Of a stretch of 64,000 nucleotides of DNA, positions 1 through 64,000 are shown piece by piece. This stretch comes from Polytrichum commune. Lineage: Eukaryota > Streptophyta > Polytrichopsida > Polytrichales > Polytrichaceae. Made by a program: the position numbers and the translations under genes. The number at the start of each line of letters is the position of its first letter. The stretch's first letter is position 1. The stretch is taken from NCBI GenBank assembly GCA_950295325.1, contig OX485806.1:10974001-11038000 (forward strand). Reading direction: 5' to 3'. Below the pieces are notes generated by a model. That model saw only the letters and a list, made by a program, of their open reading frames with translations, made no database searches and was not told where the DNA came from.

Positions 1-336
1 AAGATGGAACACAAGATAGATTGTTTGTTTGCAGAAAACAAATGAAATTTGAACAAGATATCATCAATTGTTTCTTAGACCTCCAATGTTACTTAGTATG
101 GGTTGGTTAATAGTTGCACTACGTCCACAAGATTATGTTTAATAGGCTTTTAGTGTATATTCCTTGCTTGGGGGGGGGGGGTATTATCTTTAAGAATTGG
201 AATATTAGGAGTCCTTAAAGTAGGAATTTTTTTTACTGAGCATAAAATATTAATACCCTATTGGTAATTAAATAGCCCTTAATTTTCAACCAAAAGGGGG
301 GGGTGCATTGTGAATTGGCATTTTAACAATGGGATT

Positions 337-442
337 TGTCGTGTAGATAGCGATCGTGTGTCACTGCAACTCGAGTACCAACTACCACTAACAAATAACA
401 CCAAAACATAGCAAAGGCACACATACATAACACACCTCCACA
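337..442 (-). repeat. 106-bp TG...CA terminal unit, copy a (candidate short LTR)
   Basis: On the minus strand it starts TGTGGAGGTGTG after a purine-rich stretch and ends ACACGACA. Two further copies of exactly 106 bp lie at 12822-12927 and 13264-13369. The flanks past the CA end differ in all three copies, so this is a true boundary. This copy is the most diverged. Confidence 0.75.
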
Positions 443-1218
443 TGCCCTCCCTTAGTTGATTATGGAGCCCCGCCAAACAGCTAAGACCAATGCCAATCCA
501 AAGGGCATAGATAATGAAGAATTAATTCGCAACCAACTAGTGTGCTGAACGTCATTCCAAGGAACTGTAGGTTGAGTGCAGTGTGAGCCCCATTTTTAAT
601 CGCCTCTGATGTTTGGCCATCAGATTCCAAAGAATTAATTCCACCGTCTCACGTTCGATCGCGTCTCTAAACCATAACTCCTTATTTTCCACAACACAGT
701 GGAAACCACACATGATCATTGAGTACGACTGGTGGAAGCACCAAGTACCGAAGATCCTCGACATCGAGGACGAGTCTGCTATCCAGATGGTAGAGAAGTC
801 AAGGGTGGCCTCAGGCATGCCATGTGCCAACCACGTTGACACTGATCACACAAGAGCATAGTAGCCGCTCCTTTCTTCTCCCCACACATAAAACATGAAA
901 GACCCTATGGCACAACGGCCACGATGACATGGGGCACAATTTTTGAAATACTCGCGACATTCCCTGCCATCCTTGCCTTCCAACAACAACAAACCACTCG
1001 GCAACACCTCCTTCACCCGAAGGACAGTGCACCCCGCCTTGACATCCAATATCGTAGGCGCCTCACATTGGAGATAAACATAATATCCCTATCAGAATCT
1101 CCGCAACTGGGGTCAGTAAGCACCGTTGCAAATGCGTGCATAACGCAATGTGTCACGGTGCTGAGCAATGGACAAATTTTCCATGGCCGTAGGCATGGCC
1201 CTCTGGAAGAATTGAGCA
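337..1218 (-). mobile_element. 3' fragment of the PHD/methyltransferase retrotransposon family, inverted
   Basis: Read on the minus strand, this matches the 3' end of the large element at 12.0-12.93 kb: the integrase tail just after the catalytic domain, the basic tail (VKEVLPSGLLLLEG), a damaged PHD-finger region, the 3' untranslated region, the polypurine stretch, and a 106-bp TG...CA unit at 337-442. The match stops near 1218, so the copy is 5'-truncated. The reading frame is broken in several places and the PHD cysteines are only partly kept. It shows that the family has more than one copy and that the 106-bp unit ends an element, because the sequence beyond 337 is unrelated to that beyond the other copies. 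Confidence 0.85.
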
Positions 1219-1591
1219 CCCCCATCTGCAACGGTAATTGACACTTTGTGCGGCACATGCCCTTGTGCCCAAGCCTTAGCTCTCATCCTCTAAGGCATTT
1301 TCAAGCACCAAACAACAAACACCCACCCTAATTCAAGTGTTCCCTCAACAAAATTTCTCACAACATAATTACATTGTATTGTCTAATTAGTGTGGGTTGC
1401 CCTTCGGATTTGCGTGTTGCTATAACTTTTTACTGACATTATCAATTTTTTATCAACTAAGTTATATCATGTTCTTCACTGTGCATGCATACTAACTACT
1501 TATGTTATTTGGGAAAAAATGATACTCTCAATAAAATGTTGTAGCAATGCGTAACTCCAAATGGTAACCCACGTTGATTAGACAAAACAAT
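1219..1591. other. Intergenic, no feature recognised
   Basis: AT-rich sequence between the inverted retrotransposon fragment and the MITE at 1592. No convincing ORF or repeat seen. Confidence 0.4.
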
Positions 1592-2343
1592 GTACACTAA
1601 ATATTGTATTCATTGTCACTTATTGTTTGGAATTACACAATGTTATATCTATTAACTCTATATCACACGATCTACCAACAAATGTCAAATTGGTTGTTTG
1701 GACATTTATAGCACATCAACAACTTTAATTGGTAAAAACTTACATCTTCAGCAATAGAAAGATACAACACCGTGTAACTCCAAAGAGCAAGTGACACTAA
1801 GGGCCGCTTTACACATAGAGGCTGGGCCAATTCGTTGTGTAAGAGGCTTGAAATCCTCACTTGTGATTGGCCAAAAGGTTTAAATCGGCCTCAACCCCTT
1901 TACACCTAGAGGCAGGGTCGATTTGGTGGTATGAAATTTTTAGTCAAAAAATGCACGGTATGACACGGCCCGAGCTCGTTGAATTGGGTGCACCCAAAAT
2001 GGAGGGCCAATGTCACATTTCAATAATAAAAACTCTTTTTGAATAAAAAATGATTTCTTCAACGAACCATATCCATTGGATTATGTGGAAACATGAACGG
2101 CTTTATGCTAGATTATGCTAGATCCGTTGGATTATCCTAGATTTATTGAATCGACCTAGCTTCTTGGCCCTAAGGCCTTTACATATGGAAAAATTGGCCC
2201 GCATTATAATCTTATCATAATGTGTAGTTGAGGACGGTCTCCAACCCAAAAAGGGCTGAAATTTCATGCAATCGGCCTCTTGGGGAATTGGCCTGGCCTC
2301 TAGGTGTAAATTACAGCGGCCCTTAATTATCATATTTAGTGTA
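1592..2343 (+). mobile_element. MITE family 1 copy, split by another MITE
   Basis: The ends resemble the family signature (TACACTAAATATTG at left, ATCATATTTAGTGTAG at right) and the interior shares the TTGGAATTACACAATG and GGTTGTTTGGACATT blocks with the copies at 26991-27222, 28431-28652 and about 62385-62582. The right terminal repeat is interrupted at 1800 by a second MITE (1801-2322). Removing that insertion restores the family's right end. Confidence 0.7.
1801..2322 (+). mobile_element. MITE family 2 copy (PIF/Harbinger-like), nested
   Basis: The termini are inverted repeats: GGGCCGCTTTACACATAGAG at left and the reverse complement of a sequence ending CTCTAGGTGTAAATTACAGCGGCCC at right. 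Flanks are TAA (left) and TTA (right), an imperfect 3-bp target duplication. A related element at 27262-27635 has a perfect TAA duplication. No ORF remains, so it is non-autonomous. Confidence 0.7.
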
Positions 2344-2642
2344 GTCCGTTTTCGGTAACCCAAGTGACAGAGAACAAAGGTTAACTTACCACAGTAAACA
2401 ATTTGCAGCACTGCCACCTGAGGCACTCCTCAATATAATAATAAGCGCCTCCGTCTCCCAAGCTGTACCCTGTCACAGGCACCAATGAAGACAGAAATTA
2501 ACTTCGCTGACAAAGACGGGGACACGAGGGACGGCGTCCTTTGCCCTGCCCTGCGTCCCCCGCATGCACACTTATTAACATACTCAAAGTAACTTATATA
2601 TAATCCCTCCCTCCATGTAATTAAGCCGCCTTATAATCTCGG

Positions 2643-3460
2643 TACTGTACTCCCTCTTGAGGATGACACGTTTAGGAACACACACAAAAAAAGTCGTATT
2701 ATCGAGGTGTCGTCTTCTCATTTACTTTACTATGACAAATGGTGTAAAGTTGTGGTATTGCTGAGGGAGTATGAAAACATAAGTAATATGAGTTTAAAAG
2801 TATAGACAATGAGTTTGAGCGATATCGATGGTGTGAAAAATAATAACTTTTAATTAGAAACAAACATGAATGTTCTCGAGAACTCTTGGAATAATAAGAG
2901 TCCAAAGATCTGTGGTGTTGCCTACCCAAGTTAGCAACTGTCTTATCTAAATTTCCTATTAACTTTTGAAAACTAAGAATTTCATTAACACCAACGTATA
3001 AAGAATTCTCTAACAAAAAATGAGACAATAATGATGCATGACATTTAGCATCACTAAGCTTTATTATACGTGGAGCAACATCATTCACATCCACTGAATG
3101 TAGATTAATATCAAAATCAAAGTCTTATGCATGATTGGTTCCCAAAGCAGCATCCACCAACTCATCAATACTCATCCACCAATTCACGGCAACATACTAG
3201 GTAGGAGGCCACTCTAACCCTAATTCTCATTAAGTTCCCAATGGTATGTGAAGTTCCCAAGTAGTTCCCAAGTTGAAATGAATGCATTTTAGATGTACAT
3301 AACATAAATGAAAGGAATTTTAGCATTAACCACCTCTTTGATATGACAAAACATAGATTCTAAATATCGCATTATCAAGTGTCACAGTCGTATAAAAGAG
3401 GGAGTTTTGAACTAAAAAGTTTGGTGTCGCAAAAATGTGTCGTATTAACGAGGTTAGACT
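2643..3460 (-). pseudogene. Possible pogo/Tigger-like transposase remnant
   Basis: The minus frame 3094-2699 reads SDAKCHASLLSHFLLENS, then FQKLIGNLDKTVANLGRQH and LDSYY. This helical pattern reminds me of the C-terminal tail of pogo/Tigger-type DDE transposases, but I see no catalytic residues. The flanks carry related short motifs (CGTATTATCGAGG near 2695, CGTATTAACGAGG near 3440, and CTCCCTCTT at one end versus AAGAGGGAG at the other) that could be worn element ends. The assignment is tentative. Confidence 0.3.
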
Positions 3461-3793
3461 TGTCACGGTATGCGGCGTCGACGGCCGCATCTTATCCGTT
3501 GGGTTTCATCCATCTAGATTTGGATGGATGAATCTAGATGTGGAGAGGAAGGCTCCTAAGTGAGGAGCCTCCTCCTTGGCTTGGCATTCTTGCCAAGTCA
3601 AGTCTTGTGAGTTAGTGTGTGGAGAGAGCTTGTTTGAGGTATAGATTGCATGATTTTGCAATAAATTTTGAGTTCTTCTTTCCCTACTTACACTCTTGGA
3701 TTCTCCCTTGGTGGAGTGAGAGATAGCTTGACTAGTTGTGTGCATTTGAAGAGAGATTTAGAGCTCTTGCAAGGGTTTGATTCTCTTCCTTCT
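3461..3793 (+). repeat. 333-bp direct repeat X, 5' copy
   Basis: Begins TGTCACGGTATGCGGCG. It is repeated at 12930-13262 with about six differences by eye, five of them transitions. It contains self-complementary stretches (GGCTCCTAAGTGAGGAGCC, CTTGGCATTCTTGCCAAG) and a CAATAAA motif, as LTRs often do. It is either the start of a longer LTR or leader sequence next to the LTR; the two are not separable here. Confidence 0.85.
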
Positions 3794-5306
3794 CACTTGG
3801 CAAGAATGCTTCATTTTTTTATGTTTTCTTCTTCATTCTTGAGATGTAATGTGCAAGGGAGGGCGTGAAGACAAGGAGTGACGAAGTTATGAAGTTCCGG
3901 AGCGAGAAAACCCCGGATTTGCGAAGCAAGATAAAGAATGTTTGCTTGTGAATGTCACTTCAAGGTGAATTGTAGTGACAAGTTGTTGAATTTTCCACGG
4001 AATTTTATGTCAATTGATTGCCTGCAAGCATGAATTTGTGAAGTGGGAGGTGAAGGGGACATTCTTGATCCTAAAAAGATATCAAACTGTTAACAAAAAA
4101 AAAAAAAACAGAAGAAAGAGAGGAAGAGGGAGGCGGTCTGCCTCCCTCCGCTGCTGGTCAGGGCTGCTGGTCTGCGCTGGTCTGGATAGCGGCGGCCATC
4201 TGCGTCTGTCCGCGGCCGCCAGTGTTTGTCAGTAGCCGCCTGCTGGGACAAGGGATCAGGGAGGTTTCTTACTTAATCCAACCTCCTGCTGGTGCAGCTG
4301 GGGCAGGGGATTGGGGAGGATTTTCACAAATTAACCAATCCCGACACGGGGTAGTGATCGGGAAGATTTTTGTTTGGACGTAATCGGTTTAGATCCGGGT
4401 GTTTGCAAGTCAAACCGGTTACGTATTAACACTCTTTATTTATTTATTTAGTTTTAGTTTTAGTTTTTCTTAATTAATCAATGCGTTAATGAATTAAAAG
4501 CGGACTTAATTTAATATAATTAATTTTAATTAATTAATTAGGTTATGTTTCCTTTCAACTTCTAATTTTTCTCTTCTCTCTAAGGGGTTAATTTCTTAGG
4601 CTTATTAATCAAGGACACAAGGAATAAACCTAAGCTCTTATGAAATATTAAAAATACTTGGGATTCTTTTTAGGGGTTGTGTTGTACGAAATTTCCGAGG
4701 GGTGTGTCATTGGGAATTAGGTGGCATGTGGAATTTTCGTTCGGCCTAAAATAAATTATTATTAGGGTCGAATTGTGTTTATCAGCACATATTCCTGGCA
4801 TTGTTGTGAGGAGAGATTCTTAGGTAGTGGTGAAAAAATGAGAGATGTGCATTTTCATTTCTTAAGCAATAGGGGCTCTTCATTTTGACAACCAACCGCA
4901 GGCGGGTGCCGGTTGGTCGCGGTCGCTTTCAATTTTTGTTTAAATGTTGTTTGGGGAAGAGGATCCAGTGCTGAAAATTGCATTGTTTTCTGTCTTTTGT
5001 TTTGGTACCTTCCCCCGTCGCGGGTTGTATTGCTGGCAGTTGTCGGCATTGCCCCATTTTGTGTTGTTATAGATTATGATAGGGTACTGTGGAGGTGAGG
5101 TCGGATTAATGACCGACGGGACCTTTGTTTGTGCACCAAGTGGGCGGTGCTTGTTTTCACTTGTGGTGAGGCTGGGTTAATGACCAACAGACCATAAGTT
5201 TTGGTGGTGGTTGTAGGTGCAGGTTGCCTTTGACCCTTTTTCTCTTTGTACCTGGATACTAATTCATTTTGGGTTGTTGATTCGGTGACCATCCCATTGT
5301 GGGTTT
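3794..5306 (+). other. Retrotransposon 5' leader / possible rest of 5' LTR
   Basis: About 1.5 kb without a convincing ORF before the Gag start. It holds an A-run with a purine-rich patch (4086-4135), a GC-rich patch (4136-4260), and a stretch at about 4345-4430 that matches MITE family 3 (ATCGGTTTAGATCCG, AACCGGTTACGT). I found no clear tRNA primer-binding site of the usual TGGTATCAGAG type. Confidence 0.5.
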
Positions 5307-8300
5307 ATGGTTACAACTCGTACTCAACACTATCGTTCTCCGTCCCCAGGAGCATCGGAAGGTCATCCCTCGGACCTCTCGGACGTTGAACTAGTGGTAG
5401 TACCTAACGAGGTTTTTCAGCCTACTTCGGCGTGGGGGACTATCACTCGGTCTCACGTCCTGTGGGTGGGAATCTTTGACGATATGGAGGACGAGACTAG
5501 GGGAGGGATACGGGACCGGTTTTCCGGTCGAGCAGGGACCATTTCTCTGCAAGACTGGAAAATCCGGTTTCGTACGTGGATGCGAGAGAAACGCCAACGC
5601 AATACCAATTTTAACGATTGGTATGCGTTCGAGCTTCTGCCTCAGCATTTGGAGCATGAAGCTCTCCAAATTTATGAGCAGTGGACGGAGGCTGATTGGA
5701 TGGAGCTGCGCCAGGTGGAGCGATACTGGGAGACTCGGGTTGAGTTGGTATCCACATTGAAGGAAGGCGCAGCTTCCAGTTTCATGGCCGTCCCTGAGGT
5801 TAAATCGGAGGTGTCGGAGGGAGTATTTGTGGTGGACGTAGAGGGAGTTTCTCCTGGTGAATCCAAGGATAAGGGTTCTGCTCCCGCTGTGGCGAAGACG
5901 TCGAGCCCCATTCTTCCATTCTCCCGTTATGCCCAGGCTACCCAGGCGGCTTTAGCCTCTTTGGGGGCTCCGCCAGTTTTTGAGCCGTTGCGGGCATTTG
6001 AGCTGCATCTACATGAGGAGTACGGAGGTTTCCGTCGGGACCAGATGCAGCGGATACAAGATTTTAGACGGGAGAAGGACGATACACCTCGTACCATGTA
6101 TACGAGGTTGGCGAGGTTTGCCAGAGAATCTAGAGGTGTGTTTGCGGAAAGTCAATTGGTAAAGGTGTTTTTGTCTAAGATTGACAAACGCCTTCTTGAC
6201 TTGGCGCTGCCCAGGATCATCATGAATTATGGTGGTCGGGCGACACTCGCAGAGGCATTCACCATTGTGGAGCAATGTGATCGTGCATTGTGTCAGCACG
6301 ACGCCACTGATTTGGTGTCCCTGCTAGTAGATTCTAGCAAATCCCGAAGAGTTCCGGTTGCGGCTGCGGGATTGGCGGAAGCCGAGGTAGACAAGACTAT
6401 GTATTGTTGGTCTTGTGGGCAGGCTGGCCACGCTAAGAAGGACTGTCCTTCGAAGCAAAGGCAAGCCCAAACCGTCACTACTCCGAAGCGGAACCCATTT
6501 GTTCCCGCTAAGGGCTCGGCGAAGGGGACGACGGGTAATCAGTTACCCAAGCAGTTGAAGTGTTCCCATTGTGGGCGGAACAATCATGCGGTGGAGAACT
6601 GCTTTGCTCTCCATCCTGAGAAACGTCCTTCTTCCGACCGGGAGAAGACGTTGGAGGCGAAGATTGGAGCCATGGAGGAGAGGTTCAAAAGCTTGGCGTC
6701 ATCCGGCCAAATCTTGGCCTCACCGTCTTCCTTCGGAGCTCAGGCTAGTTCTTCCACTCCGGATTACTATATGTTCGGAGCCTCGGGCGAGGTGGTGAGT
6801 TCCGCGGCCGTGACACGTGCTCAAGCCGTGTCACAATCCATACCTTCGACCACAAATGAATATGTGGCAAGCTCGCGAGCTCGGGACAATGCGCCTGCGG
6901 ACCAAATTGGTCAGACACGACTACCATTATCTTTTGGATTGGCCGATGCCGTCCAATTTGTCAGTGGTCGTCATCCAAATGATGAGGTTTCACATTCAGC
7001 GACCGATGTGGCGCACACGTTGGCATCCAAGGTGTTGCACACACCTTTGTTCACGGCCATGGAATGGTCATCGCCAGAGTTTCAACCTGCTAAGGTTTTT
7101 TACTTAGCAGGTAGGATTTTGGAAGGGAAGGCATCCTTACCTTCTTTGACTGTGGCTCAAGCCACTACGGACATCCCTGCTTCTGAAGATCCTGAAGATG
7201 TGGCCAAACGGCGAGCGAGACTTGCGGCAGAGACCATTGCGTCTTTTGACGCACACGCCTTAGATGACAAAGCACCGACCACGTCTTATGACTCACCAGT
7301 ATCCGCGGGTGCATCCTATCTGTCTGATGTCGCTGCTAGACCTGTCCGCGAGCGCCGCGGCATTCGATCCGGCGTTGTGCGTATGGTCAATGATACCGGA
7401 ATTTTGGTGGTCAGTCGCACTGGGAGCAATGCTACTCGGGTTGCTCCCCGTTGTGTGATGATGGATTCAGGGGCACAGCCAGTTATGATCGGCAAAAGGC
7501 TTGCCCAAAAGTTGAGGTTGACGGCCGAGGATTTGGCTCCCTGTCCATTCACCATTGTCACATCCATTGGTCACGTGGAGCAGGCCATGGGTTATACTCG
7601 AGAGCCATTACAACTTAGCTTCCAAGTGAAGCCTGAAGATTCACCCGCACCTCTTCTTCTTAGGTGTGCGGTGACGGATGCGACCAACTATGACATTTTA
7701 GTTGGTCAGCAAGCACTTTACCCTTTGGGTTTTATTTTGGACAACTGGACTGAGGAGGCGTGGATCCGACCAGGTTGGTCGGCTGGGGATGGCCGCATGG
7801 AACTTATTCCCGTGGCTTTCGCGGCGGCCGCGACCATAGCACCATTATCTATGGTTTTTGGATGTGGTACTATGGTGGACACATTGCCTTATGGTTCCGC
7901 ATTGTTGGAGGAGTCATTGGCATTCATGGGGAGTACAGACGATCAACTGGATATAGCACCTGAGGGTGTATTGGTGCGCCATCCCAAGGATCCCCTTCCT
8001 CTTTGGCGTGATTCCGCCGAGCTATTTCGGAGGTGCGAGGATATTGTTCACTCTCTCACTCCTAGGACACCGGTCATATCATGTGTCCTCTCGACATTGG
8101 CACATCCCATTTTATGGCAGCCGCCAGACGCGGGGATTACTTTGGTGGAACTGTTTGGGGGCATCGGCACGGGCTTAGCAGCTGTATTGGAGGCTGGCCT
8201 CACGGTCAGACGGTATGTCTATGTGGACAACTCTCCAGTGTCCACCCGTGTGGCTCGTCACCATCTTCACCAGTTGATGGTATTGTACCCCCAGCAGTTA

Positions 8301-9149
8301 CACCCAACTGCCATTCGTGGGTGTTTTTCACGTCTCCCTCGTGATGTTACACTCATCAGTGAGGCCGACTTACGACACTTGGGCCCGGTGGATATGGTGA
8401 TTGCGGGATGGCCATGTCAAGGCCACTCACGTGCTGGGGCAGGCCGAGGTTTAGAGGATTCCAGGTCTAGCCTTTTCTGGGACCTCATCCGGCTTATGCA
8501 GTGGTGGTTTACCCACCAACCTTCTCCTCCAGGGTATATCTTCGAGAATGTAACTTTGTTGGGAGACTCTCAGGACAAGGTGTTGGAAGGCGGTCATTAT
8601 GTCCGTCAACACCTTGGACATCCCATTTTTGTGGATGCTGCGAGCATTGGTTCTTATGCCCACCGGCCTCGGTGGATTTGGACCAACCTCGCACCGTCAT
8701 CTAATTTAGCTGCAGCATTTTCTGCAGTGTCTTCACCTTTGGATCAGAAGGTGGATGACATCTTGGATCCAAACCGGACCTCTTTGCCGGTTGTTCGAGA
8801 TGATTTACCCCCGTTGGCATTGGTCAACAAAGTGGGGGCACCACGGAAGGCCTTTCCCACCTTTATGACGTTTCCACAGTCATTCGCCTTCCGCGATCGG
8901 GGGCCGGGTATGGTGTGGGATGCTAACACCAAAATCCACACCGAACCGTTGGCTGACGAACGGGAGCGGGCCATGGGATTCCGCACTGGCACCACCGCAA
9001 CTCCTAATATTTCTGAGGGCCAACGACGCTTCGTGTTGGGCCAAGCCATGGATTTTTATACCATGGTGTGGACTGTTGCTTTATGCCTTTCATTGCAAAG
9101 GCATCGTGGTGAACAGTGGTTGTCTCTGGGGGCAGAGGACTCTGGTTAG
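5307..9149 (+). CDS. Gag-protease-DNA methyltransferase polyprotein (ORF1)
   Basis: 1280 codons, uninterrupted. Gag-like helical regions lie around residues 85-140 and 220-345. CCHC zinc knuckles are at 367-380 (CWSCGQAGHAKKDC) and 419-432 (CSHCGRNNHAVENC). A retropepsin-type protease has its active site at Asp720 (DSGA) and a later ILVG strand near 800. From about 945 a cytosine-5 methyltransferase follows: motif I LFGGIGTG (~950), motif IV GWPCQGHS with catalytic Cys1037, motif VI FENV (Glu1080), motif VIII HRPRW (1119-1123), and a C-terminal ERERAMGF...RRFVLGQAM block matching motifs IX-X. The unpermuted order and the ENV/ERER.xGF features resemble DNMT3 most. All key residues look present, so the enzyme may be active. 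The stop is TAG, and the same frame stays open beyond it. Confidence 0.93.
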   Translation: MVTTRTQHYRSPSPGASEGHPSDLSDVELVVVPNEVFQPTSAWGTITRSHVLWVGIFDDMEDETRGGIRDRFSGRAGTISLQDWKIRFRTWMREKRQRNTNFNDWYAFELLPQHLEHEALQIYEQWTEADWMELRQVERYWETRVELVSTLKEGAASSFMAVPEVKSEVSEGVFVVDVEGVSPGESKDKGSAPAVAKTSSPILPFSRYAQATQAALASLGAPPVFEPLRAFELHLHEEYGGFRRDQMQRIQDFRREKDDTPRTMYTRLARFARESRGVFAESQLVKVFLSKIDKRLLDLALPRIIMNYGGRATLAEAFTIVEQCDRALCQHDATDLVSLLVDSSKSRRVPVAAAGLAEAEVDKTMYCWSCGQAGHAKKDCPSKQRQAQTVTTPKRNPFVPAKGSAKGTTGNQLPKQLKCSHCGRNNHAVENCFALHPEKRPSSDREKTLEAKIGAMEERFKSLASSGQILASPSSFGAQASSSTPDYYMFGASGEVVSSAAVTRAQAVSQSIPSTTNEYVASSRARDNAPADQIGQTRLPLSFGLADAVQFVSGRHPNDEVSHSATDVAHTLASKVLHTPLFTAMEWSSPEFQPAKVFYLAGRILEGKASLPSLTVAQATTDIPASEDPEDVAKRRARLAAETIASFDAHALDDKAPTTSYDSPVSAGASYLSDVAARPVRERRGIRSGVVRMVNDTGILVVSRTGSNATRVAPRCVMMDSGAQPVMIGKRLAQKLRLTAEDLAPCPFTIVTSIGHVEQAMGYTREPLQLSFQVKPEDSPAPLLLRCAVTDATNYDILVGQQALYPLGFILDNWTEEAWIRPGWSAGDGRMELIPVAFAAAATIAPLSMVFGCGTMVDTLPYGSALLEESLAFMGSTDDQLDIAPEGVLVRHPKDPLPLWRDSAELFRRCEDIVHSLTPRTPVISCVLSTLAHPILWQPPDAGITLVELFGGIGTGLAAVLEAGLTVRRYVYVDNSPVSTRVARHHLHQLMVLYPQQLHPTAIRGCFSRLPRDVTLISEADLRHLGPVDMVIAGWPCQGHSRAGAGRGLEDSRSSLFWDLIRLMQWWFTHQPSPPGYIFENVTLLGDSQDKVLEGGHYVRQHLGHPIFVDAASIGSYAHRPRWIWTNLAPSSNLAAAFSAVSSPLDQKVDDILDPNRTSLPVVRDDLPPLALVNKVGAPRKAFPTFMTFPQSFAFRDRGPGMVWDANTKIHTEPLADERERAMGFRTGTTATPNISEGQRRFVLGQAMDFYTMVWTVALCLSLQRHRGEQWLSLGAEDSG

Positions 9150-10740
9150 GGGGCACAGCGGTCCACACCCATGGAGGAGGGAATTCACGCCATGGTTGGA
9201 GAAGCCGAACGAATTTTTCAATTCGAGCAGCATGTGATGGAGGAGCTTCGAGCTCAACATTTTTACACTGCTTCAGTTTCTTCGCCTACGGTGGTGGCTT
9301 CATCATCACATATTGGTGGTGATGAAGAAATGTCAGACTCTAGTGCTAGCACCGAGACTGGGGCATGGTTAATGCCCCCTCCTCTCATTAGCAATTAGAG
9401 TATGTGCCAACATCAGGTGGTTCTTCTTTGGTGGAGAGGAAGACTACAGAGTTTGATGATTGGCCATTGGAATTGGGCCCTCATCTCACTGGTGCTGAGG
9501 CACGGAAAATACGAGCATTTATTCGCTCGTACCGTAGGTGTTTTGGTTTTAGCCTTCAAGATCTTGAAGGTTATTAAGGAAAGCCCATCCACATTCAGTT
9601 GGAGGACGACCATCCCATTTTTCGGAGACCTTATAGGCTCAGTGTTTCCGAGCGGAGTGGCGTTCAGGCTCGTTGCCGAGAGCTTTTGGCAGCAAGGCTC
9701 ATCGAACTTTCCAACGGGGAGTATGCTTGTGCTACGGTTATGCCATCGAAAAATGATATCTTTGGCAATTGGACGGAGAAGCGGATGTGCGGGGATTACC
9801 GTCCAGTTAATCGGATGACCAAGTCGGATCGATATCCCATGCCAATCCTGGAGGAGTTGTTCGATGCCCTCGGATTTGCTCGAGTCTTTAGCACGTTGGA
9901 CTTGAGATCCGGCTATCACCAACTCCCATTACTTGTGGGAGACCGAGTGAAAACCACATTATGGGGAGTTGATCAAGATGGGAAAGATCAACTTTACCAT
10001 TGGAAGTTTCTTCCGTTTGGCCTAAAGAATGCACATGCGGAGTTTCAAAGAGTGATGGACCAAGTTCTCTCTGGCTTACCCTTTGCTCGGTGTTACATTG
10101 ATGACGTTATCATTTTCAGTATAACACCACATGAGCACGTAAGGCATCTTCAAGCCGTTTTTGAGCGGTTGCAACGGTGGGGATTGCGCTTGCACCACGG
10201 CAAGTGCAAGTTTTTCCATGACCGGCTGGCATATCTGGGGCATATGATTGTTCCAGGAGGTCTTGGGGTACAACAAGCTAAGGTGGACGCCTTGCAGAAG
10301 ATTCCGGCACCGGTTGATGTGCCGAGACTTCGTGCTTTCTTGGGCTTGGCGAATTACTATCGGCGATTCGTCAAGAACTTTAGCTTGATCGCCAAACCTC
10401 TCACCATTCTCACGAGCAAGGACCAACCATGGACTTGGGGTCGTGAGCAACAACAGGCGTTTGAAACATTGAAGCAGAAACTGGGTACGGCTCTAGTGCT
10501 TCGACGTCCAGATGTCTCCAAATCTTTCCAGTTGCATACGGATTGGAGTTCATTGGGTTTGGGAGCAGTTCTCACTCAGAAGGATGATTTTGGCCGGGAG
10601 TATGTTGTTGCTTACGCTTCGCGAAGCAATAACACGGCGGAGGCTAATTATTCATCCTACGAGGGAGAAGCATTGGCGGCGGTATGGGCTATTGCTCATT
10701 TTCGGCCGTATCTTTATGGTCAGCACTTTACTTTAGTACT
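9150..10740 (+). pseudogene. Retrotransposon pol: linker, reverse transcriptase, RNase H (broken)
   Basis: After the ORF1 TAG the same frame runs to 9398 (linker starting MEEGIHAMVGEAER at 9171). The frame then changes, and the pre-RT region (IRSYRRCFGFSLQDLEGY) has a TAA at 9575-9577 where related proteins usually have Gln or Lys. RT follows without a stop: MCGDYRPVNRMT, FSTLDLRSGYHQ, FLPFGLKNA and the catalytic YIDD at 10094-10105. RNase H keeps an Asp (LHTDWSSLGLGAVL) and the Glu of SYEGEALAAVWAI. Near 10735 one base appears lost, moving the last RNase H motif (TDHQPLRWL) into another frame. RT itself looks intact. Confidence 0.9.
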
Positions 10741-12537
10741 GACCATCAGCCGTTACGGTGGCTCATGGAGTCGGATAAGCTTACTGGGAAGCTTGCTAGG
10801 TGGGCTTTGTTGCTCTAAGAGTATGACTTTGAGGTGGTACACCGTGCTGGGATTACCAACCTGGATGCAGATGGACTCTCGCGCAATCCAAGTCCTTCGG
10901 ATGAGGACTTGACCGGGGCCAGGTGGCATGGAGATTGTGATCGAGAGGCGGTTCCAGGTTGGCACGCGGCTGCTTATGTCACTTTATTTTCTGGTGCATC
11001 TGTTGAGATTCCGATACAGGGCTCGGATGATGAGACTGATCGGCCTCAAGCTATTGCCAATATATGGGAGGATCTTCCCGTATTGCATAAGCTTCAACAG
11101 GGTACCTTTCCTTTGTCTATTTCGGCAATGGAAAGGGATAGGATTGGACATCGAATAACAAGGTTCCGTTGGGAGAACGGTTTGTTATTTCGATTGTGGC
11201 CGGATGGGACAAGGCGTATTGTTCCCAGGCCGGATCAGAGGGCCTCCTTGGTGCGACAAGTGCACGAGGAACTTGGCTATTTTGGCATACGCAGGACACA
11301 TTCGATGTTGCGTGGCCAATATTGGTGGACTGGCATGTATCAGCAGGTGGCTGCATATGTCGGGAGGTGTGAAGTTTGTAACCGGGTCAGGTCTAGCTTT
11401 AACACCTTATCACCTCAGTTACAGCCCTTACCTATCATGGGATTAGGCTACCGTTGGTCGCTGGACTTTGCAGGGCCGTTGGTGGTTACACCACGTGGAG
11501 CAAAGTACGTTTTGGTGATGGTGGAGCATTTTAGCAAATGGATTGAGCTTGTTGCTCTACCCCAGAACTCTGCAGAGTTGGCCGCGGCCGCCTTTTTGGA
11601 TCGTGTGTTAGCACGTTTTGGAGCACCAGCTGAGGTGTTAACGGACCAAGGGAGGGAGTTCCTTGGTGCTTTTGAGGAGTTGTGCACTAAGGCTCTCATA
11701 GATCACCACACCACCTCTCGGGATCATTCGGAGGCAGATGGCTTGGCTGAACGTGTTGTTCAGACAACCAAGCGTGGCTTGAGGAAGTATGAATTACTTC
11801 GGGGAAGCCACCGGGATTGGGACCTTATGTTACCATGGATTGCTATGGGCTATCAATTTAGTAGGCATACCTCTTTGACATCCTACAGCCTGTATCAATT
11901 ATTGTATGGACGTGAGCCTATACTCCCGAGTTCTATTCGGGAAAAACTAGCTCCTGTTATGAACTTGGATGACCCAGACCTTTGGGCAGAGTGTTTATAG
12001 GAGCGGGCTCAATTCTTCCAGAGGGCCATGTCTATGGCCATGGAGAATTTGTCCATTGCTCAGCACCGTGACACATTGCGTTATGCACACATTCGTAGTG
12101 GTGTTTACCGACCTCAGTTGCGGAGATTTCGGCAAGGGGATTATGTTTATCTTCAACGTGAGGCGCCTACGACATTGGATGTCAGGGCGGGGCGCACTAT
12201 CCTTCGGGTGAAGGAGGTGTTGCCAAGTGGTTTGTTGTTGTTGGAAGGCAATGATGGCAGGGAATGTCGCGAGCATTCCAAAAACTGTGCCCCATGTCAT
12301 CTACCTATTGAGGGTAGAGTTCATCCTGAACTGGCTGTCGTACCAGAGGGTCTTCTATGTTTTGTGTGTGGAGAGAAGAAAGGAGCGGCTACTATGCTCT
12401 TGTGTGATCAGTGTCAACGCGGTTGGCACATGACATGCTTGAGGCCACCCTTGACTTCTCTACCATTTGGACAATGGAGTTGTCCTCGCTGTCGAGGATC
12501 TTCGGTACTTGGTGCTTCCACCAATCGTACTCAATGA
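10735..12537 (+). pseudogene. Retrotransposon pol: RNase H end, integrase, PHD finger (two in-frame stops)
   Basis: One frame runs TDHQPLRWLMESDKL, stop TAA at 10816-10818 (expected Gln), then EYDFEVVHRAG and the integrase. The zinc-binding region keeps the first His and both Cys (CEVC), but the usual second His (GHFG) is Tyr (GYFG). The D,D,E core is present: SLDF, VLTDQG and DGLAERVVQTT. A TAG at 11998-12000 interrupts the tail (expected Gln before ERAQFFQRAM). The tail has a basic LRRFRQGDYVYL region and then, in place of a chromodomain, a PHD finger (12355-12495): CFVC, LLCDQC, GWHMTC, WSCPRC, a full Cys4-His-Cys3 set. Restored, this would be a complete integrase. Confidence 0.9.
12355..12495 (+). 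other. PHD finger at the integrase C-terminus
   Basis: Cys4-His-Cys3 zinc ligands in PHD spacing: CFVC, twelve residues to CDQC, then GWHMTC, then CPRC preceded by the conserved Trp (GQWSCPRC). PHD fingers of this type commonly bind histone H3 tails, so it could steer integration as chromodomains do in chromoviruses; that role is inferred. Confidence 0.88.
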
Positions 12538-12821
12538 TCCTGTGTGGTTTTCATCATTTTATACCTGCCCAAATGGAAAATGATGAGTTATGGCATAGAG
12601 ACGCAATCAACATGAGGCGGTGGATTTAATTCTATGGGATCTGATGGCCAAACATCAGAGGCGATTAAGGATGGGGCTCACCTTGCACCCAGCCTACAGT
12701 TCCTTGGAATAACGTTTACCACACTAGTTAGTTACGGAGCAATTTTTCATTACCCATGCCCTTTAGATTGGCATTGGTCCTAGCTGTTTGGCGGGACTCC
12801 ATAGTCAGCTGAGGGGGGGCA
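12538..12821 (+). other. Retrotransposon 3' untranslated region and polypurine tract
   Basis: About 280 bp after the PHD stop, ending in CAGCTGAGGGGGGGCA (12806-12821). A G-rich purine run directly before a TG dinucleotide is the usual plus-strand primer site abutting the 3' LTR. The inverted copy at 0.3-1.2 kb has the equivalent run beside its own 106-bp unit. Confidence 0.75.
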
Positions 12822-12927
12822 TGTCGAGGTGTGTTGTTTATGTGTGATTTTGCTATGTTTTAGTGTTGTTTGTTAGTGGTGGTTGGTACTCGAGCTGCAG
12901 TGACATACGATCGCTATTTACACGACA
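12822..12927 (+). repeat. 106-bp TG...CA terminal unit, copy b (candidate 3' LTR)
   Basis: Starts TGTCGAGGTGTG immediately after the polypurine tract and ends TTTACACGACA. It differs from copy c by three C/T changes. At 106 bp it would be an unusually short LTR for an autonomous gypsy element. Confidence 0.75.
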
Positions 12928-12929
12928 GC

Positions 12930-13262
12930 TGTCACGGTATGCGGCGTCGACGGCCGCACCTTATCCGTTGGGTTTCATCCATCTAGATTTGGATGGATGA
13001 ATCTAGATGTGGAGAGGAAGGCTCCTAAGTGAGGAGCCTCCTCCTTGGCTTGGCATTCTTGCCAAGTCAAGTCTTGTGAGTTAGTGTGTGGAGATAGCTT
13101 ATTTGAGGTATAGATTGCATGATTTTGCAATAAATCTTGAGTTCTTCTTCCCCTACTTACACTCTTGGATTCTCCCTTGGTGGAGTGAGAGATAACTTGA
13201 CTAGTTGTGTGCATTTGAAGAGAGATTTAGAGCTCTTGCAAGGGTTTGATTCTCTTCCTTCT
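12930..13262 (+). repeat. 333-bp direct repeat X, 3' copy
   Basis: About 98% identical to 3461-3793 by eye. It lies two bases after copy b of the 106-bp unit and stops one base before copy c, so it is bracketed by two copies of that unit. Confidence 0.85.
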
Positions 13263-13263
13263 T

Positions 13264-13369
13264 TGTCGAGGTGTGCTGTTTATGTGTGACTTTGCTATGT
13301 TTTAGTGTTGTTTGTTAGTGGTGGTTGGTACTCGAGCTGCAGTGACACACGATCGCTATTTACACGACA
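13264..13369 (+). repeat. 106-bp TG...CA terminal unit, copy c
   Basis: Near-identical to copy b. It is followed by unrelated sequence (GACTGTAACTTTC...). With copy b it brackets repeat X, giving a 548-bp structure that looks like a small TRIM-like element or the scar of a tandem recombination. Confidence 0.75.
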
Positions 13370-13997
13370 GACTGTAACTTTCTTCTCTTCACACTTGTAC
13401 GCCTGCCACGAAACCCAACCACAAATACTTTTATCCCCTCCGGCAGGATGTATTTGTTTTGCAGGAAATGTCACTCTAGCATTTTTGGCTACACACTGCA
13501 AAAACACACTACACAAAAATGAAAATATTTAGTATTGTTACCACCCTAGAAAACGTCATACTTTTAGAGTATGTGAAGGTGAACTTGAAATGCTCAAGTG
13601 CATTGCTTTGACTCTTCTTTTTTTGTTGGATTAAAAGCTTGTGTTGCTTGGTAAGTGAGCATATATGAAGGTCAATGGGGTTTGTTTTGGTGGATGGGTT
13701 GTTGGAAAGAGTTTCAAACGGACCCAAAACTCAATGTAGTGGAAGGAGTTGTTAGTAACTCCGTACGTAATGGTTTTGGTGCTCAAATGCCGTAGGACAG
13801 GGTAAAGTTAGGGGGGATTCGAACTTGGGACGTCATTGGTCGAATTGGGGTAGGACGGGGTCGTCATGAGCATATATATGTGATTAGTGTTGTGAGAGGC
13901 TTGTAAGGAGTTGCGAGGTCGACCATCGCATAAGATGTGGTATTGGTGAGTAGGGTTGACGAGGAACAATGATCGGGAAGAGCCGGCAGTTATATTA

Positions 13998-14240
13998 GTT
14001 ACAAATGAAGCGGTTGAGTTTGAGAAATAACCAGTTGAAGTTCAAGACTGCATGAAAATTACTGATCATTTTAGAGGAATTTATAGAAGAATATACCCCA
14101 ATTTAATAAAGGCAAAACCGGAGGATGTCAACATGTAACCGGTTGGACTTGCAAACACTAGGATCTCAACCGATTATGAATGCCCAAAAATCTTCCCGAT
14201 CACTAATGAGGAATATATTAGCCGGAGAGGAGGTTGTTAG
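13998..14240 (+). repeat. MITE family 3 copy
   Basis: Shares the blocks GGTTGAGTTTGAGAAATAAC, GAAGTTCAAGACT, GAATATACCCCAA, GTCAACATGTAACCGGTTGG and CAACCGATTATG with copies at 23.4-24.0, 26.97-27.99, 39.53-39.77 and 49.12-49.35 kb. Non-coding. Confidence 0.7.
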
Positions 14241-14440
14241 GGAGGGGGGGCTTGTGTACACAAGGCAACAATGCGAAGTTCATCAACACTCATGCCAAGT
14301 AAGTGAGAATCTTCAACACACTTTGCATGTGAATATCATTTCATGGTTGTGGCGCAATCAATTTTTAAAATTTAAAATTTAAATTTAAACTAATGTTTTT
14401 AATGTTTTTAATGACAATCTTGGCTTCCATAGATTGCACT

Positions 14441-15430
14441 GATGTGGTACAAGGATTGAGAATTTTTTGGGGTATCATTTGAGCCAATTGGGGGTTGTAC
14501 AGTATGGGGGTTGGTTCAAAGTATGACATGCACATGATGGCTTTGATTGTATGATGGTTTCGTTTTTATCAATGTGCAAAGAGATGAAGGCCTTTTGGCT
14601 CATCACACTTAGAACACCTTGGAACAAACATTTGTTTGTGAATTGCTTGAATGTTTGTGATGGTGGGATTGATGTGGTTTAGAGAGGTAGGCTTTTTGCA
14701 TTACCTGAGCTAATTAGGGTTGTAAATTGTTGAGTCTGGTCAAAAATTTAGTGTGCACATGATGGCTTTGATTGTGTGGCATTTTCGTTCATCAACAGTG
14801 TGCATAGAGACGAAGGATTTTTGGGTGATTAGACTTTGAACTCCTGGGAACGAACACTTGTCTTGTCATGTCTAGAAAGGTTTTGGGAATCCTCGCTGTT
14901 ATGGCAAAGTCATACTGATGTGGTACAGAATTTTATTAAATTTCTTTGCACCACTTGAGGAAATTATGGGTTTTACACTCTGGAGTCTGGTAGAAAATGT
15001 AGCATGCACACGGCAATTTCGATTGTGAGATACTTTTGTTCTCCACCGTGCAAAGAATTGACGGAGTTTGGCTTCTCACACTTTGAACTCCTTGAAACAA
15101 AAATTTATGTCATTTCTTAAAAAAATGTAAAACCTCAATATTATGGCAATACTTTGTGCTCATGTCTTTAAGGCTGTGCATGATGGAATGATGTGGTGCA
15201 AGAATTTAGACGTCCTTTGCATTAGGTTTGAGCTGAACAAGGTGAACATAGTGGAATCTGGTCAAGGTGTAGCATGCACGCGATGGCTTGCATTGTGTGA
15301 CAATTTTGTCGATCAGTGTGCATAGAGATGAAGAAATTTTGGCTTACCACACTTTGAACTCCTTATAACAAACATATCGTCTGTCAACAACAGATTGTTA
15401 CAACAATGTTTTGTGCTCATGTCATTAAGG
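14441..15430 (+). repeat. Degenerate tandem array, four units of about 230-273 bp
   Basis: Units start with GATGTGGTnC/TT at 14441, 14671, 14917 and 15190. Each carries a mid-block like GCACATGATGGCTTTGATTG, then TTTTGGCTnATCACACTTnGAACnCCTT and an AACAAACAT-type end. Units are well diverged from each other. The array lies upstream of sequence related to the 3' flank of the gene at 36 kb. Confidence 0.75.
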
Positions 15431-15879
15431 TCGTGTATGATGGATTTCAAATAATATTGTAGGCTTGCTCTCACTTGTACATGTGACATTGACAGAGCTT
15501 GACCTAACATGTTGTGCATTACTCATATAATAATAACTAAAAAAATTCCATCTATGCATGTTTGGAATGTTCCCATCTCCGGGGTTGTCTCAGTGGCTGT
15601 TGCTTGCAATAGATAAAATGAGATGGATAGAGAAATGATTCAAGCGGAGCTTTTGAACACAGCCAGGGGGCATTGCAGAGGCCATGCTCAAGAACAATGA
15701 AACTTTGGTGTTGCAGTATAATGTTATATATCATTATTGATGGCTTCATATTGACACTTAATGGGGGTTTGAAGCTCGAGCAAGTAGGTCACTCCTCCTT
15801 TTGACATGATGTGCTCCTTTCTAATGCAGCGATAATAGGGTGCGTTCTTGAAGAATTTAACATTTTGACTTTTGTGTTT

Positions 15880-16260
15880 TCCTACTTCAGGGTTATGTCT
15901 TACCTCTCTTGGTTTCCAGCTTGTGTCAATGAAATTAAGGACCGAGTATACATGCTACAAAACAATTTGCTTGAATCTTCATGTTCACTCTAGAGATCAG
16001 TAGCCAAAACCTAATACAAGGATCCACAGTTTGGAAGTGATGATGAAGTCAGTAGGGATGTCGTGGAATCTGAATTTGTTTACTGTTCCATTTGAGTTGC
16101 GGTTGATTTCCTTTTGATTGCTTTGGAATGAGTATGTAACTTTAAAAGCTTTGGGTACTCTTATCTCTCTTGATTCTCATTTGTGAATCCTGGTTACATG
16201 TGTCTGTAAGTGCTGTAAATTTAAACCTCGATGCTCACAAGGATATCTCTAATGCATCAA
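15880..16260 (+). pseudogene. Remnant related to the 3' flank of the 36-kb gene
   Basis: The stretch around 16105-16250 (GATTGCTTTGGAATGAGTATGTAA, then CTGTAAGTGC, AAACCTCGATGCTCAC, GGATAT) matches 37335-37460 in order, and CTCTCTTGGTTTCC near 15905 matches 37178. No coding part is left, so this may be a duplicated 3' untranslated region. Confidence 0.5.
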
Positions 16261-16847
16261 ATTTGGAGTTGTACTTGGTTCGAGTTTGTGAAATGTCAGT
16301 TTCCTCGTATGAGTCTTCTGCAATGAGATGATGCCATGGTAGATGAATACCGAAAAGGAGAGGTGATAGAGGTTATTGAGTTTCATGCATACAATTTACT
16401 TCCCATGTCCAACTTGGTTGTGTTGCAGCGGTGAATGGTCATCACTTACAAATTGGTGAGCTTCAAGTGTTGAGAGCCACCTTCATATTTCGCATGTGCC
16501 TCGTACTGCAAACTAAGGTATGTGGCACTGTTGTGGGCATTTCCAACTCCAAATGTTTTGGTTTGTTGGATCAAACTGGGACTTGTTTCATCTATTTAGA
16601 AATTGTACATCACGCAGATGATCATTTTCTTAATCGGAATTGAGATGCAAACGTTCTGGGAGATTAAACGAACACTTCTCTTTGTCTTCAAGTGATAACG
16701 TAGGCCCTCTTTCTCTTCAACTTTTCCAACAGATGGAGCTAGAACCAGTGGACAATTCTACAATCTAACAAATAGAGTAAAAGGAAGCAATCTAGAAGCT
16801 ACAACCATGATTCACTCTATCGTCGATGGTATTTAGTGCCACGTACA

Positions 16848-17345
16848 CCATTTGCGAAGGGCCTCAACTAGATGCCTAGAGGTCTCAAAGTGTCACATCC
16901 ATTAATTGCCAGTATGATACTTTTCGTCAACATAACTAACTTTTTAAAGTTGAAAATTATTCACATTATGACATTTTGCATAGCACGTTGGAATACTTGA
17001 GATGATAGTTGTGTATTATAGTATGAGAGGAGAAAGTATTATCGAGCATACTAATGGCATGTGTCATGTGTTTACAATTTAGTATGCAAGAGGAAAATAT
17101 TCTTGAACATACTAATACCAAGTGTCGTTTATGTTTAGTCAACTTGTAGCCCATTGCGTAACATGGGCTTACACCTCATGACACTGTAGTGCTCATGCCA
17201 ATATCAGTAAGTGCACTTGAACGCCAAGTGTCACGAAGTGAAACTAATGGTGAAGTTTGTTGGTCATTAGGGTAACCTAGCATATGCCTCAAAATAGGGT
17301 AAGTGACACTCTTATGCATATGACACTAAATACCCCAAACGGTGT
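16848..17345 (+). repeat. Dispersed repeat R6, intact copy
   Basis: About 500 bp beginning CACCATTTGCGAAGGGCCT, repeated at 32676-33176 plus 35034-35115, where it is split by a transposon. It includes internal near-repeats (GAGCATACTAATGGCATGTGTC...). This uninterrupted copy reads ACCTAGCATATGCC at the point where the other carries its insertion. Confidence 0.75.
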
Positions 17346-18101
17346 AGAAGTCTTAGAATACTGCCAGGTAACAAATAATAACTGGTTATTCAGATTCTGA
17401 AAAGCTGGTTATACGATACAAACCTACAAAAGGTCACTGGAAGTGCTTTAAGGCAGGTAATTAGCAAGTCAGCTTAACACAGCAATTCTCTTACAAAAGC
17501 GTATATAGCACAGCTTATATGATAACAATTCAGCTTAACATCGCATTTTCTTACAAAAGAAGTCCAGGTTGGATAATGTATGTGAATACGCGAAGGGTGG
17601 AGATTAGGGTGAGTGATTTCATACTTAGTCGATGTATAGAGCTGGGATTTTGATATGTCGAACCACGAATTTACTGCAAGAGTGTGCATGGCCCCTCTCA
17701 GTGTCAACTGCCAACCTAAAACGATTGCTCACAGTACTATTATAGTGGAACGCACTGAATTCACAAACTTGGAACTTTTCTCCAATTTCTGAAACCCAAA
17801 GTAAGATAATTTGGTTGAAGGAGCCCCCATCTTCCAGCTGTGGAAATTCCAATGAGGCTCAGAAGTTATAGACTCACGATTTCCCACAATGAGATCATGT
17901 CCAAGTCGATCGAGGGACTGAAGATCTAGGATTCAGTCTCCGGCTCTCTGCAAAGCTTCAAGTGTTGGAGCTTCAATTCTAGTTTCATACATTCTTATAA
18001 ACTTATTTGGTCTATGAAGAGCTTACGAGATTCTCGAAGTACTGAGGGAGTAATATATTGTCATATTGCACCTTAGTGCTTAGTAACTTTGTGCTGCAGA
18101 G
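17346..18101. other. Intergenic, no feature recognised
   Basis: Unique-looking sequence with short ORFs only. A repeated block, GCTTAACAnnGCAnTTCTCTTACAAAAG, occurs twice near 17475-17560. Confidence 0.35.
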
Positions 18102-18519
18102 CTACACCACCAAATATACATATTTGGTGTCCTACGGCATTTTATGTCATGCGGTGGCTTTTTTTAGTGACATTTTCTATGATGAAGTTCACAAATACTG
18201 TCATCCCAACTTTACCTTTAGTTCATATAATGCTGATTTTTGAAACAAAGTTCAGTAAGATTTTGCATCCTAACAAATTTGTGATGAAATATTGCCATGG
18301 ATGATTGAAATTTGGATTGCCAATCACTTAGCAAGTGACGATACTTGGAACACCATAATGCCCAGATTTTATAACTCTATAATGCCCAATTTTTTTGGCA
18401 AGGAATGACAAATACTGTTAGGTTAACACTTAGTGTTGGTGACACACTACACCACAGTTACAATTAGTACTGAGCAAGACAATTAGAACTGGTGACACTA
18501 CATATCATATGTAGTGTAG
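18102..18519 (+). mobile_element. MITE family 4 copy
   Basis: Ends are CTACACCACCAAATATAC at left and CATATGTAGTGTAG at right. Interior family blocks are GGCATTTTATGTCA, TTTGCATCCTAACA, ATGGATGATTGAAATTTGGA, CACTTAGCAAGTGA and TTAGTGTTGGTGACAC. Other copies lie near 24.4, 25.5, 31.3 and 38.7 kb. Non-coding. Confidence 0.7.
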
Positions 18520-20760
18520 CTAATAGAGTATAAAATTTACACACTCCAGTTGCACAGACCCAAATGAATACATAATTTCTTGGACCAAGTCTGCTTTTTT
18601 GCTTTTTTTTCCAACATGATAATATTGCAGCATTGCCTCCTTCCCTCTGTAATAATCACCTGTTGCACCATAAATGATTCATTCGCTAAGAAAGTAAAGT
18701 AACCACAATTGAATACGGATGGATAATATCATGTATCCTTGTAGGTGTTGGTCGAACAGATCACCAACTGATGTAACCTTACTAGATTTCTAATACATTA
18801 TACTATGCTTTGGGAATGCTTTAAACAAATCACTAGTTTTCAGAATAATTATGCTATATTCCTTGCTCCCGATGAACCATGACATTGTACATAAATGAAA
18901 TGACAATTGTATCAACATTTCTTTACTTCACAAGTCTGAAAGTTACTGTGATCTTCAGTATACAGAAGGTCTCTTTAGGGAAATTTTCAAAGCAGTGCTA
19001 CTTCAAGTTGTTATTGGCATTGCTATACATACCAATACGCAAGAAGTCTTAGCTTACTGCCATGTAAGTAGATGGATTCTCTAAGCAACAACCATGGGGC
19101 GTTGCATTTACAACATGAGAGAACTAAGTGGGCAATTTGACCCTTTGATGTGACGCATGATTTTTTGCCTTTGTCCAGATCAGAAAGGTTGAATTGTCTC
19201 GTAAATAAGAGGAGACAATTAAGCTATCTAGGATTCTTCTGTTGTGAGATGTGGTTGGTGTTTAAACCAGTATTGGTCAACAATCGTCTTCTTTGTACCA
19301 TTTGGGTATCTATAATGAGGAGATATGCACACTCATTGATCTTACTTTTGAGAGCCATGGGTCGGTTCTTTGATACCGTTAATGCATGTTGATTATTGAT
19401 ACCATCCATTATTAGATACACAGACCAACATTGGCATCACTATTGAGTGTGGAGTAGTGGATAGAATTTGAGGACGTAGTGAATGAATGAGCGAGTGATT
19501 TGAGTGAATGAAGACTAAATTTGGGTTATGGCCGAATTTGGGTTATGGCATTGCATGTTAATATAGTCGAATCTTGTATTGGTCTGACAACATGTTCATG
19601 GAGGACCTAGAGTATGGCGCAAACCTTGGTTGTGGCTGAAATTGGCTCTAGTTTGGAAAATGTTCACCAAACATTGTGATCTTAGCTACAAGGAGGCATA
19701 TTGTGTGTGGTAGCAATCAATTTTGTAGCACGGGAAGCTTGACTGACTGAATTTTTGTTTGTTGATTGGTTCAAGCATGTCGATCTAAAAGGATCATTAC
19801 ATCGTCTCGGCCAATTCATGAAGTGTTGTGACTGACTAATTCATGTCTTGGTTTGCTTGAGGCATATTAATATGAGAAGACCATTACATCAAGTCAACCA
19901 ATTAATTGTGGTTTTTTGGTTGTGAAGGGAAGGCAAAAGGCACAACTATAGTGAAAGGTTGGGAATGGGGTAAGGTGTAAACGACATAGGAGAAGGTCTA
20001 AACAACATAGGAGACATGGTCATCAATTCAAAGTTTGCATTATGGCACATGCCCCGTATTGAAGTTTAGAGTGTGGTGATTTGTGGCTCAAGTAGGGGCC
20101 CACACAAGCACTGCCAAAGATGTACTCATTTGCGGTGCGAGCATGGGAAGACCTTCATCATAGGTTGGAGGGGTTTTTTTTGGTATGACTTGGGAATATG
20201 GAAGTGTGCAACTTGAAATGTGTCCATTATGGCAGAGTTTGTGATATACGGAATGGATATGTGATCACATTATGGCATTAGTGCATGGGAGAGGTAAATG
20301 GCACAACCAATATTGGCCCTAAACTTGGTTTTTATTGGCAAATGACCCATGTAGAATTTGCTACCAATGTCGTCCACTTACACAACGTTGAACAATACAA
20401 AAGTTCCCCCCTATGACACCACATTGGGAAGTAGAGAATCTTTGATTCTGGCGCCTAGATCAACACCTTCCTCAACGTTGGTTTCAATGATTTCAAATTC
20501 TTTGGGTTGTGATTTGCAATTGCTAACCTTCTCAAGCTTCTAATTAATGCTTAAATCCATCCGTTGGACGATTCCACATAACTAGAGGTGTCCACATTAG
20601 CCTCATCTACTTGACATGCTTAATCTTGCATTTGCAAGCCCTCATGAACGCATGGCATTTCATGCAAAATAATCCATTTAGGATCAATGTCATTATTGCC
20701 CATTTCTTGTCCTATTTGAAAACCATTCATAGAGGCCTTTGTCATTGATCCAATCATTGT
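18520..20760. other. Intergenic, no gene recognised
   Basis: 2.2 kb without a coding region I can support. A short direct duplication, AATTTGGGTTATGGC, occurs near 19518-19552. Confidence 0.4.
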
Positions 20761-21220
20761 GCAACCCAACGTGCAATGAATGCCACCCAAAAAAACCCAC
20801 CCAATGGCAACCCATCACCCAAAATCAACCACCCAATGCTAGCATTTCTATTGAAAACACCCCACCCCAACTCAATACCACCCACCCGCAATGCCACCCA
20901 CCCATGGGTAACGAATGACATCCTTTGTAGCCACCAGGTAGTTGATGTGGCATACATGGATTTGACAATGGGCATGCCAAACCGGCTTGGGTTACTATGT
21001 GGGTAAGTATATACTTGACCGCTACCCTCATACGCACCCTATACTTGAACCAATAGCTAACTTGGTTGACAATAATTTTACTGTGCCACCCAATACGTCC
21101 ACCCTCCATGGTTATGTCCACCCAATGGTATGCAACACCCACAAGGGTCACACCCAAATCACTGGAGGTCACCAAAACAAGTGAGACCACCCTTTTGCTG
21201 AGCGTTTCACTTGGCCAACT
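20760..21220. repeat. CCACCCAA-rich degenerate minisatellite
   Basis: Repeated short motifs such as CCACCCAATG, CCCATCACCC and CCACCCATGG spread over about 450 bp. They resemble the CCCACCCATG array at 33.9-34.3 kb but are more diverged. Confidence 0.5.
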
Positions 21221-21534
21221 CAATTGTCACCAATATATACCCCAAACATCTATCGGGGCCAGTTTGCAGTGAGAAAACAATTCCCTTGCATGGTTCATTT
21301 GGATAGAATTTCTTCTAGTGATTTGCTGACTTTCTAGTCACGCATGACAATTGTCCAAGATTCATATGCTTGTAGTGTTTGTAGATCAACCCTCCCACAA
21401 GGATGTGAGTTGCCTCCATCGATCTGTCACCACCCTTGTATTGGAGCAACAAGAATCCAACATTGAGGAAGATCGGGTTGAGAGACATGGCAATGACCAA
21501 GCCATAAACATAAAGTAGATGTGCCTAGATCGAA

Positions 21535-21880
21535 CACAACAATATAATTTGGACACCTATATTTGAGTGGTATGTGGTTGGGTGTGGATCTAAGAACTAG
21601 GACCAAAAAGACACGTGTTTAGTAGAGATCGGACTATATATGTGCTCAAAATATGCTAATCATTCTAGGTTCAATACTCTACATGATTAGCGACATGGAA
21701 AACCACTTAATGATCATGAAAATTTCCACTTTAATAATGAATATCATATTCATACAAGCTCCAAAAATTGTGAGGCAAATGACGACGAACACTAGTTGGT
21801 TTTGTTAATCATCTTGCACTAATCATGTGTTTACCATATCATACGAGAAGCGGGTGTAGAGAGAAAAGTACTCATGTATG
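21535..21880 (+). repeat. Dispersed repeat R9, copy 1
   Basis: Starts ACACCTATATTTGAGTGGTA and contains TGAGGCAAATGAC and ACGAGAAGCGGGTGTAGAGA. Related copies are at 30745-31070, about 53080-53410 and 63830-64000. Non-coding. Confidence 0.6.
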
Positions 21881-23384
21881 GTACGTTTCCCTTAGAAAGA
21901 GAGTATCATATGCAAACTTTGCAATCCAATCCCCCTCGATGTGAACATTGTGAGGTGCATTACCCCATCCCACCCATGCATTCCATTTCTCAACCCGAAC
22001 ACAACAAAGGACTTGACCTCCAAATTATTATTATTATTATCATCTTGTTTGGGGAAGGGTTTACTGAACCTTTGGTGGAGATTGCTCTTATCTTAGCCCC
22101 ATTTCCTTTCCTAATCACTTGTGTGCTCCCTAAGTAAGGACAAACTCAAGAATTGAATTCTAAAGTTTCTCAGTCTTTTGAAGCTTCCAAATGGAAGCAT
22201 ATGAAGTATCATGTCTAAGGTAGGTGGTCCTAAAACCATCACTTTAAGCATTGAGTCTATATATTGTTACCTATACTTCTAGATGTTTCACGATCCAATG
22301 CATCAAAATTACATGTGTGTAGAAATTCTATGGGTCAAAATTTTATTGGTTGAAGACCCATAACCGACACATAAACCCAATGTTAAGGTGGCAAACATTT
22401 TCAACATCAATATGTACTCATTCCATTGATGATCTAAAGTCGGAGATGGCTTATGTCCTTTGTGATGAACTCCAAAGTGCTCAACCATTAATGTTTCAAC
22501 CATCATTTTTGGGCATGTGTCTATATGCACGTACATTTGAAATTCTCGAATGATTTAATTACATTTCACAATACATCTTTGATTTGACTTGGAATTCCAA
22601 CACTTTTAAACACTCGTTTTACCCCTTCATTCTTTCATTTGAGTTTGTATATTACGGTAATATCGTGAAACATGATATTTTATCCTCAATATGGAAATGA
22701 TTCTACAAAGTGACCATTGAAGCGGACAAATTTCACTTACCCCCCCCCCCCCCATGGCACTTGGCAATGCATATCATAAATACTAAATAAACACATCAAT
22801 ATTATTTGCTCCTTGTTTTGTGCTACCTAAATCACACATCGTCATTGATGGTGGAGTGTGTGGAACATTGTGGAGTAAGACGTTGAAGGTGTTGATTTTA
22901 ACACACTCACACGCTCTACCTATGTTTTTGTAAAGATCATTGCACCAATGAACGGGGAGAGCTGGCTGCTACACTTATCATCCCAACTATTGCATGTGGT
23001 ACTAATTCCCGAAACACACACGATTTTTCCAAGTCTCAAAATTAGCGAGGGTTGGAATTTGTACTAAGTGATACTAAATTCATGAATACACGCTCATTCA
23101 CCATATTTTCCAAGAAAACTAGTGCATTCTCTAAGGTGCTTGCAGAGTGATAAGAAAACGAACCGAAAACACATGCTTGTCGGTCGATATTGCCATGACT
23201 TTCAGCGAATAGCGATGCTGCTATGAATAGTATTTCCAGCGAAGAGTGCCACGATGAGGAGTGCTTCCTCGTTCTTTCGGTCGCACTAATTTCATAGCGT
23301 AGAGAAATTTAGCATCACTCTCACTAATTTCCCACACGCACTCGTAACCCTCCTCCGCTAATCGAGACAAATCAATGTATCCAC
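21881..23384. other. Intergenic with a 14-base C run
   Basis: No gene recognised. Homopolymer C at 22740-22753. The phrase CACCAATGAACGGGGAGAGC (about 22943) matches the edge motif of MITE family 3 copies. Confidence 0.4.
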
Positions 23385-24000
23385 ATGTGAACCGGTTGAG
23401 TTTGAGAAACAAACAACCAATTGAAGTCCAAGACTTTGGGAGGATGAACACCAATCATTTTAGAGGGTCCGGAATCCATGAAACGCATCCCGAATGAATC
23501 AAGAAAACGGTAGAACCGTGAAGTTGTGTCCTTTGCTATGAAAGACTACAATTATAGCTGATTACTTTGCTCATGCCAATCCATGGCTATTCACTATACC
23601 AAACCTTTCTTGGATTTTGTGCACCTTCTCCTCAAATACGGGTCAAGGATTGAAGCTACTCATTTATCACCCGAAATTTTTAAAATAAATAATCAAGAAC
23701 TGCCGGAATAACTATAGTTAACTAGATTTCTTTCAATGCATTTTAGGGAGCACTTGTTTGTATATATATATATATATATATCTATAAACTATAGATAACA
23801 TCCACATAAAATACAGTGGACCAAAAATAACAAGCACAAGAAACGAAGAAGTTGATGCATAGTCTTTGTCCTACATACAGAGCCAATGAATAAAGAACAA
23901 AACTCGAAAAAGCACAACACGTAACCGGGTGTACTTGGAAAACATTCGGGTGTCAATTGGTTGTGCCCAAATATCTCCCCGGATACACGGAAGTTTGGGA
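23385..24000 (+). repeat. MITE family 3 copy, split by repeat R5
   Basis: The left part (GAACCGGTTGAGTTTGAGAA at about 23390) and right part (CGTAACCGGGTGTACTTGG at about 23920, TTGTGCCCAAATATCTCCCC) are the two halves of family 3, separated by R5 at 23500-23884. Confidence 0.65.
23500..23884 (+). mobile_element. Repeat R5, copy 1, with 7-bp target duplication
   Basis: Begins CAAGAAAACGGTAGAACCG and ends ACAGAGCC, flanked on both sides by AATGAAT. A second copy at 31602-32007 sits in an unrelated host repeat. I see no terminal inverted repeat and no coding capacity. It contains a (TA)n tract near 23760-23782. Confidence 0.7.
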
Positions 24001-24409
24001 AGTGGGCCAATAAGCTTATGCCAAGACACCTTCAACTTATTAAAGAAAGGGAGAAGGGTGGAGGCCCCACTTTTTAGTGACGGCACAAAGTGTCCCTAAC
24101 ACCGTCCCACAAAAAGGCTGCCGACACGTGGAGGCACGGCGACAAAAGAATGTGAAAATGACACATGCACGCCGGTGTATGGGAAGAATTTGGGGCATCA
24201 AGGGTCAAAAATGTAAGCTTATTAGTGTGTCCAAGTCCACCCACTTCTATAGGTACGTGTGGTGAGTTATCGGTTATTCTTTATTCGTTTGAGGTATACT
24301 CTATAGGTGCCTCTAATTAAACCGTTCGGGTAATTTCCTAAAGCATATATGGAACTTCATCCGGTGGTTTCTCAAACTCAACTAGTTCATCCATCCCTAC
24401 TACGTACCG

Positions 24410-24793
24410 ACACGCAATACGATGTTAAGCTTAAGTGTCATATGGTATTTTATGTCACAATGGTAACTTCTCGGATGACACTTCTTATGAATGAGTGAAT
24501 GGATACCGTCATGGATGATGGATGAGTTCATCCGTTGGCTGAACACCTTACCTTCTCTTGTCAGCAGCTTGTGATGAAATCGTGTCATGGATGAGTGAAG
24601 TTTGGATGAAACATCACTTGGTAAGTGATAGTAATTGCAACACTGTGAAACGATAAACCCTCCCCCCCCCCCCCAATTTTTTTTTTTTAACAAGGAATGA
24701 CAAATGATGTGGGGTTAACATTTAGTGTTGGTGACACTATAATGCGGTTTAGAATTAGTATTGTGACACTACTAAATATCATATTTAGTGTAG
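24410..24793 (+). mobile_element. MITE family 4 copy
   Basis: Has GTGTCATATGGTATTTTATGTCAC, GTCATGGATG, AGTTTGGATGAAACATCACTTGG and TTAGTGTTGGTGACAC, and ends ATATCATATTTAGTGTAG. The left end is worn. A C run followed by a T run lies at about 24662-24685. It is followed by CAGCCGGTTCTCCCCGTTCA, the reverse complement of the family 3 edge motif. Confidence 0.65.
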
Positions 24794-25531
24794 CAGCCGG
24801 TTCTCCCCGTTCATTGCATGCATGAGTCTTGAGAGAAAAAAATTGAATAGTTAAATATTAACCCTAATAAGTTAGGTAGACTTCAATGTGCCGGTGGGTG
24901 ATTGGACTCTAATGTAAATTTCAAACATGACTTAACACTTCATGTGTGTTTGTGTGTTTGTTGATTTCTTGGGTCTTCAACTTGGTGGGGTTTTAACGAA
25001 AGCCAAGAAAACTTCAACACACCGGACATTTTGGAGCTTGCACCGGCTCTTCGTGTTGTAACTCACATTGTTAGTTCATTCTCCTAAGTACGATGATTAT
25101 CCCAATTAGTGCATGTGGTGCTAATTCCCAAAACACACACTATTTTGCCAAGTCTCAAAATTAGTGAGGGCTGATACTAGAACCATGAATATGTATTCAT
25201 TTACCATACCTTTCAAGAAAATTCGTGTATGTCCTAAAGGTGCTTGTAGAGTGATAAAATACTAATTATATGCAATCACATGCTAGCTAGTGAATAGCGC
25301 CAAGATGAATAGTGCACGTACTTTCTAGTGAATAGTGGTAATATGAATAGTAATTTTCAATGAATAGTGTCAAGATGAGCAATGCTTCCTAGATCTTTTG
25401 GTTGCAGTGATTTCACAACGTGAAGAAATTTAGTATCACTCTCATTTTGTTGCACACACTATTAACACTCCCTCACTAATTGGGATATTCATTGTAGGTG
25501 GGTGTGGGTGATTTGACCATGATTTTACTTT

Positions 25532-26354
25532 ACTACATTGACTTTACGTATTGTATTTACATGTTTTATTTAGTGTCATATGATATTTTATGTCACTGTG
25601 GTAACCTTTCTAATGGCACTAAGTTGTGAATAAGTTCACAAGTACTGTCTTGGATGGCTGAAATTTGGATGAAATACATGCCAACTATTGAAGAGAGGTT
25701 TGGTGTATTTTGCATCCTAACATTTTTGTAATGACATGTTGTCAGGGATAATGGAAATTTGGATGGAAAATTGCTTAGTAAGTGATAGTGATTGCAACAT
25801 TGTAAATCTAGCACGGTGTTCGTGAAAACATCACATGGCACGCAAAAATGTCACAAATGACATATTCTTGAATACAAGGAAGGCTGGATTGAATTGGTCT
25901 TTGGAAGCAACTTTTGTCAACCACATTTGGATGTATGTACAAAATGCTAGAAGCATGTGCAAGTGTTATCGTGGGAAGGGGTCTTTTCATATCATGAATG
26001 TTGTGTTCTTCATTGTTACTTCAAACACACTTGATAGCAATCAAAGCACAACATTCATGACATTAAAAGACTTCTTCTTTACTCTATGAACTCAAACCAC
26101 AGGTGCACATACAAAAATTAGTTTCAAAATATAGACTTTCCCAGAGTCGAAGTTCACTCCAGAAGACTTGAAACTGAATCGGCCTTGAATAAGAAATGTC
26201 ACATGTGAATATGACGTTTGTATGAATACTATGTTATAATGCCCAAATGTTTTTTTTACATGAAACACCACATAACGTTAGGCTTAGATTCAATGTTGGT
26301 GACACTACATATTGAGCAAGACAAATAGAATTAATGACACTAAATAGAATATTT
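25532..26354 (+). mobile_element. MITE family 4 copy, split by an unidentified insertion
   Basis: The left half runs to about 25809 (family blocks through GTGATTGCAACATTGTAA). The right half resumes near 26230 (TATAATGCCCAAATG, then TTGGTGACACTACATATTGAGC). The intervening ~420 bp (25810-26229) has no inverted ends that I can see and no match elsewhere in the window. Confidence 0.6.
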
Positions 26355-26990
26355 TTGTTAGCTTATTCTCACTAACTCATAAGTTAGTACATTTTCTTAC
26401 CTAGATTGTGTGGCTCAACCCTAAGTTAAAGTAATGTTAGTAACATAGTGCACAATTTCAACATACTTTCAATCCAAATCCCTATGAGGACCCACCCTTT
26501 CACTTGTTTTGCCTACAATTCATGAAGTATGTGGCCTTTAACCCCTAACTTCCCAAGCCACCCAAATTGGGTCGATGGAAGTCTTTGGCATGCTCTTACA
26601 ACAAAGAATGTTACCTTTTTGTCAACCACACTCGTGGTTGTGGTATAGCACATGTTTTTTTCTTTGTGAGCCCCACCAAGAAAATAAGGATATCATGCCT
26701 AGTTTTAAAACTACAAAATTCCTTTGTGGAGGTCATTGTGTATGGAGAATGGAAGGTTAGTTTTCTTCAAAGTGCATGGATATGGAAAAAAACACTTTGG
26801 GCAGGAAAATTTTGCATAGAAACTCAACGGGTTGGATGAATATATCCCGGGTGATCACAACCGTCCGATGAAACTCACATAAATCCACCACATTACTTCA
26901 CGCAAAAAACCTTATTGTCCAATGAAACGAGTTCGTGGAGTTGTCTAGAAACTCCAACATGGCTTGCAATGAGTGGGGAGAAACCGACCG

Positions 26991-27222
26991 CTACACAAAA
27001 TTAATATGATGTTTAGTGTGACTTACTATTTGGAATTACACAATGCTATAATTATTGTCTACTGTGCATCTCATTTTTCACCAACCATGGTCAGATTGAT
27101 TGTTTGGACACTATAGAACATTAACACCATTACTTGGTAAAAAAAATTACATTAGTAGTACAAATATATAGGAACATGTAACTCCGAACAGTAGGACATA
27201 CTAAATATCATATTTAGTGTAG
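26991..27222 (+). mobile_element. MITE family 1 copy
   Basis: Left end CTACACAAAATTAATATGAT, right end ATCATATTTAGTGTAG, with GACTTACTATTTGGAATTAC beside the left end. It interrupts a family 3 sequence: GAGAAACCGACCG on one side, TTTACAGATG on the other, where the copy at 39.5 kb reads GACCGCTAACAGATGG. Confidence 0.75.
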
Positions 27223-27261
27223 TTTACAGATGCACCGGTTGAGGTTGAGGTTGGGGAATAA

Positions 27262-27635
27262 GGGCCGGTTTACACTACGGTGGAGAAGTTCACCGGTCAT
27301 GAAAAAAAGGGCGTTTCTCAATTGTGATTGGTCGAAAATGCAACTCTTGACCGGTGGGTGTTTACACTAGGTGAAGAAAACAATGGTGATGAACTTTTCT
27401 CATGGATGATAAAATGACATGGCCGCCTACATGGCGGCACTTTTTGGAGTTGGGCTTCTCCGGAGGAGGAGTTTCTTGTCCGGCCTCAAGAGGCCGGAGA
27501 AGCCCAACTCAATAAAAATATTTTATTGCCTTTAATTCTTCTCCGGCACATCCACCATTTGCCTCATATAACCATGTCTTGGCCAAGCATTCTTCACCAA
27601 CCGGAGGCCTTCTCCACCGTAGTGTAAACCGGCCC
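27262..27635 (+). mobile_element. MITE family 2 copy with TAA target duplication
   Basis: Inverted termini GGGCCGGTTTACACTACGG at both ends, extending about 27 bp. The flanks are TAA on both sides. The opposite arm of the foldback supplies the empty site (GGGGAATAAGTAACCGG near 27925, read on the minus strand), confirming the 3-bp TAA duplication typical of PIF/Harbinger elements. Confidence 0.88.
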
Positions 27636-28430
27636 TAAGTAACCGGTTGAAGTTCAAGACTTCAGGGAAAGTACCCATCATGTTAGAGGAATCTAAAGAA
27701 TATACCCCAAATTCATAAAGAAAAACCGGAAGATGTCAACATGTGACTGGCTGGAATCGGAAACCCTAGGAGATTTTTGGGCACAATCGGTCGAGATCCT
27801 AGGGTTTCTGATTCCAACCGGTTACATGTTAACATCTTCCGGTTTTTCTTTATGAATTTGGGGTATATTCTTTAGATTCCTCTAACCTGATGGGTACTTT
27901 CCCTGAAGTCTTGAACTTCAACCGGTTACTTATTCCCCAACCTCAACCTCAACCGGTGCATCTGTAAACTACACTAAATATGATATTTAGTGTTTGATAC
28001 ACTAAATACGAATGCATACACTAAATGTCACTAACCCTATGAAAGTAAGTAACATTAAATGTAAACTCAAACACTACATAGCAACTATGCTAATCTGTGG
28101 AAGATACATGCACGAATTTAGTGTTAGTGAAGATATGACAGAAATTAACAATGATGAAAGGAGAAGGGAGGTGGCGGTAGGGAAAGTGGCAACACATTTA
28201 TGTCTAACACTAATTATCAAAGAATTGAAGATTAGTATTGAGCAGGGTAGGGTGGTAACAACACCGAATATAATCAAAAAACCTCTCTAGAATCAATAGT
28301 GAACACAATTGGGAGGGTCTATCATTTATGTGATCGTTTCCAAAGAAAGGAAATCCTCATGTTGTATTCTTCTAAATGTTACATCTTCACTATGGTTTTG
28401 AAATACTATAGGGATCTTGGGTCCTAACCA

Positions 28431-28652
28431 CTACACTAAACATGATATTTATGGGACTTACTATTTGGAATAACGCAATGCTGTATCTATTTACTGTACG
28501 TCTCACGTTTGACCAAAAAATGCTAAATTGGTAGTTTGGACATTATAGAACATTGACAACTTTACTTGGTAAGAAATTATTTCAGTAGTAAAAAGATATA
28601 GCACCGTGTAAATCCAAATAGTAAGTCACACTAAATATCATATTTAGTGTAG
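28431..28652 (+). mobile_element. MITE family 1 copy (best-preserved)
   Basis: 222 bp with inverted termini of nearly 60 bp: CTACACTAAACATGATATTT...GACTTACTATTTGGA at left and its near-perfect complement at right. Within the termini the ACTAAATATnATATTTAGT stretch is itself palindromic. Non-coding. Confidence 0.82.
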
Positions 28653-28957
28653 TTCTCTTCCACCATATGGATTTATGATCTACTATAATAGCATATTTCC
28701 AATCCATGTTCATAGACTTCAAATTTGTCTAGTGGGGGAGAACCAATGCTAAGGAACCGCAACTCCGCGTAGTGAAACTCAAAGTGACAAAATTCACGAT
28801 TGGTGACTTACAAACTCGATCATACAATTTCCAGGAGGTGATTCAACAATCATAAAATGCTTGCCCATTTGTGTTCACTATGGCACTTAGAATGGCGTCT
28901 ATATCTTATGCACATAAACCCATTTTTATTTTAGCACATGTCTTTTTGGTGTCCATT

Positions 28958-29326
28958 TCTTGAGGGCCACTTCACACAACCAAGGTCCGTTAATTGTGAG
29001 GACCCTTGACTCTTATACAAAGGTTGTACAGTTGCTTGAGGCCCTTGACGCTGACATAGTCAGCCGGAATTTGCCTCAGGCCTACCTCTTGGGGGCGGGC
29101 TTGACACAAATTTTGGAAGACCATGAAAATCCGTCCATGGTCTACCATGTAAGATCAATCCATGTAGACTTTTCATCCATAATAATTTCTTTGGGCCCTA
29201 AGGCCTTCGCCCTCCAACATGAAGTGAATTTGGCCGGTCTCAGGCTTTTTGACTAGTGAGAGATCTTTGAATGCAATGGCCAGATGCCTTCAGTCTCGTG
29301 TGCGAAAACGGTCCTAACTACAACCT
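28958..29326 (+). mobile_element. MITE family 7 copy
   Basis: Left end GAGGGCCACTTCACACAACC; right end worn (GTGTGCGAAAACGGTCCTAA). It shares GTGAGGACCCTTGACTC, GGCGGGCTTGACACAAATTT and CATGTAGACTTTTCATCC with the copy at 34321-34925. Confidence 0.65.
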
Positions 29327-29329
29327 CTG

Positions 29330-30744
29330 CCAAGGACCGCTCACGTATATGTTGTGTCCAATTAAAAAAAAAAAGTGTGATTAAGAAAAGTCCTTGAGTA
29401 AGGACAACGTCCGAGCATGAAAAGTCTCCGACAAACATAAAGCTCACATTCGTTACAATGCATCCTAGCATTACTCAGCATTGAACTCTCGTTTCATGGA
29501 CCCGCAGAATATGATAGTGAGATGCTCGAAAGGTGTGCAGGGTGACCCAAATTCAGATTGAGCTCCCAACATCCAACATATTAGTATACTATGAGGGCCC
29601 ACGTCGTTGGGTAAGGTTAAGATTTTAAGCCGACAAGTGCCGACTGAAAGACCTCGAAACCAAAGGCCAAAAATCACGGCACACAATTATGCATGAACTT
29701 CACCAACAAACTTACCATCTCTACACACTTAGAGCTCCACCGTAGAATTTGTCTGGAGCTAGAAATGAGAATCACGCGTCCCATCGCATTCCACACAAAT
29801 TTTGGCTATGGTGTGTGCGAGGAAGGTGAGGCCACACATGAACTTACGAGGACGTAGTGTGGGCCGCAATTACATTATGTTCGAGGTCACCGGAATCATT
29901 GGGTGACAACTACAAAAACTAACACATGAGGCTCATGGTGCTCAACAAAGAATCATAGTTACCACTTGCACCAAGATGGCACATCGATCCTCCCACCACA
30001 CTAAATTGGGATGACACATGAACTATTATCTTTACTTTTGTATTTTAGTATGTATTTATGGGTTCTATTAGCAATTGCCTTTCATTTCTCAAGCATTTGA
30101 GTGTTACAATAATCAACGTATTTGGAAGTCGTTTTCCTACTTCCTACGTGCAACATTGCTTTTGTTAGATCAAGATCACATGCAAGTGGCACTTCCTCCA
30201 TTTGGTTCACGAGATTTAGTGAACAAATAAGCAATAAGAGAGTTATATTACCTTCACTTCTAGGGCTTCCCTTATTAAAAGAACTCCCATCTCACATCGA
30301 GACCCACCCCCTATGATACTATTCTCCTCCTTATTTTTATTCAACTATGTTAAACAAGGCAAGTTACAAACGCCACAAACTTGGCACCTCACACACACTT
30401 TCTTCTCCCATGATATGGGACAAAGGTGAAAAACGAAATGCATCTTGGATTGCCCCTTTACAACCCCGTAAAGGGGTTTGCTCCGAATTCAACAACGTAG
30501 AACAAGAGTGCCTAAATCTTCCTCCCTACTTCAGATCACCGAGCCGATTTTCGCTCTTATCTCACAGAGGCCATTGCACTCTATGACTCTAGGGAAACAA
30601 CATGTTGTACTCCGCCTTGATGTAAAAAAAGTACTTCTCGTCCGTCCTACAAGCATCCCGACTTCTTGCACTCAAAAAACCAACTTCATTTCATTCCAAA
30701 TCATTACTACGATAGACGTGCCTGATCCGGGTTAAATTCTCTTA
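29330..30744. other. Intergenic, no gene recognised
   Basis: No ORF with a recognisable product. A short patch near 30560-30598 (CTTATCTCACAGAGGCC...GACTCTAGGGAA) resembles 57258-57300 in the LINE-like remnant and may be a second, far more decayed copy. Confidence 0.35.
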
Positions 30745-31070
30745 ACTAGAAGCCTATATTTGAGTGGTACAATGCGATTATGTGTGGCTCCAACAACAAA
30801 TACCAAAAAGAGATACATTTTAAGAAAATTGGACTACATGCTCAAAAACATGATAACTATTCTAAAGCCAACAGTCAACATAACTGAAGGGGACATGTAT
30901 GACCACATAATGGGTACGAGATGATGAAGAAGATGTTCATTTGAGCTCCGAAAACCATGAGGCAAGTGGCTATGGCCCCCATTTGGATTTGCTTTACATC
31001 TCATGCAAAATCGTGCGTTCCATACATCACTAGGAGAAGTGGGGTAGTCGAAAAAGTAACCATTTAAGAC
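30745..31070 (+). repeat. Dispersed repeat R9, copy 2
   Basis: GCCTATATTTGAGTGGTACA at its start, then ATGAGGCAAGTGGCTA, CATTTGGATTTGCT and a GTTCCATACATCACTAGGAGAAG end matching the other R9 copies in order. Confidence 0.55.
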
Positions 31071-31309
31071 CCTACCGATACATCCAAAGTACTGCTGGAG
31101 GTACCTACACCACCTCCTTAGAGGACGGAGTCGGATTTCTCATCCCTAATGCCAAGTGGCGGTTCATGAGCGATCATCTTCCTCCAAGCACTTGCCAAGT
31201 TGAATGTCACGTGGCACCATGTCATTGGTCCACGTCACTGATATTTTTCTTCCAGCAAGCAGGTGGGGTGTGCTGTTTCTTCTGTTCATGAAAAGATATT
31301 TCGGGTCCT

Positions 31310-32110
31310 ACACGAAATATGGTAATTTAGTAGTGTCACATGGTATATTTAATGCCATCGTGGTGTCTTTTCCAGTGACCCTCACTGTATGAATACTTAA
31401 GTTTACAAGTTTGGTCATGGATAATAAGTGAAATTAGCACAAAATCCATGCCCATTTTTGAAATGAAGCTTCGTGTTTTCTGCATCCTGCTAACTGTGCA
31501 ATGAAATATTATCATGGATGAAAAAAAATCACTTGGTAACTAACAGTAGTTGCAAGCACCATTATCATTCTATAGTGCCCAATGAATTTTAAAAAATAAA
31601 ACAAGAAAACGGTAGAACCGTGAGGCTCTGTTCTTCATTATGAAAGACTACAATTGTAGTTGTCCACTTTGCTCATGCCAATTCATCGCTATTCACTATA
31701 CCAAACCTTTGTTGGATTTTGTGCACCTTCTTCTCAAATACGGGTCAAGGATTGAAGCTACTCATTTATCACCCAAAATTTTCAAAATAAATAATCAAGA
31801 ACTACTGAAATAACTATAGTTAACTAGATTTCTTTCAATACATTTTAGGGAGCACTTATATATGAACTATAGTTAACATCCACATTAAATAAAGTGGACC
31901 AAAAATAACAAGAACAAGTAACGTCCAAGTGTGAACACAAAGTGATTAGGAAATTTGCTCTTGAAACGAAGAAGTTGATGCATAGTCTTTGTCTTACAGA
32001 CAGAGCCAATAAAGAATGACAAATGATGTTAAGTTTACATTTAGTGTTGGTGGCCTACATTTTAGTATTGAGCAATGCAAATAGAATTGGTGACAATATT
32101 TACTGTGGTT
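31310..32110 (+). mobile_element. MITE family 4 copy, split by repeat R5
   Basis: The left half (GTGTCACATGGTATATTTAATG, TTGAAATGAAGCTTCGTG, CATCCTGCTAAC, TCACTTGGTAA) and right half (GAATGACAAATGATGTTAAG, TTTAGTGTTGGTGG, GTATTGAGCAATGCAAATAG) flank R5 at 31602-32007. Confidence 0.65.
31602..32007 (+). mobile_element. Repeat R5, copy 2
   Basis: Same ends as copy 1 (CAAGAAAACGGTAGAACCG...ACAGAGCC). Flanks are AATAAAA and AATAAAG (6 of 7 match), supporting a 7-bp target duplication. It carries a ~45-bp segment near 31920-31965 that copy 1 lacks. Confidence 0.7.
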
Positions 32111-33924
32111 CTTTGAGCTGGGTCCTACCAATGTTACCGGGGTTGAGAAGGGACTTATGTAATAAAAAATTAACCCCACATGGTAAATTTGTGGTTAAGA
32201 TTAATCCATCCCAACTAGATCCCCACCAAACTCATTGAGAATCTCTATTTGATGCTAATTCGGGGGTTGAATTTAATGGCTGGGATGGAACTGCGCTTGG
32301 GGTTTTATAATAATAATAATAACTATTATTATTATAAAAAATTTAATACAAAAGGAGTTTCTGTACGATGATAAAATAAACGGCATTGTCGATACGAGTG
32401 ACACGTGTCGTCAACGAATTGGTCCACACTGTAGATAAAATTACAGGTTGGACTATATGTTGTCTTTAGTCCAGTCACGGGTCTGTGTCTTTGTCACAGC
32501 ACGAGAGGGCTAGAACTAGATGTCTTATCCTTTGAGAGAGAGGGCTCCTCCCGATCTTATCTAAAGATGGAAACACAACCCACTATAATAATAATATTAA
32601 CACAAGTGGTATTTGTTTCTTTACTAGCCCACGAAGCTGCTTTGACCTTGGAACTCAAACAATTTCACCTCCACTACACTATTTGCGAAGGGCCTAATCT
32701 AGATGCCTAGAGGGTCCCAAAGTGTCAATTCCGTTGATTGTCAATATGATACTAATTCGTCAACATATTAAGTTTAAAAAATGACATTGGTAAAATTTAT
32801 TTACATCATGGCATTTAGTGTAGCACATCGGGATACTTGAGAGGACAAGGTGCACGTTTCAATAGGCAAGGGGAAGATGTTGTTGAGCATGCTAATGGAA
32901 GGTGTCGTGTGTTGACATTTTAGTATGTAGGAGGAAGAAAGTCTTGAGCATAGTAATGTCGAATGTCATTTTAGTATGTAGGAGGAAGAAAGTCTTGAGC
33001 ATAATAATGCCAAGTGTCGTTTGTGCACACTTTTAGTCAACTTCTAGACCATTGTGTAACCCTATAGCATACACCTCATGACACTATTGAACATACTCGT
33101 GCCTTCAAGATATTCGTAAGTGTAGTTGAATGTCACACGACTAATGAAGTTGTTGGTCATTAGTCTAATCTAGCATCAATGTTCAAGATTGAAGCCCTCG
33201 TATGAGCTTCATTCTAAAGGGCCCTCAAATTTCAGCCCTTTAGTTGAAGGGTTGGTTCAAATCCAAGACGTCAATCCAAGAATATAATAGAAATGAAATA
33301 CAAAACTCATATTAAACTTGTGCATGAATTATATGATACATGTTTCTAGTACAATGTGAAAAAAATTAAGAACCAACCATCTAACTCCACTCCTTGTAGT
33401 GGCAATGCCCTACACCTGTTGGTTCTTGTGGCATGCATATTGTATTGAGGACTTCAAGTGATGTCTTCATTTCCAATTTAGGGTTGTGTTTTGAAGGGCT
33501 ATTTCGAGAGAGGTATATTTTGAAGGGCCAAATCACATTTTGGAGGGCATTGAAGACTTAGAGCGTCCCCACCAAACCGGGTATGGGGCATGCCAACGTT
33601 AAAAATGGGGTATCCCGGGTTCTTAGGTGGCGGTACTGGCATAAATCGAGCCCCACCAGTGTCCGGTCCCCCGTAATTTAGAACCGGCCCAGGTATAGTA
33701 AAGACCTTCCCCCGTCATAAATGGTTCATATAACGGCCCTTCTCCCCAAGAGATTACTTTAATATCAGATACTCCGATATCTTACTTTATCCCATGTCAG
33801 ATAATAGGTGTCGTTGTCTTATTAATTGCTTCCTAATTATACCGGGGGTACGCCTAGCAGAGCCCAACATTTTCCTTTCTAATTGCACCCATATCCAGAC
33901 CATGCCCATCAGCAGCGACTTATG

Positions 33925-34270
33925 CCCACCCATGCCCACCCATAGCATGACATGTGCGCACCCATGCCCACCCATGCCCACCCATGCCCACACATAGCAT
34001 GACATGTGCCCACCCATGCCCACCCATGCCCACACATAGCATGACATGTGCCCACCCATGCCCACCCATGCTATTCAAATTGCGCCCATGTATTCAAAAA
34101 TTATGTAATGTGTATTGTGTAATTGTGTAATTGTGCCCCACCCATGCCCACCCATGCCCACCCATGAACAATAATAGCGCAGCCATGCCCACCCATGCCC
34201 GCCCATGAACAATAATATTGCACCCATGCCCACCCAAAACCCATGGGCATGGGTGGGTATGGGCATGGGC
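33925..34270 (+). repeat. CCCACCCATG minisatellite
   Basis: Many copies of CCCACCCATG and ATAGCATGACATGTGCC in blocks, ending in an inverted stretch (GGGCATGGGTGGGTATGGGC) near 34245-34280 that could pair with the array. Two unrelated islands, around 34085-34130 and 34160-34225, interrupt it. Confidence 0.8.
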
Positions 34271-34320
34271 ATGGGTATGGGCGCCCAATGTAGGGCTCTG
34301 ATGCCTAGGCTTCGGTGGGC

Positions 34321-34925
34321 GTTGACTGAGGGCCACTTCACACATGAGCCAAGAGCCGTGACCTTGTAATGGTGAGGACCCTTGACTCTCATCCAAAGGC
34401 CGTACCATGGGTGTTGGGAAAGCCATTTTATGTAGTCTTTGGCCCTCAAGCATAGTGTGAAGTGAGAATGAACCATGTTGCGGGACCATTGCATATTTTG
34501 TTGGCGGAAAAAGAGGGGAGGATTTGGTTTAATATAATATGTCTCCAAGTTTATTAATTTAAGATAACTACTTGGTGGTGTTTGTCTGTCTTGGAATCTG
34601 TCCTAGAATCTGCCATGCAGTCTGTCCTGAAATCTGTCCTGCTGGGAAAAATATTAAAAAAGTCATGATCTCCCAGAATTTGCGTCAAGCCCACTTCTTG
34701 GAGGTGGGTCTGACGCAAATTCCGGTAGACCATGCACCCTTATCCACAACTAGCCATGTAGGACTCCATGTAGACTTTTCATCCACGAACTTTTCTTTGG
34801 GCCTTTAGGCCTTCACCTCCTAGTGTGAAGTGAACTTGGACGGTCTCCGCCTTTTCGACCAATGAGAGCTCTTACATTGCCATGGTCAAGGGCCTTCAGC
34901 CTTGTGTGTGAAGTGGCCCTCAAGA
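34321..34925 (+). mobile_element. MITE family 7 copy, innermost of the nest
   Basis: Inverted ends: GAGGGCCACTTCACACATGA at left, and GTGTGTGAAGTGGCCCTC at right. Interior blocks match 28958-29326. Confidence 0.7.
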
Positions 34926-35115
34926 CGAGCTGCCCCCGCCCATGATGGAGGGCTCCCCAAAGGTATAGAATATTATATACTCTATTTGGCGTGTACCCAA
35001 TCTGGTGGGGATGCTCTTTAATCTTGAACACTGCCTAGCATACGCCTCAAAATGGGGTAAGTGGCCCCTATGACGCATGGGACACGAAGTACCATAAATG
35101 GTGTTCTAAAAGTCC

Positions 35116-36048
35116 TACGACGGGTGTCACAACGATATTCGAGCCCAAGCCGACCGCGTCAATTTACTGCAGCGGACGGTCTTGCAGTTTGCATCGGGGG
35201 GCCAGATGGTGCCAAGTAAATTAAGAAGTTACTTGAATCTCTTCACGCCGTGTTTTGTTATGTATCTGCGGCGATCGCTGAATCCCAGGTGGACGTTCAA
35301 GGAAGCTGTTCATTCAAACATGTGTTCGTGTTTGCTGGTTCTTAAGCGGCTGTAAGGTTATCAATAAAGGAGTGTTTTGGCAGTTGTATGTGGAGGCATG
35401 CGTTCCTTGGTTGCGGCTTCTTAAGCTTGTGGAGAGGAGTATTCTTGTTAATAAGACGAGGTTGAGGTTGCTTGGACGTTGAGTGGCTTCTCGTGAGGAC
35501 TGATCGGTGGAGTTCAAAAGCAAGCCGGAAAGCCAGAAGGCGCAGGTGTGTGTGTGTTTGGTGTGTTGTTTCGAGGAGCTAGGGGTCGTAGTTCTGCAAA
35601 CTTACTTATTTGATTGAACTTTCTGCAAAGCTTGTGAGGATGATGATCCAAGCTTCTTGATGCGGGTTGGAGTGTCATCTTTTGGAACTTTAGTGGAAGA
35701 GGTTGAGGTTATTTTGTGCTCCGACTGAGGATGTGTAGGCCACTCGTAAGGCATATCTTTCTGGCGCAGAGTCTACGAGGTCATCTTTTCTCTGTGATTG
35801 AGTGAGTTTGTTATTTTTTTTTTCTCTTTTTCTTTTTGTCAAGTATTGAAGTTAGTGAACTTCTTAGAGTCGAGGCGAAATCAAGGCGACATCACTTGTT
35901 CTTGGTGTCTTGGTGTAACTTGGCGTCAATCTCGTAGTGACATTGAACATGGCTCCGTCTTCCGAAATTCTATGTGATGAGTTTCCTCACTGTTTCCTCT
36001 GTTCACTTTGTCAGGTTACGAGGATAAATTCTGGTAGTGGAAAGCACC
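35116..36048 (+). other. Upstream region of the 36-kb gene
   Basis: More GC-balanced than the repeats on its left. It contains a pyrimidine-rich stretch (35814-35842) and a candidate acceptor TTCACTTTGTCAG at 36014, 34 bases before the start codon, so a 5' untranslated intron is plausible. I cannot place its donor. Confidence 0.35.
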
Positions 36049-36441
36049 ATGGGTTCCACTGTGATTATCAACCAAACGATGAAACCCTTGGACATGAAAA
36101 TTGGAAATTATCGATACTTCATTAACCTTACAACGGTAGACAAGAACGCGAGCTACACAGTCTATGTTGACTGCAACGACACTTATAGAGAGTACCGCCT
36201 TAAAAGCGAGAGCGCCTGCGAACCTCTTATTGTGAATTCTGACGAATGCGTCGACAATAAGACGATCATTATTAGGGAAGTGAACGGGCAGTTCGATGTG
36301 GAGATGGAGCCCCGAGAGATCAAGAAGCCAACCAATTTGCGGCCAGCCACACCGCCTGTGTCCGAGCCCGCGGAGAGGGATGTGAGCATGAGGAACAAGC
36401 GGGTGAAGGTCACTCCGAGCAAGTGGAGATTCCACTTTTAG
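36049..36441 (+). CDS. Small protein of unknown function, 130 residues
   Basis: ATG at 36049 in a good context (GCACCATGGG). The frame closes upstream at 36025, so this is the first ATG. The product has an N-terminal half with short alternating hydrophobic stretches (STVIINQT, DMKIGNYRYFINL, YTVYVDCNDTYREY, IIIREVNGQFDVEME), suggesting a small all-beta fold. It ends in a basic, proline-containing tail (RNKRVKVTPSKWRFHF). There is no signal peptide or membrane segment. I do not recognise the family with certainty; it recalls small lineage-specific bryophyte proteins. The codon-like regularity and balanced base composition contrast with the flanking repeats. The 3' flank is partly duplicated at 15.9-16.3 kb. 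Confidence 0.7.
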   Translation: MGSTVIINQTMKPLDMKIGNYRYFINLTTVDKNASYTVYVDCNDTYREYRLKSESACEPLIVNSDECVDNKTIIIREVNGQFDVEMEPREIKKPTNLRPATPPVSEPAERDVSMRNKRVKVTPSKWRFHF

Positions 36442-37480
36442 CAAAGCTGCTCCAAAATCTAGCATCTAAAATACATTCTGGAACTTTGGAACGGCGAGGA
36501 CAGGACGACGCATGTGCGTTATGCAGTCGTCGTTTCAAATTTCCAGAACAGGTGGCCGGCGATGGAGGTATGTGGGCGGATGGTGCTACGATTTCCCGGG
36601 ACATCTATTCACATGCACGGGTGAAATGGACGAACTAATTTTTGTACATAGTTGTTGTCATCATCGGTAGACCACCTGATGGTTTCAACAATGGTTAGGT
36701 AATTTGTTCTATTGGTCTCATCGTAGGAGGGTCTGGGAGGTTTTGGGAGACCTCAGGAAGCACTCGTCATCGTGTCATGTTTTGGTGAAGATTTGAGAGC
36801 GTAGAAAGCAAGTTAAAAGCAAGAGAGAAAGAGCCAAAAGGCCATAGACCTAGACCGACGCATAGTGAACCTGGCAAATGTTTGCGGCTCTGGGTCAAAT
36901 GCTACCACCTCATGTATGTCGGAGGTGCCAGTCTCTTTTGGAGTCGAATGCATCTATTATGATGGCAGAGAGGCTACTATCCCAAGTTTTTGTGCTACTG
37001 AGCTGAGCTCGAACATTCTTTTTGTCGATATTAAATTTTTTCTTGCACATTAGCCAAAGTCGTGCAATTGACATTGTATTATAATTACGTTGAAGCAAAA
37101 ATAGCTTGGTGCTTTCTCAGACAAATTATACTTTTGGCTGCTGTCTTTCTTCCTATCAAACGGTTTCGTCGCATGTCTCTCTTGGTTTCCTTGTGTCGAA
37201 AGGTGGGGATGTGGTGGTGGAAGGTGGATTCTTCCATCTTTCTATATGGATTGTTGGGGATGGCCTCTGCTCAAATGGCTAGCTATTGTTGCATGATATT
37301 GTGTGATTTTTCTTTTTCTCTATCCCATTCTAGTTTTCAATTGCTTTGGATTGAGTATGTAAGTTCTGGATCGACTCTCTCTATTGATTTCTAGTTTGTA
37401 GTTTGGTGGTTATCTTTATCTGTAAGTGCCGTTTGAACCTTGATACTTACATGGATATTATTGTATTGATGTTCCATACC
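36442..37480 (+). other. 3' flank of the 36-kb gene
   Basis: No ORF I trust. The distal part (37335-37460) matches 16105-16250, so it was copied or is shared by a gene family. It may be a long 3' untranslated region. Confidence 0.35.
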
Positions 37481-37799
37481 CAACGTTGAAGACACACTCG
37501 ATGGACGGCGTTTTTGGAATCACATCCCAAGGTTTGAATGCGAACTGACATGCCCCTGCTCTTTACAGGGCGTGAAATCTTGGATTGAATATGACTAAAT
37601 CAGAATTAAGATTGTAATGTAAATATTAATTATTAATAATCTTATGTAATGTAAAGACTCATTTTTGAGTCCTTAGTGGTACACCTTATCATAGTTGGCT
37701 CCACCCCAAATTTGAGGAGGAGGATGATTTATGAATAGATCAATCTAAGGATTAAAACATTTGTGACTAAACAAAGATGAGCACATTTAAGATGTCGGA

Positions 37800-38270
37800 A
37801 ATACATGCTTCATACACTACCCACTTACATGCATCGTGTGGTCTAATCATTTGTTTCCAAGCATTAGATGGTTTTATGGTTTATGATCAAAGTAGATTTA
37901 AAGTCACATGCAACCATCTAGTGGGCCAAATGCTCTGTACAATATAAGGAATCACATGGGTGTTACCGCCCATTGAAAAAGTTTCATGGTTTATGAATTT
38001 AGTAGATTTTGAAACGCCATTTAGAGATTTACATAACCACCTAGTGGGCGAAATGCTTCGTACACTACCTGAATCACATGGTTTAATGGTTTAAAGTTGT
38101 GGTAGACTTTCAAAACCACATCCATAGACTTTATCACCTTCTAGAGGTGACATGTTTCATACAAATATGTGAATCACATGGGCCTACCAGCAATTGATGG
38201 TCTTATGGTCTATGATAGTAGTTGATTTTAAAACACATCTATAAATTTTGTAACGATTCAATGGGTGAGA
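37800..38270 (+). repeat. Degenerate tandem array, about 100-124-bp units
   Basis: The block AAATGCTnCGTACAnTA...GAATCACATGG recurs near 37803 (CATGCTTCATACACTAC), 37927, 38050 and 38150, each followed by a TTnATGGTTTATGATnnnAGTAGATTTnAAA block. Confidence 0.7.
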
Positions 38271-38700
38271 ATGAGAGGTAAGACCATGTCATCCATGTAC
38301 TAGTGTAAGGTGGAAATCAATTTCATAAAGATGATGCTCACGATAACTGACTTTATAATATGGTTTTGCAATACTTCGTCATATGACACTCTCTAGTTGT
38401 CACCCAATGATTGCACTAAATTTAATGTGGGTCGATGATGAGTCATGTGGGAGAGAGGTAATTATCACATATGAGCATACCTCTCATCCATCCAACATTG
38501 AATACTTGACCCCCTATAGGTTTATGGCCAAATCATCTCAAATGACTTGGATTGGACTAATTCAAGGTTTTAAACCTATATCTGGTGTCATATCGACTTA
38601 GAATACTAACCTTTGAACAACATGTTATTTCAAGGATTTTATCTTGGATGAATGAGAGGTACACACTTACGCGATGATCCCCTCTCCCCAATAATGTGGG

Positions 38701-39065
38701 CCACACTAAATCAAATATTTAGTGTACCATACACTAAGTATTATAATTAGTGTCGTATGGCATTTTATGTCACTATGATAGCTTTTCTAATGACACTTCT
38801 TATAAGTAAGTTTACAAGTATTGTCATGGATGATTGAAATTTGGATGAAATCCATGCCAATCATTGAAACAAAGTTTGGTAATTTTTACATCCTAAAAAA
38901 TAACATGTAATGAAATAATGTCATGGATGATTGAAATTTGGATGAAAAATCACTTAGTAAGTGACATTAATTGTGACATTGTAATTCTAATATGCCTGAT
39001 TTTTTTAATATAAAGATTGACAAATATTACCAAGTTTACATTTAGTGTTGGTGATCCTGCATGAG
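38701..39065 (+). mobile_element. MITE family 4 copy
   Basis: Starts CACACTAAATCAAATATTTA and has GTCGTATGGCATTTTATGTC, two copies of ATGGATGATTGAAATTTGGA, CACTTAGTAAGTGACA and TTTAGTGTTGGTGATCC. Confidence 0.7.
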
Positions 39066-39527
39066 TGGTTTACAATTAAGGTCGATACATTCATAGTCAA
39101 TCATGTCCATTTAACCGCTCACTAGGGTACCTATAATGCCGACATGGATGAGATCTATTGTTGGTCTATATATTTTTTAGGTGAATGGAGTTAAGGTTAA
39201 TATGGTAGCGGCTTCTGATTGATTACCCCCATAAGAGTTTTCATAACTGTCATAGTCAAGAATCGACATTTAGATGAGCAGTTATAATTTAACATATAGA
39301 TTGACTATGTTCTCTAGTAAACTTTACCACTTCAAATTTGTAGTTATTTTCATATTCATGAAATTCTCTCTCAAAAAAATTGCATTCTTCTTAGGATTTA
39401 TTTCTCTTCGTGAGAAAGGCAAATAGAATCGGTGAGTTTTTTTTTTTTTTTTGGTTTCTGTTTTCCTTGATTCCGGAAGGTATTCTGCTGCCAGTGTATG
39501 AATCCTACTTACCGAAGAGCAGGTTCA

Positions 39528-39770
39528 CAGCAATGAACGGGGAGAACCGACCGCTAACAGATGGAACGGTTCATTTGGAGAAATAAGCGTTTGAAGTTCA
39601 AGACTTCAGGAAAATTCCCATTATTTTAGAAGAATTTAGAGAATATACCTCAAATTAAAAAAGAAAAGCCGAAAGTTGTCAACAGGTAGCCTGTTGGACT
39701 TGGAATCACTAGGATCTCGACCGACTATGTCTAAAAATGTCCCCGGACATTGGTTCGCAGTAACCCTGTA
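39528..39770 (+). repeat. MITE family 3 copy
   Basis: Edge motif CAATGAACGGGGAGAACCGA, then GAAGTTCAAGACTTCAGG, GAATATACCTCAAATT, CTAGGATCTCGACCGAC and ATGTCCCCGGACA. It shows the uninterrupted edge that elsewhere (26.99 kb) holds a family 1 MITE. Confidence 0.7.
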
Positions 39771-40539
39771 GAAACCGAAGGCAAGGTATTCTCTTAAAAG
39801 AAGGAGAACGAGGTCAGAAGAAGATTCTATGTTAGTTCGTGGAGATGATGAGTTCGGAGAGTCATGCTGCCGACATTCTCAGCTTTGCATCCATGCACAA
39901 CACGTTTGTTAATCAGGCAGCCTGAATGCGGCGGCCCCCCCTGGTTAAATAATTAGTTTAATGTTGCAGGCAACTGATCATCACAAATTACTGCAACACC
40001 CTGCAGAGTTCCTTATTTCTTCTTGAGAAAGTTCGGCCTGCAACTAATTAAGTGGGGAAAATCTCAGGATCAGTAGAGTTAGCCGTTAATTGGATGGGAG
40101 TTTTGGTCGGGAGGTGGTTGTTTTGCATACAACACGTTCCATGTTCAGAAAGTTTTCGGTGCATGCTTGGAGTCGGTTTTTGAACGACGATTTTCTTATA
40201 CCAGTTCATTGAGGGTCAAAATCCGATTTTTGGCATGCACCCATATAAAAATTTCTTCGTTCAAACCTGCACATCAATTCCAAGCATGCAGCTTACCGAA
40301 TATGGAGGTTTTGTACACTAAACAACCAGCTCCCGACCAAAACTCCCGTTGAATTAAAGGACAGCTCTAAACAACGGGAGAGCTGGTTTGTAATAACTGA
40401 GGTCGGTTGCTCTACCACTTCCCCGACAATGAATTAGGACTGATGGTGGACTGCTTGTATCCTAGTCGGCAGCATGACTCCATCCATATTAAGTTACTTG
40501 GAAAGAAAAATTCAGTCTAAACATGACACCTGTAGACAT

Positions 40540-40584
40540 TTACTCTGACGGTGTGCAGCGACGGATTGGAGGATAAAGAGCACG

Positions 40585-40635
<51 letters not shown>

Positions 40636-41720
40636 TTTTGATTGAAATGCCTCCAGATGGCTCAAGTGGCCCGGCCAGGGCATGGCAAGGTGCTAACTAA
40701 ACAACCAAGTTGTAAACAAGGAGAATGAAGCCCAGTTGTTACCTTGAGAGTCGTTACCTTCCGACTAAGTTAAGCATGTTCTCCGACAGTGCGATCGATG
40801 GTGTTGCTTCTGCAGCTCTTGTACGTCGGAGAGGGTTTCTAGGGTTTGATGAGGATCAGAGCTCAAGGAAGCGGAGCTCAGATGTTGGTGCATTTCCTTT
40901 GGCTTATGCTACACATGTTCATGTAGTATTTGCCTACAATGAAGGATTGATGGTGGATTGATGAGTCGGCACCAGGTGCATCTATGCTTGGAAATACACT
41001 GCATGTAGACATAAACTCAGGTCAGTCTGCAGCGAAGGGTAAGAAAAGAGGAGAAGCTGTTGATTGAAATATCTCCGGCTCAAGTGGGGGGCACAGATAA
41101 TGCTAAACAAGGTAAAGTAAGCCCAGTTGTTGCATTGAGAGCTCTCCTAACCATCTTCCTCTCCGACAGTGCGATGTTGGTTCGTCAAGAGGTGCACGGA
41201 GAGGGTTTCTAGGGTGTGACGAAAATTAAGGGTTGTGGAAGCTGCGCTTAGATATTGAGGCATCTTCTTTGGATTATGCTACTCATGTTAATGTAGTACT
41301 TGCCGAAAATGAAGGACAGATGGTGGATTGTTGAGTCCGCAGCATACTTGGAATTTTTTTCTTCAGTTTAAACATAGATGTAGACAAAAGCTCATAACAT
41401 CTGTCAGGCAGTCTGCAGCGATGGCTTGGAGTATAAAGGGTACGGAGAGAGGAGATCGAGATGAAGCTTCTAATTGAAAAATCTTCGGTTCAAGTGGGCG
41501 GCACATGAGATACCAAACAAGGTAAATTAACCAATTAACCCAGTCGTTAATTACTACCTTGAGTCTAACCTTCCTAATCTTGGTCTCCGTCGTCTCCAAC
41601 AGTGCGATGTTGCTTCTGCAACTCTTGCACGAAAAAGGTTCATAGGCTTTGCTGAGATTTATGGGAGGGAAGCTATGCGCAGATATTGGTACATCTTAAT
41701 CTTTCCCGTCATGTCAAAAA
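40540..41720 (+). repeat. Tandem array of three degenerate units, about 385-475 bp
   Basis: The anchors GTCTGCAGCGA(C/A/T)GG at about 40550, 41025 and 41410, and CCGACAGTGCGAT or CCAACAGTGCGAT near 40783, 41163 and 41597 repeat in order with shared blocks (GCCCAGTTGTT, GGGTTTCTAGGGT, GAAGGAnnGATGGTGGATTG). A partial unit precedes the first (about 40430-40540). There is no consistent ORF. Confidence 0.8.
40587..40632 (+). repeat. (GA)n microsatellite
   Basis: About 23 uninterrupted GA dinucleotides inside the first tandem unit. Confidence 0.95.
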
Positions 41721-42354
41721 AAAGTAAAGCTCTACTCCCCGGCCATATGGCTCAAGCGCAAACTTGTGACTGCACTTGTGTTAATTAGAAGGTCCTCTTA
41801 AAGAAGATTACTCCGTTTTATATAATATGTGTGCGCACAATCCCCTTCCATTTCTCAAGCAATCTAAGGTTGCAGTGACTAACCAGCTACTTGGGAGTCA
41901 TATTCACCTCGAGCTACATGGCCATTTTCCCGGCCAGTCCTTCATACTAATTACTGACTCAGGATGTAATGAAATGTTCCGATAGATGGCATTTTCTGTA
42001 CACTTGGCTTCAAGTGTCCTGATATGAAACTTAGAGAAACAGTGATTACTAAAATATGCACTCTGTTTAAACTGCAGTTTTTGATCAATGGGAAATACCG
42101 AAGCCCGGAGCATGCACACAACTTCTCCCAACAATTCAAAGGCTGGGCCGCATTTGGGAATTTCGGCAAAAGAGGACGCACTTTAGGAAAGATGCAGAGC
42201 CCGCACACCTCATTAAGTAGTGTGTTGTTACGGGCATTTCCTTGCGAGTCAAACTAAACTATACCCCTTTTCAGTTTCTCAATCTCTTGTAAACTAGTCA
42301 TAAGAATGTCAGGACAGACTTGTTGCGCATGCAAATTAAATATTGAATTTTTTT

Positions 42355-44300
42355 TTTTTCAAGAGAAGTACAATTTTTAGGTCTACAAAGAGGTCCATGG
42401 TCACAATGAGGACTGCTATGGCAACCTGCAAGTCCTGTCAGTTCTTTCTTCAGCTGCAATCCAGCCAGTCCTCTATTCCACTTTCTTCAGCAATTGCAGC
42501 TGAAAATGTTTCTGGTTTCAATCTTCACCGGCCATCACAACTACCCACATGCTCAATCTCAGGCACAATTTCACACGTTGAGTATTGATCTATGCATCAT
42601 GTCTGCAAAACATGATGCATCAAAGTTACCAACCACCACCATCACCTCTCCAACTGATATCTCCACCACAGGAATGTGAAGATCATGCCAATGGATTATT
42701 TTTGAATTTATCGGCTCTGCCCTGAGGGAAGAGACCTATTGAAATGGGCCACTGAAATGGGCCAAAGTTTGGCAGCCATCTAGAACCGACCTCAAATGTG
42801 TTGTGATTCTATGGTTTTAGTAACATGCTCTCCAAGTAATTGTTACTAAAACCAATTACAAGTCCAATTGTAAGTGTCTTGATTTAAAGCGGTCTCTAAA
42901 ATAGCCAAAGTTTGGTCTTGGTCGGGTTGCTGACTTGAGTTAGCCATCTGTGCACAATAATAATAAGGCAGTGCACTCTTGCAACTAGCTGCTTGTTTAT
43001 GTGTGTCTTGTTCTTGTCCTCTCCTCATGTATAGCTCCCCATACCCATGTCATACCTTAAAGTGTGGGAGTTAAGTTAGGTTCTAAATAACTCTATCGAG
43101 TTTCTTACATCATTCTCTAGTTAACTGAAGTTAACGCAGTTTCATCGATATGGAAATCTACATGGAACCTCACATGCATATGAGAAGTCTTGACTCCCAC
43201 AAGACATGCATCCACAAGACATTCACTCAGGGACAAACTTGAGGGGAAGAAATCGAAGCAACACGAGAGCTCTGCTTTAAGGGCGGAGCCCATAAAGACT
43301 TCTCAAGAGAGATACAATTTCTAAGTCTGCAATGAGGTCCATGGTATGCATGACTGCTAAAGGCGCACATTTTGTAAGTCTACAAAGAGGTCGTTAGTCC
43401 ACATGCATGACATCCTGAGGGCAAGAGGTGACTAGCAAACCGCCTGCTCTATCTGCAGCAACTGCAGTTGAAGATGCTCCTGCTTTCTTGATCGGCCATC
43501 ACAACTACCCACATGCACAATTTCAGGGTAAATTGTTTCACAGTTTGTAGACTTTATGACTTCATGTCTGTTGAATTAAAACTTCAAGCATCGAAGTTAT
43601 CAAGGACCACATCCTCCCTCCAACAGCACATGTGAGTTCATTGGAATACAAAAATTTCAAGAGAGGGACAATCCGTGAGGTCTACAAAGAGGTCCATGTT
43701 ACAAATGTCAAAGGACAGAGGTAACTAGCAAATCCTCTCAGGATCTACTTAAGCAGTTGCAGTTGCAGATGTTTCCAGTTTTGATCTTGACCCGCCATCC
43801 GGGCGGCCGTCACAACTACCTACATGCACAAAATCAGACACAAATCTCACAATTTGAGAATTGATCAACTTAATCATGTCTGCAAAACATGATGCATCAC
43901 AGCTACCAACCACCACCAACACCTCCTCCATCACATCCTCCTCCACATCCTCCAAGAAGTTGGTAGGATGCCAACTTCTTCATATTCATGGCTTACAGAA
44001 ATTCCAAGAGAGGTACATTCGTTAAGTCTACAAAGAGGTCCATGTTACAAAGAGCAGAGGTGGCTAGTAAATCTTCTCAGCAGGTTCTATCTTGAGCAAT
44101 TGCAATTGCAGATGATGTTTCTGGTTTCGATGATCTTGACCAGCCATCACAACTACCTAACTACATGCACACTTTCAGACACAATGATCTCATAATTTGA
44201 ACAATGATTAATTTGTCATGTCTGAAAAACATAATGCACCACAATTACCAACCACCACCACCACCACAACCTCCTCCTCCTCCTCCATTAACTGAAATTA
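42355..44300 (-). repeat. Tandem copies of the 3' end of the Gly-rich membrane protein gene
   Basis: Unit starts (plus-strand reading) TCAAGAGAnnTACAATTT...TCTACAAAGAGGTCCATG at about 42358, 43301, 43657 and 44002. Each later has GCAnTTGCAGTTGCAGATG, CCATCACAACTACC and a CCACCACC patch. Read on the minus strand, the patch in three of four units ends in Gly-rich residues then Trp and a stop (GGGW-stop at about 42630, 43905 and 44245), the same terminus as the gene at 44245-44619. The first gap is longer because of extra sequence (about 42690-43250). Confidence 0.75.
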
Positions 44301-44619
44301 CACCTCCACCTCCTCCAGCAGCCGTGTCCATTCCAGGGATTAAGACCCCTGCAGCTGTGACTGCCCCAAGCGCACTGGCATTATCCACCCCGCCGAGTGC
44401 TCGTGCGCCGTGACTTGGGTGCCGAACATTAGTCTGTCGAGCTTCGCTACTTTCCCCGCGCCATTGGCGGCTCCGGGTTTTGCCTTGGTAGTTACGTCTC
44501 ACTCGGCGACGGCGATCCACGCAAATTGCAAGGACTGTCAAGATTACGGTGGCTCCAACAAAAATTCCTCCAAGGATCCCAAAGTTGCTCCAATGTGGCT
44601 GATGATGATGACGATCCAT
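44245..44619 (-). CDS. Putative single-pass membrane protein with Gly-rich tail
   Basis: 124 residues from an ATG in good context (CTAACCATGGATCG on the minus strand). A His-rich start (MDRHHHQPHWS) precedes one hydrophobic segment, residues about 13-34 (GILGGIFVGATVILTVLAIC), followed at once by a strongly basic stretch (DRRRRVRR), as expected for a membrane anchor with a cytosolic stop-transfer. The rest is low-complexity and ends GGGGGCGGGGGW. It could instead be the last exon of a longer receptor-like protein. The C-terminus and 3' flank are repeated downstream in tandem. No family recognised. Confidence 0.5.
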   Translation of the reverse strand: MDRHHHQPHWSNFGILGGIFVGATVILTVLAICVDRRRRVRRNYQGKTRSRQWRGESSEARQTNVRHPSHGARALGGVDNASALGAVTAAGVLIPGMDTAAGGGGGVISVNGGGGGGCGGGGGW

Positions 44620-44739
44620 GGTTAGACTCTAAACACTTAACACTAATTCCAGCAGCTTGTGAAAGACTCCTCCAATCAGCTGCTGCTCATTGTCGTTCGG
44701 AGGAAAAGAATCGAACTCATAAGACTGAATCTGTAAAAT

Positions 44740-45890
44740 AGAAATTACAGACTCGCCAAGTTAGCATGAGTCGTTGGAAACATGCATGAATCCTTGCAAT
44801 AACCATGGTCAATCGATCGCATTGCAACAGTAAACCGCACACTTAGAAGGTCTTCGAAAATATTTGGAAATATTTAAGAACGGGTTAAGGGGGGATGAAC
44901 AGTAGTCACTGCAACACAATACTGACCCACACAGATTTTGGGAACTGCTTTTCAAAACTTTTACAAACTCCGGTGACTACAAGTACCAGATCTGGTCGAA
45001 AAATATACGTATTATATATTCCCGTTCCATTATCCAAGCTGCTTGAGAAAAAACTTGAGAACCCTCTTTATCAGTGCTGTAATTACAATTTATTCAAAAG
45101 TGGTAGATCACCTGATATTTGAATTCCACAATAAGTGCGGCGATCAAGAGAAACGGAGCAAAAATTAGGTGTGCAGCAAACTCACTTGCAGTTGTCAGCT
45201 CTAAAGGTTGCCAGAATTGCAACACAACGTTAAACTAGCAATGATCTCTAATTGATCGATAACCTGAATTAAGTAACCCACTTGAGAAATTCCATCACAA
45301 ACTCACCCTCAGGTCTCTGTGGTGTCTCTAACTTATGACATTCCAACACTCACCTATCCAAAAATAAGCACAAATTGTCCAGGATTTGAACATATGCAAA
45401 TGCCAGCAAGGAGTTGAGTTATTCAGGAAGTTAACATTGCATCTAAAGAAAGTTTCTAAAACCGCTGACATGCACATCGTGAGAATATTTTGAATCACGT
45501 GCGCACTCAGTGCTTTTGCACTGCCATGGCCTTGAATCTGTAAAAAGGCAGGTTATCTTTCCAGAATCACGAGTTGTTCCCTAGGTGACTCATCACTCTT
45601 GCGAAGAATCCCAGCTAGTGTCGACATGATCACCAGTTCGGTGGAATCACAAAAGCAGCTTAATTTGTCATCATATCTACTGCCAGATCACACCAATTTA
45701 AATAAACAGATCGTCACTGGCTATTCAATAAGTAGTGAATTGGATGCACTGGACTTGACTTGCATTTTACAGAGGGATATTTCTTCCCTAAGTGACTCAC
45801 TCTGTGAATCCCACCATTTCGGTGGAATAACAAAAGTAGGTTTTGATTTGCACTTACTCGTTAGCAATATCATACACTTGCATAACAATG
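44740..45890. other. Intergenic; a short duplication around a CGGTGGAAT block
   Basis: TTCGGTGGAAT(C/A)ACAAAAG(C/T)AG occurs near 45638 and 45819, each preceded by a TTCCCTAnGTGACTC block, so about 180 bp appear duplicated. No gene seen. Confidence 0.45.
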
Positions 45891-47055
45891 ATCATCGCCG
45901 CTCACAAACTTGAAATCATAAACTAGTACTTACAAATCATATCGATAGAAACTACTTACCAGGTTGTTACGAAGGTTTGTTTCAGTGATGATGAATGCAG
46001 TCTGCATGCTACAGATGCTATTCTAAAGCTTATCTACATCGAAAGCTGCAACTACTTCGTAAAGGCTATGTGACTTTAAGTAGTAATTATAACTGCAGGG
46101 TAATCATGAAGCAAATTCCTCTGATAATGCAATAAGGTAGTGCATTTTTTTGGCCGGTTCTATGCAATTTAGGGTTTCTGTGCAATGTTAAGGTTACAGT
46201 ACATGCGTTGCTGCTACAACAATAACATGACTCATCGGCGCTCACAAACTTGAAATATTCTAGCGCCAAATATATATTGATTCAGGTTATCAGACTGTCA
46301 CTGAGCTTTGTTCGGCGACGATGATGGTTTCAAGAGTTTCTGGTTTAGAGCTAAAGTACATCCGAAAGCTTCTGCAACTTCCTTGTAAAGATACATGTGA
46401 ACTCAAGCAGCACTCAGGGACTTGCATACGGTATATCTACTACAGAGGATACAAGCACACACAAGGTATCCATGATGCAGATTCATCTGAAAATTCAATA
46501 AAGTAGTACAAATTTTGGCTCGTTTAATTTGTGCAATGGCAAGATTAGAGTACACGGGTTTCTCCTGCTGCAACTAAGTTTTTGTCGATTGGCGCCAAGT
46601 CGGAGCTCGGGGAAAACCGATACAGAAAGCTTATTCGATTGTTCTTACTGTTTGTAAACTATAGCTGTGACAAGTCGTTAGGATGTGAATCGACGGTTAC
46701 AAGCTTGAAATATTTCCATATGCTACTGCCAAATTAAATCAATATCAAATATCAAATTGTCACTGAGCTGTGTTCAATGATGGTTTCTAGAGCTTATATG
46801 TACATCGCAAGCTGCATATATCTCCAGAGGATGCTAGGATATACGTGGCTACTAAATACAGGGTAATCTTGATGCAAATTCATCTGAGAATTCAATAAAT
46901 AGTGCACTTTTAGAGTTCTGTGCGATTTTGTGTATCTGTCAATGGTTTTTGGCTGGTTATGTGCAATGGCAAGATTTAGAGTACACGGATTGCTGCTGCT
47001 GCAACCAAATTACCGTGGACCGGCGCCGGGACGGAGCTCGGGGAAAACCGATTTA
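45890..47055 (-). repeat. Tandem copies of the terpene synthase 3' end
   Basis: Three diverged units end (plus reading) at about 46265, 46640 and 47055. Shared order: a CAnACTGTCACTGAGCTnTGTTC block, a GATGCAnATTCATCTGAnAATTCAATAAA block, TGTGCAATGGCAAGATT, GAGTACACGG, and CGGAGCTCGGGGAAAACCGAT. The last block encodes the final residues of the synthase on the minus strand (SVFPELRPGA). The unit at about 46595-46630 would encode SVFPELRLGA, so it is a copy of the gene's end. Confidence 0.8.
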
Positions 47056-48106
47056 GGATGGCGGTACCGGTCGGAGGAAGCGCAGAAATGAATGTTCCCC
47101 GACATGAAGTCTTTCAACCCTTCGACATACCGATGCACACTAGGTCCCCATGGCTCCACCTCCCACTCCTCCGGCAACTGCGTCTCAAGCTCCGAAACCA
47201 TACCCGCATTCGAGTTCACAAGATCCACAGACCTCCATGCAGCTTCCGCCAAACTTAAGCCCTCGGTATCCATCAAAACCTTAAGCAAATTCCTCGGGTT
47301 ATCCTCCTCGATGGCCTCTCTCGGATACGAAAACAAGTCATTCACAAAGGAAGAATGCACCAAAGCTGCATTACCTAACGCCCGAACGGTTGGATGATTC
47401 CGCACCGAATCCGGAAGAAATGCGTTGTTAGAAAGCTCCACTAGCATGGTGAGAAGCTCCCCTCCGAAGTTCTGTGCACGGGCGTGCGTGTAGGAATCCA
47501 AAGTTTGCAGGTATGAGAAGTCGCCTGCGATGTGATTTGCATGTGTGGCGATGCATACCTCATGGTGTGCTAGCATCCCATCTGCAAGAGTTTCGACAAA
47601 TTCGGGTGAAGATAACCTTCGAAGCTCCTGGCCTAACTCCCACACCATTCCTTCAATCGGGACAGTGCTAGGGTTTGCTTCTTTTTTCAGAAGGGAGTTT
47701 ACTCGACGAAGGAATGCTCGGATGTTTTGAGGGCTGTCGCGGACGTGGAGGTCGTTGCAACATTCCTGGAGGAGGCTGTCGTTCGGATCGTCGAACACTA
47801 AATCGTCGATGAGGAGGAAGAGGTTGATCATCACGTAGATGGCGAAGAAATGGTCGGCGCTCACTGCTCCGTTGTACCAGAAGCTCGCAAGGGAAAGGGA
47901 TGATTTGGAGAACCACTGAAACGTCTGTTCCAATTTCCATCGTCGGCCGATTTCGAGCAAGTGTTGCTCGGCCGATGCTGAGAACTCGGATTCCCGGCGG
48001 GGTGGGATGCCTTTCACGGTGACGGAGCGGAGGAGGGGTGGAAGCTCGGTTGAAATGTCGGCGGTGTTGCTGCTTGTGGATTTTTTTGGTTCTAATTCCG
48101 TCCGAC
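47010..48106 (-). CDS. Microbial-type terpene synthase-like protein, main exon
   Basis: A class I terpene synthase alpha-domain, cyclising a prenyl diphosphate; the product is not predictable. Metal-binding motifs are both present: DDLVFDD (a DDxxxD form) and NDLFSYPRE (NDxxSxxxE) 155 residues later. Arg in SYTHARAQN lies 46 residues before the second motif, as the diphosphate sensor should, and an RY pair (SSDRYRHP) is near the C-terminus. Compact size and these motifs fit the microbial-type synthases of non-seed plants rather than typical plant synthases. The open frame has no ATG before its first conserved part; a TTACAG acceptor at 48107 indicates an upstream exon. No stops or frameshifts. 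Confidence 0.92.
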
Positions 48107-48108
48107 CT

Positions 48109-51100
48109 GTAAGTGCGTTAATCACAACACACGCATTAATCACGACAATGGCATCGGATGAGAAGCAGCCCCAGACAATTCACCAAACATATATGGAATT
48201 CTTCAAAGTTCACAATAGACTATTGTATGCTGAACTACATCTCAGACACTCTGGTCTGCACATGGTGAGAATTCCAAAACCTTTGTTGATTAATGTGATG
48301 AAGATGTTCATGACATAGCACATTCAATCAAAACCCAAAACTCCAGCTCTTGGATTCCCATTCTGCAGCCCCAAAACATTTAACAAACATATATAATTAT
48401 TCGAATTTTACAATCTATCGCCGAACATCACAGACACTCTGATCTGTGGGTGGAGATTATAATTAACTTCTGTTCTTTAATGCACAAGGCTCTCCCATGT
48501 GAACATCTTTATCCAAGATCCTCACACTCTATCTGTATCTGGAGGGACAATCAATTTCAGAAAAGGCAATTGCAAAATTTTGTTAGTTAAATCAATGGAG
48601 AAGTCTGTCCCATGTGAAGATCTCCATCATTCACTTGCAGAATGTTTTTCACACACTCCATCTATCTGCATGTGGAGAATCAAATAATAATCACCGACCA
48701 ACTCAAGCTCCCCACGCTCCAAATCCAAATGTTCGCTGCAAAACCAAATCCAACCACCTCCATCCAATCTCTCTATCCGGATGCACTAATCCTTCACAAA
48801 ACAAATCAAAAACTTCAATCCACAAGTCACTCTCCACCTCCCACATAGACAAAGCAAAACCCTTACATACCCAAAATTAAAAGTTGGTTGGTCTCACTTG
48901 CCTCAATGCCCACCATATATTGTTGCCCATAATAGCTATATATTGGGGGCATCTCGGTGTTTCGAATCTTAACTATTGTCATCCATAGTGTTTCGAACCT
49001 TAACTATTATCATCTATAAACAACGGAAGACGTGGTGGTGATGGTGGCGGCGTTGTCCCACCATTTTCATATATCATGTACGTCTAATGTATTTTTCTAA
49101 ATCTAAAAAAAGAGCGTTTCATGCGAAAGACCAGTGATTGGGGAGATTGTTGGGCATAATCGGTTGAGATCCTAGTGTTTGCAAGCCCAACCGGTTACAT
49201 GTTGACATCCTTCGGTTTTCCTCTATTAAATTGGGTTATATTCTATAAATTCCTCTAAAATGATTAGTAATTTTCCTACAGTCTTGAACTTCAACCGGTT
49301 AGTTCTCAAACTCAAGCGGTTCATCCGTAACTAACTACCAGTTCTCCCCAATCATAGCCAAAGATTACCCCCCCCCCCCCCAACCCCTTTCCTAAAGTGA
49401 AAAGGAGTGAGTACTCGGGGAGTACATGTACAATCGGTGGGTATGATGGGGGAAACCTGGGGAGGTGGCTACCATGGCATGGACATGGACAAACATCCAT
49501 ATCGTGGGTACACATGGACATGGGGGCCATTATGATTGCATAGGCTTAGGAGATTGAGGTAGTAGCCCCAGATTTTATTTTGGGATATACCCAAAACCGA
49601 TTTTTTGCGTACATATATCCAATACGTACATATTTTGGAACACAAATATTACTATATTACCGTGTATAATTCATATCCACATGTGCAATGGGCCCTAACA
49701 ACATGGATCCAAGCTAAGTTAAGTACAACCCTTAACCGCGCTCCTCTAGGCACGTTTTGATACCCCATCCATAGTATCCTTGGACACTAACATTTTTGGA
49801 ATTATGTGTACTTGGATTTGTGGCACCAACTAGGACGGATCATAGAGCCCACCATTGAAATAGAGCAATAGCATGCGGCGAAGAAGAGGCTATTCATTCA
49901 TGCTTACCTGCCCCTGTCAGAGCCATCTTCTAATGTATCTACCTATTTGGAGAATCGGCTTCTCGAACTCTTCAATTTATTGCAAGTCTGTGTGTTGGAT
50001 GACGAAATCCTATCGTATTCTCTTGTCTGTGTGAGGATTCTAATGAACTCCCAAGTGTACGAGTTTGCGAAATTTGACACCACACCCAGCAAATTAAGCA
50101 AATCTTAATTACGGTATTCTTAGAATTTTCACGTTAGCCTGTAATGTAGTCTGATTTCTGAACATCTCTGGCACTGATATCTGATCTGTACGTCGAGATT
50201 ATTGCAGGCTAATAGAGCGAATTATCGGATAGCTAGTATGGGCGTACCTCTCATTCATCCAACATTAAAGCCTTGGAAATAGTATGCGCAGCCCGGAGGT
50301 TTCCATTTTTCGTTGATTTGACACCGGAATTAGTTTCAAAGTCCCCAAATTAGGCAAATTGGCCACAAACCTATGAGGCGTCGAGTTTTTATGTTGCATG
50401 GTTGATCGAGGTGTGCTCGTATGTGTTAAATTCCCTCTCTCCAGGTTGATGGATCAGGGTAGACTTGGCCTATGTGAAGATCTACATCATATTTCGCATG
50501 TCCACAAATCTTCACACTGATCTGTATGTGGAGAATCAACCAATCCCTGCATTCTTTAATTCCTGCAACTTTTAATTTGATGCAATTACAAGTCTGTCGA
50601 GTACTGTTTGATGACATGATCGTGTGTTTGGACCCATATTTCACGAAACTGGCAAGGAACAAATTATACTGAAATAATCAGTTCTCCAAGTTCACAAGTT
50701 TCCATCCGAATCCATGAATCTCACCATCTTTCAGGTGAGATATACCATGGATTGCATGGAGTTCAATGCTTGATTCACTAGTGTGTAGTTGCCGTAAGGT
50801 AGATATGTCTCAGATGGTTGGTTTTTCCAACTACCCCACTTCTCCTAGGATACGAAACACGCGATCAGTACAAGATGGTTAGCTTAGCAAATCCAAATCG
50901 AGGTCACTTTCCGAGTGATTTTCGGAGCTCGTATGAATACCTGATTCACTATCAAAGTGCAGAGTCTCGTGCATGCTCATTGAATGGTCATGTAGGTCCT
51001 CCCGCCCCCCTCCCAAATTACAGTATGTTGACTATTCAACTTACAATTTGGTTACCATATTTTGAGCACGCAGTCTAATCCCGACCAAACCACATACCAC

Positions 51101-51332
51101 TTAAACATAGGTGTTCGTAAATCAAGCAAAGCAGCCGAATACGGGTTTTATGTCGACCTTACTCTATGAATTCATAAACAAAAGTCTGCTGTTGTTGTAC
51201 TCCAATGTTGACAACATCGTTACACTCTTTAACTCATGAAAAGTATGTCACAAGACCAAAATTTAAATCGGCAAAAGAGCAGAATAGACCAGTCTAGATA
51301 CAATCCAGTATTCGAGTTCCTAACAACATTAC
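48109..51332 (-). other. Candidate large intron of the terpene synthase gene
   Basis: Contains degenerate direct repeats (blocks such as CCATGTGAAGATCTCCATCAT and CTnTATCTGTATGTGGAGAATCAA near 48490-48540, 48610-48680 and 50470-50535) and a MITE family 3 copy. No coding exon recognised inside. Confidence 0.45.
49115..49350 (-). repeat. MITE family 3 copy, inverted
   Basis: Reads as the reverse complement of the 13998-14240 copy: ATAATCGGTTGAGATCCTAG, CCAACCGGTTACATGTTGAC, CTTGAACTTCAACCGGTTAG. Followed by a C run at about 49368-49380. Confidence 0.75.
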
Positions 51333-51555
51333 CTGTACTAAGAGAGCTCTGGGTCATGACCAATCTGCCTGCAGGAGCTGAAATTGGTGGTGATCTCCTC
51401 CCCAACAAACTATAATTTTCTCCTGCAGCCACTCCACTGAAACATTGATCTCGAAATCGGAATTTCGATGAGGATCTGAATTTGTCCTCACAACATGAAG
51501 AAAACCTGTAACCAAAGCTACTAACTCCACTTAACATCAGAGTGGCCTTCATCAT
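51333..51555 (-). CDS. Candidate first exon of the terpene synthase (plastid-type N-terminus)
   Basis: ATG at 51555 (minus) opens MMKATLMLSGVSSFG, followed by Ser/Arg-rich, acid-poor sequence (FRSSSKFRFRDQ, LLGRRSPPISAPAGR) typical of plastid transit peptides. It ends LVMTQSSLST plus one base at a strong donor, CAG|GTAATG (51333/51332). That phase-1 end joins exactly with the two leftover bases after the acceptor at 48107 (G+GT = Gly), giving 439 residues across a 3.2-kb intron containing a MITE family 3 copy. The phase match alone has a one-in-three chance of being luck, and an unseen exon between is possible. Confidence 0.5.
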
Positions 51556-51899
51556 AGCTGATCAACTTGTCTCCTCCGCACTCCAAAAGAATAGTGCTAA
51601 AGTTTCTTCTCTGTATGGAGGAGGAGAAGAGCGAATTGGAAACTCTCACAGATAGCACTGGCAATGGCATGGCATTCTTGACGAGTGCAACGCTATTATA
51701 CGTGCTACTACGACGAATGCATGTGGCGGCTTTAGTGATGCTATTTTTGGGAATTTCGAGGATATTGGGTGCGAAATTTGCCGAAAGTTTGTGGTCAAGG
51801 GCCCGTCACTTGTGACAAGATGGATCACAGAGTGCGAAAGAAAGAGTGTAAGGATAAGGGGAAGTTGTGGTAATCGTTTTTCCCCATCCTGGAAGCTTT

Positions 51900-53075
51900 T
51901 GTGTGTGCTTACAGAAAATCTTGGTCACTTTCGTTGGCATTTCATGATGGTTGGGGAAGATTCATCAAGAGGTTCTCCGCAGTTGTGATTGGGTTCAATG
52001 GATTGGAAAAGTTGTGTTGGCAGGCTAGGGGCGATCTGGATCGTTCCAAATGACGTTCCATGCACGCTAGCTTGTTGCCCCGGCCAGTGTGGCACCTGAG
52101 TCACATATTATACGTGGGTGTCCTCGGCCATAAAAACTCATCATCTACATGTTGGGCCTTGCACATTTGACAACAACCAAATTGCATAAAAATCGAAGTT
52201 TTGAAACACAGTCGTCTCTCGTCTCGCGTCCTTTTGTTTCATGCTTTATCATATGAACCAAAACCTTGGTAACTTTGTTAGTGTCAACTACTTTTTGAGC
52301 GGAGTAGAACGTCTATCAAGGTTGTCGATGTTCCACACATGTATGTATATCGATTCCCTTCCAAAAGTTGGCTCCAAATAAAACTAGAATTTATAATTCT
52401 TGTATACAAAACACTCTTAGAATCCAAAAAATGGTCCATATAGTCAGCTAGTTTCCCCTAGGACACTTGACATATTAATTTTCTTTTCAATAATCATAAG
52501 TTTTAAGTTTCGAAAACAATTTTGTCACATCAAAATTGATTCATTTTCTTATGAGGGATGATTTTAGACTCTTTTATGCAAGAACTATAAAGTTTTGAAA
52601 TTATTGCAAATTATATTAACATTTTATGCTGCATTATAATGCCTCATATATAGATGCTTAAAATTTGCACCATATAATATGGGAGTTCCCCAACACGAGT
52701 TTGTTGCCCATGAAAACCTAGGCTCCGGCCACACCGTCAATTTACTTTAACAAAGGAATGTGGCTTTGTCGTGAGAGACTTTGTCCTAAAATAGCATTTC
52801 AAAAGTAATTGTTTTCTATTAATAACTCTTTTCATATTAAATTAGAAATTTCATTGAGCTATCATTGAGCTTCCACTTAGCCTTCACTGAGCTTCACCAA
52901 AGCCTACCCATTAAGTTTTGACATACATGACCTAGACCCATTATACACACACATATATTATATGCACATAGAATGAACCTTATTTTTACATCCCATCCGC
53001 ATGTATCAACTTGTTCATATAAGTTTGGGGTTTCCTTCTAAGGTAGATGTGTCTAATTCGGTGTCTAATCTTAAA
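51900..53075. other. Intergenic, no gene recognised
   Basis: AT-rich sequence with no convincing ORF or repeat. Confidence 0.4.
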
Positions 53076-53079
53076 CGCA

Positions 53080-53410
53080 TACCTATATTTAAGGTGTTGT
53101 ATGGCTGAATGTGAACCTCAGAACATGCACCAAAACATACACATGTTGAACAAAGCTCAAAGTGCGTGCTCACCATTTGTTGACTATTATGGATGCAACA
53201 GTCGATATAATTGGGGAGATCTCTATGATCATTCAATAACTTAGAGAATCTTCACGTCAACAATAAATAAGATATTTTTTCATACGAGCCCGGAAAATTA
53301 TGAGGAAAGGGGCTACAAGCATGATTTGGATTTGCTAGTCACCTCACACTAAGTGCATGTTTCATATCCTACGAGCTAGAAACGGATGTAGAGAAGAAAG
53401 TGCATGCTCA
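53080..53410 (+). repeat. Dispersed repeat R9, copy 3
   Basis: CCTATATTTAAGGTGTTGTATG at the start, then ATGAGGAAAGGGGCTA, GATTTGGATTTGCT and ACGAGCTAGAAACGGATGTA, matching copies 1 and 2 in order. Confidence 0.55.
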
Positions 53411-53419
53411 AGGCCTGCT

Positions 53420-56400
53420 TACATTAGTGACAAGAATTCTCATCTTATTCTTAGCAAATCATATTCAAACTAGACCGGTCCAAGATGAGCATAAACCACT
53501 GGATGATAGTGAAAAGGTACCCAAACCAAACAAAGTGGCTGGCAGTTCGACTCCCGACCATGAGATCGTCTCTCTACTTGACAGAAAACTAGCCAAGTGA
53601 TCAAACGCCTCTTGTGCTCCAAAAAAGATAAAATAAAAAACATATTCAAAATAGACAAAATGAAAACCAATTGAAAACAAAACACCAAAAGTGCCCAATC
53701 AGTAGCCGTGGTAGGTAGCTTGTATGCATGGTGAGAAAGACGCATGTACTCAATCATCAAAGCAACATGAAGACCACAAGTCACATTTGGAACATGCTCG
53801 ATCTCACATGTGAACGAACGAACAAATGAAAGTGGCCATTGGCACACAAAAGGACCCTTTGGATGAAAGTCCGGTGAAAAGGTGTGGTGGAGGATGAATT
53901 TCATGGACTCATCATTTATACATGGTCCAAAAGTGGTTGGGCTTGCCTCCAATATCCCTTTGGAGGGTGCCACGTGATTGGACAAATATGCTTGAGGCCA
54001 TGGTTTGTACATGTAGTCGCTATACATGGAAATCCTAGGAAAAGCTTAGCAAGCGATCGATAATTACCTTGATCAGATTTTTAGTTGTTGCACCCCTCAA
54101 GCCCAATTTTGAACTTCCAAACAACCACGGTGGAGAGGCCTACTATGGAAACTCTTTCCTAAAGTGGTTATCAATGTATGGTTGTTTTGTATTTGTGTTT
54201 CAAAATGAACAAATATGATGCATGTTAGAAGATATTGACCGTTTTAATACTAGGTGTCTATGATAGGCAATTTTGATGATATGTGCAACCTGGAAAATTT
54301 TGTACCACATCTTGACTCATATTATATGCTCGTTTTGATAGGAGTTTGAGGTAGGCGTTCCCATGTAAATGAAATGTGTATAATTTAGAATGCTTTAGGT
54401 GACACATCTTTGAAGTAAATTATGACCAACTTTTAGGGGGTTTGGTCCCTCCTAATGAGTGAGTCTCTGTATTGTTTTACGGGTTGCCCAAAAAATATCA
54501 GAATTTTACAAGGTGATTGATTTTCTGATTGAGAATCATGTAAATCAAAATTTTACAATCTGGTCAATTTCAAGACATTCATTTTTTTCTTCAAGCAGCT
54601 TGGACAAATTGGGTAGCATGTTAAGATAAAAATTTAACCATCCCTCGAGCAAAAATTGTAAGTAATTTTTTTTCTTGCACATTTCATTGTAATGAGACCC
54701 TACTTCACGGAGATGGAGAACCTAAAATATGAGCTTGCTCATGAAATAGCAATCCCTCCCATCCTAATGTGCAATGCAACATAAAATCTAAAAAATTAGA
54801 TGAGAAAATGTTACACAAATCCGAAGTTTTAAAAACGAGATCAGTGTGACAATATGGTGATTTATGACAAAATTTTAAAAGAGTAGCAGATATATGATTT
54901 TTTATTTTTTTTAATGGTCATATAGATATGAGCACGAAGTGGTGAGTGTTGAGTTAGTGTTAAGCATTCATTTTTTGGTATCTTACCAACAAACCGTCAT
55001 GTTGATCCCTAAATTAATATTACTCAAAAGGGTCAATTCTATGGAATATCATACTAGATTTTACTACCAAAAGTAGGTTTGAGTATACCTGCCACTACTC
55101 AAGTAACTTGCATGTCTATCTTTATTAACCCCTACATGCACTTGACCATTTTGGGAGCAAAATGGATAAATTCAGCTACATGATTTTGGAAACTTTTCGT
55201 AGAATATTAGCATATGTTAAGGTTGGTCTTAGCCAATGGATGTAATCTTATTATAAATTAAGAATAATAAATATTTTTGAGTTGTTCATATGTTATTTTA
55301 TGTAGATTATGATGTCTAAATACAACATAGTATGATCTAGAATGTGTCAAAAGTGCATTTCAATTGCAACTGCTAGACTTTCATTCAGGTGTGTTTTTCA
55401 CCATGTAAACAACTCTCAAATAACAAAAGGAGTAGACACGATGATTACAATGTGGACAATATTGTGTTAAAAATATTTAAATGAAAATAAATATATTTTG
55501 AAGGCACATTGTATCTCATATTCATAATGTTAATGTCCCTTGCATCATTTTTGGATGACATATATATTTTACATGCATGTTTTAATCTTTTTTTAATTCT
55601 AAAATTCTAAAATTCAATTGATGATTATTATATGTAGCATCTTCTAATTCTTGATGAAAAAACATATAATATCAATTTCTTCCATCTTTATGACCTTTTT
55701 CCATTTAAATAGGACACAGATTTAAAAAAATCTTTCATTTACCTTGCTTGAATCCAACAAATATGGTATTCTAGAAATTTGAAACATTATAAATATAGTT
55801 AGTAATTAAAAGTAAGGATCCCCTATGATGCATACTACCAGTGACATCACTAGTTTATCGAAGGAGTTTATATGAACATATCATATATTTTAGGATGGTA
55901 TAAAATCAAAGGCCATGATTTGAATTCTATGCAAACTTCAAGTTTTACATGTCCTAAGCCAATCCACTTTCAAGCATGGCGTATATTGTATTTCATATGA
56001 TTATGTGAACAAAATTCTTATTTTTTTAGTTGGGAATGAGGCAAAGTCAAGTATCATTCGCATAAAACATCACCTTATCTTATTTTGAATGATGTTCACG
56101 GCTTGGATGTAGTGGGTATGTACATATAAGACAACATTCCAGTTGAAGATTAGAGTTGAACCAAGTATAAACCAAAGGCCAACATAATTAGTGATAATAT
56201 GTAATTTAACATGATCCTTAGGTGATTCAAAACAAATGTTGCAATCTATTATGATGCAATGCATGCAATATGTAACCATTCCAACTATGCTCACTATAAG
56301 CATTTATAGACCCCAAAACTTTCTATTTAAAAGTCATTAGTCGCAAAGACTCTCTTAGAATTGAACTAATAAGAAGGTTTTTAGACCAAATCACAAGAAT

Positions 56401-56430
56401 TTTCATTCACAAAAGTAAGAAACAATTGTA
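53420..56430. other. Long AT-rich intergenic stretch
   Basis: No gene, RNA or clear repeat recognised in 3 kb. The short ORFs have no coding character. Confidence 0.4.
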
Positions 56431-56439
56431 TATGATAAT

Positions 56440-56775
56440 TGAATTTTTATATTTTCAAAATGTATTGATAATTTTGAGCTTCAATTTATTTTATATTAAT
56501 CATTTTAGACTTTATTTTATATATAATTTTAAACTTCAATTTATATTGATAATTGTAAAATTAAATTTATATTGGTAATTCTTAAATTTCACTTCATATG
56601 GATCATTTTCAAATTTCAATTTATATAGATCATTTCAAAAAATGAATTTGTAAATTTCAATTTTTGTTGGTGATTTTCAGATTTAAATTTATATAAACCA
56701 TTTAAATTTTAAAAAATATTATTTTTAATTTTAAAAATATTTTATTCAAATTTGTATTGATCATTTATTCATATT
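56440..56775 (+). repeat. AT-rich minisatellite, about 30-bp unit
   Basis: Repeated variants of AAATTTCAATTTATATTGAT followed by AATTTT or CATTTTC, roughly ten times, diverged. Confidence 0.7.
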
Positions 56776-57049
56776 TTATTTATAATCTTTAATAATATTT
56801 TTCATTTTCATTTTTAGTTATAATTTATGTTGAAAATGTTTTATTATAGTTTTTATTGAGGAATGTTTTAATTTATTCCATTCATAGATTAATTCTAGAA
56901 TCTAGGATCTGCCTTTTTTATTTATTATAAAATTTTATTAATATTAACAACTTGATTCTCTCATTATGTTTTTTTTAGATTAAACAAATATTTTTATCCA
57001 TATTTTGTTGTTCCTGAAATACCAGATTTATTGATATTATTCAACTTCA

Positions 57050-57324
57050 TTTGTGGACAATGATTGAATACCCCAATCTCTAGAGATAATGAAGTATGCC
57101 ACTTTTGTTCTTATAATGCAATTGAAAATGAGGCACACTTTGTGTTGGAATGTCCCCTATATAACCCCACTAGGAATAAGTTTCTATCATTATTTGAGAA
57201 TATAGTATTAAGGAGCCGCAAGTCTTTCCTTCAATTACACCAACAAGTTGACACTACCCTTTATCTCACAAAGGCTACCGGACTCTGCCACTCTAGGGAA
57301 TTAGCAGGTTTGAAACCATCTTGA
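57050..57324 (+). pseudogene. LINE-like remnant: reverse-transcriptase C-terminal zinc motif
   Basis: The frame reads CHFCSYNAIENEAHFVLECP then LYNPTR. The C-x2-C...E-x-H-x4-C-P spacing with following aromatic and Arg is the pattern of the zinc-binding segment at the end of many plant non-LTR retrotransposon polyproteins. The frame begins after a stop and ends at 57324. Only this tail is visible; the upstream 600 bp are AT-rich repeats. Confidence 0.55.
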
Positions 57325-57389
57325 TGTACTTTCAACTTCATTAGCCTTTTGGCTTCACAAACTTACAATCAATCTCATCTCATAAGCTT

Positions 57390-57660
57390 TGAATGTATTT
57401 ATTTTTATGTTTATGTTTATATTTTATGTGTTTTATATTTTATGTTTATGTTTATTTTATTGTGTTTATATTTTATATAAAAAATAATTTTTATTTTATT
57501 TTATTTTTTGTGTTTATCTTTTGGGTTTATTTTATTTTGTGTTTATTATTTTTGTGTTTATATTTTGTGTTTATTTTATTTTGTGTTTATTATTTTGTTG
57601 TGTTTATATTTTATGTTTAGATTGCCAATTTTTATGTTCATATTTATTTTTATGTTTAAG
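57390..57660 (+). repeat. T-rich simple repeat (TTTATG / TGTTTAT)n
   Basis: About 270 bp of TTTATGTTTATG, TGTTTATATTTT and TTATTTTATTTT variants. The apparent ORF here (Tyr/Phe/Leu only) is a by-product. Confidence 0.85.
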
Positions 57661-58173
57661 TATTGAGGGTAATCATGTGTGAGCCATTGACATATAACGT
57701 GAAAAATATTTAGTGCAAGGGACATCAATGAACTTGTTGTGCTCACATTGACCTCATCACCCTCACTAGGGTGAACTTTGAGATTGTATTGAAGTTAGAA
57801 TTTGTTATTTGAGATGACAAGATAAACATGACCTCTAGTAAAGTTTTTGTTCAGAAAATGACATGCATCTTAGACCTCTAAATAAATTTAGCTACATGGA
57901 CCTTGGTGTACAAGAGAAAAAGATAATGGATCTTGGACAAGTTAAGTAGACTTTTGATTCTTGTTATCTTTAGCTAGCTAGTGTTGTGGTAGAGGCCACA
58001 AAAGTTTTGCAACCACATGTTTCGCTCTATATTTGTGACAACATGAGTTAACTGTCACAGTTAATTTTAGAGGTTGAACATGACGATGTTGAATGCAAAG
58101 CGTATGCATAAAACCTATCAAGCTTACAAGGCATTTCGTCATCAATAGGTTGTGTGTTCACAAGTTAGCAAGC

Positions 58174-58635
58174 ATGAAGACTCTCATATGTTTGTCGATT
58201 CTGTTGTTTCTAGGTTCGTTTGATAAAGCTCATTGCCGCACCAAATTGCTAGATTCAAAGGTTGATAGCACCAAATTTCAATTCCCTCCATTTCCTCCGT
58301 TCCCACCATTTCCACCATTTGGTGCAAACTTCCCACCGCGACCTCCATTTCCTCCGTTTCCACCGTTTGGTGCAAACTTCCCACCACGACCTCCATTTCC
58401 TCCATTTGGATCAGCTTTCCCACCTCGCCCTCCATTTCCTCCATTCCCACCACGTCCTCCACGTCCCACCTTTCCACCGTTTCCTCCATTTCCACCATTT
58501 CCACCATTTCCACCGTTTAGTTCATATTTCCCACCACGTCCTCCTTTTCCACCACATCCCCCTTTTCCACCAATTCCAGGGTTTCCACCATTCCCAACAA
58601 CCTCAAGTTCTCCTGCAGAAGATATTCATACATGA
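58174..58635 (+). CDS. Secreted proline/phenylalanine-rich protein
   Basis: 153 residues. The ATG at 58174 starts a clear signal peptide (MKTLICLSILLFLGSF, cleavage likely after the Ala-His-Cys region); an earlier in-frame ATG at 58093 would bury it. The mature part from about residue 38 is built of PPF, PPFPPFPP and FPPRPPFPP repeats with spacer motifs FGANFPPRPP (twice), FGSAFPPRPP and FSSYFPPRPP, ending TTSSSPAEDIHT. Such composition suggests an extracellular matrix or cell-wall protein, rigid and polyproline-helical. Without the Ser-Pro4 or Tyr crosslink motifs of extensins, crosslinking cannot be claimed. It stands alone, with no visible operator-like site; a TATATTT lies about 150 bp upstream. 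Confidence 0.75.
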   Translation: MKTLICLSILLFLGSFDKAHCRTKLLDSKVDSTKFQFPPFPPFPPFPPFGANFPPRPPFPPFPPFGANFPPRPPFPPFGSAFPPRPPFPPFPPRPPRPTFPPFPPFPPFPPFPPFSSYFPPRPPFPPHPPFPPIPGFPPFPTTSSSPAEDIHT

Positions 58636-59990
58636 CGTTACCTTCTTTGTAAGATTTGTTCTCAAGTTATTATGCAACAGTTTTGATTTGAATGTTACAA
58701 GCATGTTCTTGAAGAGAGCTTTGTTTTGAATGTGCGAATTGTATCTTTAAGCTTATTTTTGTACAGGTTCTTATGTAGAATTTTACTACATGCAAGGCAA
58801 TAGTGTAATACTAGAATTGTGATTGACTCCAATTGTCACAAATTAGCTCATATATGTTTTATTTGCATCTCTGATTGCTTTGTAAAACACGTGATAATTG
58901 AACATTTGACTCATCAATGAATATTGTAACTACAAAACTAATCTCATGAATACGTCTTGATTGCAGGTTTCAATCCAGTGCATGAGATTGCAATTATAGA
59001 AGGCCCAGCATGAAATCAAAATTGGATGCGAAAAGTGAAGAAATTCAAAAAAGTGTATCCTAGATGTAGTCAGAAATGACCCACTAGAAATGAGAATGCA
59101 AAGTATGAAAAGGAACTATTAAACTAGTGCATATGGTGTGAGACAAAATTCCTATTTAGTGGGGTGTTTTTTGTTTTCCGCGGAATTATATGTTCAGTTT
59201 CAATCGCCATACCAATTCGTCATTGTGATAGAACATACTAAATCTCAAACATATTTGTATGGTTCTAACATGTATAAGAATTGTTATCCTTTTGAAATAT
59301 GATTTTAAACCATAATTCAAAGTCCAGTTGCTCTAGTATATAGCATGAATTGTTTGGCTCACTGCAAGCAACATCTTTTCCACAAAAACATTTCTTAAAC
59401 ATTATAGTATTATGATCTTATTGTGTTTTTTTGTATATTTCTCTCTACGTTTTGTGAGTGATGAAAAATCTCACACCTATTTGGAGGGTTCGTTATTATA
59501 AGTATTGGACAAGCACCTTGTGGATCACTAGGAAATTACTACATCCATCAAGATAGAAGTAATAATTTTATGATACCCACGATGTGAGCTTTGGGACCGG
59601 TATATGGGTAGCGTTTCCTATGACATTCATGCAAGTTCCTATTGTTACAAATCCCATATTCAAGCCTTATTCATGGTAGTGGCTTTAGAGAGTTTGTATT
59701 CTAGGATGGAATCTCCGTTGCAATCAATCATGATACTTAAGAGATTGAATTTTGACATTAGCGCTAAGGTTGGTGTTTTCATTACTAAAAGCAATCACAT
59801 GAATTTGTAATACTCCGTGCAAATTAAACAAGCAAAGATATCGATTTTTGGAACCTTCTCAAATCCTCAAAATAATAATTCAATCAAGTTTGGGGAAGAT
59901 TTCGCAGCATATATATGAGTCCCCGAGCACACATCCTAGATCATCAAAAAAATTGCAAAATATTCGACTCATAAGTACTTTGATGTAGGG
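58636..59990. other. 3' flank and intergenic, no gene recognised
   Basis: AT-rich sequence between the Pro/Phe-rich gene and the plastid insertion. Nothing supported beyond short ORFs. Confidence 0.4.
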
Positions 59991-60171
59991 TGAGTGCATC
60001 TATAATTAATAAAATCAAGAGTTTTTTCAAAGATTAAATATATTTATCTAAATTAAATAATCTTTTTTAGATTAAAAGAAAGAAAACTATTTATATTTTT
60101 AATAAAGAAATTAATGGATTTATTCTCGAAAAAAAGGGAATAGTAAAATTTTAAGAAATTTATAATTGACT

Positions 60172-60289
60172 ATGCCTAGATCTCAAAAAAAATTTATTGA
60201 TAAAACTTTTACAATTGTTGCGGATATTCTATTACGAATAATTCCAACTACGCAAAGAGAAAAAGAAGCTTTTACGTATTATAGAGATG
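60172..60289 (+). pseudogene. ycf3: ycf3 exon 1 (plastid photosystem I assembly factor), nuclear copy
   Basis: 118 bp encoding [18 protein letters not shown], then [20 protein letters not shown] and Asp plus one base. Frame intact. Ycf3 is a TPR protein for photosystem I assembly in the plastid. In the nucleus this copy has no route to expression, because the gene is cut in exon 2 and its group II intron would need plastid splicing factors. Confidence 0.9.
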
Positions 60290-61014
60290 GTGCGATTTGA
60301 TTTTTAGACTCTAAAATAAATTAATAGGGAATAAAACATGATAATATCTAATTACATGAAACTTACACTTAGTGAAGGTGAGTTATAAAAAAACGACAAT
60401 TCCTTCTGTCGTGTACCCTCGATTGATGTAGCCTTAAATATTTTAATTTTTTATAAATTAAAATATTAAGCAAAAGGTTTAAAATATAAATAATTTATAA
60501 TTTATAATTTTATAAATCTACATATTTGAAAAAGCACTACGTGTAGAAATCAACAACACAAAAACTTCGTGAAATTTTCATTTTAATAGAATCTATTTTA
60601 AATTTGTAAAAATATCTATATATATTTACTAATAAAATTATGGTTAGGAAAACAAAATTCCATCTCATTTGCAATTTGGGTACCCCTATAATCATCGGAG
60701 ATTGTCGAAGGAGCTAATCCTTAAAAAATACAAAGTGTTAAGAACAAAAAAATTTAGAGATTATATTTCTATCAATTAATCAATTATTTAATTTTTAGAA
60801 AATATTTTTTTATAACAAGGATGGCTAGCTATTTTTTTAAAGAAAAACTAGCTCATGAAAGTCTTATAAAATTAGGTAAAAGTTTTTTTATAATTTTTTT
60901 AAAGATTATTCCCTTTTTATAAGCTATCTAGGAGAAGCCATATGAGGCTAAAGTTTCATGTACGGTTTTGAAACGGAGCTCACTTATTTTATAAAATCTC
61001 TGAACGACCGTAAC
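60290..61014 (+). other. Group II intron of ycf3 (nuclear copy)
   Basis: Begins GTGCGATTTGA (the group II GUGYG start) and has near its 3' end, at about 60930-60980, a domain V-like hairpin: GAGAAGCCATATGAGGCTAAAGTTTCATGTACGG split around the AAAG loop region, then GAGCTCAC. 725 bp, no maturase ORF. Confidence 0.85.
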
Positions 61015-61112
61015 GAATGTCAGCTCAATCCGAAGGAGAATATGCGGAAGCTTTACAAAATTATTATGAAGCTATGCGCTTAGAAATCGATCCCTATGAT
61101 CGAAGTTATATA
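61015..61112 (+). pseudogene. ycf3: ycf3 exon 2, 3'-truncated
   Basis: Two bases complete the Gly codon split by the intron, then [20 protein letters not shown] and [12 protein letters not shown], in frame to 61112, where the plastid sequence ends. The remaining exon 2 and exon 3 are absent. Confidence 0.9.
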
Positions 61113-62384
61113 TCTCCTCTCCAACCATGACAACTTTTAAAAGTAACTTCACGAAATGATCAATGACTCAAAGAGGAAAAGAATCCAAACACTCGAAAAC
61201 TTCACATTTTTTGCATTCAAGAGTTTTAAAATACCATCACAGGGTGAATCCATGAGCCAACAATTGCACTCATCAAATTGCTCGTGTGCAAAGTGTAAGT
61301 TGAAGATTGAATGCAAAACTAGCAATGCTATTTTCCGCATATTTCATGTGTTCCAGTCAATGTTGTTCCAAGCAACCCTCATGTTGAACATATTCCAAGC
61401 TTGGCTAGGGTGAGTTTCCATGTAGGCCACTCGCTCACTAAATTCTAAAAAAATAGCAGGTCAGAGGTGTTCGCATGTAGTTAAGCACGAGCTGCCATCT
61501 AACCAAATTTCAGCAGTCTACTAGAATGTGGAGGGCCATGGACATGGGCCGCTAGACTTCCATGCGTCCAATCCAAGACAGCTTTTTGTGCAAACCTCCT
61601 TCCACTTGAGGGCATATCAATGCTTTCGCTATGCCAATTATTTCTCACACATTCCCAAAAGCAAAGATTCGGAACAACCTCCTCGAGCCGTGCACCATTT
61701 AAGGCTACGTAGCAAGAACGGGTGATTATTGTTCCAACGTTGATTGAAGTTCTTGAACAAAGGAAGCCGAGGCGGGCTTGTTGGGAATTGTCCATTGAAC
61801 TTATTAGCATGCATTGGTGGAAGGATTGACAATTGGCCACCAACCACACCCCCATTGGCCACAATGCCATTCTTTGGTCTCTCATCTTTTAAGGCGGGCA
61901 TTCCCAAAACCCTACACATTTTAGTACTTCCCATGGTCTTGCAGTTAAAATTCTCAAATGTACGGATATGTTACATTACACTATTATAGTGTTGGTATTT
62001 GATATACGAAGGGGTAACCAATGCTTTAAGGAGTGCTAGGGAGAAGTGTTAGCTTAACAATTGTTATCTCATACAATTTGTGCGGTCACACTACTAGCTA
62101 ACCTCACTAGTATTCAAGTTCTATTTTCTTTGCATGGGTGGACCAAAACCCTTCCATTTTTAGTTCAAACACATAACTAGTTTAGTTGAGTTCACGAAAT
62201 TTTGATCGGTTTCAAAAAACTAAGTTTGGGCACATCAATAGTCTAGTTAAGTTTAACTCCTCCTCCCTCGAGTTGTTAGGAGAGAGAGAGAGAGAGAAGA
62301 CAAGGTTGGTTATGTTATACTTATGTAAAGTTAACTTTAGCTACGTTTGTTGCATGCACCAACCTTCAAGATAACTTATCCTAA
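61113..62384. other. Intergenic, no gene recognised
   Basis: Two overlapping minus-strand frames (61499-61885, 61638-61934) could be a frameshifted relic, but no product is recognisable. A (GA)n run of about 18 bases lies near 62281. Confidence 0.35.
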
Positions 62385-62582
62385 CTAGACTAAATGTGGT
62401 ATTTAGAGTCACTTACTATTTGGGGTTACATGGTGATGCATCTTTTTGCTATTGATGTGATGTTTACCAAGTAAGGTTGTTAATGTTTTATAATGTCCAA
62501 ACAACCAAACTGACATTTGTTGGTAAAATATGAGATGTACAGTACATAAATACAACATTGCGCATTTCCAAATACCGTAGTT
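62385..62582 (+). mobile_element. MITE family 1 copy, degenerate
   Basis: CTAGACTAAATGTGGTATTTAGAGTCACTTACTATTTGG at left (terminal repeat plus subterminal block, with changes) and a worn AAATACCGTAG right end. The interior is in the opposite orientation to the other copies (CCAAGTAAGGTTGTTAATG, TGTCCAAACAACCAAACTGA). Confidence 0.6.
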
Positions 62583-63179
62583 TCATTGCAGCTTGGCCGG
62601 GATTTCACCTAATAATTGGTCAAAGTGACCCAAATAGTTAGGCAATCAAAATCGGGAAGTTTCAAAATACAATTAAAATAAGTTAGGCATTCATCCAAGA
62701 TTCTCTTTTAGTTGTTTGAAGGTTATTGCTAATTTCATCTAAAGTGGTTGATTTACCCTAAACCCTTACCTTCGCCTCCGAAGCTCCCATTAGTTGCCCT
62801 AAACTCTTATGTGACATGGTTTGCTATGTGTGAGAGATATGTTGTATTTGTAAAAGATTGTGGGTTAGAAGTGTTAGAATGGCGAGACAAAAGACTCACA
62901 AAAGACATTGCAATGTATGTTTAGACCCATTGATACCTAAAAGCTAATTTATTGATTTACAAGACATGTGAGTTGAACTTGTATGACTTGGGCAATAATC
63001 TGATTTTTTTTTATCAAAAAAAAAAGAGGCAAACTATGTCAATAATTTCCTAGAAATTCATACACCCTTTTATTTATACATTTCCTTGCCCAAGTTGCTA
63101 GGAATCTATGGTCATAAGTGACACTAAATACATATTTTGTGTAGTCCTTAACCGGCGGTGTGGCTAGGACCCAAGAGTG

Positions 63180-63775
63180 TGATTCATTATGAGTGGGACA
63201 AATTGGTGTGAGTGTCCACCATGACCATTTGTGTGGCGCCATGTGTTCCTTGCTAGTTCTATGCATGCCATCTAGTGTATATATATATAATATATTGCAC
63301 ATCTCATGACCTAAAACCAACACTAGGTACCATTCTCATACAAGAATGATTGTGATACATAATGGTGGTTTTTGGTATACACACATTATACTATTAATAA
63401 CAACTTTGTTTACCGTGAATCAAAAATTCGTATGAGCACATCAACGTGGGTGTCCTCCATGATCGTTAATTGTGTAGCACCGTGTGTTCCTTGACTACTT
63501 CTATGCATGTCATCTAATGTTTAAATATTACACAACTCATTACATGCTACAACCAACACTAATATGTACCATTCTTGTACTTGAAGCCCCAAATGTATGA
63601 CTGTGGTACATAATGTTGGGTTTGGGTATATGTACATTATACTACAAACAACATGGTTCATTGTGAGTGAAGAATTGTATTGGCACATTAATTTTGGGTG
63701 TCCTCCATGATCCTTAATCATCCAACGTGCCCGGTCTTCCTTGACTAGTTCTATGCATGTAAAACGGGGAACATG
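63180..63775 (+). repeat. Tandem array, about 238-249-bp unit, 2.5 copies
   Basis: The block GTGTCCnCCATGATCnTTAAT begins at 63212, 63450 and 63699. Each is followed by GTTCCTTGnCTAnTTCTATGCATG and, in the complete units, ACCAACACTA...GTACCATTCT and ATTATACTA. Confidence 0.75.
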
Positions 63776-63827
63776 TATTGCAAAACTCCAAAGGTATATG
63801 GGTCTTAAGTGGCTCGTGGTCTTAATC

Positions 63828-64000
63828 AGACACCTATATTTGATTGGTATGTGGACCGGTGAGGATCAAAGAGCAAACATCACAAAGACACATGTTTAAA
63901 AGAGATTGGGCTACGTCTTCAAATATTAATAACTACTCTACACCTCAATAGTGAACACAATTGGGAGGACCTACGTATCTAATTAAGAAATCAACAACCA
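63828..64000 (+). repeat. Dispersed repeat R9, copy 4 (cut by window end)
   Basis: ACACCTATATTTGATTGGTATGTGG, then CACAAAGACACATGTTTAAAAGAGAT, matching copy 1 in order. Its CAATAGTGAACACAATTGGGAGG also appears at 28296. Confidence 0.6.

Follow-up and report, generated by a model that had tools for sequence, protein, structure and literature searches.

Host genomes silence transposons through cytosine methylation, and because of this an element that keeps a methyltransferase of its own under selection reverses the usual picture of transposons as the silenced party. What, then, is a DNA methyltransferase (DNMT) doing in the polyprotein of a retrotransposon? The question is raised by a stretch of 64,000 nucleotides of the Polytrichum commune genome (hereafter the window; contig OX485806.1), in which an earlier note, made from the sequence alone, had described such an open reading frame. 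Our overall reading, to which we give an even chance, is that the locus belongs to a Ty3/gypsy family with split repeats, that a DNMT3-type methyltransferase has become fixed in the Gag-side polyprotein of this family, and that the enzyme methylates the element's own cDNA.

The element and its methyltransferase domain

The reading frame in question (ORF1) encodes 1280 amino acids. As the earlier note had described, a Gag-like region, zinc knuckles, a protease and a methyltransferase follow one another in this single frame, and Pfam DNA_methylase matches residues 1012–1093 with an E value of 3.4e-11, above its cut-off. The motifs LFGG, PCQ (Cys1037), ENV, HRxR and LGQAMD occur in unpermuted order, again in agreement with that note, and a complete DNMT domain is indeed present inside a retrotransposon polyprotein of a land plant. 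In support of a land-plant host, plastid psaB scores best against three solved chains of the moss Physcomitrium. No Pfam Gag model matches the ORF1 protein of the window, and "Gag" is a putative label that rests on the position of the N-terminal part, the knuckles and a weak Retrotrans_gag match in the relative P0021 (E 0.054). In the Closterium relative P0041, the zinc knuckle and the aspartic protease are both above the Pfam cut-off.

Among proteins of solved structure, the closest by sequence are DNMT3A and DNMT3B (E 8e-13 with a single sequence, 2e-22 with a profile), followed by DRM and then by bacterial enzymes; DNMT2 scores far below DNMT3A/3B. We assign the domain to the DNMT3 type on these sequence matches. 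The earlier label "DNMT3/DRM-type" thus holds in its first half and fails in its second: the window domain is unpermuted, whereas DRM is permuted, as are the motifs in the host's own DRM exons at locus L051. Across 93 relatives the catalytic Cys is kept in 91, the Glu in all 93 and the Arg in 90, and the Pro preceding the catalytic Cys is replaced by Glu in 18; enzymatic activity of the domain is predicted.

ORF1 lies within a 9.9-kb Ty3/gypsy retrotransposon at 3461–13369 (Table 1), where it is followed by reverse transcriptase (RT) and RNase H, a DDE integrase and a PHD finger, the RT-RNase H-integrase order being that of Ty3/gypsy elements (Pfam RVT_1, RT_RNaseH, rve). We are close to certain of the identity of this family. 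Chromovirus members among the Tf1/sushi, Tcn1 and TAR elements carry a chromodomain; here Pfam finds a PHD finger after the integrase and no chromodomain, and we reject chromovirus membership. In PDB, the PHD finger has sequence matches to the fingers of CHD4, PHF12 and UHRF1. The window copy itself is decayed: its ORF1 is cut by an in-frame stop and its pol is split over several frames. Intact copies exist in the host genome, and in these ORF1 continues to a conserved UAG (9389–9391 in the window).

Table 1. Features of the element and of a neighbouring copy; positions are those of the window.
Feature	Position	Strand	Remarks
Target-site duplication, left	3457..3460	.	4 bp, GACT
Repeat A1, left end of element	3461..3793	+	begins TGTCACGG; 98.2% identity with A2
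Presumed self-primer within A1	3584..3598	+	15-nt perfect inverted match to 3795–3809
Presumed primer-binding site (self-priming), directly after A1	3795..3809	+	co-varies with its partner in subfamily 2
ORF1, window copy: Gag-like region, knuckles, protease, DNMT	5307..9149	+	premature end
First CCHC zinc knuckle	6402..6452	+	Pfam zf-CCHC, residues 366–382, below cut-off
Aspartic protease core, DSGAQP	7455..7571	+	Pfam Asp_protease_2, residues 717–755, below cut-off
Cytosine-5 methyltransferase, DNMT3 type	8127..9146	+	unpermuted motifs; catalytic Cys1037 is codon 8415–8417
Leaky-stop motif TAG CAA TTA	9389..9397	+	joins ORF1 and pol
pol part 1: reverse transcriptase, start of RNase H	9392..10738	+	
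pol part 2: remaining RNase H, H2C2 zinc domain, DDE integrase	10738..12000	+	
End of integrase part and PHD finger	12028..12537	+	PHD core about 12358–12492; Pfam PHD E 1.8e-11
Polypurine tract	12811..12819	+	immediately 5' of B1
Repeat B1	12822..12927	+	
GC dinucleotide at internal B1-A2 junction	12928..12929	+	ACGACA-GC-TGTCACGG
Repeat A2	12930..13262	+	
Repeat B2, right end of element	13264..13369	+	terminates CACGACA
Target-site duplication, right	13370..13373	.	4 bp, GACT
Second, older copy: inverted 3' fragment, PHD region to repeat B	337..1217	-	arms 87–90% complementary; ends at B

Split repeats and self-priming

The element has DIRS-like split repeats in the order A1-body-B1-A2-B2, and the full set is present in four of six copies; of the other two, L043 has A1-body-B with a target duplication and L039 has no second repeat set. 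Ordinary LTRs do not fit: the left end has a single repeat and the right end the series B-A-B, the same in other copies. Nor is this a DIRS retrotransposon: it encodes a DDE integrase and has 4-bp target duplications (5/5 copies with both ends readable), in contrast to a tyrosine recombinase without duplication.

For a tRNA-primed start, inspection by eye of the bases after A1 gave self-complementarity instead. In all four copies examined, the primer site is complementary to the element's own leader over 13–15 nt. Between the two subfamilies of the element present in the host genome two positions differ, and at each the change in the site is matched by one in the leader. These compensatory changes support Tf1-like self-priming, which appears to be new for such an element as far as our searches show.

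A predicted leaky stop places the methyltransferase on the Gag side

A single in-frame UAG in a leaky context separates the Gag-protease-DNMT ORF from the RT-RNase H-integrase-PHD ORF, and this conserved codon leaves the DNMT on the Gag side. The boundary reads TAGCARYYA in 29 of 30 loci and TAGCAATCA in both subfamily-2 copies. The context is identical to that of type I readthrough sites, UAG CAR YYA, which in the sections of PMC11166343 considered here are described from plant RNA viruses, whereas here it stands at the Gag-protease-DNMT/pol boundary of a retrotransposon. A predicted leaky stop of this kind in such an element is, as far as searches show, new. Very probably, then, the DNMT is as abundantly expressed as Gag, and pol is reached by readthrough.

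The methyltransferase is a fixed part of the family

The earlier note had allowed for a methyltransferase confined to the window copy; instead, protein-level matches place a DNMT of the window type at no fewer than 134 host-genome loci (119 domain matches, 12 found upstream of RT copies and 3 Pfam-only matches). The 119 domain matches are 62–100% identical to the window DNMT domain and, together with 62 places from the Pfam search alone, make a merged list of 181 DNMT places. Nineteen of these 62 have an RT listed downstream; three that were aligned (L002, L006 and L008) are element DNMTs, and one further place is a host DRM exon. Conversely, a DNMT is listed 0.2–3.5 kb upstream of 84 of the 110 RT matches. 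When 12 of the remaining 26 were examined as candidates for copies lacking a DNMT, all 12 had one (8 whole, 1 whole over two frames and 3 partial). We conclude that the DNMT is a fixed part of the element family, beside every RT copy checked.

Nor is dN/dS near 1, the other outcome that the earlier note had considered. Across 30 copies, dN/dS of the DNMT is 0.25 on internal and 0.59 on terminal branches, values that are biased downwards because the 30 loci are those with the highest protein similarity to the window. Left out beforehand were L039 and L040, which duplicate L016 and L038, and the short L020; L042 and L043, of other length, are outside the set. Five of the 30 copies have a stop within the DNMT domain, and the terminal-branch value implies that many settled copies decay. 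These estimates indicate purifying selection on the DNMT. The domain nonetheless diverges faster than pol between the two subfamilies: DNMT identity is 62–66% in three 100-residue windows and 48% in a window running into the tail, against 86–94% in eight of ten pol windows and 76% and 68% in the other two.

On terminal branches, C to T changes are more frequent at CG (63/3032, 0.0208) and CHG (46/2830, 0.0163) than at CHH (88/10564, 0.0083), a CG/CHG deamination signature that is absent on internal branches. Settled copies thus appear to have acquired methylation once inserted, the host being its simplest source, and we read in this signature no sign of self-methylation by the element. CHG methylation would point to host CMT-type enzymes rather than DNMT3-type ones.

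Two lineages with different placements

Related proteins fall into two lineages: t1, with the order protease-DNMT-RT, and t2, with RT-DNMT-integrase, in which RNase H precedes the DNMT within Pol and integrase follows it. Trees of DNMT and of RT make the same split, with the elements of Closterium, Marchantia and the host genome, every one of them t1, grouped on a single side in each. These are quick, unrooted trees with SH-aLRT support only, flagged long branches and no cellular DNMT3; 36 of the 93 rows of the DNMT tree carry no order label, some t1 rows owe their label to a DNMT-RT order without a visible protease, three t2 rows (P0044, P0053 and P0061) to a DNMT-integrase order without a visible RT, and the RT tree excludes six short RT pieces. 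The span between motif I and the catalytic Cys is 87 residues in 33 of 40 t1 proteins and 90–92 in 17 of 17 t2 proteins; DNMT3A, with 70, and the host DRM, with 80, match neither. A PHD finger follows the integrase in host-genome t1 copies and in t2 proteins, and none is seen in the examined portion of other t1 proteins with an integrase. Two lineages with the DNMT at different places in the polyprotein appear to be new as far as searches show.

The DNMTs of elements from Marchantia (P0021, P0023, P0026), Calypogeia (P0020, P0109) and Closterium (P0041, P0066) are 34–50% identical to that of the window. All seven are "hypothetical protein" or "unnamed protein product" in the database. P0021, P0026, P0041 and P0066 share the protease-DNMT(-RT) order, and P0020, P0023 and P0109 carry no order label; these elements lie on the same side as the window element in the DNMT tree (for P0066, in the RT tree only). 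Titles and abstract openings yielded no publication describing them. The proteins listed, most of them unnamed, include no cellular DNMT3 by name (one search, best 120 of 176), and no K. nitens protein is named among the protein-database matches listed. The bryophyte occurrence, in the host genome and, by database names, in Marchantia and Calypogeia, is as far as searches show new; it bears out the range extension to land plants that the earlier note had suggested. The separate acquisition offered there as the alternative appears unlikely, since Closterium and Marchantia share the arrangement and the side of both trees. Elements of this type, numerous and maintained by selection, are at home in an early-diverging land plant.

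What the methyltransferase may do

In our preferred reading, the DNMT would be made at Gag level, with Pol as a readthrough minority, and would be packaged into the particle, which we consider reasonably likely. The element genome would prime itself, and the internal B1-A2 junction would serve to rebuild termini lost during transcription. The DNMT would add CG methylation to the element's new DNA while this is still in the particle or pre-integration complex, and the DNA would then arrive like resident silent DNA and not as naked foreign DNA. That the element's own cDNA is the main substrate we hold to be slightly less than an even bet. Packing together with the replication enzymes could be what the two DNMT places have in common. 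The CG activity of the published relative SymbioDIRS-Dnmt3 in yeast speaks for this reading; against it count the yeast result for the Klebsormidium enzyme, in which no activity was seen, the faster divergence of the DNMT than of pol, the decay of many settled copies and their deamination signature. Only tentatively do we extend this to an old green-lineage family, integrase-bearing and with split repeats, in which DNMT3 is a Gag-level particle enzyme with at least two placements, a plant-virus-like leaky stop and self-methylation before integration.

Other readings give the enzyme another target. It might act in trans in the host nucleus, methylating host or competitor DNA and so silencing rivals or blunting host control; with the DNMT encoded ahead of the leaky stop, together with Gag, free enzyme could be in excess, while the PHD finger could take pol products to chromatin. 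We think this unlikely, as the t2 DNMT sits inside Pol, which suits a particle role better. About as improbable is self-limitation, in which the DNMT marks fresh copies of its own element for silencing, sparing the host and so the element. The terminal-branch excess at CG and CHG is as expected of methylated copies, and de Mendoza et al. suggest that retrotransposition might be slowed (in the parts of PMC5890265 considered here). Ordinary host silencing, however, explains the deamination signature equally well, and its CHG component points to the host's CMT-type enzymes. Less probable still is that the domain has RNA as its methylation substrate or is a particle component that binds nucleic acids, DNA methylation not being the selected role. 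The Glu for Pro before the catalytic Cys would fit this, as would the nearest tested relative, which gave no DNA methylation in yeast, a result called inconclusive in those parts of PMC5890265; yet conservation of the catalytic residues is hard to square with mere binding, and the DNA enzymes DNMT3A/3B match best, DNMT2 scoring far lower.

As to origin, the land-plant DNMT may have been acquired independently of the algal ones, or captured twice, by t1 and by t2, as the differing DNMT places and the unrooted trees without cellular DNMT3 would allow. We consider this rather unlikely: Closterium, Marchantia and host-genome elements group together as t1, t1 and t2 share a motif I-Cys stretch unmatched by DNMT3A or the host DRM, and the PHD finger after the integrase recurs in host-genome t1 and t2 proteins, though in no other t1 protein seen. 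A single capture is suggested by this shared structure only. A chance insertion, an assembly join or a dead passenger can be practically dismissed; the window copy is decayed, but the copy number, the selection on internal branches and the recurrence of this domain order in proteins of other origin speak against all three.

A bryophyte host with this many loci, some copies of which are intact, and with two subfamilies brings the question within reach of work on land plants, whose methylation genetics is well developed. Precise and cheap predictions follow from the readthrough site and from the self-priming helix, and the two DNMT placements offer a natural comparison that could show whether the particle is where the enzyme works.

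Comparison with known systems

Self-priming from a site after the left repeat that pairs with the element's own leader is shared with Tf1/sushi and the plant Tcn1 and TAR elements, which have ordinary LTRs, unlike the split repeats of the window family (PMC6317226, in part); the survey text considered there has no match for methyltransferase or PHD.

Retrotransposons carrying DNMT3 had been reported from a charophyte and dinoflagellates, as the earlier note had it and as the sections of PMC5890265 considered here state. SymbioDIRS-Dnmt3 of dinoflagellates likewise has DNMT3 within a retrotransposon, and its enzyme has de novo CG methylation activity in yeast; it belongs to the DIRS order, whereas the window family has a DDE integrase and target-site duplications. 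The closest known element, compared by description only, is KnitGypsy-Dnmt3 of Klebsormidium nitens (de Mendoza et al. 2018, PMC5890265). In those sections of the paper, its enzyme showed no activity in yeast, a result called inconclusive because DNMT3B failed too; PHD and split have no match, and readthrough, self-priming and target duplications are not mentioned. Both elements have Ty3/gypsy domains, an unpermuted intronless DNMT3 in the coding region, a DIRS-like repeat arrangement and purifying selection. KnitGypsy-Dnmt3 copies are methylated, whereas those of the window family only look methylated. By description its DNMT is part of the Pol polyprotein ORF; here the DNMT lies on the Gag side, between protease and leaky stop. 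Its host is Klebsormidium, whereas the window family inhabits a bryophyte at 134 loci or more.

A DNMT3-like methyltransferase in a Ty3/gypsy polyprotein

The earlier note had read zinc knuckles, a protease and a DNA methyltransferase (DNMT) in one open reading frame, and a single frame, ORF1, indeed spans them. Pfam matched its C-5 cytosine methylase at E 3.4e-11, its zinc knuckle and aspartic protease only below cut-off, and its Gag region with no model; in the Closterium relative P0041, knuckle and protease both scored above their cut-offs. Downstream of ORF1, in the same sense, Pfam found RT-RNase H, a DDE integrase (H2C2 zinc domain included) and a PHD finger. By sequence, the solved fingers closest to this one belong to CHD4 and PHF12, while those from UHRF1 and other proteins rank lower.

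Features of the window and of the host DRM locus
Feature	Position	Strand	Detail
ORF1, window copy	5307-9149	+	1280 residues
Repeat A (A1, A2)	3461-3793; 12930-13262		333 bp, direct; 98.2% identity
Repeat B (B1, B2)	12822-12927; 13264-13369		106 bp
Older 3' fragment of related element	337-1217	-	
Direct repeats downstream of element	14492-15040		three of 73 nt
Terpene synthase ORF	47010-48143	-	Terpene_syn_C_2, E 3.6e-23
Host DRM exons	L051 1659-3400	-	L051 = G000:C2:4701906-4705905

Searching solved structures with the element DNMT as a single sequence returned DNMT3A at the top (E 8e-13); a profile search also ranked DNMT3A first (2e-22), followed by DNMT3B, DRM (partly aligned) and bacterial enzymes, with DNMT2 far lower (5.5e-5). 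Of the initial label "DNMT3/DRM-type", the DNMT3 half therefore holds and the DRM half does not, since host DRM exons have permuted motifs and the element's are unpermuted. That order, with catalytic Cys, ENV and RxR, is as first described, and the motifs are kept in relatives. Of the 93 relatives whose domain is nearly complete, 91 have the catalytic Cys (the exceptions being one gap and one Tyr), all have the ENV Glu, and 90 have the leading Arg of HRxR. Counted separately, 33 host-genome copies retain PCQ in 31 cases, ENV in 30 and HRxR in 32.

Two lineages of elements

Protein-database relatives are element polyproteins of Marchantia, Calypogeia, Closterium and many unnamed sources. They follow two plans: protease-DNMT and then RT (t1), or RT-RNase H-DNMT-integrase (t2), with a PHD finger visible in 11 t2 proteins. 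The window element's domain order recurs in t1 proteins from Marchantia and Closterium, which group with the host-genome elements; Calypogeia rows are unlabelled and lie on the t1 side of the DNMT tree. One branch separates 40 t1 from 17 t2 rows in that tree (SH-aLRT 99; 36 unlabelled rows uncounted), and one branch separates 12 t1 from 13 t2 rows in the RT tree (SH-aLRT 97). Both t1 and t2 proteins have a longer stretch between motif I and the catalytic Cys (mostly 87, or 90-92, residues) than DNMT3A (70) or host DRM (80). The simplest history suggested by the unrooted trees and this shared stretch would be one capture, one shift within the polyprotein and long co-evolution; that the DNMT was captured twice is also possible.

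Glu replaces the otherwise near-universal Pro before the catalytic Cys (EC) in 18 of the 93 relatives (10 t2, 5 t1, 3 unlabelled), including P0036, P0041, P0045, P0047 and P0050. A DNMT of this element type, P0074, is filed under a Candidatus Obscuribacterales metagenome bin and is probably plant DNA in a bacterial bin.

Copy number, selection and decay

We searched 408 Mb of host genome, about 406 Mb of it in seven contigs. Pfam gave 123 DNMT matches and a second search 119 (62-100% identity to the window domain), merging into 181 distinct places. Contig C4 (59 of 408 Mb) carries 55 of these, the most of any contig and above its share by size. Of 62 Pfam-only places, 19 have a listed RT downstream, three that were aligned belong to a second subfamily, and one is a host DRM exon. 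Among 110 RT matches, 84 have a DNMT upstream among the listed matches; 12 of the remaining 26 were fetched, and every one contains a DNMT (8 whole, 1 whole across two frames, 3 partial). With at least 134 confirmed DNMT loci, the methyltransferase is no accident of the window copy, and dN/dS over 30 copies is not near 1, the other outcome that the earlier note had held against its reading, but 0.25 on internal branches and 0.59 on terminal ones. In comparisons between the subfamilies, dS approaches saturation; in the two DNMT windows that allow the calculation, dN/dS is about 0.15. Subfamily identity is 62-66% in DNMT windows (48% in one reaching into the tail) and 86-94% in eight of ten pol windows (76% and 68% in the others).

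The family has moved recently, because the A repeats of copy L041 are near identical (one difference in 336 aligned bases, none in the 333-base core). The window copy has decayed: ORF1 contains a premature stop and has lost one base, pol carries another deletion and stops, and 6 sites differ between the copy's A repeats. In the second half of the DNMT region L041 shares about 89% identity with copies such as L023, versus 93-99% on both sides, a mosaic pattern suggestive of inter-lineage recombination.

C-to-T changes in the DNMT segment of 30 copies occur on terminal branches at 0.0208 (CG), 0.0163 (CHG) and 0.0083 (CHH) per site, with A/T-to-G/C transitions at 0.0017. On internal branches they are equal across contexts (0.0053, 0.0057 and 0.0052), each roughly threefold the rate of the reverse change (0.0017), possibly through a bias in copying or deamination intrinsic to the element. 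Elements are not CpG-poor, since observed/expected CpG is 0.66-0.75 in four of them versus 0.52-0.63 in three window flanking stretches. Settled copies thus bear a footprint that looks like methylation after insertion and is silent on the enzyme responsible.

A putative leaky stop after the DNMT

In copies L040-L042, ORF1 (1366-1386 codons stop to stop) is followed by a single in-frame UAG and then pol (1045-1048 codons) in the same frame; L043 pol is open for 1009 codons with another stop ahead of it, and L039 pol is broken. The stop context is TAG CAA TTA in the window copy and L039-L041, and TAG CAA TCA in L042 and L043. TAGCARYYA occurs at the expected position in 29 of 30 loci, 27 at one offset, with the motif shifted by one base in the window copy and L027; only L020 lacks it. 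UAG CAR YYA is described as a type I leaky context (PMC11166343), and the stop is probably leaky. Because this context lies between ORF1 and pol, the DNMT sits on the Gag side of the putative leaky stop and its output is expected to exceed that of RT and integrase.

Repeats, ends and priming

The window element has split repeats ordered as in DIRS elements, A1-body-B1-A2-B2. The full set is present in four of six copies examined with flanks (window, L040, L041, L042); L043 is A1-body-B, and no second set was seen in L039. All five copies with both ends readable start with TGTC, end with GACA and are flanked by perfect 4-bp duplications: GACT (window), TGTC (L040), GAGA (L041), GAAG (L042) and AACG (L043). 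Given these shared termini and duplications, the A start and B end are the ends used in integration. A polypurine tract lies directly 5' of B1, and the B1-A2 junction reads ACGACA-GC-TGTCACG in all four full copies. In DIRS elements the internal junction is proposed to restore termini missing after transcription, and by analogy this junction may restore transcription-lost ends.

The older fragment stops precisely at repeat B and lacks A2-B2, which could reflect B1/B2 recombination or insertion of a one-repeat form (compare L043). Directly downstream of the window element, the 73-nt repeats are 67-73% alike and spaced 225-251 bases. The host is a bryophyte and probably a moss, to judge from its plastid psaB, which scores highest against the solved chains 7ksq, 6l35 and 8htu of the moss Physcomitrium, in a set not known to include a liverwort chain. 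The window's terpene synthase is of a type that fits a non-seed plant.

Directly 3' of A1, ACTTGGCAAGAATGC is exactly complementary to 15 nt within A1 in the window copy and L041, and to 13 nt in L040. The subfamily 2 counterpart in L042, ACTTGACAACAAT, has two positions changed and its A1 partner changed likewise, leaving 13 nt perfect; since B opens with the same letters, the site in L042 starts six bases before the aligned repeat stops.

A model and known systems

We propose that Gag-protease-DNMT would be made in bulk and Gag-Pol through readthrough, so that DNMT could be packaged in the particle alongside RT and integrase. Element RNA would prime itself, the new DNA might be methylated by the DNMT, and integrase would insert the A...B ends at a 4-bp stagger; the complex might be steered to chromatin by the PHD finger.

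The literature searched, with few subscription papers or preprints, yielded no description of such bryophyte elements, and the available text of a Marchantia methylation paper (PMC5784723) makes no mention of DNMT3. As judged from sequence, the pairing of site and partner resembles Tf1-type self-priming, which the plant elements Tcn1 and TAR are reported to use (PMC6317226). The closest parallel in plan is KnitGypsy-Dnmt3, described by de Mendoza et al. 2018 (PMC5890265), whose copies in K. nitens are methylated at CHH and CHG sites and which shares DIRS-like repeats with the window element.
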